Source of the DNA: Actinomycetota bacterium
GTDB lineage: Bacteria > Actinomycetota > Acidimicrobiia > Acidimicrobiales > MedAcidi-G1
NCBI GenBank assembly: GCA_014381745.1
Contig: JACNLA010000030.1
Location: forward strand, 1 to 47,198
Reading direction: 5' to 3'
DNA: 47,198 bases
Shown: positions 1-47,198 of the stretch, piece after piece
How positions within the stretch are numbered: the stretch's first letter is position 1
Layout: every line of letters starts with the position of its first letter
The notes under the pieces: generated by a model
What the model saw: the letters and a program-made list of their open reading frames with translations, nothing else
What the model was told of the DNA's origin: nothing
Databases searched by the model: none
Position numbers and translations under genes: made by a program

Positions 1-1
1 G

Positions 2-74
2 TGGTCGGGCCCGGCGTCGATCCGGGGACCTTCCGCTTTTCAGGCGGACGCTCTGCCAACTGAGCTACCCGACC
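2..74 (-). tRNA. tRNA-Phe (GAA)
   Basis: Read on the minus strand this folds into a full cloverleaf. The acceptor arms GGTCGGG and CCCGACC pair perfectly, the discriminator base is A, and the anticodon loop CTGAAAA gives anticodon GAA. A 3' CCA is not clearly encoded. It is the last of three clustered minus-strand tRNAs. Confidence 0.95.
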
Positions 75-105
75 GTGCGCCTCCCGCCCGGTGGGCGGGG
101 GACGG

Positions 106-183
106 TGGCGGTCCTGACGGGATTTGAACCCGCGACCTCCGGCTTGACAGGCCGGCGTGCACTCCAAACTGCACCACAGGACC
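106..183 (-). tRNA. tRNA-Asp (GTC)
   Basis: A minus-strand cloverleaf with acceptor arms GGTCCTG and CAGGACC, T-loop TTCAAAT and anticodon loop CTGTCAA, giving anticodon GTC. The discriminator is G, as expected for Asp. A CCA follows directly (106-108), so the 3' end appears to be encoded. Confidence 0.95.
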
Positions 184-217
184 AGGAGAAACCAGCCGAA
201 GCTGGTCTATTCCTTCG

Positions 218-290
218 TACCCCCAACGGGATTCGAACCCGTGTTACCGGCGTGAAAGGCCGGCGTCCTAGGCCGCTGGACGATGGGGGC
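218..290 (-). tRNA. tRNA-Glu (TTC)
   Basis: A minus-strand cloverleaf with acceptor arms GCCCCCA and TGGGGGT (first pair G-T), T-loop TTCGAAT and anticodon loop CTTTCAC, giving anticodon TTC. The Glu, Asp, Phe order and close spacing suggest one transcript. Confidence 0.95.
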
Positions 291-354
291 TCAGACCTCG
301 TGAGGGCGGGGACACGCTATCAGGGACCATCCGCGTAGTGACGCGGTTACGGGG

Positions 355-843
355 TCATTGGTGAACGTGGGGTGGGAGGTAGCCGGTGGCGGCCTCAACC
401 GATTCCTCCAGCAGCAGCCCCAGCCAGGCCAGCAAAGCCCTGGTTGGTGCGTCGGGGGCGTCTGGGTCGAACCCGTCCTCCTCAGAGATGTCCAGGCGGG
501 TCCCCAGCAACAGTCGGAGACCGCTTAGGAGGCTCATCCAGGCAGCCAGCTCGTCGGGGTCGATCGAGTCGGAGTGTGCTGTTGCCTCGACGGTCTCAAC
601 CGCTTCAAGCCGTGATCGGAGCAGGTCGTCGTGTACGAGCGACGCGTACTCGGAGTCCTTGTCAGAGTCATCGGGGTAGGCGGTCGGGTAGAGGCGCCGC
701 AGGTCCGGGCTGGAGTCCTCGGTCACGACCGATCGGAACTGGTCGGCAAGGTCGGCGATCAACTCCCGTTCCTCGTTACCCAGATGGATCTGGATGCGGT
801 CGCCGTTTCTCTCAAAGGCCATGGGTTGTTCGCGCCGCGCCAT
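355..843 (-). CDS. DUF2017 family protein
   Basis: This 162-residue soluble protein has no signal peptide or membrane segment. It starts two bases after the clpS stop on the same strand, an arrangement common in Actinobacteria, where a DUF2017 protein follows clpS. The N-terminal part is charged, with a helix around ERELIADLADQF, and the C-terminal third is helical and Leu-rich (WLGLLLEESVEAA). The biochemical function of the family is unknown. Linkage to clpS suggests a part in regulated proteolysis, which is inference. Family assignment rests on position, length and general sequence look. Confidence 0.75.
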   Translation of the reverse strand: MARREQPMAFERNGDRIQIHLGNEERELIADLADQFRSVVTEDSSPDLRRLYPTAYPDDSDKDSEYASLVHDDLLRSRLEAVETVEATAHSDSIDPDELAAWMSLLSGLRLLLGTRLDISEEDGFDPDAPDAPTRALLAWLGLLLEESVEAATGYLPPHVHQ

Positions 844-845
844 CG

Positions 846-1148
846 TCAGGAGTCCTTCTGCATGGTTGCCCAGAGGCCGTGCTCGTGGAGGCGGTACACA
901 TCCAACTCGGCCTTCTCACGTGTTCCGTTGGAGACCACGGCCCGGCCCTTGTGGTGTACGTCGAGCATCAGTTGGTCGGCCTTTTCTGCGCTGTAGCCGA
1001 ACAGTTTCTGGAACACGAAGGAGACGTACGACATGAGGTTGATCGGGTCGTTCCACACGAGGACGATCCACGGTCGTTCCGAATCTGTCTGGTCGTCGTG
1101 GCCCAGATCGGGCTTGTCGACCTCTATGGGCGTAGGCCCCGGGCTCAT
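846..1148 (-). CDS. clpS: ATP-dependent Clp protease adaptor ClpS
   Basis: ClpS binds the N-domain of a ClpA/ClpC-type unfoldase and delivers N-degron substrates to ClpP. The 100-residue protein has the family core: [16 protein letters not shown] (the WNDP segment lines the N-degron pocket), then the helix [28 protein letters not shown], and a C-terminal segment ending near HEHGLWATM. The acidic N-terminal tail of about 25 residues is normal for the family. It is the first gene of a two-gene minus-strand unit with DUF2017 and is divergent from the SDR gene across an 88-base gap. Confidence 0.93.
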
Positions 1149-1224
1149 GACGACAGGGGTGGGCTGGAGACCTGCACGAACACGAGGCTACGAGCCCGGT
1201 CAGGCAGCCACGCCCGTGGCTTCC

Positions 1225-1230
1225 TAGGAT
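1225..1230 (+). promoter_or_regulatory. -10 box TAGGAT of a leaderless promoter
   Basis: TAGGAT matches the actinobacterial TANNNT -10 pattern and ends six bases before the ATG at 1237. Transcription would start at or next to the start codon. No Shine-Dalgarno sequence lies between. The same arrangement occurs before serS, dut, the desaturase and the MFS gene. Confidence 0.5.
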
Positions 1231-1236
1231 CCCAGG

Positions 1237-2064
1237 ATGGATCTGACAGACAAGGTTGCGATAGTCACGGGTGGTGCCAGCGGGATCGGGCGTGCGCTGG
1301 TTGAGAGGTTCCACGCTGCGGGGGCCAGGGCGCTGGTTGTGGCCGACCTGGACGGCGACGGAGCGACGGCGGTTGCAGCCGGCGTGGGTGGAACGGGCGT
1401 GCGTTGCGATGTTGGCAACGAGCCCGAGGTCAGGTCGCTGATCGATGACACCGTGGCCGCCCACGGCAGCATCGATCTGGTTGTATCCAACGCCGGCTAT
1501 GTGACCATCGGTGGCCTTGAGGCTGCCGACGAGGATCTGCGTCGGATGTTTGACGTGCACGTGATGGCACACGTCTATGCCGCCCGCCACGCAATTCCGC
1601 ACATGGTCGATGCCGGCGGTGGGTACCTGGTCAACACTGCATCGGCAGCCGGCCTGCTTACCCAGATCGGATCGATGCACTATTCGGTAACCAAGCATGC
1701 GGCTGTCGCCCTGGCCGAGTTCATCTCGGTCACCTACGGGCATCTGGGGATCGGGGTCTCGGTCCTGTGCCCCCAGGCGGTAGCGACCAACATCCTGGAA
1801 AACAGCCCGACGCGTGACCAGATGCCAGGTGATGGCGCCGGGAATGCCGCTTCGGTCGATGGGGTGCTGACCTCTGAGGAGTTGGCCGAGATGGTCATCG
1901 CCGGGCTGGCCGATGAGCGGTTCCACATTCTGCCGCATCCGGATGTGGCCGAATACCTGCGTCGCAAAACAGACGACGTGGACCGTTGGCTGGGCGGCAT
2001 GCGCCGATTCCAGCAACGGTTGTTCCCTGATGGGCAGAATCCCGCGGACTGGCTGGTTGGCTGA
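1237..2064 (+). CDS. SDR family oxidoreductase
   Basis: This 275-residue classical short-chain dehydrogenase has the NAD(P)-binding GGASGIGRA motif near residues 13-21, an NAG motif (VVSNAGY, about 88), a catalytic Ser region (NTASAAG) and the YSVTKHA active-site YxxxK at about 149-153. An acidic stretch, VADLDGDG, after the second strand favours NAD(H) over NADP(H). Substrate cannot be read from sequence. The start is fixed by a -10 box six bases upstream, suggesting a leaderless mRNA. It stops just before ctaB and may be cotranscribed with it, with no evident functional link. Confidence 0.9.
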   Translation: MDLTDKVAIVTGGASGIGRALVERFHAAGARALVVADLDGDGATAVAAGVGGTGVRCDVGNEPEVRSLIDDTVAAHGSIDLVVSNAGYVTIGGLEAADEDLRRMFDVHVMAHVYAARHAIPHMVDAGGGYLVNTASAAGLLTQIGSMHYSVTKHAAVALAEFISVTYGHLGIGVSVLCPQAVATNILENSPTRDQMPGDGAGNAASVDGVLTSEELAEMVIAGLADERFHILPHPDVAEYLRRKTDDVDRWLGGMRRFQQRLFPDGQNPADWLVG

Positions 2065-2113
2065 AGATCGGGTTGTGACCGCGCTGGACCAAGCGGGTCG
2101 TAGCCTGTTGCCG

Positions 2114-2998
2114 ATGTCGGCGACCACTACCTTCACGCTTCGCGAACGCGTCGCCGGTTATGTGGCCCTCACAAAGCCGCGAATCGTCGAGTTGCTGCTC
2201 GTCACAACGGTGCCGACGATGTTCGTGGCACAGGGCGGGGTGCCGTCGATCTGGTTGATGGTCGCAACGGTGCTCGGAGGAACCCTCGCTGCGGGTGGGG
2301 CCAACGCCGTGAACATGGTTGTCGACCGCGATATCGACAGCCTCATGGAACGAACAAACCAGCGCCCTCTGGTGCGCGGGGTGATGACACCGCGTGCCGC
2401 ACTGGTCTTCGCCGTGGCTATCGAGGTTGCCGCCTTTGCCTGGCTGGTGGCGACCGTGAACCTGCTGAGTGCCGTGCTGGCCGTGTCGGCGACCCTTTTC
2501 TACGTGTTCGTTTACACCCTCTGGCTGAAGAGGTCGACGACCCGGAACATCGTCATCGGCGGTGCGGCCGGTGCCGCGCCGGTTCTGATCGGTTGGTCGG
2601 CGGTGACCAACTCCCTGACGTGGGCGCCGATCGTGTTGTTCCTGGTCATCTTCTACTGGACGCCGCCGCATTTCTGGGCCCTGGCGATCAGGTACCGAGA
2701 GGACTACTCAACAGTTGGAGTGCCCATGCTGCCGTCGGTGGTGAGCCTCCGGGAGACATCAGACCGGATCCTCTACTACACGGCGGTGATGGTGGCCCTT
2801 ACGGTCCTTTTCTGGCAGGTTGCGGGGATGGGCACGCTCTACCTTGTGTCGGCTCTCGTGCTCGGGGCGGGCTTTGCAGCGTTCGCCGTCATGGTCCGGC
2901 GCAACCCGACCGAGCGGACGGCAATGCGTCTCTTTTCGTTCTCGATCACCTACGTGACGCTGCTTTTCGGGGCGATAGCGGTCGACGTGGTGCTGTGA
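2114..2998 (+). CDS. ctaB: Protoheme IX farnesyltransferase (heme O synthase)
   Basis: CtaB is a polytopic prenyltransferase that adds a farnesyl group to heme B to make heme O, the precursor of heme A for the oxidase encoded downstream. The protein begins YVALTKPRIVELLLVTTVPTM, a family hallmark. It has the Asp-rich prenyl-diphosphate motif NMVVDRDIDSLMERT with R-P-L after it, and a second motif in YWTPPHFWALAIRYREDY. About nine hydrophobic segments are present. ATG 2114 gives 294 residues, and GTG 2075 is an alternative in-frame start 11 bases after the SDR stop. Neither has a strong ribosome-binding site. Confidence 0.95.
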   Translation: MSATTTFTLRERVAGYVALTKPRIVELLLVTTVPTMFVAQGGVPSIWLMVATVLGGTLAAGGANAVNMVVDRDIDSLMERTNQRPLVRGVMTPRAALVFAVAIEVAAFAWLVATVNLLSAVLAVSATLFYVFVYTLWLKRSTTRNIVIGGAAGAAPVLIGWSAVTNSLTWAPIVLFLVIFYWTPPHFWALAIRYREDYSTVGVPMLPSVVSLRETSDRILYYTAVMVALTVLFWQVAGMGTLYLVSALVLGAGFAAFAVMVRRNPTERTAMRLFSFSITYVTLLFGAIAVDVVL

Positions 2999-3221
2999 AA
3001 TCCTCCTCGTCCGGCCTGGTGTGTCGCCCCCGGTACAACCGGCCCCACCCCGTCGGCCGGAACTATTCGTTTGGTTCGAAGTTGACCATCAGTGGCGGCT
3101 ACGGTGCAACGGTCTTGCAGGTGTCGGATTCGGCGGCGGGGCACCTAGCATCGTGTGGTCCGACACCGCTCGGATCACACCATTAGGGCGGTTACAGGGG
3201 CTACAGGGCGAACGAACTTCG

Positions 3222-4802
3222 ATGACAGAGACTGAAACCGCAGCGGACACGACCCGGACCGGAGACGTCGTCCCGACCGCTCTCGAGGCTGCCGTCACGA
3301 CCACCGACCACCTCCGCATCGGTCGAGCCTGGATCGCCTCCGGGGTCCTGTTCCTGGTGGCATCCCTGGTCGCCGGACTCCTCGTGAGCCTTGAGCGGAT
3401 GGATCTCAGCGGGATGGCGCTCTTCGGCAGCGTCGACACGCTGTTCCGCCTCTGGAGCGCCTACCGCGTCGGCATCGTCTTGCTGGCCGTCGTTCCGATC
3501 ATCGTGGGCCTGGCGACAGCCGTTGTCCCACTGCAGGTCGGAGCATCATCGGTCGTCTTCCCACGCGCCGCTTCACTCGGTTTTTGGGTATGGGCCATGG
3601 GTGCAGCGATCACCGTCACAGGATTCCTGATCGACGGTGGTCTCGGAACGCCGGGTGGCACCAGCCGCACCGACGCCGTTGCCCTGACCCTGCTGGGCCT
3701 GCTCATGGTTATCGGAGGCATTTGTTGTTCGACCGTGTGCATCCTCACGACGATCGTGGCGGGTCGCACGGGCGGCATGACCCTCTCGAGGATTCCCCTG
3801 TTTGCATGGACCGTGCTCGTTGCGGGGTCCATCTGGCTGGTGACGCTTCCGGTGCTTGCAGCCAACGCGGTGCTCATCTATGTGGACCTGTCTGGCAGGT
3901 CAGCGGTCGCCTTCGGCGTTGAGGACACCATCTGGGAGCAGCTCTCCTGGGCGTTCAGCCACCCTCAGGTCTACGCCTTCGCATTGCCGCTGGTCGGCAT
4001 TGCCGGTGACATCGTCCCTGTTGCGGCCAGAAGGCGCCACGGCAGCCATTCAACCCTTCTAGTCCTGACGGCACTGATCGGCCTGCTTTCGTTCGGCGCC
4101 TATGCCCAGTCTGCATTCGACATCGGTACCCCCATCAGGGAACAGGCCATCTTCGTTGTCGAGGCATTCCTGATCGTGCCGGTGGTGCTTGCGGTTCTGG
4201 CCGGCCTTGTGGACACGTGGCGGCGTGGCTCAGGGGGTCGACCTCCGGCGCCTCTGGTCCTGTCGATGCTGGCTGTTCTGCTTCTTCTTGACGGGGCGAT
4301 TGTCGGGGCCATCCGCGCCGTCTCACCGTTGGACCTGCTCGAGACGTCGGCAACTGGTGCCCAGATGACCTTCACGATCGGTGGGGTCCTGGTCGCTGTC
4401 ATGGCCGGCACCCTCTGGTGGGGCGACCGTATTCTGGGTCGTGTTGCGCCCCAGGGCCTTGGCTTTGTGAGCGGCCTCTCAGCGGCTGCCGGTGTCACCC
4501 TGATCGGAGTCGCCGACACCATCAGCGGCCTCCTCGGTATGAACGACTTCACCGCCGGAGATGCGATCGGTGCCGGAAGCCCCGGCTCGGTTGTCGACAT
4601 TTTCAATGTCGTGGCCGTGGTCGGCGCCGCCCTCCTGCTAGTGGGGGTCATGGGTTGGGGGCTAACCGGCCTGCGGCGCCTGAGGGGCGCTGAGGCACCG
4701 GCAGATCCGTGGGGTGGGCACACGCTCGAGTGGGCTACCGGCCCGGTTGAGGTCACCTCTGACAGTCCCCTTCTGGATGTCATCGCCGAGGTGGGGTCCT
4801 GA
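3222..4802 (+). CDS. Heme-copper oxidase subunit I-like protein lacking metal ligands
   Basis: This 526-residue, roughly 12-helix membrane protein aligns by eye with the CtaD encoded at 7382, for example VVPLQVGASSVVFPRAASLGFW against [22 protein letters not shown], and SHPQVYAFALPL against GHPEVYILILPS. The redox ligands are lost. The low-spin heme His is Tyr81, the His-His pair of CuB is Gln296-Ser297, and the two His of HFHY are Ala380 and Met382. Only His247 and Tyr251 of HPxVY remain. It cannot bind heme a, heme a3 or CuB in the known way, so a structural or assembly role is more likely than catalysis (inference). Start ATG 3222 follows a 223-base gap and overlaps the next gene by one base. 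Confidence 0.8.
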   Translation: MTETETAADTTRTGDVVPTALEAAVTTTDHLRIGRAWIASGVLFLVASLVAGLLVSLERMDLSGMALFGSVDTLFRLWSAYRVGIVLLAVVPIIVGLATAVVPLQVGASSVVFPRAASLGFWVWAMGAAITVTGFLIDGGLGTPGGTSRTDAVALTLLGLLMVIGGICCSTVCILTTIVAGRTGGMTLSRIPLFAWTVLVAGSIWLVTLPVLAANAVLIYVDLSGRSAVAFGVEDTIWEQLSWAFSHPQVYAFALPLVGIAGDIVPVAARRRHGSHSTLLVLTALIGLLSFGAYAQSAFDIGTPIREQAIFVVEAFLIVPVVLAVLAGLVDTWRRGSGGRPPAPLVLSMLAVLLLLDGAIVGAIRAVSPLDLLETSATGAQMTFTIGGVLVAVMAGTLWWGDRILGRVAPQGLGFVSGLSAAAGVTLIGVADTISGLLGMNDFTAGDAIGAGSPGSVVDIFNVVAVVGAALLLVGVMGWGLTGLRRLRGAEAPADPWGGHTLEWATGPVEVTSDSPLLDVIAEVGS

Positions 4803-5386
4803 TGTCGTCTTCGACCTTCGCACCGGCGGTGCCCAACAGGCCGCGAACCCTCGTGATCGGGTCGGCGCTGGCTTCGTCGGCAGTGCTGATGTTCTTCGGT
4901 GGGCTCTTCGCCCTCTACTTCTCACGCCGGGCCGACGCCATGGCGTGGGGCATGGAGTGGTTCCCCGAGGGTGCGATCCGCCTTCCACCGGGTGGAATGA
5001 ACATGGCCACCATGGCCCTTTCGGCGATAACGATGATGTGGGCCGTCTACTCGGTGATCAACGACGATCGCATCCACTCCTACCTTGCCATGCTCCTCAC
5101 CGCCGTCATGGGTGTGGCGATGCTCAACCAGACGGCCTTCTACTTCAACGACATCGCGCTCCCGATCGACCACAGTGAGGCCACGACCTTCCTGTTCGTC
5201 ATTGTCGGCGCCCACATGGCAATGGTCCTGGTCGGTGTTCTTTGGCTAGGTCTGTTGCTGTTGCGGGCACTGGGAGGGCAGGACACAAGCCGGAACCGTG
5301 ACCTTGTATCTGCTGCAGCCCTGTACTGGTATGCGGCCGTTGCGGTCTACATGGTCATCTGGCTCGGCATCTACATCGCCAAGTAG
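4802..5386 (+). CDS. Cytochrome c oxidase subunit III-like protein
   Basis: This 194-residue membrane protein has about five hydrophobic helices and resembles the short five-helix subunit III (CtaE) of actinobacterial oxidases. Examples are a first helix ending in FGGLFALYFSRR and a middle helix TTFLFVIVGAHMAMVLVGVLWLGLL that matches the position of the GFHGVHVSIG helix of the CtaE at 9336. The usual conserved Glu and His of subunit III are weakly kept (HSEATTF, GAHMA). The ATG overlaps the stop of the preceding subunit I-like gene by one base, so the two products are probably made in equal amounts and form one complex (inference). Confidence 0.7.
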   Translation: MSSSTFAPAVPNRPRTLVIGSALASSAVLMFFGGLFALYFSRRADAMAWGMEWFPEGAIRLPPGGMNMATMALSAITMMWAVYSVINDDRIHSYLAMLLTAVMGVAMLNQTAFYFNDIALPIDHSEATTFLFVIVGAHMAMVLVGVLWLGLLLLRALGGQDTSRNRDLVSAAALYWYAAVAVYMVIWLGIYIAK

Positions 5387-5406
5387 GACGGGCTGACAGG
5401 AACGAC

Positions 5407-6192
5407 ATGCTCACCACGGGATTCAAACTCTGGTTCGGCTTCTGCGCCGCAGCGGTTTCCGCCGCGGTGTTCGCCGGCTACACGTCGGGCGCGACCGAGA
5501 CGGGGCCGATAAGCCTGGGCTGGAAGGGCGGCGTGGGGCACCACGTCACCTATGTCGTGTTTGTTGTTGCAGCGGCCGTGTTCGGCCTGTTGGGGATAAT
5601 GGCCGTCGCCTTCCGCGATGCCGACTCCGAGTCGGTTGCCGAGGTGCTCGGCGTGGACACGGCGCCGCCCGTCCAGCCAAAGGTAGGCAGTTCCGTCTGG
5701 CCGGCGCTGGGTGCAATGGGTATAGCGACCGTCGTCGTCGGCCTTGTCGTTAGCTCTGCCCTGTTCGTGGTCGGGCTGCTGCTGCTGGTTGCGGTCGGGT
5801 TGGAATGGACCATGGCCAACTGGTCCGAGAAGGCCACAGGCGATCCCGTTGCAAACAGGGAGCTGCGTGAGCGGCTGCTGCGACCGATCGAGATCCCGGT
5901 GCTGGCACTCGTCGGCATCGGTGTCCTTGTTTTGGCAATGTCCCGGGTCCTGTTGGCATCATCTGTGAACGGCGCGGTCCTGGTGGCCGGGGTCGTTGGT
6001 GTCTGTGTGTTCGGAGCCGCGTTCTTGTTCAGCCGCAGGCCGAATATCCCGCGGCGTGTGGTGAGCACGGTTCTCATCTTGAGTTGTGTGGCCGTCCTGG
6101 TGGCCGGAATCGTGGCTGCAGCAACCGGAGAGCGGGAGTTCCACCAAAAGGGTGGCGGTTCCGGTGGTGACCATGTGGAGGTCGGCGAGTGA
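5407..6192 (+). CDS. Multi-spanning membrane protein with a CtaF-like segment
   Basis: This 261-residue protein has about eight hydrophobic segments and was not matched to a named family. Residues around 98-145 (SVWPALGAMGIATVVVGLV, then a second helix ending VGLEWTMANW) resemble the two-helix CtaF-type tail of the canonical CtaD (FWPIVFASGLPFIALGLIF, then a helix ending YAWIFEP). An N-terminal GHHVTYVVFVVAA segment carries a His pair. The C terminus is a Gly- and His-containing soluble tail. It follows the subunit III-like gene by 20 bases, with CAGGAA before its ATG, and overlaps ctaC by four bases. It may be an accessory oxidase subunit, which is inference. Confidence 0.6.
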   Translation: MLTTGFKLWFGFCAAAVSAAVFAGYTSGATETGPISLGWKGGVGHHVTYVVFVVAAAVFGLLGIMAVAFRDADSESVAEVLGVDTAPPVQPKVGSSVWPALGAMGIATVVVGLVVSSALFVVGLLLLVAVGLEWTMANWSEKATGDPVANRELRERLLRPIEIPVLALVGIGVLVLAMSRVLLASSVNGAVLVAGVVGVCVFGAAFLFSRRPNIPRRVVSTVLILSCVAVLVAGIVAAATGEREFHQKGGGSGGDHVEVGE

Positions 6193-7382
6193 TTTCTGAA
6201 CGACTTCGGCGGAGGGGCCCGTTGGCACTCGTTGCCGTCTTGCTGGCGTTTCTGACCGGTTGTGCCTCAGATGCCGAACTGGACACCCTCAACCCGCAGG
6301 GTCCCAGTGCCCGCCAGATCGACGCCTTGTTCGACCCGGTGTTCTACGTGGCCATCGTGGTGTTCATCTTCGTGTTCGCCGGAACGTTCATCATCTGGTG
6401 GAGGTTTCGCGACAACCACGACGACGAGACCTTCCCGAACCAGATCCACGGCGATACCCGCCTGGAGTTGCTCTGGACGATCGTTCCGACGCTGATTCTC
6501 GTTGTCATCTCGGTGTTCACCCTCACGACGCTGAGGAGCCTCAACAGCACAGAGGCCAACGCTTTCGCCCTTGAGGTCGACGGTGGGGTGACCCAGTGGG
6601 AACCCGAGGTTGTCGTTGTGGGCCAGCAGTGGTGGTGGGAGTTCCGTTACTACCTGAACGGCCTCGACGGCGTCGATCTCACCGACGCCCGTCACCTTCC
6701 CCCCGCCGACATCGTGACCGCGGGCCAGATGGTCATCCCTGCCGGTGAGGAAATCGAGTTGGCGGTGACCAGCCGTGACGTGATCCACAGTTTCTGGATT
6801 CCGGCTCTCAACGGAAAGAAGGATGCCGCTCCCGGTCGTGTGCATCCCTGGAAGTTGGAGGCCGACGAGCCAGGTGTCTACTTCGGCCAGTGCACGGAGT
6901 TCTGTGGCCTTTCGCATTCACGAATGCGCATGCAGGTGGTTGCGATGACCCCTGATGACTTCAGGGCCTGGATCGAGGAGCAGCTACAGCCGGCGGCCGA
7001 ACCCGTTGAGGCTGCGGCACAGCGGGGCCAGGAGATCTATGAGACACAGTGCGCGCGCTGCCATGTGATTGATGGCTTCAACGACAACGGTGGAGCCGAC
7101 CTGGTGTCCAACGCTGCACCGAACCTGACCCATCTGATGAGCCGCACCACGTACGCCGGTGGCATCTTCAACATGTACGAGCCGAACGGAAGCCTCGACC
7201 GGACACAACTTGAGGCGTGGTTGCGCAACTCTCCGGCCGAGAAGCCCGCCTACGCCGAGGGTCGCAGAGGCATGCCGGCCATGGGCCTCGACGAGGGTCA
7301 GATCGATGACGTTGTCGCCTACCTGGTCACCCTTGGCCAGAAGCCGTCGCTTGACATAATCGCCGCAACGGAGGTCGAGTGA
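6189..7382 (+). CDS. ctaC: Cytochrome c oxidase subunit II with fused cytochrome c domain
   Basis: This is subunit II of a caa3-type oxidase, which takes electrons from the cytochrome c pool into the CuA centre. It has a lipoprotein signal with Cys at about residue 21 (LTGCAS), two membrane helices, then the cupredoxin domain with QQWWWEFRY and the CuA ligands in RDVIHSFWIPAL and QCTEFCGLSHSRMRM. After residue 270 a class I cytochrome c domain carries heme-binding CARCH and a candidate Met ligand in RRGMPAMG. The length of 397 fits a subunit II plus cytochrome c fusion. GTG 6189 overlaps the upstream stop (GTGA). Confidence 0.95.
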   Translation: MISERLRRRGPLALVAVLLAFLTGCASDAELDTLNPQGPSARQIDALFDPVFYVAIVVFIFVFAGTFIIWWRFRDNHDDETFPNQIHGDTRLELLWTIVPTLILVVISVFTLTTLRSLNSTEANAFALEVDGGVTQWEPEVVVVGQQWWWEFRYYLNGLDGVDLTDARHLPPADIVTAGQMVIPAGEEIELAVTSRDVIHSFWIPALNGKKDAAPGRVHPWKLEADEPGVYFGQCTEFCGLSHSRMRMQVVAMTPDDFRAWIEEQLQPAAEPVEAAAQRGQEIYETQCARCHVIDGFNDNGGADLVSNAAPNLTHLMSRTTYAGGIFNMYEPNGSLDRTQLEAWLRNSPAEKPAYAEGRRGMPAMGLDEGQIDDVVAYLVTLGQKPSLDIIAATEVE

Positions 7383-9343
7383 TGACCGAAACGACCACCG
7401 TCGACGACGTGGTGACCCAACCGCTCGGCGTATATACGCGTCCCAGGGGCGGCACCGGCTGGCGGGACTGGATCACGACGGTCGATCACAAGAAGATCGG
7501 CATCCTCTACGGCGTTGCGGCCCTGTTCTTCTTTGTTGTGGGTGGCATCGAGGCCCTGCTCATCCGGCTGCAGTTGGCTACCCCCAACGGAACCGTCCTG
7601 GGCGCCGACATGTACAACCAGGTCTTCACGATGCACGGCGTCACCATGATCTTCCTGGCTGCGATGCCGCTGTCAGCGGCGTTCGCCAACTACCTGATAC
7701 CACTTCAGATCGGTGCCAGGGATGTCGCCTTCCCCCGTCTGAATGCCCTCAGCTTCTGGATATTCCTGGCTGGCGGGATCGTCTTGAACCTCTCGTGGGT
7801 TCTGGGTGGGGCACCTGACGGCGGCTGGTTCGGGTATGCGCCCAACACCGGAATCGTCTTCTCACCGAGTGCCGGGATGGACTTCTACGCCCTGGGCCTC
7901 CAGATCACCGGTGTCGCCTCGTTGATGTCGTCGATCAACCTCACGGTCACGATCCTCAACATGCGCGCACCCGGCATGACGCTCTTCCGCATGCCGGTGT
8001 TCACATGGATGATGCTGGTAACCCAGCTGCTCCTGGTGTTCGCCATGCCGGTCATTGCCGTGGCACTCTTCCTGTTGGCCTTCAGCCGCCTGTTCGGTGC
8101 CAAGTTCTTTGACCCGGCAGTGGGAGGCGATGCCCTGCTGTGGCAGCACCTCTTCTGGATCTTCGGGCATCCCGAGGTCTACATCCTGATACTGCCCTCG
8201 TTCGGAATCATCTCCGAGGTGATCCCGACCTTTTCCCGCAAGCCCATATTCGGGTACTCGTTCATGGTGTTCTCCGGAATCGCCATCGGTTTCATGGGCT
8301 GGGGCGTGTGGGCGCACCACATGTTCGTGTCCGGCATCGGTCCGATCTCGGTGGCTGCCTTCTCCCTGTCGACGATGTTCATCGCCGTGCCGACCGGCGT
8401 GAAGATCCTGAACTGGATGGCCACCATGTGGGGTGGCCGGATCAAGTTCTCGGCTCCGATGCTGTTCGCCGTGGGCGTCGTCTCCATGTTCACCATTGGC
8501 GGCCTGTCTGGCGTGACCCACGCAATCTCACCGGCTGACACCCAGCAGACCGACACCTACTACATCGTCGCCCACTTCCACTACGTGATCTTCGGCGGAA
8601 TCATCTTCGGCCTCTTCGCCGGCCTCTACTTCTGGTGGCCGAAGGTGTTTGGTCACATGCTCAGCGACCTCGTCGGCAAGTGGAACTTCTGGGTGATGCT
8701 GGTCGGGTTCAACCTGACCTTTGGACCGATGCACGTTCTGGGCCTGCAGGGCATGTCGCGGCGCATCGATAGCTACAGCCCCGGTTTCGGTTTCGAGCTC
8801 TGGAACATGGTGTCCACGGTTGGTTCGTTCCTGATCGCACTGAGCGTCGCCATCTTTGTCATCAACGTGATCGTGTCTGCGATGAAGGCCAGGGGTCAGG
8901 CGCCCTGTGGGCCCGATCCGTGGGATGCACGCAGCCTCGAGTGGTTGACGCCAAACCCGACCCCGGTCCACAACTTCGACGAGATCCCTGTTGTCGAGAG
9001 CCTTGACGAGTTCTGGCACCGCAAGTACGGGACCGATGAGGACGGCCGCATCGTGAGGGTGGCCTCAGCTGAGGAGGTCTGTGAGGACGGTTCAGCCGTG
9101 GGTGTGCACCTTCCGTCGCCTTCCTTCTGGCCGATCGTGTTCGCCAGTGGTTTGCCCTTCATTGCACTGGGCCTCATCTTCAACCTGTGGCTGACCGTGC
9201 CCGGTGGGCTGCTCGTCGTGATGGCCATCTACGCCTGGATCTTCGAGCCGGTAGACGACCCGGATGCTGCCCATGGGGACCACGACGACCACGGTGGCGA
9301 TGAAGCAGCGGCCGACACCACCGAGGAGGCCCCCGTTGTCTGA
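7382..9343 (+). CDS. ctaD: Cytochrome c oxidase subunit I (caa3 type) with C-terminal CtaF-like extension
   Basis: This is the catalytic subunit of the aa3-type oxidase. All ligands are present: the low-spin heme His85 (FTMHGVTM), the CuB His and crosslinked Tyr (GHPEVYIL), the CuB His pair (WAHHMF), and the heme a3 and heme a His residues (AHFHYVIFGG). After the usual C terminus (DPWDARSLEWLTPNPTPVHNF) there is an extra region of about 120 residues with two helices and an acidic, His-rich tail. It resembles actinobacterial subunit IV (CtaF). ATG 7382 overlaps the ctaC stop by one base, and GTG 7379 directly before it is an alternative. Confidence 0.97.
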   Translation: MTETTTVDDVVTQPLGVYTRPRGGTGWRDWITTVDHKKIGILYGVAALFFFVVGGIEALLIRLQLATPNGTVLGADMYNQVFTMHGVTMIFLAAMPLSAAFANYLIPLQIGARDVAFPRLNALSFWIFLAGGIVLNLSWVLGGAPDGGWFGYAPNTGIVFSPSAGMDFYALGLQITGVASLMSSINLTVTILNMRAPGMTLFRMPVFTWMMLVTQLLLVFAMPVIAVALFLLAFSRLFGAKFFDPAVGGDALLWQHLFWIFGHPEVYILILPSFGIISEVIPTFSRKPIFGYSFMVFSGIAIGFMGWGVWAHHMFVSGIGPISVAAFSLSTMFIAVPTGVKILNWMATMWGGRIKFSAPMLFAVGVVSMFTIGGLSGVTHAISPADTQQTDTYYIVAHFHYVIFGGIIFGLFAGLYFWWPKVFGHMLSDLVGKWNFWVMLVGFNLTFGPMHVLGLQGMSRRIDSYSPGFGFELWNMVSTVGSFLIALSVAIFVINVIVSAMKARGQAPCGPDPWDARSLEWLTPNPTPVHNFDEIPVVESLDEFWHRKYGTDEDGRIVRVASAEEVCEDGSAVGVHLPSPSFWPIVFASGLPFIALGLIFNLWLTVPGGLLVVMAIYAWIFEPVDDPDAAHGDHDDHGGDEAAADTTEEAPVV

Positions 9344-9935
9344 TTCCGCCACCACCGACCACGCAACCACCACCGGCATGTCTCACAACAAGTTGGCGAT
9401 GTGGGTGTTCCTGGGGTCTGAGTGCCTGCTCTTTGGCGCGTTGATCTCGACCTACCTCGTGTACCGCGGACGGTTCGCCGACGGTCCGGCACCTGGCGAC
9501 ATCTTCGACATCCCGTTCACCTCGGTCAGTTCCTTTGTGTTGCTTATGAGCTCGCTGACGATGGTCCTGGCCCTGTCTGCGCTCCAGCGTGGCGATATCC
9601 GCAACAACCGCCTCTGGTTGTTGACCACCGCTCTGCTGGGGTCGCTGTTCATCGGTGGTCAGGTCTACGAGTTCACGACCTTCTTCAGGGAGGGCCTCGG
9701 CTACACGACCAGCCCGTTCTCGTCGGCCTTCTTCACGCTCACCGGCTTCCACGGGGTGCACGTCAGCATCGGCATCTTGATGCTCATGTCCATGTTCATC
9801 TCGTCGTTGCGGGGAACCCTCCGCAAGGAGCACTCTGAGACCGTCGAGATCATTGGCCTCTACTGGCACTTCGTCGACATCATCTGGATCTTCATCTTCA
9901 CTGTCATCTACCTGGTGCCCTCACCCACCAGCTGA
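9336..9935 (+). CDS. ctaE: Cytochrome c oxidase subunit III
   Basis: This five-helix subunit III of about 199 residues is typical of actinobacteria. Conserved features are KLAMWVFLGSECLLFGALISTYLVYR with a membrane Glu, the GQVYEFTTF and GFHGVHVSIGI helices, and EIIGLYWHFVDIIWIFIF at the C terminus. It stabilises the proton-uptake side of subunit I. The likely start is TTG 9336, eight bases before the ctaD stop. ATG 9378 would remove the first 14 residues, which are not conserved. Confidence 0.95.
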   Translation: MSDSATTDHATTTGMSHNKLAMWVFLGSECLLFGALISTYLVYRGRFADGPAPGDIFDIPFTSVSSFVLLMSSLTMVLALSALQRGDIRNNRLWLLTTALLGSLFIGGQVYEFTTFFREGLGYTTSPFSSAFFTLTGFHGVHVSIGILMLMSMFISSLRGTLRKEHSETVEIIGLYWHFVDIIWIFIFTVIYLVPSPTS

Positions 9936-9951
9936 CCGGGGAGCAACATCG

Positions 9952-10281
9952 ATGAGCACCACCGAGACCACCGAAGAGCAGGAAGAGGTCGTCCACGACG
10001 ACCACGACCATCCGTCTGACGCAAAGTACTTCCAGATCGCCATCATCCTCGGCGTGTTGACGGCCCTCGAGGTTGCCACCTACTACGTGGACATCGGCCC
10101 GGCGCTGATTCCGACCCTCATGGTCATGATGGTTGTGAAGTTCTTCATGGTGGCGGCCTGGTTCATGCACCTCCGTTTCGACAACAGCCTGTTCACCAAG
10201 TTCTTTGTGTCCGGTCTGGTGCTGGCTGTAGCCGTGTATGTCATCGCCCTCAGCACCTTCGAGTTCTGGTCCAAGGGCTGA
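9952..10281 (+). CDS. Cytochrome c oxidase subunit IV (prokaryotic COX4 type)
   Basis: This 109-residue protein has an acidic, His-rich N terminus (HDDHDHPSDAKYFQ) followed by three hydrophobic helices. The FFMVAAWFMHLRFDN segment is the signature of the prokaryotic subunit IV family (CtaF/CyoD-like). It is a small accessory subunit of the oxidase. ATG 9952 is preceded by GGGGAG at good distance, and the gene begins 16 bases after the ctaE stop. Together with the CtaF-like tail on CtaD, the operon encodes two kinds of subunit IV sequence. Confidence 0.88.
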   Translation: MSTTETTEEQEEVVHDDHDHPSDAKYFQIAIILGVLTALEVATYYVDIGPALIPTLMVMMVVKFFMVAAWFMHLRFDNSLFTKFFVSGLVLAVAVYVIALSTFEFWSKG

Positions 10282-10353
10282 CATGAGCCACCACCCGGCC
10301 CGAAACGGGGCACGGGTCTACATCCTGTCTCTCCAGGCCCGCAGGACATTGCT

Positions 10354-11238
10354 GTGATGGCCTCCGTGGTGGGCCCGTGGGATTGGCAGGCCCACCCTGA
10401 GGTCTGGTTCCTCGTCGGGGCAATCGTGGTGCTGGGCTGGTGGGCGGCCCGGGTGATCGGACCGAAGGTTGTCCCGGCGGGCACCCCCGTAACGACGCCG
10501 TTCCAGAGGCGGGCCTTCGTGGCGGCCACCGTATTGCTGTTGGTTTCGGCTGACTGGCCGATGCACGACATCGCCGAGGACCATCTCTACTCGGTGCACA
10601 TGCTCCAGCACCTGTTGATCACGTTCATAGTTCCTCCGCTGTTTCTGCTGGCGATGCCTGCCTGGCTGGCAAGGCTGTTGATACTGGAGGGCGGGTTCGG
10701 TGCGCGGGTGCTAAGGAGGCTGACACATCCTGTTGTGGCCGGCCTGATCTTCAACGGGCTGGTGGCGTTGACCCACTGGGGCAGCGTTGTGACCTGGTCC
10801 GCGGAGCTCGGGGCTTTCCACTACGGGGTCCACGTCACCTTGTTCGCAGCAGCGCTGGCCATGTGGATGCCCGTGGTGGCTCCGTTGCCGGAGCTTCGAT
10901 TGTCGCCACCCGGCCAGATGCTCTACCTGTTCCTGATGTCGATAATCCCGACGATCCCTGCGGCATGGCTGACCTTTGCCGATGGCGTCGTGTATCCCAG
11001 CTACGACGACGGCTACGAGCTCTGGGGCATAACCGTGCGCTCTGACCAGCAGTCAGCCGGCCTGATCATGAAGCTTCTGGGCGGCTTCTACATCTGGGGG
11101 ATCATCGTCGTGAAGTTCTTCTCCTTTACCCGGGAGCAGAACCGTCAAGATCAGCGCCTCCGGCCGGCCGCGGGTCGTCTTCCTGACGGCCGTTCGGCTC
11201 CGACATCGCAGACCTCGGTACCGGAATCAGCCGAGTAG
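10354..11238 (+). CDS. ctaG: Cytochrome c oxidase assembly protein CtaG (caa3 type)
   Basis: This polytopic membrane protein of about 294 residues belongs to the caa3_CtaG family, involved in copper delivery and assembly of the oxidase. Conserved His-containing helices are visible: WPMHDIAEDHLYSVHMLQHLLI, NGLVALTHW and ELGAFHYGVHVTLF. The C terminus is soluble and Arg-rich. GTG 10354 has AGGAC six bases upstream, and ATG 10357 is the next codon. It follows subunit IV by 72 bases and closes the respiratory block. Confidence 0.92.
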   Translation: MMASVVGPWDWQAHPEVWFLVGAIVVLGWWAARVIGPKVVPAGTPVTTPFQRRAFVAATVLLLVSADWPMHDIAEDHLYSVHMLQHLLITFIVPPLFLLAMPAWLARLLILEGGFGARVLRRLTHPVVAGLIFNGLVALTHWGSVVTWSAELGAFHYGVHVTLFAAALAMWMPVVAPLPELRLSPPGQMLYLFLMSIIPTIPAAWLTFADGVVYPSYDDGYELWGITVRSDQQSAGLIMKLLGGFYIWGIIVVKFFSFTREQNRQDQRLRPAAGRLPDGRSAPTSQTSVPESAE

Positions 11239-11255
11239 GCGTAACCAGCCCCCGC

Positions 11256-11261
11256 TAGGTT
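11256..11261 (+). promoter_or_regulatory. -10 box TAGGTT before serS
   Basis: TAGGTT ends seven bases before the GTG start of serS at 11269, matching the spacing seen before dut and the desaturase. No ribosome-binding site is present, so the serS mRNA is probably leaderless. Confidence 0.5.
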
Positions 11262-11268
11262 CTGATCT

Positions 11269-12549
11269 GTGATCGACCTCCGGCTCCTCAGGAGCTCACC
11301 TGATTCTGTCAAGGCCGGTATCGCCAGGCGTGGCGAGGACACGGCGCCCCTTGACCGGGTACTGGAGCTGGATGCCCGCCAGCGTCAGTTGGCCGAGGAA
11401 CGTGATTCCCTGCGGAACGAGGTCCGCACCATCTCCCAGGAGGTGGGTGGCCTGCACAAGGAGGGCCGAGGCGACGAGGCGTCGGCGCTCCAGGATCGCA
11501 GTCGTGAGTTGGGAGAGAAGGCTGAGGCTCTTGCCGATGAAGCTGACGGGTTGGCTGCTGAGATTCGCAACCTTCTGTTGCGTATACCGAACGTTCCCGC
11601 TGATGAGTGTCCCGACGGTGCAAACGAACACGACAACGTCGTTACCCGGGTGGAGGGCTTCGATGAGGCCACATGGGCGGACCACCAGAGGGTCCCCCAC
11701 TGGGATATCGGTGAGCAACTCGGCATCTTGGACGTGGAACGCGGGACCAAGCTGTCTGGCTCAATGTTCGTCATGTACAGCGGTCTCGGGGCGACGTTGT
11801 GCCGTGCGCTCGTGCAGTACGGCCTGGACCGCAACGTCGATGCCTACCGCGAGATGAGGCCGCCGACGCTTGTGTCCACGTCCACGATGACCTCCACGGG
11901 TCACCTCCCCAAGTTTGAGGACGACGCCTACCACCTCGAACGTGACGATCTGTGGGCCATCCCAACCGCTGAGGTGCCGCTCACCTCTCTGGCGCGTGAT
12001 GAGGTTCTCGCTGAGGCCGACCTGCCCATGAAGTTGATGGCCCACACGTCGTGTTTCCGGCGTGAGGCCGGGTCGGCTGGGCGTGATACCCGTGGCCTCC
12101 TGCGGATTCACGAGTTCGACAAGGTCGAGTTGCTGGCCTACGCCACCCCGGAGCAGGCTGCCGAGGTACACGCCGACATTCTGGCCAGGGCCGAGTCCGC
12201 GATGGCCGATCTTGGCCTCGTCTATCGCATCCTGGATCTGTGTACCGGAGACCTGGGCGCCTCGTCCGCCCGGACCTTCGACATTGAGGTCTATGCACCG
12301 GGTGCCGACCAGTGGCTCGAGGTCTCGTCGGTGTCATGGTTCAGCGACTATCAGGCGCGCCGGGCCAACGTCAGGTACAGGCCCGAGGGGCAGAAGGGCA
12401 CGGCCGTCGTGCACACCCTCAACGGTTCGGGCCTGGCTGTGCCCAGGGTGTGGGCGGCCGTTGTTGAGACCCACCGGCAGGCCGACGGAACCATTGCAAT
12501 ACCCGAGCCCCTGTTGCCCTACTTCCGTGGTGACACGGTGATTGCCTGA
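11269..12549 (+). CDS. serS: Serine--tRNA ligase
   Basis: SerS charges tRNA-Ser and tRNA-Sec with serine. The 426-residue protein begins MIDLRLLRSSPDSVKAGIARRG and has the long N-terminal coiled-coil arm (about residues 30-100) that reads the tRNA-Ser variable arm. The class II core follows, with motif 2 (CFRREAGSAGRDTRGLLRIHEF) and motif 3 (NGSGLAVPRVWAAVVET). Length and motif order are normal. The GTG start sits seven bases behind a TANNNT box and lacks a ribosome-binding site. It converges on the crcB pair, with four bases between the stop codons. Confidence 0.98.
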   Translation: MIDLRLLRSSPDSVKAGIARRGEDTAPLDRVLELDARQRQLAEERDSLRNEVRTISQEVGGLHKEGRGDEASALQDRSRELGEKAEALADEADGLAAEIRNLLLRIPNVPADECPDGANEHDNVVTRVEGFDEATWADHQRVPHWDIGEQLGILDVERGTKLSGSMFVMYSGLGATLCRALVQYGLDRNVDAYREMRPPTLVSTSTMTSTGHLPKFEDDAYHLERDDLWAIPTAEVPLTSLARDEVLAEADLPMKLMAHTSCFRREAGSAGRDTRGLLRIHEFDKVELLAYATPEQAAEVHADILARAESAMADLGLVYRILDLCTGDLGASSARTFDIEVYAPGADQWLEVSSVSWFSDYQARRANVRYRPEGQKGTAVVHTLNGSGLAVPRVWAAVVETHRQADGTIAIPEPLLPYFRGDTVIA

Positions 12550-12553
12550 CCGT

Positions 12554-12886
12554 TCAGCCGGCCAGGGCGATTCCGCCGAGCGCTGCAACCATGCCACCAA
12601 CGAGGGTCAGCGCCACGTAGACGCCGCCCGCCGGTATTCCACGCTCGTCGGCCAGCGCCGATGTGTCGGCCACGAATGCTGAGAACGTGGTCAGGGCTCC
12701 CAGACCACCGGCACCGATGATCGTCAGGCCCGGTCCGGTCCAGCCTGCCATCAGGCCCAGGGCGAACGAACCGGCCACGTTCACGACGAGGGTGCCGCGT
12801 TCGACACCCGGCCAGATGTGCACTGCCGCCAGCCGGAGTGCCGTCGCCGCACCTGCGGCCAGGGCGAACAGGAGGACGGTGGTCAC
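12554..12886 (-). CDS. crcB: Fluoride efflux channel CrcB/Fluc, second subunit
   Basis: This 110-residue, four-helix membrane protein belongs to the Fluc family, which exports toxic fluoride. The hallmarks are LVVNVAGSFALGLMAG and GGLGALTTFSAFVADT. It overlaps the upstream crcB gene by four bases (GTGA), so the two subunits are made together. In many Gram-positive bacteria Fluc channels work as antiparallel heterodimers of such paired genes. Confidence 0.93.
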   Translation of the reverse strand: MTTVLLFALAAGAATALRLAAVHIWPGVERGTLVVNVAGSFALGLMAGWTGPGLTIIGAGGLGALTTFSAFVADTSALADERGIPAGGVYVALTLVGGMVAALGGIALAG

Positions 12887-13266
12887 GAGGTTGTTCCGGT
12901 TGTGACGGCTCGAGCCCGGTCAAAGAAGATGAGGCCGCCGATCACGGAAGCGATCAGGTAGGTGATGGCGATTCCCAGATGGTCTGAGCGCATCAACTGT
13001 GCGGCTTCGACGGTGAATGTCGAGAACGTGGTCAGGCCTCCGCAGAAGCCTGTACCGATGAGGAGCCTGGCATTGTGGTGCACGCCTCTCCCCACGAGCA
13101 GTCCAAGGAGAGCGCAACCGACCAGGTTCACGATCAGCACCGACCAGGGAAACGTTGTTGCCGGACCGAGGGTGAGTAGCGCCCAACGTGTGCCGGCTCC
13201 GAGCGCACCGGCGACCGCTACGAGGCCGGTGACCGTCGGTGTCACCCGTGGATTGTGTCGGGACAT
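12883..13266 (-). CDS. crcB: Fluoride efflux channel CrcB/Fluc, first subunit
   Basis: This is the 127-residue partner of the following gene. It has four helices and the family motifs GAGTRWALL, LIVNLVGCALLGLLVGR and GFCGGLTTFSTFTVEA, the last being the Phe-rich, Thr-Thr-Phe-Ser segment around the sodium and fluoride sites. It begins nine bases after the CcdA-like gene on the same strand, so it is probably transcribed with the redox genes, though no functional link is evident. No fluoride riboswitch was recognised upstream. Confidence 0.93.
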   Translation of the reverse strand: MSRHNPRVTPTVTGLVAVAGALGAGTRWALLTLGPATTFPWSVLIVNLVGCALLGLLVGRGVHHNARLLIGTGFCGGLTTFSTFTVEAAQLMRSDHLGIAITYLIASVIGGLIFFDRARAVTTGTTS

Positions 13267-13275
13267 GCGTGATTC

Positions 13276-14388
13276 CTAGGGGCGGCGCCGCCGGGTTGAG
13301 CCCTGCAGAGATGCCCGGGTCCAGGTAAGGAGAATGACCAGAACTGTGGCTGTTACGAGCACCTCAAGTGGAACTGCCCACCGAGCCGGGTCGGACAACC
13401 AGTGTGATATCCGTGCAGGCCAGGCGATGGCAACGCGGACCACCGGGAAGAGGGCCAGTTCGCCGCGGTACATGATGCCCTCGAGCACAGCCCAGGCAAC
13501 GGCTGTTGCTATCAGCAGGTCTCGCCGTTTCCGTGCGGCCATTGCAGGTGCGATTCCCCAGATGGCGATGGTCCAGATGAGGAGCCACAGGGCCAGGCCC
13601 ACCCGCGTTCCGCCCACGTCGGCGGTCCAGTTGGTGAGGTGCACCTGCAGGGTGGTCACGGCGTCGACGATCGGGTTCGAGCCGGTGTTGACGTCGGCCA
13701 GGATACGGATTTCGTAGATTCCGTAGACGATCAGGTAGGCGCCGCCCAGGAGCAGGGCGAATGCCCCGATGCGGTCTATGTGGGGGAGCAGCCTGCGGAG
13801 GTGTCGCACGGCTCCGCCTCGGGCGACCGCCAGCGAGAGGGTCAGGGCGGTCAGCACGGCGGCCATGCCGGCGGCGAAGGCCAGGTAGACGATTAGGCCC
13901 TCGATGATTCCGTCGCGTTGAAAGCTGCCCGCTACGTGCAGCAGGAACAGCGGTGCGGCGCAACCGATTGACACCACGGCGTAGGACACACCGAATCCGA
14001 ACACAGACCAGAGTTCCCGTGAGCGAGGGCCACTTCGGGGTTGCAGGAACGAGAGGTTCGGCTTGCGACCGGCCAGGATCGCTATGCCGTAGGGGATCAG
14101 AGCGATGCCGACAGCGACGGTCACCCACGGGGTGCGTCGGGCTACGGCATCCTCGCTGACAAGGTAGGTGACGGCCAGGCCGAGCGCACCGAACACCATG
14201 ACGAAGGCGCCTGCCAGGGTGAGGCTCACTACCAGGCCCCGCATCACCTGTTCGGGCCGGGCACGGGTGTCGTCGGTGTCTCGCCCGATGAAGTATCCGA
14301 GCCATGTTGGCAGCATGGCGAAGCCGCACGGGTTGACCGCTGTCACGATTCCGAGGGTGAACGGCAGGGCTATGCCGATGTCGATCAT
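13276..14388 (-). CDS. CcdA/DsbD-type transmembrane electron carrier with extra C-terminal helices
   Basis: The N-terminal 220 residues are a CcdA-like six-helix unit. Conserved Cys occur in the first helix (AVNPCGFAMLPTWLGYFIG) and the fourth (VSIGCAAPLFLLHVAG). These pass reducing equivalents from cytoplasmic thioredoxin to proteins outside the membrane. A further C-terminal part of about 150 residues adds several more helices (LALWLLIWTIAIWGIAPAM and others). That makes this 370 residues against about 220-240 for plain CcdA, so the C-terminal function is unknown. ATG 14388 starts just before the hydrophobic N terminus. The TlpA-like lipoprotein encoded 25 bases upstream is its likely partner. 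Confidence 0.88.
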   Translation of the reverse strand: MIDIGIALPFTLGIVTAVNPCGFAMLPTWLGYFIGRDTDDTRARPEQVMRGLVVSLTLAGAFVMVFGALGLAVTYLVSEDAVARRTPWVTVAVGIALIPYGIAILAGRKPNLSFLQPRSGPRSRELWSVFGFGVSYAVVSIGCAAPLFLLHVAGSFQRDGIIEGLIVYLAFAAGMAAVLTALTLSLAVARGGAVRHLRRLLPHIDRIGAFALLLGGAYLIVYGIYEIRILADVNTGSNPIVDAVTTLQVHLTNWTADVGGTRVGLALWLLIWTIAIWGIAPAMAARKRRDLLIATAVAWAVLEGIMYRGELALFPVVRVAIAWPARISHWLSDPARWAVPLEVLVTATVLVILLTWTRASLQGSTRRRRP

Positions 14389-14413
14389 CGGTGGCGCCCC
14401 GGGTCGATGGCCT

Positions 14414-14911
14414 TCATGACAGGTATTCGTCGATGGCCGCCCGGAGGCCGTCGTAGTCGAGCTGCCCCTGGTGGACTCGCACAAGTTCACCTGACCTGTT
14501 GATGAAGGCAGTTGTAGGTAGGCCGACTGCACCTAGTGCCGCAACGAAGCCGCCGTCGGGGTCCTGGCCGAGCAGGTAGGTGATGCCGATCTCCTCGATC
14601 CGCTGGGCCGCACGGACGGGCGAGTCGCTGATGTTGAGCCCCACGAACCGGATCTCGTCACCGCGCTCACGGTGAACCGCCTCAAGGTCGGGCATCTCCT
14701 CCAGACACGGTGCACACCATGTGGCCCAGAGGTTGACCACGATCGGTCGACCGTCCTCCCGGTTGAGTTCAGCCAGGGTGGTGGTTCCGCCTTCGACCAG
14801 CTCAAAGGGCCTGTCCAGGGCGCCGTCTCTTGTGAGGGAACCGCTGGCTTCGGTTCCACAGGACATGGAGACGAGAGCCAGAAGAAGAAAGGCGATTGGG
14901 AGCCTGGACAC
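14414..14911 (-). CDS. TlpA/ResA-like thioredoxin-fold lipoprotein
   Basis: This 165-residue exported thioredoxin-fold protein has a short signal with lipobox ALVSMSCG (Cys at 18), then a TlpA/AhpC-TSA domain with the active site NLWATWCAPCLEEMP (WCAPC) and the cis-Pro loop GLPTTAFI. Such proteins reduce disulfides outside the membrane, for example in apocytochrome c or the CuA site. Next to a CcdA-like carrier, and with a caa3 oxidase nearby, a role in cytochrome c or CuA maturation is plausible (inference). The start is GTG 14911, chosen because the signal sequence begins there. Confidence 0.9.
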   Translation of the reverse strand: MSRLPIAFLLLALVSMSCGTEASGSLTRDGALDRPFELVEGGTTTLAELNREDGRPIVVNLWATWCAPCLEEMPDLEAVHRERGDEIRFVGLNISDSPVRAAQRIEEIGITYLLGQDPDGGFVAALGAVGLPTTAFINRSGELVRVHQGQLDYDGLRAAIDEYLS

Positions 14912-14950
14912 GGGCCTGACGGTAGTCGGGGTCCGGGTGGATTGGTGCGC

Positions 14951-14992
14951 CCACGGGCCGGGGATCGCCGGTGGCGTCACCCCGGCCCGTGG
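14951..14992. other. Long perfect hairpin between whiB and the tlpA-like gene
   Basis: CCACGGGCCGGGG (14951-14963) and its exact reverse complement (14980-14992) flank a 16-base loop. No T-run follows on either strand, so this is not a classical intrinsic terminator. It lies 71 bases past the whiB stop and 40 bases before the tlpA-like start. Confidence 0.5.
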
Positions 14993-15062
14993 TGGGCAGC
15001 TTGTGCTCCCCGTGGGCCGACCGGATGGTTGGCCCCGGGCGTCGGGAGGGGTTTCCGACGGT

Positions 15063-15389
15063 TCAGGCCGACCGCTGGAGGTGGACCGGGATCGGCACCA
15101 CGGGGAGCTGGTCTTCGGGACGTGGCACCCTGGGGGGCCGTCCTCGGCGTCGTTTGGTGGCGAGCATTCGCCCGTTCCTGAACAACTGGCCGCCCCACAC
15201 GCCCCACGGCTCGCGGCGCACGAGGGCGCCCTCGAGGCAGGAAGCCAGGGTTGGGCACTCGGCGCAAATTCGCTTGGCGGCGGCAATGTCGCCGAGGTCC
15301 TCTGAGAAGAAGACGTCCAGCGGAACGCCGAGGCGCGCACATGCTGCGTCGTCGCGCCATACCTCCGGTTCGTACTGGAGTGCCTGCAT
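15063..15389 (-). CDS. WhiB family transcriptional regulator
   Basis: This 108-residue WhiB-like (Wbl) protein has four conserved Cys for a [4Fe-4S] cluster: the first in DDAACARLG (Cys17), then CAECPTLASC (three Cys). The turn motif GVWGG follows, then a basic C-terminal tail (KRRRGRPPRVPRP) with an AT-hook-like GRP core that contacts DNA. Wbl proteins are restricted to actinobacteria and their phages and act with the principal sigma factor. Which Wbl subfamily this is cannot be decided by eye. The ATG is preceded by AGGAC. Confidence 0.95.
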   Translation of the reverse strand: MQALQYEPEVWRDDAACARLGVPLDVFFSEDLGDIAAAKRICAECPTLASCLEGALVRREPWGVWGGQLFRNGRMLATKRRRGRPPRVPRPEDQLPVVPIPVHLQRSA

Positions 15390-15462
15390 TGTCCTGCTTT
15401 CCCTTCTGAAACTTCTGTTTCGTGGATTTCTTGTCGTCGTTGGCGGTGAAAAACCAGAAAGA

Positions 15463-15482
15463 CCGCCGGATTTCTCCGGCGG
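15463..15482 (-). terminator. Intrinsic terminator, minus strand
   Basis: An eight-base perfect stem (CCGCCGGA / TCCGGCGG) with a four-base loop is followed on the minus strand by TCTTTCTGGTTTTTC. It lies about 30 bases past the stop of the small minus-strand ORF at 15513 and upstream of whiB, as expected for termination of that small gene. Confidence 0.6.
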
Positions 15483-15512
15483 CCTCGGGGGTTTGGTGTG
15501 CGGTTCAGCTGA

Positions 15513-15749
15513 TCAGCTGGTTGCTCCCCGGGGCCGCTGGTGGATGGTCCAGAACACGTGCTTGCCCAGATGGGTGGACGTGGTCCATGTGGCCGTAGAC
15601 GTGGCCGGATAGGCCGGCTTTACGGCGCGTGACGTGAACACTGGCGCGCCGGCCGGCTGGCCGTGACGGTTCTGGTTCATCGTTTCCATGGTCTTGTCTG
15701 TTTGCCCTTTTGGGGTCCGTTTTGTGTTCTCTGTCTGGTCGGATGGCAC
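15513..15749 (-). CDS. Possible small protein of unknown function
   Basis: A 78-codon minus-strand ORF with a GTG start preceded by GGAAGG; an internal ATG at 15689 would give 58 residues. The product is polar, basic and Thr/His-rich toward its C terminus (TSTATWTTSTHLGKHVFW) and has no membrane segment. I do not recognise it. Support comes from its position between orn and whiB and from an intrinsic terminator directly downstream. The alternative is a small RNA ending at the same terminator. Confidence 0.35.
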   Translation of the reverse strand: MPSDQTENTKRTPKGQTDKTMETMNQNRHGQPAGAPVFTSRAVKPAYPATSTATWTTSTHLGKHVFWTIHQRPRGATS

Positions 15750-15870
15750 GGGGCCTTCCGGTCAGGCACCCAAGGTTATGGGTAGCCACGACGAGTGACC
15801 ACCCAACACCATTGTGTGGTGGCCGTCAAGTGAATAAACGGTTTCGCCCTGAAACAGGGAAAACCGCAGG

Positions 15871-16461
15871 TCAGGAGGGTTGGAAAAGGCCAGTTCGGTA
15901 GTGCTGCAACTCAGTCAGAGATTCCCTGATGTCGTCCATGGCGCGGTGCCCACCAGCCTTTGCGGGCGCCGAGGCGAGCAACTCGGGCTTCCAGCGCCTG
16001 GCCAGTTCCTTCACGGTTGACACGTCGATTGACCTGTAGTGGAGGAAGGACTCGATATCTGGCATCCATGTAGCCAGAAAGCGCCGGTCGGTGCCGATGG
16101 AGTTGCCACAGAGAGGAACTGTCGCCGGTTCTGCGATGTGTTCCTGAAGGAATGCCAGCGTTGCCGCTGCCGCTTCTTCGTGGCTGGTTGTGGATGCCTC
16201 TATTGCCTTGAGCAACCCGCTTCTGGTGTGCATCTCACGGACGTAGTCGCCCATCTTGGCCATGGCGTCGGCAGGCTGGTGGATGACGATGTCGGGGCCC
16301 TCGGCCACCAGTTCAAGGTTGTCGTCGGTGATGAGCGTGGCTATCTCGACGATGACGTCGGTAGCGGCGTCCAGCCCGGTCATTTCCAGGTCCATCCATG
16401 CGAGCACGGCGACGAGCCTAGGACGCTCTCTCCCGACAGGCGTGCCGATGACCTGTTTCAT
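15871..16461 (-). CDS. orn: Oligoribonuclease
   Basis: Orn is a DEDDh 3'-5' exonuclease that degrades di- and short oligoribonucleotides, including pGpG from c-di-GMP turnover. The family signature WMDLEMTGLD supplies the first Asp and Glu. A second Asp lies in GNSIGTDRRFL, and the His and last Asp lie in GGHRAMDDIRES. The 196 residues include about 20 extra at the N terminus. GTG 16407 (before LAWMDLEMTG) is a shorter alternative start. The gene is divergent from dut across 50 bases. Confidence 0.95.
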   Translation of the reverse strand: MKQVIGTPVGRERPRLVAVLAWMDLEMTGLDAATDVIVEIATLITDDNLELVAEGPDIVIHQPADAMAKMGDYVREMHTRSGLLKAIEASTTSHEEAAAATLAFLQEHIAEPATVPLCGNSIGTDRRFLATWMPDIESFLHYRSIDVSTVKELARRWKPELLASAPAKAGGHRAMDDIRESLTELQHYRTGLFQPS

Positions 16462-16498
16462 GCCTTCGGGGTCGGGGTGCGTGTCTTGCGACTCGGGC

Positions 16499-16504
16499 TA
16501 GGGT
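16499..16504 (+). promoter_or_regulatory. -10 box TAGGGT before dut
   Basis: TAGGGT ends seven bases before the GTG start of dut at 16512, with no ribosome-binding site between. This predicts a leaderless mRNA. Confidence 0.5.
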
Positions 16505-16511
16505 CGCCGCC

Positions 16512-16949
16512 GTGCTGGAGATACCAATCGTCCGTCTCGCCGATGGTGCAGCCATCCCTGCCTACGCCAAGGTGGGTGACGCCGGGGCTGATTTGGTTGC
16601 CTCCGAGGCAGCCATTCTCGCCCCCGGCGGCGGCAGGGCCCTCATTCCGACGGGTGTGGCGATCGCCATTCCCGAGGGCTATGCGGGGTTTGTCCAGCCG
16701 CGCAGTGGCCTGGCGTTACGACACGGCGTGACCTGCCTGAACACCCCCGGTCTCATTGATTCCGGTTACAGGGGTGAGTTGAAGGTGCTGCTCGTGAACA
16801 CCGACCCAGTCGAGTCGTTCGAGGTGGTTGTCGGCGAGCGCATCGCCCAGTTGGTGATACAGCGGGTGGAGGCCTGTGAGTTCACTCAGGTTGATGGGCT
16901 TCCCGACTCTGATCGTGGAGAGGGCGGGTTCGGCTCAACGGGCCGGTGA
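16512..16949 (+). CDS. dut: dUTP diphosphatase
   Basis: This trimeric dUTPase hydrolyses dUTP to dUMP and diphosphate, limiting uracil incorporation into DNA. The 145-residue protein shows all five family motifs in order: DAGADL (1), PRSGLALRHGV (2), GLIDSGYRGELKVLL with the catalytic Asp (3), GERIAQLVIQ (4) and RGEGGFGSTG, the flexible C-terminal lid (5). The GTG start lies seven bases after a -10 box. Confidence 0.97.
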   Translation: MLEIPIVRLADGAAIPAYAKVGDAGADLVASEAAILAPGGGRALIPTGVAIAIPEGYAGFVQPRSGLALRHGVTCLNTPGLIDSGYRGELKVLLVNTDPVESFEVVVGERIAQLVIQRVEACEFTQVDGLPDSDRGEGGFGSTGR

Positions 16950-16963
16950 CCGGTCGGGTGGTG

Positions 16964-17242
16964 TCAGCTTCTGGGAGCGGTCAGGTTCACCGTCTGTCCA
17001 CCGCCCTCGAGCTTCACGAGAACCTCGTCGGCGGTGACACGAAAGCTGATCTCGACGCTGTGGCCGCCTCCGGTGATGTCTCCCGCAGCCTGCTGGATGG
17101 ATGCACCGAGTTCACCGACATCGCCCGGGTCGATCCGGTTGATGCGGAGAAGCGAGGCGAGCGTTACCCGCGGAATATCTGCGAACTCGGGATCGGGTGG
17201 AAGCCTCAGGGTGATCGTGTCGTTTCCCGGTTCGTGGCTCAC
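16964..17242 (-). CDS. Hypothetical protein, weakly reminiscent of RsbW-type ATPase domains
   Basis: This 92-residue soluble protein reads from GTG 17242 (VSHEPGNDTITLRLPPDPEF). The pattern of a strand, a polar helix with LASLLRINRIDPGDVGELGASI, and a last strand pair (VEISFRVTADEVLVKLEG) recalls the start of anti-sigma-factor kinase domains. The Asn and ATP-lid motifs are absent. Function unknown. The minus frame was preferred over the overlapping plus-strand frame because its product looks like a folded protein. Confidence 0.5.
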   Translation of the reverse strand: MSHEPGNDTITLRLPPDPEFADIPRVTLASLLRINRIDPGDVGELGASIQQAAGDITGGGHSVEISFRVTADEVLVKLEGGGQTVNLTAPRS

Positions 17243-17346
17243 CGTCTCAGTGTGCCACCCGGTGTGACAACAGTTGTGACCATTGCTGATGCGGAAATGC
17301 TCCACCGGGCTGGAATCAGCCGGGTGGAACCGGTCAGCATGTCATC

Positions 17347-17883
17347 GTGACAGTTCTGGTGGATGAGGCCATCTGGCCCTGGAGGGGTGGCCGGTGGGCG
17401 CACCTGGTGAGCGACGAGAGCGTCGTGGAGCTTCACGACTTTGCTGTCCGGCTGGGGCTGCGCCGCATGTCTTTTCAGGGAGACCACTACGACGTGACGG
17501 CGGAGGTGCGCGATGAGGCGATAGCAATGGGTGCGGAGCCGGTCAGGGGAAGGGATCTGGTCAGACGGCTGAGGGGCGCTGGCCTCCGTCTGGCTGCAGC
17601 CGAGAGGCCGGGGCACTGGCACAAGGTCGGCCTCTGGCCGCCGGTGGGGGTTGCACCCGACCTGAGGGGGCTAGTTCCGGATCTGTTGGTCGAGGCTCTC
17701 GAGGGTTGTGTTGTAGCCGACTGGGGTTCAACGACCACGGCAAGCTTCAGGCGGTCGTCGGAGATCGCTGTGGTGGTGGAGAGTGCGGGCGGGTTGGGAC
17801 TTGAGGGCCAGTTGCCGGCTGGTGTGGAGGTCCGGTGCAATCATGGTCGGGTGGTCGAGTTGTTCGTTCCGGTTCAGGGCTGA
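17347..17883 (+). CDS. DUF4031 domain-containing protein
   Basis: This 178-residue protein opens MTVLVDEAIWPWRGGRWAHL, followed by SDESVVELHDFAVRLGL and FQGDHYDV, the pattern of the short DUF4031 family found widely in actinobacteria. Members are usually about 85-100 residues. The remaining C-terminal 85 residues (VGVAPDLRGLVPDLL onwards) are an extra part I cannot assign. Function is unknown. The start is GTG 17347. It overlaps the following lipoprotein gene by one base. Confidence 0.75.
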   Translation: MTVLVDEAIWPWRGGRWAHLVSDESVVELHDFAVRLGLRRMSFQGDHYDVTAEVRDEAIAMGAEPVRGRDLVRRLRGAGLRLAAAERPGHWHKVGLWPPVGVAPDLRGLVPDLLVEALEGCVVADWGSTTTASFRRSSEIAVVVESAGGLGLEGQLPAGVEVRCNHGRVVELFVPVQG

Positions 17884-18383
17884 TGTCGCTGATGCGTGTG
17901 CTGGGCGTTGTCGTCGCGGCGCTGATGGTGGTGTCGTGTGGTGGGAGTGCCGACGATGCTGTCGAGATCGTTGATACGGCCGGCACATCCGTTCCGATGG
18001 TGCTAACGGTTCCGACCAACGGCTGGGTTCAGGTCGGGACCGAGACCTTTGACCTGGTCTTCACCTGTTATGCCGCCGGCGACGGAGACGTAGCGGCTAT
18101 CGGTGTGGGTGAAGATTCCAGCACGGGGGAGCGGGTCGAGGCCCTGATTCAGGGTTTCCTGGGTCAGCCGTATCTGGGCGTGACCGTCGGGAGTTCGATC
18201 AGGTACGAGGCATCGTTGGAAGAACCACTGGAGGTGTACGTCCACGACGACACGATCAGTGCCGGAGCTGTCCGCTGGGAGCGGAATATGGATCTTGAAT
18301 CCGGCGGGGGTGTGGTCGTCGGCTACGGCGCCGTGTTTGTGGAGTGTGCCAGCTACGAAAGTCGCCTACCCGAGGGCTACTGA
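17883..18383 (+). CDS. Putative lipoprotein
   Basis: This 166-residue exported protein has signal MSLMRVLGVVVAALMVVSCGG with a lipobox (VVSC, Cys at 19). The mature part is acidic and beta-rich, with one pair of Cys (DLVFTCYAAG and FVECASYES) that may form a disulfide. It resembles no family I know. ATG 17883 overlaps the DUF4031 stop by one base. Its 3' end overlaps the convergent lipoprotein gene by seven bases. Confidence 0.7.
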   Translation: MSLMRVLGVVVAALMVVSCGGSADDAVEIVDTAGTSVPMVLTVPTNGWVQVGTETFDLVFTCYAAGDGDVAAIGVGEDSSTGERVEALIQGFLGQPYLGVTVGSSIRYEASLEEPLEVYVHDDTISAGAVRWERNMDLESGGGVVVGYGAVFVECASYESRLPEGY

Positions 18384-19081
18384 CCCGGGCAGCCGCCGAG
18401 TTCCTCGGCCCAGGGCAGCCGACCTGACCAGAACCTGGTGATCTTCTCGCCGTCGCTTTGGAACATGACCCGAAATATCTTGTCGCTCTCATCGCGGGGG
18501 ACGTAGGCCAACAGGTTCCCGGATCCGTCGGGTAGGGGTGAGGTCTGTATGCGTTCGCCGAACATGTCGACGATGCGCCCCTCGGTGTTTCCGATCCCTG
18601 CGCCTGAACGGGTGGTGATCTCGGTGGTGTCGATGTCGACGCGCTCGACGGTCCCGGCTACGACCCAGAAGGTGATGCCGGCTGGTGCGTCGTCGGGGGT
18701 TGCCAGATAGCACTCGCCGACGGGGGTGATCGGCGTGAACCGGGTTCCGGCTGCACGCTGGGCGGAGTTGGCTGTCATCCCGAAGATGACCGCATCCAGG
18801 CCGACCGTGCTGACCGTGGAGAGGTAGCCGAGCGTGGGGGAGCCCAGGTCGCTGACTGGAGCCAGGGTTCCGATCAGGGTCGGATCGAAGGTGGTCGTTG
18901 CTGCGGCCGTCACGACCGTGGTCGCCGGAGTTGTTGTGGCGACCGGTGTCGTCGTGGTTGCCACTGTCGCAGTGGTGACGGGGGTCGTGTCGACGACCTG
19001 GCTGGTGGGGTTGCAGGTACCCAGGAGCAGCACGGCGGCAACGAAGAGGATCCCGATAAGGGCGACCAGCCAGGCGCGCAT
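18377..19081 (-). CDS. Putative exported protein with Thr-rich linker
   Basis: This 234-residue protein begins with a membrane anchor or signal (MRAWLVALIGILFVAAVLLLG, with Cys at 23, LLGTC). A low-complexity Thr/Val/Ala stretch of about 40 residues follows (TTTTPVATTTPATTVV), then a globular domain of about 160 residues. The domain has a candidate Cys pair (GECYLATP and GGCPGQ at the C terminus) and a motif GNTEGRIVDMFGERI. The Thr-rich linker probably spans the cell wall. Function unknown. It is divergent from the GH3 gene, which has the same linker style. Confidence 0.7.
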   Translation of the reverse strand: MRAWLVALIGILFVAAVLLLGTCNPTSQVVDTTPVTTATVATTTTPVATTTPATTVVTAAATTTFDPTLIGTLAPVSDLGSPTLGYLSTVSTVGLDAVIFGMTANSAQRAAGTRFTPITPVGECYLATPDDAPAGITFWVVAGTVERVDIDTTEITTRSGAGIGNTEGRIVDMFGERIQTSPLPDGSGNLLAYVPRDESDKIFRVMFQSDGEKITRFWSGRLPWAEELGGCPGQ

Positions 19082-19158
19082 GGTGTTCAGGTTACGACAG
19101 CGGGAGGGCCAGGTCCGGGCGGTCCACGACTGCGGTCACGGTGTGGTGCACTGGCGCG

Positions 19159-20376
19159 GTGAGAAGGGTTTGGATAGCGGTCGTGTTGGCAGCCGTTTCG
19201 TGTGGCGGTGGAGTAGTGGTGGCGCCGTCGACTACGACGACGGCACCGGTCTCGACCAGCACACGCTCTGTTGTAACGACTACGGCACCGGTTTCTACGA
19301 CCTCGACGACAACGTCGTCCACCACCCTCCCCGTGGCTACGACGACGAGCACCACTACGACAACGACGACGACCCTGCCAGCCCCAACCACGGCTGACTG
19401 CATTGCCGCCATGCCTGTGGCCATCCGTGTGGGTCAGGTGCTTATGCCCGTGGTCGACCAGGGTGGGCTGATGGCTGTTGCCGACCTGGCTGGTCGGGGT
19501 CTGGTTGCCGGGGCAGTGGTGATCGAACCGGTCGATGATGGCCTGGGTGACGCGATCGCCTCGGTGCAGGCGGTATCGGCAACCGGGCCGCTGGTGATGG
19601 CGGTGGATGAGGAGGGTGGCACCGTCCAGCGCCTGGACGGCCTGCTGGGCGACATGCCGTCGGCCCGGCACATGGCCGGGCTCCCGCTGGATGAGGTACG
19701 GGCGATTGCCCGGGAGCGCGCCGAGGCCATGGCCGGGCTGGGTTTCACCATGAACCTGGCTCCCGTGGTCGACGTGGGTGGCGGGCCGGGCATCGGGTCA
19801 CGCTCGTTCTCAGATGACCCCCTGCTGGTGGCAGCGTTTGGTTCCGCGGTGGCCCATGGTGTGTTGGATGCCGGTTTGACGCCTGCCGCAAAGCACTTTC
19901 CCGGGCATGGTCGGGCATCGGCTGACAGCCACAAGGAACTGCCGGTGACCCCGCCCATCGGGGATCTGACTGAAGTTGACCTGGTGCCGTGGAGGTACCT
20001 GCCACCGGGTACAGCAGTGATGGTCGGCCACCTGTCAGTGCCGGGTCTGACCGACGGTGTGTCGACGTCTCTTTCCTACGAGGCAGTAACCGGGCTGCTC
20101 CGAGGGGACCTTGGTTTTGACGGGTTGGTGATCTCCGACGACCTGGCCATGGGTGCGGTTGCCGACAGCATGGGTATTCCACAGGCTGCGGTTCTTTCGC
20201 TCCGGGCCGGGGTCGACCTCTTGATCGTTGGATCGGCTGATGGGGTGGCAGCAATAGCGTGGGAGATGGTGACGGCTCTGGACGACGGCCGACTGTTGCC
20301 CGCTCGCCTGGATGAGGCTGTCGGAAGGGTGCTGTACCACCGGGGGGTGGATCCGTGCGGTTTCGTCTGGGAGTGA
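19159..20376 (+). CDS. Glycoside hydrolase family 3 lipoprotein (beta-N-acetylhexosaminidase-like)
   Basis: A GH3 enzyme resembling NagZ, which removes N-acetylglucosamine from peptidoglycan fragments, here apparently anchored outside the cell. It has a lipobox (LAAVSCGGG), a Thr/Ser linker of about 55 residues, then the catalytic barrel. Visible motifs are VMAVDEEGGTVQRL, KHFPGHGRASADSH (the Lys-His-Phe-Pro-Gly-His substrate and catalytic loop typical of NagZ) and the nucleophile region LVISDDLAMGAV. Only the barrel domain is present, as in NagZ. GTG 19159 is preferred as start because the signal begins there; GTG 19141 is also in frame. Confidence 0.85.
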   Translation: MRRVWIAVVLAAVSCGGGVVVAPSTTTTAPVSTSTRSVVTTTAPVSTTSTTTSSTTLPVATTTSTTTTTTTTLPAPTTADCIAAMPVAIRVGQVLMPVVDQGGLMAVADLAGRGLVAGAVVIEPVDDGLGDAIASVQAVSATGPLVMAVDEEGGTVQRLDGLLGDMPSARHMAGLPLDEVRAIARERAEAMAGLGFTMNLAPVVDVGGGPGIGSRSFSDDPLLVAAFGSAVAHGVLDAGLTPAAKHFPGHGRASADSHKELPVTPPIGDLTEVDLVPWRYLPPGTAVMVGHLSVPGLTDGVSTSLSYEAVTGLLRGDLGFDGLVISDDLAMGAVADSMGIPQAAVLSLRAGVDLLIVGSADGVAAIAWEMVTALDDGRLLPARLDEAVGRVLYHRGVDPCGFVWE

Positions 20377-20400
20377 GGCCCGGGTGGGCCAGACTCTGAC

Positions 20401-20754
20401 ATGGCTGACCTGACCGGACCGTTCCTGCCGTCTGCTGACGAGCGGGAGTTGAACCAGCGATTGAAGGCGCAGGCCCTGGAGCATCTTGTCCAGAACCCGG
20501 ACTGGGCACCCTCCGGCCTGGGCCGCTGGCCGACGGCAATGGTGCGCTTCCACAACCGCCTTGTGCCACGGCTTCCGATGACGGGCCCACTGGGTTGGCT
20601 GGACGGGACCACCCGGGCCGATGAACTTGAGAGGGAGCGGATCGAGGGCCTGCCCGCGGACGAGCAGGCAGCAGCGAGCCTGCTGCATGCCAGGGCGGTT
20701 CACTTCCGGTGTATTCGGACTACGCAGGTTCCGGTGGGGGAACCGCCCGGGTGA
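20401..20754 (+). CDS. Hypothetical protein
   Basis: This 117-residue soluble, mostly helical protein has no recognised motif. It contains Trp- and Arg-rich stretches (APSGLGRWPTAMVRFHNRLVPRLP) and a charged helix (RADELERERIEGLPADEQAAASLL). ATG 20401 follows the GH3 stop by 24 bases. The box CAGACT lies five bases upstream and may be a weak -10. It ends four bases before the end of the convergent tRNA-Lys gene. Confidence 0.5.
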   Translation: MADLTGPFLPSADERELNQRLKAQALEHLVQNPDWAPSGLGRWPTAMVRFHNRLVPRLPMTGPLGWLDGTTRADELERERIEGLPADEQAAASLLHARAVHFRCIRTTQVPVGEPPG

Positions 20755-20757
20755 TCG

Positions 20758-20830
20758 TGGGTCGCCCGGGGCTCGAACCCGGCGCCTGAGGATTAAAAGT
20801 CCCCTGCTCTACCCGATGAGCTAGCGACCC
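20758..20830 (-). tRNA. tRNA-Lys (TTT)
   Basis: A minus-strand cloverleaf with perfectly paired acceptor arms GGGTCGC and GCGACCC, discriminator A, T-loop TTCGAGC and anticodon loop CTTTTAA, giving anticodon TTT. No encoded CCA. Confidence 0.95.
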
Positions 20831-20974
20831 GACGGCGGATCGAAACCCGGGGTGAAACCCGGTCGACCACCGTCGGTCAGGGTACAGGGGGGTGCTGCTG
20901 CACTGGGCTTGACGCGGCTGACCCTTGGTGGGCCACACTTGTGGTGTGGTCGGTCGGCTCGGGAGAGGTTCAAC

Positions 20975-21754
20975 GTGGACTACGAGAACCTGAAATGTGA
21001 GCGGGAGGGTGAGCTCGTCACCATCACGCTGGACCGGCCAGATCGACGCAACTGCCTGTCGACCGAGGTCCTGCGTGAACTCGGACACGCCGTGCGCGTG
21101 ACCGGTCAACAGGACGATGTGGCTGGAATCGTTCTGGCGTCAACTGGCCCAGTCTTCTCCTCGGGCCATGACCTGGCCGAGATGGCGGCGATGACCGAGG
21201 ACGAGTTGCGCAACCTGTTTGCCGTGTGCACCACCGCCATGACGTCGCTGGCCGAGGTGCCCCAGGTGGTCATAGCCCGCGTGCAGGGCCTCGCCACTGC
21301 GGCGGGTGCCCAGTTGGCAGCCAGCGCCGACCTCATCGTCGCCAGCGAAGAGGCCAGGTTCGCCACACCCGGTGGCAAGGGGGGCCTGTTCTGCCACACC
21401 CCGATGGTGGCGGTGGCACGCCAGGTTGGCCGCAAGCGGGCGGCCGAGATGGCGCTCACGGGAGGTGCCATCGACGCGGCCACGGCCCTCCAGTGGGGTC
21501 TCGTAAACCGGGTTGTGCCGGCAGCGGACCTGGAACAGGCGACACGTGACTTCATGGGTTACGCCACCCGTGGCAGCCGTTACGCCAAGGGCCTCGGCAA
21601 GGCCACCATGTACGCCCAGATGGACATGACCTTTGAAGACGCCTACGAACTGGCCGCCGGCGTGATGTCACGCGCTGCTGCCCACGGAGATGGCCGGGAG
21701 TGGCCCACGGCCTTCGTTGAGAAGCGCAGTCCGAAGTGGACACACAAGGGCTGA
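20975..21754 (+). CDS. Enoyl-CoA hydratase/isomerase family protein
   Basis: This 259-residue crotonase-fold protein shows the oxyanion-hole pattern in GPVFSSGHDLAEM and in VQGLATAAGAQLAASADLIVASEEARFATPGGKGG, followed by ALQWGLVNRVVP. The Glu residues that catalyse hydration in classical enoyl-CoA hydratases are not in their usual place (ATAAGAQL lacks the first Glu). The reaction may therefore be different; ECHDC3-like proteins show a similar layout. The start is GTG 20975, with GGGAGAGG upstream. It stands between a tRNA and the DAO gene without an evident pathway. Confidence 0.85.
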   Translation: MDYENLKCEREGELVTITLDRPDRRNCLSTEVLRELGHAVRVTGQQDDVAGIVLASTGPVFSSGHDLAEMAAMTEDELRNLFAVCTTAMTSLAEVPQVVIARVQGLATAAGAQLAASADLIVASEEARFATPGGKGGLFCHTPMVAVARQVGRKRAAEMALTGGAIDAATALQWGLVNRVVPAADLEQATRDFMGYATRGSRYAKGLGKATMYAQMDMTFEDAYELAAGVMSRAAAHGDGREWPTAFVEKRSPKWTHKG

Positions 21755-21825
21755 CCAGCGCCTCTACCAGACACAACATGCGTAGGCTCCCGCCAACTCG
21801 GACAGGCTGATCAGGGGAGGCTGCA

Positions 21826-23142
21826 ATGGTCGATCGAGATGCCAACTACGACGCCGTCATCATCGGCGCCGGTGTGCTCGGGGGCGCCATCGCCGTCGAG
21901 CTGGCACGCAGGGGCATGCGCACCCTCACCGTCGACAGGGCCTCAGCAGCCGGAGCCGGCTCAACCATCAACTCGTGTGCGATCGTGCGCTTCAGCTACT
22001 CGACGCTCCCCGGGGTAACCCTTGCGTGGGAGGCGATGCACTACTGGACCGACTGGCCCGCCTACATCGGTGCCGACGACGAGCTGGGCCTGATCGAGTT
22101 TCACCAGTGCGGGATGTTCAGCCTCCTGGTCGGCGGGGGCGGCCACTCCTCAAAGGTGCGATCGTTGTGGCAGGAACTTGGAATCCCGTTCGAGGACTGG
22201 ACCCTCGACGACCTTGCCGAACGGTCACCGCTTCTGGACCACGGCCTCTACGGTCCGCCAAAGCGACCCGACGATCCACACTTCTGGGATGACCCCACAG
22301 ACACGATCGACGGCGCGATCTTTGCGCCCGACGCCGGCTACATCAGCGACCCGCAGCTTTCCTGCCACAACCTCCAGCGGGCCGCCGAGGCCAGCGGCGC
22401 CGAGTTCTGGTTCAACGCCGAGGTCACCTCCGTTGATCAGGTGGACGGCCGGGTCAGCGGTGTGACCCTTGCCGACGGTCGCCAGGTATCAGCCCCGATT
22501 GTGGTCAACGTTGCCGGCCCCCACAGCGCGGTCATCAACAAGATGGCCGGGGTCTACGACTCCATGAACATCAAGACGAGGGCACTGCGTCACGAGGTAC
22601 ACCACGTGCCCGCACCCCAGGATTACGACTTCATGGCCAACGGAACCGTCGGTGCCGACGACGACACCGGCTTCTACTTCCGGCCTGAAACCGGCAACAA
22701 CATTCTCATCGGCAGCGTCGATCCCGACTGCGACCCCCGCGAGTTCGTGGACCCAGACAACTACGACACCACGCTCTCCCAGGACCAGTGGGAGGCCCAG
22801 GTGCTGCGGGCCAACCGTCGAATGCCCACCCTGGGTGTTCCCCACGAGAAGAAGGGTGTGGTTGATCTCTATGACGTCTCTGACGACTGGCTGCCCATCT
22901 ATGACCGCACCGACCTGGACGGCTTCTACCTGGCGATCGGCTCAAGCGGCAACCAGTACAAGAACGCCGGAGCCGTCGGGCACCTCATGGCCGAGCTGAT
23001 CGAGGCGGTCGAGGCCGGGCACGACCACGACGCGTCACCGGTGGTGGTGACCGGTCGCTACACCGGGTGGGAGATCGACGTCGGCTTCTACAGCCGCAAC
23101 CGTGAGATCAACCCAGACTCGTCGATGTCGGTTCACGGCTGA
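21826..23142 (+). CDS. FAD-dependent oxidoreductase, DAO family
   Basis: This 438-residue flavoprotein of the D-amino-acid oxidase / sarcosine or dimethylglycine oxidase type has an N-terminal dinucleotide-binding motif (AVIIGAGVLGGAIAVELARRG), a middle substrate domain with VVNVAGPHSAVIN, and a C-terminal FAD contact segment GFYLAIGSSGNQYKNAG. Members oxidise secondary or tertiary amines or D-amino acids. The substrate here is unknown. The ATG has AGGGGAGG upstream. It lies 26 bases before the amidinotransferase-fold gene, suggesting the two act on the same nitrogen compound (inference). Confidence 0.88.
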   Translation: MVDRDANYDAVIIGAGVLGGAIAVELARRGMRTLTVDRASAAGAGSTINSCAIVRFSYSTLPGVTLAWEAMHYWTDWPAYIGADDELGLIEFHQCGMFSLLVGGGGHSSKVRSLWQELGIPFEDWTLDDLAERSPLLDHGLYGPPKRPDDPHFWDDPTDTIDGAIFAPDAGYISDPQLSCHNLQRAAEASGAEFWFNAEVTSVDQVDGRVSGVTLADGRQVSAPIVVNVAGPHSAVINKMAGVYDSMNIKTRALRHEVHHVPAPQDYDFMANGTVGADDDTGFYFRPETGNNILIGSVDPDCDPREFVDPDNYDTTLSQDQWEAQVLRANRRMPTLGVPHEKKGVVDLYDVSDDWLPIYDRTDLDGFYLAIGSSGNQYKNAGAVGHLMAELIEAVEAGHDHDASPVVVTGRYTGWEIDVGFYSRNREINPDSSMSVHG

Positions 23143-23168
23143 CGCCGCCGGCCTGAAGGAGCCACTAC

Positions 23169-24122
23169 ATGGCAGACAGGTCCAATCCGCTGGAACACGC
23201 CGCATACGGAGGGCCCGGTTGGCAGCCCCGCGTTCGTTCTCTCCGCGACGAGGCCGGCGGTACCTGGGGAACCTTTGGAATCGACTCCGAGTATGGGGTT
23301 CTGGAACGGGTGTTGCTCCACCGGCCCGGGCCGGAGATAGCCGCCGACGACCCCAACGGCGCACAGATGCTGGAGCGGGTCGACGAAGCGAGGGCCGGTC
23401 GGCAGCACGACGTCATCGTCGAGGCCTACAGGGCAAACGACGTCGCAGTCCAACTGGTTGATCCAGCACCGACACCTCAGCCGAACCAGATGTTCATGGC
23501 TGACCTGTTCGCAATGACACCTGAGGGGGCGATCCTGGCCCGGCCGGCATCTGAGGTGCGCGCCGGCGAGGAACGCGTGGCCGCCCGGGGTCTGGCAAGT
23601 GCCGGAGTTCCAATCCTGCGCAGCGTCTCGGGGACGGGAACCTTTGAGGGCGCCGATCTGATGTGGTTGTCTCCCACGCACGTGCTGGTCGGGCGGGGCC
23701 TACGTACCAACGGTGAGGCGATCGACCAGATCGTTGACGTAATGACGGCCATGGGGGTGAATGTCACCCGGGTGGACCTGCCGATCGGGACCATGCACCT
23801 CATGGGAATGCTCCGCATCCTGGATGGCGACCTGGCGGTCGCATGGCCGACGCGGCTGGCCGTAGCCGCCGTCGAGGCCCTCGAGGACGAGGGCTATGAG
23901 GTCCACTTTCTGCCAGACATTGACGAGGCGACGCTCGGCTTTGCCCTGAACGGCGTCACGCTGGGGCCCCGAAGGTTCCTGATGGCAGAGGGGAACCCGG
24001 TCACGCAGGCCTTCTACGAGTCTCTCGGCGTCACCTGCGTCACCGTCGAGGTTGACGAGCTGGCCAAGGCATCGGGAGCCATCGGTTGCCTAACCGGAAT
24101 CGTGTCGCGCAACCTCGAGTGA
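23169..24122 (+). CDS. Amidinotransferase / dimethylargininase-fold hydrolase
   Basis: This 317-residue protein of the guanidino-group-modifying superfamily (arginine deiminase, DDAH, glycine amidinotransferase) shows the typical segments: FGIDSEYGVLERVLLHRPG near the N terminus, FEGADLMWLSPTHVLVGRGLRTN with the substrate-binding acidic residue, a catalytic His in GTMHLMGML, and the nucleophilic Cys307 near the C terminus (AIGCLTGIV). Whether it hydrolyses methylarginine, a guanidino compound or transfers an amidino group cannot be told. AAGGA precedes the ATG. It is probably cotranscribed with the DAO gene. Confidence 0.82.
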   Translation: MADRSNPLEHAAYGGPGWQPRVRSLRDEAGGTWGTFGIDSEYGVLERVLLHRPGPEIAADDPNGAQMLERVDEARAGRQHDVIVEAYRANDVAVQLVDPAPTPQPNQMFMADLFAMTPEGAILARPASEVRAGEERVAARGLASAGVPILRSVSGTGTFEGADLMWLSPTHVLVGRGLRTNGEAIDQIVDVMTAMGVNVTRVDLPIGTMHLMGMLRILDGDLAVAWPTRLAVAAVEALEDEGYEVHFLPDIDEATLGFALNGVTLGPRRFLMAEGNPVTQAFYESLGVTCVTVEVDELAKASGAIGCLTGIVSRNLE

Positions 24123-24131
24123 CTGGTCCTC

Positions 24132-24165
24132 CTGCAGTGGTATTGAGACTGCAGTGGTATTGAGA
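24132..24165 (+). repeat. 17-bp perfect tandem duplication at the start of the META gene
   Basis: CTGCAGTGGTATTGAGA occurs twice head to tail (24132-24148 and 24149-24165). Each copy contains a GTG and a TTG start codon. Only the second copy is in frame with the lipoprotein; the GTG in the first copy runs into a stop after eight codons. Confidence 0.9.
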
Positions 24166-24660
24166 ACTCGACGGTCTGTCGCCCTTCTTGTCGTCGCCCT
24201 TCTCCTAACCACGTCATGTGGGTCCGGATCGGACCGGTCCGAGAGCCCCGTGGCCGCTCCGACCGTGACATGGGCCACCTACCCGGATTGGCTGGTCGGT
24301 GTGCAGTGGTCGGTGGTGAGCCTCAAGGTTGATGGTGAGACCCTCCTTCCTCCTGATGGAGCCGATGTCCACGTCACCTTCGAGTCGACCGGTCGGCTGT
24401 GGGGGAACCTCGGCTGCAACCGGTTTGACACCGCCTGGTTCGGTAATGGCGAGCATCCCGACGAGATTGGGATTGCCTGGACAGAGATGGGTTGTGCCGA
24501 CGCGGAGGACTGGTTTGAGGTCGCCTACCTGCTGGGCAGCGCCTATCAAGAAGGCTGGCACCCGGTGGCGAGAGACGAGGGGGGCGGCTCGGTTGAACTG
24601 GAGACCCCTGCCGGACTGATCGTATTAGCCAAGGCCGGCGGCTCCGGCGTAGGCGGGTAG
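24154..24660 (+). CDS. META (HslJ-like) domain lipoprotein
   Basis: This 168-residue exported lipoprotein has a signal ending in the lipobox LLLTTSCGS (Cys at 22). The mature part has the META domain pattern: [33 protein letters not shown] (the Gly-x-x-Gly-Cys-Asn-Arg-Phe core) and [25 protein letters not shown]. Two Cys are placed to pair. META-domain proteins are poorly understood envelope proteins linked to stress. The start is GTG 24154 or TTG 24160, inside a tandem duplication. The 3' end overlaps the convergent acdS gene by 36 bases. Confidence 0.82.
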
Positions 24661-25644
24661 AGCCGGCTGGCCGCCGAGGTGGGCGTACAGCACCTTTGAA
24701 CCCGGTGGAATCTGGCCGGTCTTCACCAGGTCGATAAGCCCGGCCATGGACTTCCCCTCGTAGACAGGGTCGGTGAGCATGCCCTCGGTTCGGGCCGCCA
24801 GGTGGATGGCGTCGATGGTTTGCTGGTCGGGAACCCCATAGGCGGGGCCCTCGTAGCCGGCCAGGACCGTGATCTCGTCTTCTCTGAGAGAACGTCCGAC
24901 CCCAATGCGCCCGGCCGTGTCGTTGGCTATCCGTGTCACCTGGTCGACGGTCTGTTCCAGCGTGCCTGAAGCGTCGATGCCGAAGATCCGCCTATCTCCC
25001 CGCCCCTCAAGAGCGAAGCCCGCGACCATGCCGGCGTGTGTTGACCCTGTCACCGTGCACACGATCACATGGTCGAAGAACACGTCGTGTTCAGCCTCCT
25101 GGGCTGCGACCTCGCGGGCCCAGTTGGCGAAGCCCAGGCCACCAAGTGGGTGGTCCGATGCACCGGCCGGAATCGCATACGGCTTCCCCCCTGTCGCTTC
25201 CACCGATTCCAGGGCCGCCTTCCAGCTGTCCCGGATTCCGATGTCGAACCCCGCCGGGTCCATCCGGATGTCGCCGCCGAGTATCCGGGTGAGTTGGATG
25301 TTGCCGACCTTGTCGTATGCCAACTCGGGCCAGTCGACCCAGCCCTCCTGAACGGTCACGGCACCGAGGCCCAGGTGGCGTGCCACGCCGGTGACCTGCC
25401 TCGTGTGGTTGGACTGGACCCCACCGATTGACACGAGCGTGTCGCATCCCAGTTCGAGGGCATCGGCAACCAGGTACTCCAACTTGCGGACCTTGTTGCC
25501 GCCGAAGGCGATTCCCGAGTTGCAGTCCTCGCGCTTGGCCCAGACCTCGACATCACCACCGAGCGCTTCGCTGAGCCGTGGCAGCGGGTGGACCGGTGAT
25601 GGTCCGAACAACAGCGGCGTACGGGGGAAGTCGTCAAGGCTCAC
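24625..25644 (-). CDS. acdS: 1-aminocyclopropane-1-carboxylate deaminase
   Basis: A PLP enzyme that opens the cyclopropane ring of ACC to give 2-oxobutyrate and ammonia. The 339-residue protein follows the AcdS pattern throughout: [40 protein letters not shown] with PLP Lys51, [13 protein letters not shown] with the nucleophilic Ser78, and [12 protein letters not shown]. The residues that separate ACC deaminase from D-cysteine desulfhydrase are of the deaminase type: Glu296 (VYEGKS) and Leu323 (YAHLGG), equivalent to the known Glu295/Leu322 pair. It starts with GTG and has GGAG upstream. It could also act on other D-amino acids. Confidence 0.92.
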
Positions 25645-25715
25645 ATCTGCTCCGATCTTGGATTAGGCCAAGTTTCCAACATCGTGCGCCCGTAGTCGAA
25701 TCAGGGACTGGCCGT

Positions 25716-25729
25716 TGTAAGCGTTTTCA
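25716..25729 (+). promoter_or_regulatory. LacI-type operator before the GH13 gene
   Basis: TGTAAGCGTTTTCA is a near-palindrome around the central CG typical of LacI/GalR-family operators. It lies about 50 bases before the start of the alpha-glucosidase and is the exact reverse complement of the site at 38661-38674. Confidence 0.7.
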
Positions 25730-25779
25730 TATATGGTTCGCCTACTTCACCTTTGGATCGACACGACGGGCAGGAACCG

Positions 25780-27393
25780 ATGCCGCAACAAGCAGTAGGT
25801 AGTCGCACCGCTGTCAGCAGCAGCATCGACGCCAGGCCCTGGTGGCACGACAGAGTCGGGTACGAGATCTACATCAGGTCATTTGCCGACTCCGACGGTG
25901 ACGGCATCGGCGACCTGGCCGGGGTTACCGACAAACTGGACTACCTGTCAGACCTTGGCATCGACTTCATCTGGGTCACGCCCTTCTATCCGTCTCCGAT
26001 GGCCGACTGGGGATACGACGTAGCCGACTTCTGCGGTGTGGATCCTGCATTCGGATCCCTGGGGGATCTGGATCGTCTGGTTGAAGAGGCCCATGGTCGT
26101 TCCATGCGCGTGGTGATCGACATCGTCCCGAACCACACCAGCCACCGGCATGCGTGGTTTCGGGAGGCCCTTGCCGACCCGAACGGACCGTTTCGCGACT
26201 ACTACATCTGGCGCGACCCGGCACCTGACGGTGGGCCCCCCAACAACTGGGTCGGTTACTTCGGTGGTCCGGCGTGGACCCTCGACGAAGCCTCGGGCCA
26301 GTACTACCTGCACCTGTTCCTACCGGAGCAACCCGACCTGAACTGGCGCAACCCGGCCGTCCACGAGGAGTTCGACGGGATCATCCGGTTCTGGCTGGAC
26401 CGCGGCGTCGACGGTTTCAGGATCGACGTGGCGGGAGGCCTCGTAAAGGATGCCGACCTCCGCTCCAACCCCGAGATCGGCGTCTGGGACCCAGCCGGAA
26501 CCCGGTGGGAACAATGGGAGGCCTTCGAACACCTCTTCGACGTGTTCCAGCCGGAGAGTCTTGAGATCTTCCGGAGGTGGCGTGCGATAGTCGACGAGTA
26601 CGGCGCCTGGCTGATGGGCGAGACCTACACCCTTGAACCCGAGGGACTGGCAAGGCTGGTTCCCGGTGACGGTCTCCACAGTGGGTTCTGGTTTGAGCCC
26701 ATGCACATCGACTGGGATGTAGACCAGATCAGGAAGGCGCTTGTTCCACCTGCCGAACTGCTGGGCGACAGGCTGCTCTGGGCAGCTAGCAGCCACGACA
26801 TGCCGAGGTCGCCGACACACTTTGGCGGTGGCGACCAGGGTCGTGCCCGGACCCTCGCCCTCAACGTGTTGTTCCTCTGCCTGCCGGGCGTGCCCGTGCT
26901 CTATCAGGGAGAAGAACTCGGTCTGGTCGACGGCACTGTTTCGCCCTCAGCCAAGCTGGATCCCGTTGGGCCCGACGGCGATGTGGCCGCAGGCCGCGAT
27001 GGTTGTCGAACCCCGATGCCGTGGAGGCCCGGCGAAACGAACGGGTTCACCGACGGAACCCCGTGGTTGTCCAGTAGTCAGCGGGATGGGCACGAGACCG
27101 CTGAGGTCCAGGCGGTGGATGCAGGGTCGTGGTACGACCAGTACAGGTCTCTTCTGGCCGCAAAGAGAGAAATAGGCCCTCTGACCGGCGAAGCCGTCCA
27201 GTGGGATGACGACGGCGTTGGGCCTGTTATCCGCTATCGCCGAGGCCCAGTGAGCGTCGCTGCCAACGTTTCCGACGGACCTGTGACCGTCTATGTGGGT
27301 GATTCGGCTGGCCTCGTGTTCAAGACAGTTGGCGTTGTCCACGTCGACGGGCGGGTCGAGCTGCCGGCTCACGGTGCCGCGATCTGGATGTAG
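25780..27393 (+). CDS. GH13 alpha-glucosidase (oligo-1,6-glucosidase type)
   Basis: This 537-residue cytoplasmic GH13 enzyme hydrolyses alpha-glucosidic bonds of small imported sugars. It has WWHDRVGYEIYIRSFADSDGDGIGDL at the N terminus, the conserved IDIVPNHTS, the nucleophile in VDGFRIDVAG, the acid/base Glu in WLMGETYTL and the third carboxylate in SSHDMPR. No signal peptide is present, as suits a partner of an importer. ATG 25780 is chosen because AGGAA stands before it; the frame is open to 25753. A LacI-type operator lies upstream and the LacI gene follows. Confidence 0.92.
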   Translation: MPQQAVGSRTAVSSSIDARPWWHDRVGYEIYIRSFADSDGDGIGDLAGVTDKLDYLSDLGIDFIWVTPFYPSPMADWGYDVADFCGVDPAFGSLGDLDRLVEEAHGRSMRVVIDIVPNHTSHRHAWFREALADPNGPFRDYYIWRDPAPDGGPPNNWVGYFGGPAWTLDEASGQYYLHLFLPEQPDLNWRNPAVHEEFDGIIRFWLDRGVDGFRIDVAGGLVKDADLRSNPEIGVWDPAGTRWEQWEAFEHLFDVFQPESLEIFRRWRAIVDEYGAWLMGETYTLEPEGLARLVPGDGLHSGFWFEPMHIDWDVDQIRKALVPPAELLGDRLLWAASSHDMPRSPTHFGGGDQGRARTLALNVLFLCLPGVPVLYQGEELGLVDGTVSPSAKLDPVGPDGDVAAGRDGCRTPMPWRPGETNGFTDGTPWLSSSQRDGHETAEVQAVDAGSWYDQYRSLLAAKREIGPLTGEAVQWDDDGVGPVIRYRRGPVSVAANVSDGPVTVYVGDSAGLVFKTVGVVHVDGRVELPAHGAAIWM

Positions 27394-27492
27394 CGATGTG
27401 CACAGCGAATGGCCGATTCTGCGTCTGTCTGTTGTCATTGCCTCCGTGGGCACCACCGGTCGCAGGGTGTCAGACTCAACGAAGTGACAAGC

Positions 27493-28536
27493 ATGCCTGT
27501 TGACGAATCAAGGTCAGAGCCAGCTGTCCGGGCCCGAGCCGGGATAGAAGACGTCGCTCTGGCGGCCGGTGTCTCAGTCGCCACGGTCAGCCGGGCCATT
27601 CGTGGACTACCGAACGTGGCGGTGGCGACACGGGAGCGTGTCTTGGCCGTGGCCGCCGAGCTCCGGTATCAGGCCGACCCCGCAGCGGCGAGGCTGGCTG
27701 CTGGGTCGACCAGGACCGTCGCCGTCGGCGTCCCCGATCCCGCCACCTGGTTCTTTGCAAAGGTCGTGGGAGGAATCGAGCGCAAGCTCCTGGCGGCTGG
27801 TTATGACCTCCTGCTCTCCGGTATTCCCGACGCGGCACACCGGAGCCGGTTTCTCTACATGAACGCCCCGGGTGGACGGCGCTGTGATGCCTCCATCCTC
27901 GTCAATGTGGCCCTTGTCCCCGAAGAGGCCGGCGAGGCAGTTGCCGATGGCCACCGCCTCGTGACCGTCGGCTTCCGGTATGAGGGCTTTTCGTCGGTAA
28001 CGATCGACAATGTCACGGCCGCCAGCCGTGCCGTGGAGCACCTCATCTCCCTCGGGCACCGGCGCATAGGCCTGATGGGGATGGTGATGGACAACGCAAT
28101 GAACTTTGTCGTTCCCCCGATGCGCCGTCAGGGCTACCTTAGGGCCCACGAAGCCGCTGGTCTCCAGGTGGATCCTGGTATCGAGTCGGTGGCTAACAGC
28201 ACATCTGACGCATCCCGTGTTATCGGAAGGACAATGTTGGATAGCCCCGATCGCCCTTCAGCGGTCTTTGCCATGTCAGATGAACAGGCCTTCGGGGTGA
28301 TGCTGGCAGCCCAGGACCTCGGGTTGAACGTTCCCGAAGATCTGTCTGTGGTCGGTGTTGACGACCATGATCAGAGTGAGCTCATCGGCCTCACCACGGT
28401 TCGCCAGGGGGTGGATGAGCTCGGTGCCATGGCCGCTGAGTTGCTGCTCGAAGCCATAGAAGGTGGCACTGTCAGACATGTTGAGGTTCCCACCGAGTTG
28501 ATCCTGCGGTCTTCAACGGCGCCCCGGCGGAGTTGA
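27493..28536 (+). CDS. LacI family transcriptional regulator
   Basis: This repressor of about 347 residues has an N-terminal helix-turn-helix and hinge (GIEDVALAAGVSVATVSRAIRGLPNVAVATRERVLAVAAELRYQ) and a periplasmic-binding-protein-like sugar domain (VAVGVPDPATWFFAKVVGGIE, then ISLGHRRIGLMGM and VFAMSDEQAFGVMLAAQDLG). It most likely binds the three operators at 25716, 28587 and 38661 and controls the sugar regulon around it. The start may be ATG 27493 or GTG 27484, the latter seven bases behind CAGACT. Confidence 0.93.
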   Translation: MPVDESRSEPAVRARAGIEDVALAAGVSVATVSRAIRGLPNVAVATRERVLAVAAELRYQADPAAARLAAGSTRTVAVGVPDPATWFFAKVVGGIERKLLAAGYDLLLSGIPDAAHRSRFLYMNAPGGRRCDASILVNVALVPEEAGEAVADGHRLVTVGFRYEGFSSVTIDNVTAASRAVEHLISLGHRRIGLMGMVMDNAMNFVVPPMRRQGYLRAHEAAGLQVDPGIESVANSTSDASRVIGRTMLDSPDRPSAVFAMSDEQAFGVMLAAQDLGLNVPEDLSVVGVDDHDQSELIGLTTVRQGVDELGAMAAELLLEAIEGGTVRHVEVPTELILRSSTAPRRS

Positions 28537-28572
28537 TTCACCGGGTTCTTGTTGACACGGCCGCCGCTCTCA

Positions 28573-28600
28573 TGTAAACCTTTTCCTGAAAGCGTTTACA
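28573..28600 (+). promoter_or_regulatory. LacI-type operator region before the binding-protein gene
   Basis: TGAAAGCGTTTACA (28587-28600) is a good LacI-family operator. Directly before it lies TGTAAACCTTTTCC (28573-28586), a poorer copy, so the outer arms TGTAAAC and GTTTACA form a wider inverted repeat. The site is 100 bases before the start codon, in the only long gap upstream of the transporter genes. Confidence 0.7.
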
Positions 28601-28699
28601 TTCGTGTTTCCGACCGGCGCAGCCGCAGGCCCTCAGAGGTCGGCCTGCGTCGGCATGGCAGTTGTCCGACTGTCGGAGGCAACCCTCGGAGGGAGAACC

Positions 28700-31360
28700 G
28701 TGAAGAGCAGACTCGTACCAATCCTCAGCGCAGTCCTTGCGCTGACCCTCGTTGCTTCCGCATGCGGTAGCGACGATGACGGTGATGCAGCACCGGCTGC
28801 AACCACTGCAGCTGTTGCGGCGACTACCGCCGCACCCGCTGCAGCGGCGACTACCGCCGCACCTGCGGCCACGACAGCCGCACCGGCACCCGAAGACGAC
28901 GCGCTGCCCCTCGAGGGCACGTCGGTGACTGTGTTTGGTCCTGAGAGTTCTGATGAGGAGGCTGGTGCGTTCCAGGATGCGTTGGATGTTCTGGCTGAGC
29001 GGACTGGTATCGAGATCACCTATACGGGTGCTCGTGATGCTTCTGATCAGATCAACGCGCAGGCTGCTGGCGGTAACCCGCCTGACATCTTCGTGTTCCC
29101 CCAGCCGGGCAAGTTGGCTGACTTTGCTCGTGACGGACACCTGGTGGCTTTGCCTTCCGGTGTAGACGCTGCGGTGAGTGAGCACTGGTCTGATGCGTGG
29201 ACTGCCTTTGGTGATGTTGATGGCACCCAGTACGGCATTCCGACCAAGTCGGATCTGAAGTCTCTTGTCTGGTATCAGCCAGCCAAGTTCGCCGAGAAGG
29301 GCTACGCGGTTCCTGAAACCCTTACCGAGTTCGTGATCCTGGCTGGAACGATGATCGCCAACGGTGACACGCCGTTCTGTATCGGCATCGAGTCGGGTCC
29401 TGCCACTGGTTGGACCTTCACCGACTGGGTCGAGGACATCATGTTGCGTCTCTTCGACGTCGAGGTCTATGACCAGTGGGTGTCTGGTGAGCTGCCGTTC
29501 TCCTCGCCTCAGGTCACCGAGGCGTGGACCCAGATTCTCAACATCTGGAACACGCCGGGCATGGTGTACGCCTCTGGTGGTTCGATCGCTGCGACGCCGT
29601 TCGGCGACAACGGTCAGCCCCTCGTTGACGGCGACTGCATGATGCACAGGCAGGCCTCGTTCTACGCGGCGTTCCTGCCTGAGGGCACGGCCTTTGCTGA
29701 TGGTTCACCTGACGCTGTCGACACGTTCTACTTCCCGTCTGCACGTGGTGACCGTCCGGTTCTGGGTGCTGGAACCTTGGTTGGTGCGTTCCGTGATGCC
29801 CCCGAGGTCTGGGAGGTCATGACGTACCTGGGTTCATCTGAGTACGCCGAGGTTCGCCAGACGGCTCAGACCGCCCGCAAGGGTGGCGGCCTGTCGGGCT
29901 TCTTGTCGGGTGCAATGAATCAGGACCCGGGCGTCTACCAGCCGCTCGAGCAGTCATTCCTGGAGATCCTCCAGACCGCTGACGTGGTTCGCTTCGATGC
30001 CTCTGACCTGATGCCCGCAGCTGTTGGTGCAGGAACCTTCTGGACAGAGGGCACAGCAGCAGTTAACGGCGACAAGACCATCGCCGAGGCCCTCGCAGAC
30101 ATCGACGCCTCATGGCCCGATCGTGATCCGATAGCGCTGCCCCTCGAGGGCACGTCGGTGACTGTGTTTGGTCCTGAGAGTTCTGATGAGGAGGCTGGTG
30201 CGTTCCAGGATGCGTTGGATGTTCTGGCTGAGCGGACTGGTATCGAGATCACCTATACGGGTGCTCGTGATGCTTCTGATCAGATCAACGCGCAGGCTGC
30301 TGGCGGTAACCCGCCTGACATCTTCGTGTTCCCCCAGCCGGGCAAGTTGGCTGACTTTGCTCGTGACGGACACCTGGTGGCTTTGCCTTCCGGTGTAGAC
30401 GCTGCGGTGAGTGAGCACTGGTCTGATGCGTGGACTGCCTTTGGTGATGTTGATGGCACCCAGTACGGCATTCCGACCAAGTCGGATCTGAAGTCTCTTG
30501 TCTGGTATCAGCCAGCCAAGTTCGCCGAGAAGGGCTACGCGGTTCCTGAAACCCTTACCGAGTTCGTGATCCTGGCTGGAACGATGATCGCCAACGGTGA
30601 CACGCCGTTCTGTATCGGCATCGAGTCGGGTCCTGCCACTGGTTGGACCTTCACCGACTGGGTCGAGGACATCATGTTGCGTCTCTTCGACGTCGAGGTC
30701 TATGACCAGTGGGTGTCTGGTGAGCTGCCGTTCTCCTCGCCTCAGGTCACCGAGGCGTGGACCCAGATTCTCAACATCTGGAACACGCCGGGCATGGTGT
30801 ACGCCTCTGGTGGTTCGATCGCTGCGACGCCGTTCGGCGACAACGGTCAGCCCCTCGTTGACGGCGACTGCATGATGCACAGGCAGGCCTCGTTCTACGC
30901 GGCGTTCCTGCCTGAGGGCACGGCCTTTGCTGATGGTTCACCTGACGCTGTCGACACGTTCTACTTCCCGTCTGCACGTGGTGACCGTCCGGTTCTGGGT
31001 GCTGGAACCTTGGTTGGTGCGTTCCGTGATGCCCCCGAGGTCTGGGAGGTCATGACGTACCTGGGTTCATCTGAGTACGCCGAGGTTCGCCAGACGGCTC
31101 AGACCGCCCGCAAGGGTGGCGGCCTGTCGGGCTTCTTGTCGGGTGCAATGAATCAGGACCCGGGCGTCTACCAGCCGCTCGAGCAGTCATTCCTGGAGAT
31201 CCTCCAGACCGCTGACGTGGTTCGCTTCGATGCCTCTGACCTGATGCCCGCAGCTGTTGGTGCAGGAACCTTCTGGACAGAGGGCACAGCAGCAGTTAAC
31301 GGCGACAAGACCATCGCCGAGGCCCTCGCAGACATCGACGCCTCATGGCCCGCGGGCTGA
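28700..31360 (+). CDS. Sugar ABC transporter binding lipoprotein with two identical tandem binding domains
   Basis: This 886-residue protein is about twice the length of a normal family 1 solute-binding protein. It begins with a lipoprotein signal (lipobox ASAC, Cys at 22) and an Ala/Thr-rich linker to about residue 66. Two ligand-binding domains follow (about 68-473 and 479-884) that are identical in residues and bases, joined by the short linker DRDPI. Each domain looks like the alpha-glucoside-binding AglE type (SVTVFGPESSDEEAG, GNPPDIFVFPQPG, YGIPTKSDLKSLVWY). GGAGGGA precedes GTG 28700. The permease genes follow after a strong hairpin. Confidence 0.9.
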   Translation: MKSRLVPILSAVLALTLVASACGSDDDGDAAPAATTAAVAATTAAPAAAATTAAPAATTAAPAPEDDALPLEGTSVTVFGPESSDEEAGAFQDALDVLAERTGIEITYTGARDASDQINAQAAGGNPPDIFVFPQPGKLADFARDGHLVALPSGVDAAVSEHWSDAWTAFGDVDGTQYGIPTKSDLKSLVWYQPAKFAEKGYAVPETLTEFVILAGTMIANGDTPFCIGIESGPATGWTFTDWVEDIMLRLFDVEVYDQWVSGELPFSSPQVTEAWTQILNIWNTPGMVYASGGSIAATPFGDNGQPLVDGDCMMHRQASFYAAFLPEGTAFADGSPDAVDTFYFPSARGDRPVLGAGTLVGAFRDAPEVWEVMTYLGSSEYAEVRQTAQTARKGGGLSGFLSGAMNQDPGVYQPLEQSFLEILQTADVVRFDASDLMPAAVGAGTFWTEGTAAVNGDKTIAEALADIDASWPDRDPIALPLEGTSVTVFGPESSDEEAGAFQDALDVLAERTGIEITYTGARDASDQINAQAAGGNPPDIFVFPQPGKLADFARDGHLVALPSGVDAAVSEHWSDAWTAFGDVDGTQYGIPTKSDLKSLVWYQPAKFAEKGYAVPETLTEFVILAGTMIANGDTPFCIGIESGPATGWTFTDWVEDIMLRLFDVEVYDQWVSGELPFSSPQVTEAWTQILNIWNTPGMVYASGGSIAATPFGDNGQPLVDGDCMMHRQASFYAAFLPEGTAFADGSPDAVDTFYFPSARGDRPVLGAGTLVGAFRDAPEVWEVMTYLGSSEYAEVRQTAQTARKGGGLSGFLSGAMNQDPGVYQPLEQSFLEILQTADVVRFDASDLMPAAVGAGTFWTEGTAAVNGDKTIAEALADIDASWPAG
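28901..30119 (+). repeat. First copy of a 1219-bp tandem repeat inside the binding-protein gene
   Basis: From GCGCTGCCCCTCGAGG to CATGGCCCG this block recurs at an offset of exactly 1233 bases (411 codons), with no difference found at the positions compared. It covers the whole binding domain but not the signal or linker. A 14-base unique spacer (30120-30133) separates the copies. Confidence 0.92.
30134..31352 (+). repeat. Second copy of the 1219-bp tandem repeat
   Basis: Same block and orientation as 28901-30119. It ends eight bases before the end of the gene, where the sequence departs into CGGGCTGA and the stop codon. Off-frame ORFs in the two copies are also identical, so silent positions agree as well. 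Confidence 0.92.
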
Positions 31361-31407
31361 GGTAGGCACGAAGACCTGGCCTCAGATTCCCTCGACCAGG
31401 TCTAGTG

Positions 31408-31445
31408 ACCGGGGTGTCGACCGAGAAATCGGTCGGCACCCCGGT
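31408..31445 (+). terminator. Strong hairpin between the binding-protein and permease genes
   Basis: A 17-pair stem (one G-T pair) with a GAAA loop is formed by 31408-31424 and 31429-31445, followed by GTCGTTTTC. It lies 47 bases past the binding-protein stop. It probably acts as a partial terminator or as protection of the upstream mRNA end, giving more binding protein than permease. Confidence 0.65.
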
Positions 31446-31507
31446 GTCGTTTTCACTTGTGACACTCGGTGGGGAGACGCTCGTGTCTATCGGCAAGACT
31501 GTTTGAC

Positions 31508-33391
31508 ATGGAAGCCCTGACCGGTGCCCTTTGGGGGATTCTCTCTGCCATTGGCCTGAGCGTCCTGCTGTTCGTCGGGGCTAACAGGTTGTTCGACCTG
31601 ATCGTCGACAGGTGGCGGCTGTTTCTGGGCCTGCTCGGTGCCCTGTCCGGAGCGGCCTTCTTTGGCATTCTGGCCGGCAACCGTGTTCTGGACGGCTCCA
31701 GCCTGAGGTGGGTAGGTGTAGGAGCGCTGCTCTTCGCCACAATGGCGGTTCTGCCGGAACTGCTTGCCGATCGTCGTCTCCGGGTGGCGACCGGTGTGCT
31801 TGCTGGTCTGGGTGTCGGGTCAGTCGTGGCCCGAGCCGTAGATTCCTCAGTGAGGCCGATCGTGTCAACGAGGGACGTGTTGGTCCCGGTCGGAATTGCC
31901 GTCGCTCTTTATCTGGCGGTGGCACTGAGGCGCGGCCGGATCCGTCCGGGTGGAGTCCTCGTGGTGGTCGCGCTCGCCTGGGTGGTTGGCACCTGGCTGC
32001 TCGGTGACGTGGGCGGGGGTTCGGCGACGGCGATGGCCGTGGCGGTACTTGTTCCGTTCACCCTGGTCGGTGCTGCACTTGGATCCGGTGAACAGAGGTC
32101 GCGAGTACGGCGCTACGACCTGCAGCGAAAGACGAGGGTTGGTGCCTTTCTGGGGCCAGCCATGTTCTTCGTCATACTCGGCCTCGTCATACCCCTTCTT
32201 CGGACCATCTACCTATCCCTCCACGGCTCCAAGGGCAGGGTTTGGGTAGGGCTCAAGAACTACGGAGATGTCCTCGCCAACAAGAAGAGCCTCGACCTTG
32301 AGGACTGGGCCAACATCTTCGGCAGCCGCCTTACCCATCTCGGCATCGCACTGCTTGTCTTCGGATTGCTTGCGGGGCTCTTGATCGGACGTCGCCGCGG
32401 TCGTCTGCTGGAACCAACTGCCAGCTCAATAGGTCCGGTCTCAGCAGGTGTGTTGCTTCTCATGTTCGCGGTGTTTGCCAGCCTGCGTGGCACGGTGATG
32501 AACAACCTCTGGTGGGTAATCGTGGTCACGCTGCTTTCCACGGTGCTGGGGCTGGCTGCCGCCGTCCTTGCCGACCGTGCCAAGTTTGAATCGGTGGCCA
32601 AGAGCCTCATCTTCATGCCCATGGCGATCTCGTTTGTTGGCGCGGGGATCATCTGGCGCTTCATGTACATCGCGCGTCCACCGCAGAAGCCCCAGACCGG
32701 CCTGTTCAACGCCATCTGGGTGGGGCTGGGAACCATGGCTCCGTCGGGAACCGGACAGTTCACGGTGATTGCCGTGCTCGGAGCGGCCACGGTGGTCCTG
32801 GCTGGGCTGGCGGTATTCGGGATCCGCCGCCGGCAATCGGGGATCACCATCGGCTCGGCATTCGTCGCCCTGCCCGTGCTGTGGTTGCTCTACCGGATCC
32901 TGGGACCGGGGCTTGGCGGGGTTGAGACCGGACCGCTGGGGGATCCAATCGGCAAGCCGATCCTCTTCGTTCAGGAGGGTCCGTTCAACAACGTCTGGCT
33001 GATGGTCGTCCTGATCTGGATCCAGACCGGGTTCGCAATGGTCATCCTGTCTGCGGCCATCAAGGCTGTTCCTGTCGATCTGATCGAGGCTGCACGGGTT
33101 GACGGCGCCACAGACGGGCAGGTGTTCTTCCACGTGACGCTTCCGACGATCGTGCCGACCATCAGCGTGATCGTCACGGCTCTGATCGTCCTCGTCATGA
33201 AGGTGTTTGACATCGTCAGGGTCATGACCAACGGGAACTTCGGGACACAGGTCATCGCCAACGAGATGTGGCAGCGGGCCTTCACCGAGTTCAACCTGGG
33301 TCTGGGCTCGGCCCTAGCTGTTGTTCTGTTCCTCTCGGTCGTACCCGTGATGGGTATGAACATCCGTCGTATGCAGCGGAGCGAGGTCTGA
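31508..33391 (+). CDS. Sugar ABC transporter permease (AglF-like) with long N-terminal membrane extension
   Basis: A membrane subunit of the importer. The C-terminal part has the permease signature with the EAA loop IEAARVDGATDGQVFFHVTLPTIVPT, which docks the ATPase. The length is 627 residues against about 300-340 for usual family members. The first 200 residues are six or more extra hydrophobic segments, and two further hydrophobic pairs are inserted before the signature region (around residues 285-330 and 415-460). ATG 31508 lacks a clear ribosome-binding site. It is followed by the second permease three bases later. Confidence 0.88.
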   Translation: MEALTGALWGILSAIGLSVLLFVGANRLFDLIVDRWRLFLGLLGALSGAAFFGILAGNRVLDGSSLRWVGVGALLFATMAVLPELLADRRLRVATGVLAGLGVGSVVARAVDSSVRPIVSTRDVLVPVGIAVALYLAVALRRGRIRPGGVLVVVALAWVVGTWLLGDVGGGSATAMAVAVLVPFTLVGAALGSGEQRSRVRRYDLQRKTRVGAFLGPAMFFVILGLVIPLLRTIYLSLHGSKGRVWVGLKNYGDVLANKKSLDLEDWANIFGSRLTHLGIALLVFGLLAGLLIGRRRGRLLEPTASSIGPVSAGVLLLMFAVFASLRGTVMNNLWWVIVVTLLSTVLGLAAAVLADRAKFESVAKSLIFMPMAISFVGAGIIWRFMYIARPPQKPQTGLFNAIWVGLGTMAPSGTGQFTVIAVLGAATVVLAGLAVFGIRRRQSGITIGSAFVALPVLWLLYRILGPGLGGVETGPLGDPIGKPILFVQEGPFNNVWLMVVLIWIQTGFAMVILSAAIKAVPVDLIEAARVDGATDGQVFFHVTLPTIVPTISVIVTALIVLVMKVFDIVRVMTNGNFGTQVIANEMWQRAFTEFNLGLGSALAVVLFLSVVPVMGMNIRRMQRSEV

Positions 33392-33393
33392 CC

Positions 33394-34356
33394 GTGTTGA
33401 CCACCAAAGAGACCGTGAGCACTACCGTCGGCTCGGTGGACAGGGTCGGCCGTGTTGTGTACGGCTTCTTGAGGTCTGTTCCGACATGGGTTCTGTGGCT
33501 ACTGGTCATCGTCTGGACGGTGCCGACCGGCAGCCTGTTCCTAAACTCGTTTCGGACCCGCGATGCTCAGAGGGGAAGCGGCTGGTGGGCGTCAGTCGGC
33601 GAGGGTGGCTGGACGTTTGACAACTACATAGATGTCCTCTCCTCGTCGCGACAGACCGGTGGCCTGGCAACCGCCGTCGTCAACTCGTTCGCTATCGCTA
33701 TTCCGGCCACGGTGATTCCGATTGCCATTGCCGCCATGGCTGCCTACGCATTTGCCTGGATTCCGTTCCGGGGCCGCGAGTGGTTGTTCATCCTCACCGT
33801 CTCGCTGCTGGCCCTGCCGAATCAGGTCGCCCTGCTTCCGCTCCTGCAACTGTTCGCCGGTGGCGTCCACTGGACGGTTCCGGGTTCGGAGACCGTTGTG
33901 ACCCTGTTCCCGGACCTCAGCCTGGCCGGCACGGCGACCGCCGTGTGGCTCACACATACGTCGTTCGCACTGCCGTTCGCCATCTTCCTGCTCCACAACT
34001 ACATAGCGTCGCTTCCGGCCGAGCTGTTTGAGGCCGCACGTATCGACGGTGCAGACCACTTCACGATCTTCTGGCGCCTGGTGGTGCCCCTCTCAGTGCC
34101 TGCCCTGGCGGCGTTCACGATCTTCCAGTTTCTCTGGACCTGGAACGACTACCTGGTTGCCCTGACGATGCTGGGAGCCAACGGATCCGCCTATCCGGCA
34201 ACCATCAAGATCGCTTCGATGGCAGGCGAGTTCGGCCGGCTCGAGCACCTCCTGTCGGCTGGGGCGTTCGTGCAGGCGGGTGTGCCGCTGCTGGTGTTCT
34301 TCGCCCTGCAACGGTTCTTTGTAAGGGGTCTCCTGGCTGGGTCGGTCAAGTCGTGA
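33394..34356 (+). CDS. Sugar ABC transporter permease (AglG-like)
   Basis: The second membrane subunit, 320 residues with six main helices. The EAA loop is FEAARIDGADHFTIFWRLVVPLSVPALAAF, followed by FLWTWNDYLVALTML, a pattern of MalG/AglG-type permeases. A periplasmic insert (VHWTVPGSETVVTLFPDLS) precedes the EAA region. The start is GTG 33394, directly after the stop of the first permease. Confidence 0.93.
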   Translation: MLTTKETVSTTVGSVDRVGRVVYGFLRSVPTWVLWLLVIVWTVPTGSLFLNSFRTRDAQRGSGWWASVGEGGWTFDNYIDVLSSSRQTGGLATAVVNSFAIAIPATVIPIAIAAMAAYAFAWIPFRGREWLFILTVSLLALPNQVALLPLLQLFAGGVHWTVPGSETVVTLFPDLSLAGTATAVWLTHTSFALPFAIFLLHNYIASLPAELFEAARIDGADHFTIFWRLVVPLSVPALAAFTIFQFLWTWNDYLVALTMLGANGSAYPATIKIASMAGEFGRLEHLLSAGAFVQAGVPLLVFFALQRFFVRGLLAGSVKS

Positions 34357-34411
34357 GGCGTTCCGACTCACCAGTTTGTCCGGTCATGCCCATACAACAT
34401 GGAGGTAACCG

Positions 34412-35320
34412 GTGAGCGACAACCTTGTCAATGCAGGAAGGCGTGATCTGCCTGGTGGCCTGGCATCTGTAGGACCACTTGCACTAGGCCTGTGGCGGTT
34501 CACGACCACCGACCTCGACGACGCCATCGCAATCGTCGACACGGCGCTCGATCTGGGGATGAACCTGGTCGACAACGCCGATGTCTACGGCTTCGACTGG
34601 GGTGGGTCGGGTTTCGGCGCATGCGAGGACCTGCTCGGAAGGGTGCTGGCTGCCCGCCCTGACCTTCGCGACAGGATGGTCCTGGCCACAAAGGGGGGCA
34701 TCCGACCTGCAGTTCCCTACGACTCCAGCACCCGGTACCTGAGAGAGGCCTGCGAAGCCTCGCTTCAGCGGATGGGAGTCGACCGGATAGACCTCTACCA
34801 GATTCACCGGCCTGACAGTTACGCCCACCCGGGCGAGGTTGCGGCAACCCTCGATGCTCTCGTGGATGAGGGCAAGGTTGCGGCTGTCGGGGTGTCCAAC
34901 CACACACCCAGCCAGGTGGCAGCACTGAGAGCCCATCTGAAGGCGCCGCTGGCGACGATGCAGCCTGAGTTCTCTGCCGCCCATCTGGACCCGATGCGTG
35001 ACGGCACCCTCGACCAGTGCGCTGAAACCGGGATGGTCCCGCTGGCCTGGAGCCCCCTGGCCGGCGGTCGCCTCGCAACCGGAGTAGATCTGGCACCCGA
35101 CCTGTTGTCTGTCCTGGATGGCCTTGCGGAGCGTGAGTCGGTGGACCGGGCGACGGTCGCAGTTGCGTTCGTGCTGGCCCACCCGACGGCCCCGGTGGCG
35201 ATCCTCGGCACCCAGCAACCAGCTCGCCTCGAGGCCCAGGCCAGGGCGTCAGCTATCAGGCTGGATCGCAACGACGTGTACTCCATTGTCCAGGCATCCG
35301 ACGGGGTTCCACTGCCTTGA
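34412..35320 (+). CDS. Aldo/keto reductase
   Basis: This 302-residue cytoplasmic NAD(P)H-dependent reductase has the catalytic tetrad Asp54, Tyr59 (NLVDNADVYG), Lys94 (LATKGG) and His132 (YQIHRPD), and a C-terminal segment ILGTQQPARLEAQ for cofactor binding. The start is GTG 34412 with GGAGGT upstream, and the stop overlaps the next gene. In the known sulfoquinovose monooxygenase pathway an enzyme of this family (SmoB) reduces 6-oxo-glucose to glucose. The same role is possible here because an SsuD-like monooxygenase lies two genes downstream (inference). Confidence 0.9.
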   Translation: MSDNLVNAGRRDLPGGLASVGPLALGLWRFTTTDLDDAIAIVDTALDLGMNLVDNADVYGFDWGGSGFGACEDLLGRVLAARPDLRDRMVLATKGGIRPAVPYDSSTRYLREACEASLQRMGVDRIDLYQIHRPDSYAHPGEVAATLDALVDEGKVAAVGVSNHTPSQVAALRAHLKAPLATMQPEFSAAHLDPMRDGTLDQCAETGMVPLAWSPLAGGRLATGVDLAPDLLSVLDGLAERESVDRATVAVAFVLAHPTAPVAILGTQQPARLEAQARASAIRLDRNDVYSIVQASDGVPLP

Positions 35321-36411
35321 GCGAAACCCTCCGCTACGGCATCATCGGAACGGGGATGATGGGTGTCGAGCACATCAACAACCTCCTCGTTCTTGACGGC
35401 GTCGAGGTTGTTGCGATCTGTGATCCCGACACCGGCTCACTCGACACCGCCGGGACCCTCGTTCCCTCCGCAGCTTGTTTCGATGACCACCACTCGCTGC
35501 TCGACGCTGGTGGTCTTGACGCCCTGGTTGTCGCCACACCGAACATGACCCATGCGGATCTACTCCTGGATGTTGTCGACACGGGGCTACCGGTCCTTGT
35601 TGAAAAGCCTCTGTGCGCCACGGTCGCCGACTGCCACCGCGTGATCGAAGCGGCCGGGCCAGATGCCATGGTCTGGGTCGGTCTGGAGTATCGGTACATG
35701 CCGGCCATCGCCGGGCTCGTCGAGTCGGTGGCTGCGGGAACCGTCGGGCCGATTCGAATGGTCGCCATTCGCGAGCACCGGTTCCCGTTCCTGGAGAAGG
35801 TGGGTGACTGGAACCGCTTCAACAGCAACACCGGCGGGACGCTCGTCGAGAAGTGCTGCCACTTTTTTGACCTGATGAGCCTCATCACCGGAGCCGTACC
35901 CGTCAGGGTGATGGCGTCGGGAGCTCAGGATGTGAACCACCTGGATGAGAAATACGACGGGCAGGTACCTGACATCATCGACAACGCCTACGTAATCGTG
36001 GATTTTGACACCGGGGCACGCGGCATGTTGGACCTGTGCATGTTCGCTGAAGCAACCCGGAACCAGGAGGAGATCTCGGTGGTGGGTGACCTGGGCAAGG
36101 TTGAGGCACTCGTACCTGAGTCGGTGCTGCGCACCGGCATCAGAGGGCAGGATCAGATCGGCGACGTCCATGAGGTTCATGTCCAGAACCCCGACATCGG
36201 TTACCAGGGCCACCACCATGGCTCCTCCTACATAGAGCACACACGCTTCAGAGATGCCGTGCTTGCTGGCACGGGTCCCGAGAGTGGCCTGAACGAGGGA
36301 CTTTGGTCCGTGGCGGTAGGAGAAGCGGCACAGTTGTCTATTCAGGAGAGTCGTTTCGTGGATGTTGACGAGGTGATGATGAGCGGTAGAGCGGAGACCC
36401 GAAATGTCTGA
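35317..36411 (+). CDS. Gfo/Idh/MocA family oxidoreductase
   Basis: This 364-residue sugar dehydrogenase-like protein has an N-terminal Rossmann motif (YGIIGTGMMGVEHI), the EKP motif (LVEKPLCATVADC) with the catalytic Lys, GLEYRYMPA, and a C-terminal domain with GGTLVEKCCHFFDLMSLI carrying the conserved His. Members oxidise or reduce sugar or inositol hydroxyls with NAD(P). The TTG start overlaps the aldo/keto reductase stop by four bases and the stop overlaps the monooxygenase gene by eight, so the three proteins are translationally coupled. Substrate unknown. Confidence 0.9.
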   Translation: MSETLRYGIIGTGMMGVEHINNLLVLDGVEVVAICDPDTGSLDTAGTLVPSAACFDDHHSLLDAGGLDALVVATPNMTHADLLLDVVDTGLPVLVEKPLCATVADCHRVIEAAGPDAMVWVGLEYRYMPAIAGLVESVAAGTVGPIRMVAIREHRFPFLEKVGDWNRFNSNTGGTLVEKCCHFFDLMSLITGAVPVRVMASGAQDVNHLDEKYDGQVPDIIDNAYVIVDFDTGARGMLDLCMFAEATRNQEEISVVGDLGKVEALVPESVLRTGIRGQDQIGDVHEVHVQNPDIGYQGHHHGSSYIEHTRFRDAVLAGTGPESGLNEGLWSVAVGEAAQLSIQESRFVDVDEVMMSGRAETRNV

Positions 36412-37477
36412 AGGCCGACCAACCCCGGAGGTGGGTTGGTTCAGCGCCCTCTGTGACGACGACTACGAGTTTTTGGGGGTGCCGGAACCGAAGTTGAGAA
36501 GTTCCTGGGAGCACTGCCGCGACATCGTGCTCTGTGCCGAGGATCAGGGATTTGACAACATCCTGCTTCCCTCCGGCTACACCCTGGGCATAGACGCCAC
36601 CGGCTTCGCTGCCGGAATCGCCACACATACGGACCGGATTCGTCTGCTCCTGGCGGTCCGGACCGGTGAGGTCTGGCCACCCCAGTTAGCCCGTCAGATC
36701 GCCACGATCGACCAGATGGCCGGCGGTCGTCTCCGTGTGAACATCATCTCCAGCGACATGCCGGGCCAGAAGTTGGAATCAGAGGCCCGCTACCAGAGGA
36801 CCCGTGAGTACATGCAGGTCCTGCGTCAACTTCTGGACGGCCAGTCGGTCGACCATCACGGTGAGTTCCTGGACCTGGAGCTTGACCCACCGGGCGCGGT
36901 CACGGTTTCAGGGCGCTGTCCGCCGCTCTTCTTCGGAGGGTTCTCCGAGGCGGCGAAGGAGACAGCGGCAGCCGAGTGCGACGTCTTTCTGACATGGCCC
37001 GACACAGTCGATGCTGTTGCCGAAACTGTCGAGGACATGCGTGCCCGGGCCGCCAAGTTGGGCCGTTCCCTCACCTACGGGCTACGTAGCCATGTGATCG
37101 TCAGGGAGACAGAGGCCAACGCTCTGACTGCCGCACAGCATCTGGTCAGCAGACTGGATGACGATACGGGAGATGTAATCCGGGGAAGGTCGCTCGATTC
37201 CGTCTCGGTAGGTGTCGACCGTCAGACACAACTGCGCCAGATGTCTGATTCTGACGGCTTCGTCGAGGAGGGGCTGTGGACCGGGGTCGGGCGGGCCCGC
37301 AGTGGTGCAGGAGCGGCAATCGTCGGCGACCCGGATCAGGTGGTGGCGAAGCTGAACGCCTACCGTGAGGTCGGTATTGACGCTTTCATCCTCTCGGGCT
37401 ACCCACACATCGCCGAGTGCGAGTTGGTGGGAGAGCATGTGCTCAAACGGATTGGCCACGCACCTCTGGACATTTGA
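36404..37477 (+). CDS. FMN-dependent sulfonate monooxygenase-like protein (SsuD/SmoC type)
   Basis: This 357-residue luciferase-like monooxygenase is most like alkanesulfonate monooxygenase SsuD. The residues I recall as lining the SsuD sulfonate pocket all have counterparts: Asn113 (RVNIISSD), Trp198 (FLTWPD), Arg228 and His230 (GLRSHVIVRET), Arg299 (RARSGAGAA) and Tyr333 (LSGYPH). Such enzymes use reduced FMN and oxygen to cleave a C-S bond, releasing sulfite and an aldehyde. Its place at the end of a sugar-uptake operon, coupled to two sugar reductases, suggests a sulfosugar substrate. No flavin reductase gene is seen in the window. Confidence 0.85.
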   Translation: MSEGRPTPEVGWFSALCDDDYEFLGVPEPKLRSSWEHCRDIVLCAEDQGFDNILLPSGYTLGIDATGFAAGIATHTDRIRLLLAVRTGEVWPPQLARQIATIDQMAGGRLRVNIISSDMPGQKLESEARYQRTREYMQVLRQLLDGQSVDHHGEFLDLELDPPGAVTVSGRCPPLFFGGFSEAAKETAAAECDVFLTWPDTVDAVAETVEDMRARAAKLGRSLTYGLRSHVIVRETEANALTAAQHLVSRLDDDTGDVIRGRSLDSVSVGVDRQTQLRQMSDSDGFVEEGLWTGVGRARSGAGAAIVGDPDQVVAKLNAYREVGIDAFILSGYPHIAECELVGEHVLKRIGHAPLDI

Positions 37478-37484
37478 GTCGCCC

Positions 37485-38645
37485 TCAGGAGCGGATGGCC
37501 AGGTTCGTGGCGGGGTCGAAGAAGTGGAGCCGCTCGGTGTCCACGGCCAGATCAACCCGATCACCCGACCTGACAGAACTCCTCGGGTCCACCCGGGCAA
37601 TCATCAGCGCCTTGTCGTCAAGGTCATCGAGCACGTCCGGGTCGCCTGTATCCACCGACGGAGCATCCAGATGGAAGTGCACCAGAAGGTCTGATCCGAG
37701 TGCCTCGGTCAGCTCGGCTTCGACGGTGAGGCGTGGAAGGTCAGCGTTGGCCAGAGAGGCGTCCTCCATCGACTCAGGGCGAACGCCCACGACTATCTCG
37801 GCGCCGTCGTAGCCGGCAAGTGCCGGCTTTGTTTCCAGGACCCCGTCTGTCAAGGGGAGCTGGCTGTGGCCCAGATGGACCGTCCATGTTCCGTTGGCCA
37901 ACTCGAGGCGTGCCTCTCGGAGGTTCATCGCCGGTGCACCGATGAACCCGGCGACGAAGAGGTTGTCCGGGGAGCCGTAGAGCACGGACGGCTCGTCGAT
38001 CTGTTGGAGTAGCCCGCCCTTGATGACAGCGACCCTGTCGCCCATGGTCATCGCCTCGACCTGATCGTGGGTCACGTAGAGGGTGGTGGCTGTGAGGCGG
38101 CGGTGGAGGCGGGCAATCTCGGCCCGCATCTGAACGCGGAGCTTGGCATCGAGGTTCGAGAGCGGTTCATCCATCAGGAACACCGCAGGGTCACGCACGA
38201 TCGCACGACCCATGGCCACTCGCTGGCGCTGGCCGCCCGAGAGTTGTGCGGGCTTGTTGTGGAGCAGTGACTCCAACTCCAAGATTCTGGCTGCTTCGCC
38301 TACCTTGGCTTCGATCTCGGCCTTGGGTAGGCCGGCAAGGCGCAGTGCGAAGCCGATGTTGCGGGCCACGTCCAGGTGCGGGTAGAGGGCGTAGTTCTGG
38401 AACACCATGGCCACGTTTCGGTCCTTGGGCTCAACGTCGTTCATTCGCTCGCCGGCGATCGTGAGCGTTCCCGATGTGATCGTCTCGAGGCCAGCGACCA
38501 TCCGAAGTGCCGTGGACTTGCCGCAACCTGAAGGCCCGACAAGAACAAGGAACTCGCCGTCGGCGATGTCGAGGCTGAGGTCGTGGATGGCCTGGAAGCC
38601 GTTCGGGTAGACCTTTTCCAGGTTCTGGAGGGAAACCTCAGCCAT
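37485..38645 (-). CDS. Sugar ABC transporter ATP-binding protein (UgpC/MsmK/AglK type)
   Basis: The ATPase of the importer, 386 residues. It has Walker A GPSGCGKST, the Q-loop VFQNYALYP, signature LSGGQRQRVAMGRAI, Walker B VFLMDEPLSNLDAK and the switch His in YVTHDQVEAMT. A C-terminal MalK-type regulatory domain follows (VGVRPESM). It is transcribed toward the rest of the operon. Its start ATG 38645 has AAGGAG upstream, and a LacI-type operator lies 15 bases further, so it answers to the same repressor. Confidence 0.95.
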   Translation of the reverse strand: MAEVSLQNLEKVYPNGFQAIHDLSLDIADGEFLVLVGPSGCGKSTALRMVAGLETITSGTLTIAGERMNDVEPKDRNVAMVFQNYALYPHLDVARNIGFALRLAGLPKAEIEAKVGEAARILELESLLHNKPAQLSGGQRQRVAMGRAIVRDPAVFLMDEPLSNLDAKLRVQMRAEIARLHRRLTATTLYVTHDQVEAMTMGDRVAVIKGGLLQQIDEPSVLYGSPDNLFVAGFIGAPAMNLREARLELANGTWTVHLGHSQLPLTDGVLETKPALAGYDGAEIVVGVRPESMEDASLANADLPRLTVEAELTEALGSDLLVHFHLDAPSVDTGDPDVLDDLDDKALMIARVDPRSSVRSGDRVDLAVDTERLHFFDPATNLAIRS

Positions 38646-38660
38646 CAACGCTCCTTGCCA

Positions 38661-38674
38661 TGAAAACGCTTACA
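38661..38674 (-). promoter_or_regulatory. LacI-type operator between the ATPase and dioxygenase genes
   Basis: On the minus strand this reads TGTAAGCGTTTTCA, identical to the operator at 25716-25729. It lies in the divergent gap between the ABC ATPase (start 38645) and the PhyH gene (start 38756) and could control both. Confidence 0.7.
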
Positions 38675-38755
38675 AGACATACAACTGTAGTGCTGGTGGG
38701 TTGGTCCTGACGAGGCCGGTGTCCACTAGCCTCCGACACCAATGGGGAGCCTTCC

Positions 38756-39562
38756 ATGTTGAGCACTGGTTCGCTCGTGGACCGCTACGAGCGGGACGGC
38801 TTCGTTTCGCCCGTGCGGATCATTTCCGAGGCCGAGGTGGGCCCGCACCGACGGGCGCTCGAGTGGGCCGAGGCTGAGGTCGGTCCGCTTCACTACCAGT
38901 ACAAGATGCACACGGTGCTCACCTCGCCCCTTGAACTGGCAACCCATCCGACGATGCTGGACGCCGTCGAGGAGCTGCTCGGGCCCGACATCCTCCTCTA
39001 CAACGTCGTCTACATAGTGAAGGAACCCGGGTCAGCGGCCCACGTGGCATGGCACCAGGACCTCACCTACTGGGGGCTGGACTCGGACCTCCAGGTCTCG
39101 GCATGGCTGGCCCTCTCACCTGCGACCGCCGACAGCGGCGCCATGATGATGCTCCCGGGCACCCACACCGGTGGCCGACTCACACACAGCGTCGGAACCG
39201 GCGGCTCGAACGTGCTCGACAACGACCAATATGTGGACGGTGTCGACGAAGCAGCCGCGGTGTTGTGTCCGTTGGCGCCCGGCGAGGCCTCCTTCCACCA
39301 CGGCTGGACCCTGCACGCCTCACGTCCCAACGAGAGCGATGACAGGCGGATAGGTCTCAACATCCAGTACCTGCATCCGAGCGTGAGGCAGACCCTTCAC
39401 GACATGGACACGGCGATGGTTGTCCGTGGAACGGACGCCTACGGGAACTTCGGAACCGACATCCCGGCGACGGGGAACCTGGAACCTAAGGCGTTGGCCC
39501 GCCGCGCCGAACAGGATGCCCTGATCAAGGGCACATACGTGACGGCCCTGGACCCGACCTGA
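38756..39562 (+). CDS. Phytanoyl-CoA dioxygenase (PhyH) family protein
   Basis: This 268-residue Fe(II)/2-oxoglutarate oxygenase has the facial triad His100-x-Asp102 (VAWHQDLTYW) and His187 (WTLHASRPN), and Arg198 (DDRRIGLNIQ) for 2-oxoglutarate. MMMLPGTHTGG is a common family segment. The substrate is unknown; bacterial members hydroxylate many small molecules. GGGGAG precedes the ATG, and a TAGCCT box (38727-38732) would give a short leader. It is divergent from the sugar ATPase and shares its operator-bearing gap. Confidence 0.88.
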   Translation: MLSTGSLVDRYERDGFVSPVRIISEAEVGPHRRALEWAEAEVGPLHYQYKMHTVLTSPLELATHPTMLDAVEELLGPDILLYNVVYIVKEPGSAAHVAWHQDLTYWGLDSDLQVSAWLALSPATADSGAMMMLPGTHTGGRLTHSVGTGGSNVLDNDQYVDGVDEAAAVLCPLAPGEASFHHGWTLHASRPNESDDRRIGLNIQYLHPSVRQTLHDMDTAMVVRGTDAYGNFGTDIPATGNLEPKALARRAEQDALIKGTYVTALDPT

Positions 39563-39773
39563 GGACCCGCTGGCCGGTTCTTGTCCATGGCCCAGCCGGA
39601 TGCTGACCGCTACCGACTGACGAGTTTCCACTACAGGTCGCCAGCAGAGACGTGACGAGAACGATGCCCGCGGTAATACCTGGGGGTCTGACCCAGTTGT
39701 CCCCTAGGGACCACGATGGGTACCTGCCGGTACCATTCGGTTAGGCGGGTGCAGGAGCACGCTGGAGGAGAAC
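39563..39773. other. Intergenic region before the cyclopropane synthase gene
   Basis: This 211-base gap has no convincing ORF. It contains the small palindromes TCCCCTAGGGA and GGTACCTGCCGGTACC at about 39698-39735, and a possible -10-like TTAGGCG shortly before the gene. I see nothing more definite in it. Confidence 0.4.
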
Positions 39774-40889
39774 GTGGCAACCGCAGAGAAACAAGGCAGA
39801 GAGTTGCTGGCAAGCGCGGGGGTCACCGTGGGCGGCAGCGAAGCTCACGACATTCAGGTACATGACGGGCGGTTCTGGGCAAGGGTGCTCAAGGACCGTG
39901 AGTTGGGACTGGGCGAGGCCTACCAGGACGGCTGGTGGGATGTCGAACGGGTGGACGAGTTTCTCGTGAGGGTGTTCACGGCAGACCTGCGGGCAGCGGT
40001 GCGACCCAGCCCGGCGCTCCTGTGGAACGCGGCCCGCGCCAGGCTGACCAACAGACAGACAAACAGCCGTGCAGCGCAGAACGCCAGCGCCCACTACGAC
40101 ATCGGCAACGACCTCTATGTGCGGATGCTCGGCGAGGAGATGATCTACAGCTGCGCCGTCTGGGATGAAGCCCTGGACCTGGCTGCCGCCCAGGAGGCCA
40201 AGCTGGACCTGATCTGTCGCAAGCTGCACCTAGAGCCCGGCATGAGGGTGCTTGACATCGGCTGCGGTTGGGGTGGCTTCGCCCGACACGCGGCAGCTGG
40301 CTACGGCGTACATGTAGTGGGCATCAGCCCCGCAGGCGAGCAGGTCCGGGAAGCCCGGCAGCGTGCCGGCGACCTGTCCGTCGAGTTCCACCAGCAGGAC
40401 TACCGGGACGTCACCGGTACCTACGACCGGATCGTCAGCATCGGCATGTTCGAACATGTCGGCCCCCGCAACTACCCGGGGTTCTTTGACCGGTGCGGTG
40501 ACCTCCTCACGCCCGACGGCCTGATGCTGCACCACACGATTGGCTCCAACGAGTCCAAGGAATCCACCGACGCCTGGTTCGACCGGTACATCTTTCCGGG
40601 AGGAGTCATCCCGTCGCTGCACCAGATAGCCGGTGCGGCCCAGCCCCGCTGGAGCATCGAGGACGTCCACAACCTGGGCCCCGACTACGACCGCACCCTC
40701 ATGACCTGGTTCGAGCGGATCGAGGCCCGCTGGGACGAGATTCCCGAATACGACGATCGGTTCCGCCGTACCTGGCGCTACTACCTGCTGTCCTCGGCCG
40801 CCTCCTTCCGGGTCCGCAACCTGCAGTTGTTCCAGGTGGTGTTCAGCCGCACCGGAAGGGTCTCACCCACATACCGGGGGGTCAGGTAG
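39774..40889 (+). CDS. cfa: Cyclopropane-fatty-acyl-phospholipid synthase
   Basis: This enzyme transfers a methylene group from S-adenosylmethionine to unsaturated acyl chains of membrane phospholipids. The 371-residue protein resembles E. coli Cfa: an N-terminal part with GLGEAYQDGWWDVERVDEFL, then NASAHYDIGNDLYVRML and MIYSCAVWDEALDLAAAQEAKLDLIC, the SAM motif VLDIGCGWGGFARHAA, and GMFEHVGPRNYPGFF. The start is GTG 39774 with GGAGGAG upstream. The nearby fatty acid desaturase could provide its double bonds (inference). Confidence 0.95.
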   Translation: MATAEKQGRELLASAGVTVGGSEAHDIQVHDGRFWARVLKDRELGLGEAYQDGWWDVERVDEFLVRVFTADLRAAVRPSPALLWNAARARLTNRQTNSRAAQNASAHYDIGNDLYVRMLGEEMIYSCAVWDEALDLAAAQEAKLDLICRKLHLEPGMRVLDIGCGWGGFARHAAAGYGVHVVGISPAGEQVREARQRAGDLSVEFHQQDYRDVTGTYDRIVSIGMFEHVGPRNYPGFFDRCGDLLTPDGLMLHHTIGSNESKESTDAWFDRYIFPGGVIPSLHQIAGAAQPRWSIEDVHNLGPDYDRTLMTWFERIEARWDEIPEYDDRFRRTWRYYLLSSAASFRVRNLQLFQVVFSRTGRVSPTYRGVR

Positions 40890-40900
40890 GGCCCCGGTCC

Positions 40901-42592
40901 TCAGCCACCCGAGGTCCTGACGAAGTACTCGCCGTCCCGGTTCAACAGGCTGGCCAGGGGCCGGACCACCCCGTCGACCAGTTCGGGTGGGACCGCAACG
41001 GCCCAGGCCGGGCCTGCACCGGTCAAGCGGAACGAGAATGTCGAACCGGTGGCTTCTCCGCCCGGTTTTGGATAGAGGGGGCTGAGCACGCCGTCGACAC
41101 CGCCGAAGGTTCCACCGACATCGCGACCGTCCGACGTAGTCGCCCTCACCCCGTCTGCGGCGTACGAGAGAAGGACACCTCCCACCGGGAACTCGACGTC
41201 CGTCCCGTCGGCAGCAACCTCGATGACCGGCAGGCCAAGGGACCCGAGGATCTCTATCTGTGCCGACTCGTTCCTCGCCTGGAAGTACGGGTTGAACCCG
41301 GCGTCGAACGTGGAGTGGGCCTCCCTCTCCTGTTGTGAGACGACGATGTCGTCGATCGTGAGCCCCCAGTGTGCCCATTCATCGGAGACGGCCGGTGTCA
41401 TGGCTCCGAAGATCGAGACGAGCCTGGTGGTTCGTGTGCACATTGGGCTGAACCAACCCGCCGGTGGGGACCAGGCCACCGGCTCCGAGCAGAAGAACGG
41501 CAGTCCGTCGGACCAGTCGGTCACCTCCATCGAGATGTCCCCAGCACCTGTGCCAAGAAGGTCGCCGGCCGAAACCGGGAGCGGCTCTCCTCCGACGGGG
41601 AGGCCAAGCATGGACCTCACGTTGTCGGCCGCGTTCCAGGAGTCACCCCGTGTCGAGAAGTGGGACAGGATCTCTGGAGTTGGGTCGACATGGAAGAAGC
41701 GGACGCGCACATTCGGGGTACTGGTGGGTCGCACCCACAGGTCGTGTCCGCCGCCCCCGCTGCCCGTGAGGTGGACAACCTCCCCGTCGAATGGGGCGAA
41801 CGATGGCATGGAGGATTCCTCACCGACCGGGTGCAGGTAGTGCTTCATCGAGGAGGTCGACCTGGTTGAGTCGGCGAACGTATGTCCGAACTGGGACCGA
41901 AACAGGCTCACGGCTTCGATGGTGTCGGGGTCGGTGAAGCTGTGGGTGACAAGACCGGCCACATCCACATCCACGTCGGCGTCTGTAAGCGCATTTGAGG
42001 CCACGACCATTGTCACGACCCCTGTGGCAAGGACTGTCATTGTCGCGCCAAGGGGTATCAAGAGCAGCGAACGGAGACCTCCCCTCCGAGCGACATGCTG
42101 GTTCCGTCGTATGACGATGAACGCAGCCATTCCAACCACCAGTGCAACCGCGGCGGCAGTCGGTTCCGACATCACCTGCACTACGGCCACAAGTGCCGCA
42201 AGGCCAGCACCAATGGCCGGCGGGTAGGCGCTACGCCGCCAACCAAGTCCGAGGCCGATCGCCACAGATGATCCGACAAGAATGGCCACCAGGGCAGGAA
42301 GACCGACCCAGCCGACAGCACAACCAACGGCCAGGGAAGTTGTGAGTGTGGCGGCGCCACCGGCGCACCTCCCAGGAGCGCTATGGAATGCCGACTCGAC
42401 GTGGAGGGTCACAAGTCCAAGCCACGCAAACAGGATGCACATCCCCCCGAGGCCAAGCTCACCGTGGATGACCGGACGCCACAAGAGGAAGGTGGCAGCG
42501 GCCACAACTACTAGGTGGGCACCTGCAAGGCGCCTTGCTGGCGCCGTACCGGCGGGTGGGAGCAGGTCCGTCAGGAGCCCATGCCATCTCAT
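40901..42592 (-). CDS. Membrane protein with large extracytoplasmic domain, unknown function
   Basis: This protein of about 563 residues has eight or so N-terminal hydrophobic segments (to about residue 205). A soluble domain of about 355 residues follows, predicted outside the cell. The domain contains a His-rich stretch (STSSMKHYLHPVGEES), the segment FAPFDGEVVHLTGSGGGGHDLWV and a Cys pair (FFCSEPVAW and SPMCTRTTR). I do not recognise the family. ATG 42592 has GGAGGT six bases upstream; ATG 42595 is too close to it. It is divergent from the desaturase. Confidence 0.7.
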   Translation of the reverse strand: MRWHGLLTDLLPPAGTAPARRLAGAHLVVVAAATFLLWRPVIHGELGLGGMCILFAWLGLVTLHVESAFHSAPGRCAGGAATLTTSLAVGCAVGWVGLPALVAILVGSSVAIGLGLGWRRSAYPPAIGAGLAALVAVVQVMSEPTAAAVALVVGMAAFIVIRRNQHVARRGGLRSLLLIPLGATMTVLATGVVTMVVASNALTDADVDVDVAGLVTHSFTDPDTIEAVSLFRSQFGHTFADSTRSTSSMKHYLHPVGEESSMPSFAPFDGEVVHLTGSGGGGHDLWVRPTSTPNVRVRFFHVDPTPEILSHFSTRGDSWNAADNVRSMLGLPVGGEPLPVSAGDLLGTGAGDISMEVTDWSDGLPFFCSEPVAWSPPAGWFSPMCTRTTRLVSIFGAMTPAVSDEWAHWGLTIDDIVVSQQEREAHSTFDAGFNPYFQARNESAQIEILGSLGLPVIEVAADGTDVEFPVGGVLLSYAADGVRATTSDGRDVGGTFGGVDGVLSPLYPKPGGEATGSTFSFRLTGAGPAWAVAVPPELVDGVVRPLASLLNRDGEYFVRTSGG

Positions 42593-42658
42593 CATTCGAC
42601 CTCCGCTGAAGTTCGGTTGTTGCCTACGAGTTGATCGAGGACCGGCCCGGGATCACAG

Positions 42659-42664
42659 TAGTCT
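42659..42664 (+). promoter_or_regulatory. -10 box TAGTCT before the desaturase
   Basis: TAGTCT ends seven bases before TTG 42672, the same spacing as before serS and dut. It fixes an otherwise unclear start and predicts a leaderless mRNA. Confidence 0.5.
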
Positions 42665-42671
42665 CCGTCTG

Positions 42672-43583
42672 TTGACTGACATCGCTGTTCAGAGACACGG
42701 AGTCGAGTGGCCGACGGTCACCGTTGCTGTGGCTGTCTACGGCGGGTGGCTGGCGATCGTGCTCTCGCACGCGGTCGTTCCGTGGCCAGTGACAACAGCG
42801 CTGTTGGCGGTCGTGATCGCCTGGCACGGCTCGCTCCAGCACGAGGTGCTCCACGGCCACCCCTTTGCGAACCCGTGGGCCAACGAGGTTGTCGGCTCGA
42901 TTCCGATCAGCCTGCGCCTGCCGTTCCGGGTCTACAGACGCTCACACATCAGCCACCACGAGTGCGATGACCTGACCGATCCGGCCACCGACACCGAGAG
43001 CTTCTACGTCACGGCAGCAACGTGGGAGAGGTTGCCAGCCCCGGGTCGCTGGTTCCTGATCGCCCACCACACGCTCTTAGGGCGGATACTGCTCGGTCCG
43101 CTCGTGGAGAACGTCTCGATGGTACGGCGCGACACGTCAGCCATCAGGGCCGGTGACCGGCCGCTGCTCCGCTGGTGGTCCGCCCACCTGGCAACGGCCG
43201 CCATTTTGTTCTGGCTGGTCGTCTCCGTTGTTGGCATGCCGTGGTGGACCTGCCTTCTGGGCGTCTACCTCGGCAACGGCCTTGGCCTGGTCCGTTCCTA
43301 CTGCGAGCACCAGTGGGCGCAGGGTGACGCAACCCGCTCGATCGTCGTCCGGGCCGGCTGGTTCTTCCGGTTGCTGTTTCTCAACAACAACCTTCACCAC
43401 ACCCACCACGCCGAGGCGGGTGTCCCCTGGTACGGACTACCCGAGCTGGCCGACCGGATCGGATCAGATGAGTTGGCAGCAGCCGGCGCAGGTTTCTACA
43501 CGGGGTACGGCGAGATCTTCCGACGCCACCTGCTACGCCCCTTCGACCACCCCGTCCACCCCCTGGAGCGGGCCGGCACCTAG
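42672..43583 (+). CDS. Fatty acid desaturase
   Basis: This 303-residue integral membrane di-iron desaturase carries three His boxes: HEVLH (in WHGSLQHEVLHGH), HISHHE and HHTHHAE, with hydrophobic helix pairs between them. It introduces a double bond into an acyl chain or hydroxylates a related lipid; carotenoid-type substrates are also known in this superfamily. The frame is open far upstream, but TTG 42672 lies seven bases after a -10 box and just before the first helix, so it is the likely start. Confidence 0.88.
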   Translation: MTDIAVQRHGVEWPTVTVAVAVYGGWLAIVLSHAVVPWPVTTALLAVVIAWHGSLQHEVLHGHPFANPWANEVVGSIPISLRLPFRVYRRSHISHHECDDLTDPATDTESFYVTAATWERLPAPGRWFLIAHHTLLGRILLGPLVENVSMVRRDTSAIRAGDRPLLRWWSAHLATAAILFWLVVSVVGMPWWTCLLGVYLGNGLGLVRSYCEHQWAQGDATRSIVVRAGWFFRLLFLNNNLHHTHHAEAGVPWYGLPELADRIGSDELAAAGAGFYTGYGEIFRRHLLRPFDHPVHPLERAGT

Positions 43584-43591
43584 CTCCGCAG

Positions 43592-44836
43592 TCATTCGAC
43601 CTGTGTGGCGGCTGTGACCTCGTCGAAGCTGTCCACGTCACGCAGCGCAGGGAAGAAGACCGCCCAGAGCGCCACGACCGCCAGGGTGCCGACGCCGCCG
43701 AACACGATCGCGCCCGTCAGGCCCAACAGAGCAGCGGTCACACCGGACTCGAACGCACCCAGTTCGTTGGAGGCCCCGATGAACACGTTCTCCAGAGCCA
43801 GCACCCGGCCCCGCATGTTCTCCGGTGTCGCCAACGGCACGATCGTGAACCGGATGAACATGGACACTGCATCGGCGCCTGCCAGCACCATGATTGCGAT
43901 GAACGCCACCACGTAGTTACGGCTGAGACCGAGGACGATCGTGCCGACGCCGAAGATCGCCACGACCGCAAGCAGGGTCCGGCCGATGTTGCGCTGGAGC
44001 GGCCTGAAAGAGAGCGTCACCGCCACGATGCCGGCCCCGATGCCGACCGCCGCGCGCAGCCAGCCGAGGCCGACCGCCCCGACGCCAAGGCGGTCCTCGG
44101 CGATGGCCGGCAGCAACGCCACAGCGCCGCCGAACAGCACGGCGAACAGGTCCAGGCTGATAGCACCGAACAGGACAGGTGTGCGGCGGATGAAGCGCAT
44201 TCCCAGGAAGGCGTCGACCACGGCCTGGCGGACTCCCACGGTCTCCAACCGCTTCACCGGAGCGCTCGGAATGACCAGCAGGATGAGAACGGCTGCGGCC
44301 AGCCCGAGAGCAGCGACAAGGTAGGGGATGGGTTCACCAACGACGAACAGGAACCCGAAGGCCACCGGTCCGACGATGAGACCGGCCTGGAACGCCACGT
44401 GCTCAAGTGCCACCACCCGAGGGATCAGCGCGGTGGGCGACATGTCGATCGGCAGAGCCCGACCCGACGGTGCGGTGAAGCCCTGGCAGATACCGAAGAG
44501 AAACACCAGCCAGAAGATGGGAAGCACCGACGTCGGTTCGGTCGATGCGTACCAGAACAGAAGCGCCGACACGATCGCCTCACCCGAGAGGGCCAGAGCG
44601 AACATTCTCCGCCTGTCCACCCTGTCCGCGAGGGCACCGGCCAGGGGGGCTACAAGCATCGCCGGAAGGAACTCGGCCAACCCGATCAAGCCCAGGTCCA
44701 GTTCCCGGCCGGTCATGTCGTAGACCTGCTTGCCGATGATCGTTATCTGCCCGATCTTGGCGAACGCCGACAGGAAGAAGGCAATCAGGAGGCCCTGGAT
44801 ACGGAGTGGAATCCGGCCCAGGTTCGGCTGCGACAT
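43592..44836 (-). CDS. MFS transporter
   Basis: This 414-residue, 12-helix major facilitator transporter shows the A-motif-like loop GALADRVDRRRMFAL between helices 2 and 3, and a second copy region RFTIVPLATPENMRGRVLALENV in the C-terminal half. The sequence resembles the enterobactin-exporter-like (EntS/MFS_3) group of efflux proteins. The substrate cannot be predicted. The ATG stands six bases after a -10 box and without a ribosome-binding site. It converges with the desaturase gene. Confidence 0.9.
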   Translation of the reverse strand: MSQPNLGRIPLRIQGLLIAFFLSAFAKIGQITIIGKQVYDMTGRELDLGLIGLAEFLPAMLVAPLAGALADRVDRRRMFALALSGEAIVSALLFWYASTEPTSVLPIFWLVFLFGICQGFTAPSGRALPIDMSPTALIPRVVALEHVAFQAGLIVGPVAFGFLFVVGEPIPYLVAALGLAAAVLILLVIPSAPVKRLETVGVRQAVVDAFLGMRFIRRTPVLFGAISLDLFAVLFGGAVALLPAIAEDRLGVGAVGLGWLRAAVGIGAGIVAVTLSFRPLQRNIGRTLLAVVAIFGVGTIVLGLSRNYVVAFIAIMVLAGADAVSMFIRFTIVPLATPENMRGRVLALENVFIGASNELGAFESGVTAALLGLTGAIVFGGVGTLAVVALWAVFFPALRDVDSFDEVTAATQVE

Positions 44837-44842
44837 CAGCGC

Positions 44843-44848
44843 ACGCTA
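44843..44848 (-). promoter_or_regulatory. -10 box TAGCGT before the MFS gene
   Basis: Read on the minus strand, TAGCGT ends six bases before the ATG at 44836, predicting a leaderless mRNA like those of the SDR gene and dut. Confidence 0.45.
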
Positions 44849-44893
44849 ACCGCCGGGACTGCCTCGATGAGACCTGATTGGACCTCGGGTTGG

Positions 44894-45208
44894 TCAGTCC
44901 CCGCCCGGGCGGTGGAACTCCACGGCGAACACCGCATCGTCTGACGGGGTCAGGCTGTGGGAGCGTCCAGGGGGAATGGGCATCGGAGAACCCGGCTCTA
45001 CGTGGTGCACGTGATCAGGGTCGTCTTCGAAGACGAAGTCGACGCTGCCCGAGCGCACCACGAGGTGCCCCCACACGCCTGCAGCAGTCCGGTGGGCAGC
45101 CAGCAACTTCGGGGGGACCGTCTGCGCGGTGAACTCAGGGGTGGTGCGCGCCAGAACCAAACCGCCAGGTAGCGGTTCTGGCGCGGGAGCCGGGTCTGTG
45201 TCAGCCAT
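44894..45208 (-). CDS. DUF1971 (TehB/YeaR-like) domain protein
   Basis: This 104-residue cupin-like protein has the family pattern PEFTAQTVPPKLLAAHRTAAGVWGHLVV, then VDFVFED, a His cluster (DPDHVHHVEPG) and a closing strand AVFAVEFHRPG. Related proteins are found with TehB and the nitrate-induced YeaR and probably bind a metal or small ligand through the His residues. It is the last gene of the operon that begins beyond the right edge, three bases after the ferric-reductase-like gene. Confidence 0.8.
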   Translation of the reverse strand: MADTDPAPAPEPLPGGLVLARTTPEFTAQTVPPKLLAAHRTAAGVWGHLVVRSGSVDFVFEDDPDHVHHVEPGSPMPIPPGRSHSLTPSDDAVFAVEFHRPGGD

Positions 45209-45211
45209 AGG

Positions 45212-45805
45212 TCAGGTACCCGTGACGGTATCGGTCGGTGATGCCTCAGACGGAGCACCGTCACCGGGTGTAGGTGGGCGCGGCGGAACCGGCAGAAGCC
45301 GAAACGCCGTGACCAGCATCAGAACGGACAGGCCCACCAGAGCCCCGTAGCGGTAGAGGGCGTTGGCGCTGTCGGTTCCAGATGTCGCCCCGTGGATGCT
45401 CGCCGTCCAAAAGGACAGGTAGCCAAACAGATGGATCCTCCGCCATACGGGTCTGGACATGCGCTTCATGAACATGGAGCTGAACTGGACGGCGACCAGG
45501 AACCAGAACGCCAGAATCCCCCACGCCACGGCCCCCGGCTTCCACTCGGACGCGAACGGAATGAACAACTCGACCAGGCCGAATGTGAGGTAGTCGTCGG
45601 CCACCAGCGCCAGCAGGTGGATGGCGGTGAACGCGACGGTCAGGACTCCCAGCCACCGGTGGAGATCCAGGAGCCAGGCCGGCCGGTCGATGCTGCGCAG
45701 GATCCTGGTGGTGAGGAGGATGCCCCAGAGCAGGCAAGCACCCAGCAGGACGAGGGCCACGATTCCGGAACTGCGAACTATGTACCACCAGAACTGCTCG
45801 TCCAT
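45212..45805 (-). CDS. Ferric reductase-like transmembrane protein
   Basis: This 197-residue heme-binding membrane protein of the ferric reductase / MsrQ (YedZ) type has about six helices and His residues placed to bind two b hemes: LDLHRWLGVLTVAFTAIHLLAL and RIHLFGYLSFWTASIHGATSG. It has no flavin or NAD domain, so it needs a separate electron donor. The preceding gene encodes ApbE, which attaches FMN covalently to extracytoplasmic proteins, suggesting a membrane redox chain with a flavinylated partner (inference). A Pro/Thr tail closes the protein. Confidence 0.85.
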   Translation of the reverse strand: MDEQFWWYIVRSSGIVALVLLGACLLWGILLTTRILRSIDRPAWLLDLHRWLGVLTVAFTAIHLLALVADDYLTFGLVELFIPFASEWKPGAVAWGILAFWFLVAVQFSSMFMKRMSRPVWRRIHLFGYLSFWTASIHGATSGTDSANALYRYGALVGLSVLMLVTAFRLLPVPPRPPTPGDGAPSEASPTDTVTGT

Positions 45806-45807
45806 GA

Positions 45808-46707
45808 TCAGGCAGGTGTCGGCTCGTGGGCCTCGAGGCCCGGGGTAACCGCAACTTGGCCACCTGCTCCGATCAGCATCCCGTCCAGCCCCCTGTCAAC
45901 CAGCCGGGCCAGCCCGTCAACACGACCCAGAAGAAGGGTCGTAGTGGCCTCCACCTCTGCCTGCCAGGCGGTTGGCGCAATGACGGTTACGGCTGTCAGG
46001 TCGGTATCGGCGCTGCGCCCCAGTGCCGGGTCAATGAGGTGGTGGCGTTCTTGGTTCCCCGATCCCCAGGTTCTGGAGAGTGTGCTCGACGTGGCCACCC
46101 CTCCCTGGTTGATGGCGAAGGTCAACATGGCCGTGTTGGCCTGTAGCGGGTCTTCGACGGCGACGGTCCATTCCCCGTGCCCCGGCCTCCCGACCACACG
46201 CAGGTCGCCCCCGATGTTGACCATGACGCCCTCAGCGCCGGCAACTACCAGTTCGTTTGCGACGATGTCTGCCGCCAGCCCCTTGCCAATCCCGCCCGGG
46301 TCTATTCCGGTGCCGGCTGGCAGCCACGCAATGCCGCCGGGTCGGTCGATCAGGATCTGGTCGGCACGGCCGGTCCGGGTCGTGGAGCCCGGCAGGATCG
46401 TCCGGCGATCCGGGTCGTCGATGCTGGTGGAGTAACCCTCGTCGATCAGCGCTGGGAGGATCGTCGGGTTGAAGTGGCCGTTGCTCATCTGCCAACCCTC
46501 GACCATTTTCTCCAGGAGGAGGATCGTGTCGGCGCCGACCTCGACCGGTCGGCCCGGGCTGGCGTTCAGCCTGCTGATCTCGCTCTCTGGGATGAACCGG
46601 CTCCATGACCGCTCGAGCTCATCCAGACGGTCCATTGCGGCGGCTGTGAGTTCTATCGGCCCGTTGACCACCAGGTGGACTTCGCTGGCCATTACCCGGG
46701 CCTTCAT
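45808..46707 (-). CDS. apbE: FAD:protein FMN transferase
   Basis: ApbE cleaves FAD and links FMN to a Thr or Ser of target proteins outside the membrane. The 299-residue protein has RSWSRFIPESEISRLNAS, GIDPGGIGKGLAADIV, the MVNIGGDLRVVG core, GGVATSST and HHLIDPALGR, all typical of ApbE, with an Asp near DTDLTAVTVIA for Mg2+. No N-terminal lipobox is evident, so it may be a cytoplasmic or differently exported form. It sits one base after the upstream gene in a tight operon. Confidence 0.9.
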   Translation of the reverse strand: MKARVMASEVHLVVNGPIELTAAAMDRLDELERSWSRFIPESEISRLNASPGRPVEVGADTILLLEKMVEGWQMSNGHFNPTILPALIDEGYSTSIDDPDRRTILPGSTTRTGRADQILIDRPGGIAWLPAGTGIDPGGIGKGLAADIVANELVVAGAEGVMVNIGGDLRVVGRPGHGEWTVAVEDPLQANTAMLTFAINQGGVATSSTLSRTWGSGNQERHHLIDPALGRSADTDLTAVTVIAPTAWQAEVEATTTLLLGRVDGLARLVDRGLDGMLIGAGGQVAVTPGLEAHEPTPA

Positions 46708-46708
46708 C

Positions 46709-47116
46709 TCAGCGGCTGCCGTTGGTCCGGGTGGATGCCGGTGCCTGAACCACCGTGCGTACGCTGGGTTGGAGTTGGATCATGACCGGCTGCTCCGGTG
46801 CCGCCTCGGTGGGGGTGGGGCTCTGGGACGGTGTGATCGTCGGGGCTGTAGCGCCTGTGGTGGCGACAGCGGTACCAGTTGAGGCCGGCATGACTGCTGA
46901 CTGAGGTGTCGGTCGACGGTAGACAACGACCGTGATCGGCGTCATCTGCGCTGTCGGCACCGGTGCCTCAGAGCCGATTACCTGGGTCTGGGCCGACTGG
47001 TAGCCGAGTGCGGCCACCATGGTCAACATGGCTGTGGTTGCCACTCCGGCTGCGGCTATCCGGGTACCGATGGCCGGATGCCTGCGGCGGGGCCGGCGCT
47101 CAGTCGTCGTCGTCAT
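46709..47116 (-). CDS. Hypothetical Pro/Thr-rich single-pass membrane protein
   Basis: About 135 residues: a basic N terminus (TERRPRRRHP), one membrane helix (IAAAGVATTAMLTMVAALGY) and an outside part that is low-complexity and rich in Pro, Thr and Ala (TITPSQSPTPTEAAPEQP). I see no catalytic motif and no FMN-attachment motif of the D-x-x-[ST]-G-A-T type. ATG 47116 is chosen because it overlaps the upstream stop by only 17 bases; ATG 47140 is also in frame. It probably belongs to the ApbE/ferric-reductase unit as a scaffold or electron-carrier anchor (inference). Confidence 0.6.
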   Translation of the reverse strand: MTTTTERRPRRRHPAIGTRIAAAGVATTAMLTMVAALGYQSAQTQVIGSEAPVPTAQMTPITVVVYRRPTPQSAVMPASTGTAVATTGATAPTITPSQSPTPTEAAPEQPVMIQLQPSVRTVVQAPASTRTNGSR

Positions 47117-47198
47117 GGCCTTCGTACTCCTCGTCGTCATCGTTGTCGTCGTGGTCGTCGTGGTCGTCGTGGTCGTCGTGGTCGTCGTGGTCGTCGTG
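47100..47198 (-). CDS. C-terminal end of a gene entering from the right edge, His-Asp-Asp repeat tail
   Basis: The minus-strand frame from the window edge is open for 32 codons and ends in TGA at 47100-47102. It encodes five His-Asp-Asp repeats, then NDDDEEYEGHDDD. Only the tail is visible, so the protein cannot be identified. The tail is strongly acidic and could bind metal ions. The gene overlaps the next one, which supports its being the real upstream member of the operon with ApbE and the ferric-reductase-like protein. Confidence 0.6.
   Translation of the reverse strand, partial: HDDHDDHDDHDDHDDHDDNDDDEEYEGHDDDD
47145..47198. repeat. Six copies of the 9-bp repeat GTCGTCGTG
   Basis: Six perfect head-to-tail copies reach the right edge and may go on beyond it. 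On the minus strand they encode His-Asp-Asp units, so copy-number changes would keep the frame. Confidence 0.9.

Follow-up and report, generated by a model that had tools for sequence, protein, structure and literature searches.

A very probable sulfoquinovose-lysis (sulfo-SMO) regulon in an uncultured marine actinobacterium of the Acidimicrobiia type

Gene content and organization of the locus

The window analysed is a stretch of 47,198 nucleotides from contig JACNLA010000030.1, in which the following genes lie together:

25753..27393, + strand: GH13 alpha-glucosidase (alpha-amylase family; PF00128, E 3.5e-106)
27409..28536, + strand: LacI-family transcription regulator (PF00356 and PF13377)
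28604..31360, + strand: solute-binding protein of a sugar ABC importer (PF01547, two stretches)
31469..33391, + strand: ABC sugar permease, long, 640 aa (PF00528)
33268..34356, + strand: ABC sugar permease, GlcU-like (PF00528)
34412..35320, + strand: aldo/keto reductase, SmoB/SquF-like, predicted 6-dehydroglucose reductase (sequence and Foldseek)
35317..36411, + strand: predicted GH188 NAD+-dependent sulfoquinovosidase, SqgA-like, Gfo/Idh/MocA fold (SqgA match and residues)
36404..37477, + strand: predicted FMNH2-dependent sulfoquinovose monooxygenase, SmoC/SquD-like (sequence, tree, fold and pocket residues)
37485..38648, - strand: ABC-importer ATPase, UgpC/MalK type (NF008653 above cut-off, 463 bits)
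38756..39562, + strand: PhyH-family Fe/2-oxoglutarate oxygenase, in an operator region with the ATPase gene (PF05721)

The open reading frames of the aldo/keto reductase (PF00248), the Gfo/Idh/MocA protein (PF01408/PF02894) and the monooxygenase (PF00296) are all intact, with Pfam E-values of 1e-22 to 1e-55. The reductase gene has a GTG start with GGAGG upstream, the Gfo/Idh/MocA gene has a TTG start within a 4-base overlap (TTGA) with the reductase gene, and the monooxygenase gene, with an ATG start and 357 codons, overlaps its predecessor by 8 bases; due to the GTG and TTG starts, the exact N-termini of the first two proteins are predicted ones. The block begins 55 bp behind the two permease genes. 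These coordinates agree with a first-pass annotation of the same DNA, which described 4- and 8-base overlaps of three genes following sugar permeases; it made no mention of the LacI regulon or the GH13 alpha-glucosidase, nor of the ATPase gene on the other strand or the duplication in the binding protein.

The sugar ABC importer is complete, comprising a binding protein, two permeases and an ATPase. The long permease is kept upstream of the sulfo-SMO genes in relatives, and the ATPase gene is convergent with the monooxygenase gene here and in many of them. The binding-protein frame contains a perfect 1,219-bp tandem repeat (28901-30119 being identical to 30134-31352) corresponding to two binding domains; this repeat is possibly an assembly artefact. 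The binding protein resembles general sugar binders, with no sulfoquinovose (SQ)-binding protein among its sequence matches.

The monooxygenase

By both sequence and fold, the closest PDB relatives of the monooxygenase are 7oh2 and 7olf, recognized as SmoC from their PDB titles, which name an FMNH2-dependent monooxygenase for the oxidative desulfurization of sulfoquinovose. It is 50-51% identical to these structures and 35-37% identical to SsuD and MsuD (37% to SsuD), scores 368 bits against 7olf versus 211 against SsuD, and groups with 7olf and 7oh2 apart from SsuD and MsuD in a phylogenetic tree (support 100/100), thus falling with desulfonating enzymes rather than outside them. It has residues R297, A298, S300 and D20 in common with SmoC but not with SsuD. 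Fold alone fails to separate SmoC from MsuD (Z 41.3 versus 40.6), but sequence, tree and fold taken together point to a SmoC-type SQ monooxygenase of the sulfo-SMO pathway.

If the monooxygenase were instead a general alkanesulfonate desulfonase with the function of SsuD or MsuD, supplying sulfur independently of unrelated sugar genes, its pocket would look much as it does: the six residues that the first-pass annotation equated with the sulfonate pocket of SsuD (N113, W198, R228, H230, R299 and Y333) match those of SsuD, MsuD and both SmoC structures, by alignment rather than side-chain superposition, and are invariant across 27 aligned sequences. The top NCBIfam model is also TIGR03565 (alk_sulf_monoox), though at 267.7 bits the protein lies well below the equivalog cut-off of 518.2 bits required for SsuD/MsuD. 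The higher identity to SmoC and the tree contradict this reading, as do a sugar ABC importer and LacI control in place of an Ssu importer, and so does the company that the gene keeps elsewhere. Among 80 related loci fetched with the monooxygenase sequence alone, the aldo/keto reductase lies within 10 kb in 76 and the GH188-type Gfo/Idh/MocA protein in 47; the arrangement is thus not due to chance. Neighbours were mapped by tblastn, since automated clustering of open reading frames missed many genes where long antisense frames in GC-rich DNA displaced the real ones. An alkanesulfonate desulfonase is accordingly judged extremely improbable.

The Gfo/Idh/MocA protein as a predicted sulfoquinovosidase

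The Gfo/Idh/MocA protein had been described as an enzyme added to the pathway, with no sulfoquinovosidase nearby. Both statements have to be revised, for this gene is itself, judged by its sequence, an NAD+-dependent GH188 sulfoquinovosidase of the SqgA type. Its scores against the SqgA structures 8qc3 and 8qc2 are 336 and 325 bits, while the next other family reaches 93 bits; nearer still is an uncharacterised entry, 8zn9 (355 bits). Identity to ArSqgA is 50%, and all catalytic and sulfonate-binding residues are conserved (K97, Y125, E153, R155, L159, K161, E178, H182 and H300): Lys107, Tyr136, Glu189, His193 and His321 of ArSqgA correspond to K97, Y125, E178, H182 and H300, and its sulfonate-binding Arg166, Leu170 (backbone) and Lys172 correspond to R155, L159 and K161. 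The NAD, sugar and sulfonate residues are identical to those of SqgA, an enzyme type known from Arthrobacter and Flavobacterium. This similarity and these residues led to rejection of a role as an additional dehydrogenase. The Tyr-variant GH188 type (PMC11465081) was also rejected, the position in question being Leu159. A GH31 sulfoquinovosidase of the YihQ/SmoI type was sought in the 96%-complete genome without any PF01055 match, whereas six control genomes were positive; GH31 and GH188 are complementary among SmoC carriers.

GH188 enzymes accept both alpha- and beta-SQ glycosides (PMC10755693), and the binding protein is too distant from known SQ binders for its ligand to be deduced. These points would fit a locus that, instead of sulfoquinovosyl glycerol, degrades one or several other 6-sulfonated sugars, for instance sulfofucose or SQ glycosides with a beta linkage. 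Conservation of every SqgA residue that reads the hydroxyls and sulfonate of SQ, together with the SQ enzymes that are the nearest structures to the monooxygenase, makes this very unlikely. SQ is, moreover, by far the commonest known sulfosugar.

The aldo/keto reductase

The top matches of the aldo/keto reductase, by sequence and by Foldseek, are the Agrobacterium tumefaciens structures 7bby, 7bbz and 7bc1, the last of which was solved with NADPH and glucose; they are taken to be SmoB, in keeping with the title that names these two ligands. Sequence alone scarcely parts the reductase from YdhF: the SmoB structure is only slightly nearer to it than YdhF is (136 versus 130 bits), and the two are tied in Z. 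Its gene adjoins that of SmoC, as it does in most relatives, and co-location of SmoB and SmoC is how such clusters were recognized in a published survey (PMC13372026). For all three enzymes, the closest functionally named solved structure is an SQ-pathway protein.

Predicted regulation by a LacI-family repressor

Three putative operators were identified at the locus, none with an assigned strand:

25716..25729: TGTAAGCGTTTTCA, a LacI-type palindrome that precedes the GH13 gene
28587..28600: TGAAAGCGTTTACA, of LacI type, ahead of the binding-protein gene
38661..38674: TGAAAACGCTTACA, of LacI type, in the gap from which the ATPase and PhyH genes diverge

Only four TGNAANCGNTTNCA sites are present in the 2.19-Mb genome, three of them at this locus, and 0.04 occurrences of a stricter operator pattern are expected in the window. 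Equivalent operators precede the binding-protein gene in nine related loci (L034, L037, L040, L045, L063, L070, L075, L088 and L100) and lie 11 bp before the ATPase gene in two others (L024 and L026). The LacI-family protein is presumed to be the regulator of all three sites, which by their positions appear to delimit a local regulon that includes the GH13 alpha-glucosidase, the importer ATPase and the PhyH oxygenase.

The nearest structures to the GH13 protein are alpha-glucosidases/XgtA. Its gene occupies the same place in syntenic relatives and, at this locus as in L034, L040 and L078, lies under an operator of the same type; its presence in the regulon suggests that SQ may not be the only inducer. 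A role as a second sulfoquinovosidase is unsupported by motif comparison, the conserved minus-1 subsite motifs being ordinary glucose ones. The PhyH protein was considered as an additional dioxygenase desulfonase and set aside, as its gene is absent from the vicinity of SmoC in the 80 related loci and no positive link was found.

With a canonical glucose subsite in a GH13 enzyme under the shared operator type, a perfect tandem duplication in the binding-protein gene, and no SmoC among the six further species of the genus that were sampled, the operon might chiefly serve alpha-glucoside uptake through GH13, LacI and the importer, the SQ enzymes being a rarely used or decaying side branch. This is unlikely, considering that the three SQ enzymes are intact and translationally overlapped, that two further species of the family have versions of them with 74-86% identity, and that their gene order is conserved in distant Acidimicrobiia. 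A speculative and rather improbable proposal, compatible with the operator type shared by the GH13 genes and with a gene order kept in several Acidimicrobiia, is that one LacI switch and one importer serve glycosyl-glycerol salvage, with GH13 acting on alpha-glucosylglycerol and GH188, SmoC and SmoB on alpha-sulfoquinovosyl glycerol; if so, two parallel products of marine phototrophs would both be converted to glucose and glycerol.

Proposed pathway

The gene set, family placements, conserved active-site residues, operator sites and conserved synteny make it highly probable that the locus is a sulfo-SMO regulon, and there is good support from sequence, tree, fold and gene neighbourhood for the actinobacterial sulfo-SMO operon that was the central claim of the first-pass annotation. 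In the organism, the ABC importer would take up SQ glycosides, for example sulfoquinovosyl glycerol, from which the GH188 enzyme, by transient oxidation of C3 with its bound NAD+, would release free SQ. The SmoC-like monooxygenase would then use O2, and FMNH2 from a flavin reductase presumably encoded elsewhere, to cut the C-S bond of SQ, yielding sulfite and 6-dehydroglucose, and the SmoB-like reductase would convert 6-dehydroglucose to glucose with NAD(P)H. The LacI-family repressor would govern three promoters, one of them also driving the GH13 alpha-glucosidase. The cluster would thereby free SQ, an abundant sulfur sugar of plants and algae, remove its sulfur and yield glucose.

Comparison with known systems

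As in the sulfo-SMO (sulfo-ASMO) clusters of A. tumefaciens (SmoA-B-C with an ABC importer) and Novosphingobium aromaticivorans (SquD/SquF), the monooxygenase gene is found beside an aldo/keto reductase and a sugar importer. The present locus differs in being actinobacterial, in having GH188 instead of a GH31 sulfoquinovosidase, in a binding protein without recognizable likeness to SQ binders, and in a LacI-operator regulon with GH13 and PhyH among its members, with no flavin reductase in the cluster. The plasmid-borne sulfo-SMO clusters of Ruegeria sp. THAF33 and Rhizobium sp. SL42 combine GH188, monooxygenase and aldo/keto reductase as here; they have a GntR regulator, a TRAP importer and a flavin reductase of their own, where the present cluster has LacI, an ABC importer and no flavin reductase. 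The GH188 enzyme of the characterised Arthrobacter strain supplies sulfo-EMP glycolysis, whereas the one described here belongs to a SmoC operon. The same families occur together in Rhizobium, Ruegeria, Sphingomonas and Acidimicrobiia.

To present an actinobacterial cluster as a new discovery would be too strong: GH188 in sulfo-SMO clusters of Roseobacters was published in 2023 (PMC10755693), and sulfo-SMO clusters of aquatic Actinomycetota, sharing their phylum and the SmoB/SmoC pair with the present locus, were surveyed in June 2026 (PMC13372026). The main text of that survey names neither Acidimicrobiia nor a GH188 or GH13 companion and contains no actinobacterial sulfo-SMO experiment; no biochemical study of an actinobacterial SmoC came to light in our literature search, and a January 2026 review still gives sulfo-SMO as alpha/beta-proteobacterial (PMC12890257). 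The pathway itself is known; its occurrence in this bacterial group is what is poorly documented. The same SmoC is present in about a fifth of the sampled genomes of the class, taken to be Acidimicrobiia from named relatives, which together with the GH188-fed cluster described here makes this large, mostly uncultured group a probable recycler of SQ sulfur. For annotation, the lesson is that the 'dehydrogenase' beside SmoC is to be read as the glycosidase.

Flavin reductase and other genome-wide searches

The first-pass annotation correctly reported no flavin reductase nearby. By tblastn with the Rhizobium SL42 protein, none was detected in the cluster or in any of the 80 related loci; the cluster of N. 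aromaticivorans likewise has none of its own (PMC9594981). The sole PF01613 protein of the genome, 33% identical to the flavin reductase of the Rhizobium cluster, is encoded on another contig, and genome searches for a PF03358 flavin reductase and for a molybdenum sulfite oxidase (PF00174) gave no match. Two TauE-type transporters, which may have a role in sulfite export, are present in the genome.

Predicted sulfoquinovose degradation genes

Three intact genes lie 55 bp beyond the second of two permease genes, at the positions and with the overlaps described in the first-pass annotation (four bases, then eight); the TTG start of the second gene falls within the TTGA stop of the first.

34412-35320, aldo/keto reductase (AKR; PF00248)
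35317-36411, Gfo/Idh/MocA protein (PF01408/PF02894)
36404-37477, luciferase-like monooxygenase (PF00296)

The Gfo/Idh/MocA protein had been taken for an addition to the sulfo-SMO pathway (sulfoquinovose, SQ, to sulfite and glucose) that had no sulfoquinovosidase nearby, a view not borne out by its match to SqgA sulfoquinovosidases with retention of catalytic and sulfonate residues: by sequence, it is a predicted NAD+-dependent sulfoquinovosidase of family GH188. Its best PDB matches are the uncharacterised 8zn9 (355 bits), ArSqgA (8qc3, 336 bits, 50% identity) and FlSqgA (8qc2, 325 bits), the latter two being SqgA structures from the paper that founded GH188 (PMC10755693); the next family in the PDB scores 93 bits. 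In the residue roles described for ArSqgA (PMC10755693), the NAD/sugar residues Lys107, Tyr136, Glu189, His193 and His321 correspond to K97, Y125, E178, H182 and H300, and the sulfonate-reading Arg166, Leu170 and Lys172 to R155, L159 and K161. An additional glutamate, printed as Glu163 and located at position 164 when numbering is anchored on Arg166, corresponds to E153. No domain of GH31, the family of YihQ/SmoI-type sulfoquinovosidases, was found in the genome (96% complete).

The monooxygenase groups with SQ monooxygenases (SmoC) rather than alkanesulfonate monooxygenases. Among all PDB sequences it matches 7olf (368 bits, 51% identity) and 7oh2 (363 bits, 50%) best, versus MsuD (214 bits, 36%) and SsuD (211 bits, 37%); both top entries are titled 'FMNH2-dependent monooxygenase for oxidative desulfurization of sulfoquinovose'. 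In an IQ-TREE phylogeny of 129 rows, with only SsuD and MsuD outside, 100/100 branches set these two apart from the group containing 7olf, 7oh2 and the window protein, whose closest kin are other marine actinobacteria, followed by two Myxococcota-labelled bins. The SsuD-type pocket noted earlier (N113, W198, R228, H230, R299, Y333) aligned with SsuD, MsuD and both SmoC structures, and is invariant among 27 sequences; the window protein has R297, A298, S300 and D20 in common with SmoC and not with SsuD, and the SsuD equivalog cut-off was missed (267.7 versus 518.2 bits). Foldseek with an AlphaFold model (mean pLDDT 86) also gave 7oh2 as best match, as did VIA-align (Z 41.3), where MsuD tied within 1 unit, so that fold alone does not decide between SmoC and MsuD. 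SmoC proteins of three bins labelled Myxococcales or Deltaproteobacteria (L029, L033 and L079; 65-75% identity) are nested among actinobacterial SmoC, and may represent either transfer or mis-binned contigs; GH188 adjoins SmoC in L029 and L033 (69-70%) and is elsewhere in the genome for L079.

The AKR is closest to an Agrobacterium reductase (7bby/7bbz/7bc1, 136 bits; 7bc1 contains NADPH and glucose), and E. coli YdhF is nearly as close (130 bits), so its assignment as SmoB depends mainly on gene position: a counterpart of this AKR was found in 76 of the 80 loci retrieved by SmoC alone, within 200 bp of SmoC in 58.

From this gene content, family placement and residue conservation, we infer a pathway whose substrate and chemistry would be those of characterised homologues. 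An SQ glycoside would be taken up and hydrolysed by GH188 with NAD+, SmoC would cleave the C-S bond with O2 and FMNH2 to yield sulfite and 6-dehydroglucose, and the AKR would reduce the latter to glucose. As previously noted, a flavin reductase is absent nearby, and none was found in any of 80 related loci searched; the only PF01613 protein of the genome is on another contig (33% identity to the flavin reductase of Rhizobium sp. SL42), so FMNH2 would have to be supplied from elsewhere. The cluster shares this lack with that of N. aromaticivorans (PMC9594981). As to sulfite disposal, the genome contains no sulfite oxidase (PF00174) and two TauE-type proteins.

Gene order and distribution in related genomes

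Three Acidimicrobiia bins (L034, L037, L040) keep the full order GH13-LacI-binding protein-permease-permease-AKR-GH188-SmoC-ATPase (the last on the opposite strand) with 53-85% protein identity, and two more (L041, L043) keep it with no LacI detected. On plasmids of Rhizobium sp. SL42 and Ruegeria sp. THAF33, a Gfo/Idh/MocA protein, monooxygenase and AKR accompany a flavin reductase (PF01613 in SL42) and a TRAP importer; Sphingomonas paeninsulae has Gfo/Idh/MocA, LacI, AKR and monooxygenase genes. The Gfo proteins of all three are related to GH188. A SmoC-like protein of Rhizobium sp. SL86 (L099, 10001-11041; 67% identity) has neither AKR nor GH188 within 21 kb, possibly a different desulfonation context.

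All six SmoC-carrying Sphingomonad, Caulobacter and Rhizobium genomes tested possess GH31 and lack GH188, whereas GH188 is present somewhere in 15 of 17 SmoC-carrying Acidimicrobiia, picked mostly because the fetched locus lacked it, and GH31 exceeded the cut-off in one of 21 (a weak match). This split is the complementarity already described (PMC10755693).

Of 395 genomes sampled from the class, 72 carry SmoC at E <= 1e-90 (59 of 268 among those of high quality). At E <= 1e-60 it is present in 14 of 48 family genomes, but all six other species sampled within the genus lack it. The relatives that carry names, MedAcidi-G1 and MedAcidi-G2B among them, belong to the marine Acidimicrobiales, which points to Acidimicrobiia as the class. 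GH188 within sulfo-SMO clusters has been published (PMC10755693), and such clusters were reported in June 2026 to be frequent in aquatic Actinomycetota (PMC13372026); a January 2026 review still gives the pathway as proteobacterial (PMC12890257). Among the papers searched, the one that mentions both sulfoquinovose and Acidimicrobiia deals with a soil amendment. The core pathway is of an already known type; what differs is how the locus is arranged, with its importer, LacI regulon and GH13 companion.

Regulon and flanking genes

The palindrome TGAAANCGNTTACA, with up to one mismatch allowed, occurs three times in the window, each time exactly (0.04 expected), and the looser TGNAANCGNTTNCA four times in the entire 2.19-Mb genome, three of them at promoters of this locus.

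25716-25729, predicted LacI-type operator TGNAANCGNTTNCA, before GH13
25753-27393, GH13 enzyme, with the operator type of the SQ genes
28587-28600, predicted LacI-type operator TGNAANCGNTTNCA, before the binding-protein operon
28604-31360, solute-binding protein, two fused binding domains
38661-38674, predicted LacI-type operator TGNAANCGNTTNCA, between ATPase and PhyH genes

By their positions, these palindromes define a compact putative LacI-type regulon (approximately 25716-39562) that includes the GH13 enzyme, and the adjoining LacI protein probably binds all three in a ligand-regulated manner. Equivalent palindromes precede the binding protein, ATPase or GH13 gene, or lie at a GH188/AKR divergence, in many related loci. 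A role for the GH13 enzyme as a second sulfoquinovosidase is not supported: its kinship to alpha-glucosidases and ordinary glucose-subsite motifs indicate an alpha-glucosidase. Its gene also directly adjoins SmoC in two other loci (L044, L048).

The binding-protein gene contains an in-frame direct repeat of 1,219 bp (28901-30119 and 30134-31352); because the copies have zero mismatches and relatives have a single protein of ~480 aa, this suggests an assembly artefact or very recent duplication.

A PhyH-family oxygenase (38756-39562; closest solved relative 6zyk, 126 bits) shares the ATPase operator region and is not conserved alongside SmoC. Adjoining the regulon, the product of 24625-25644 (minus strand) strongly matches ACC deaminase, above the cut-off (TIGR01274, 521 bits); in a marine bacterium, its substrate may be D-cysteine or some other compound.
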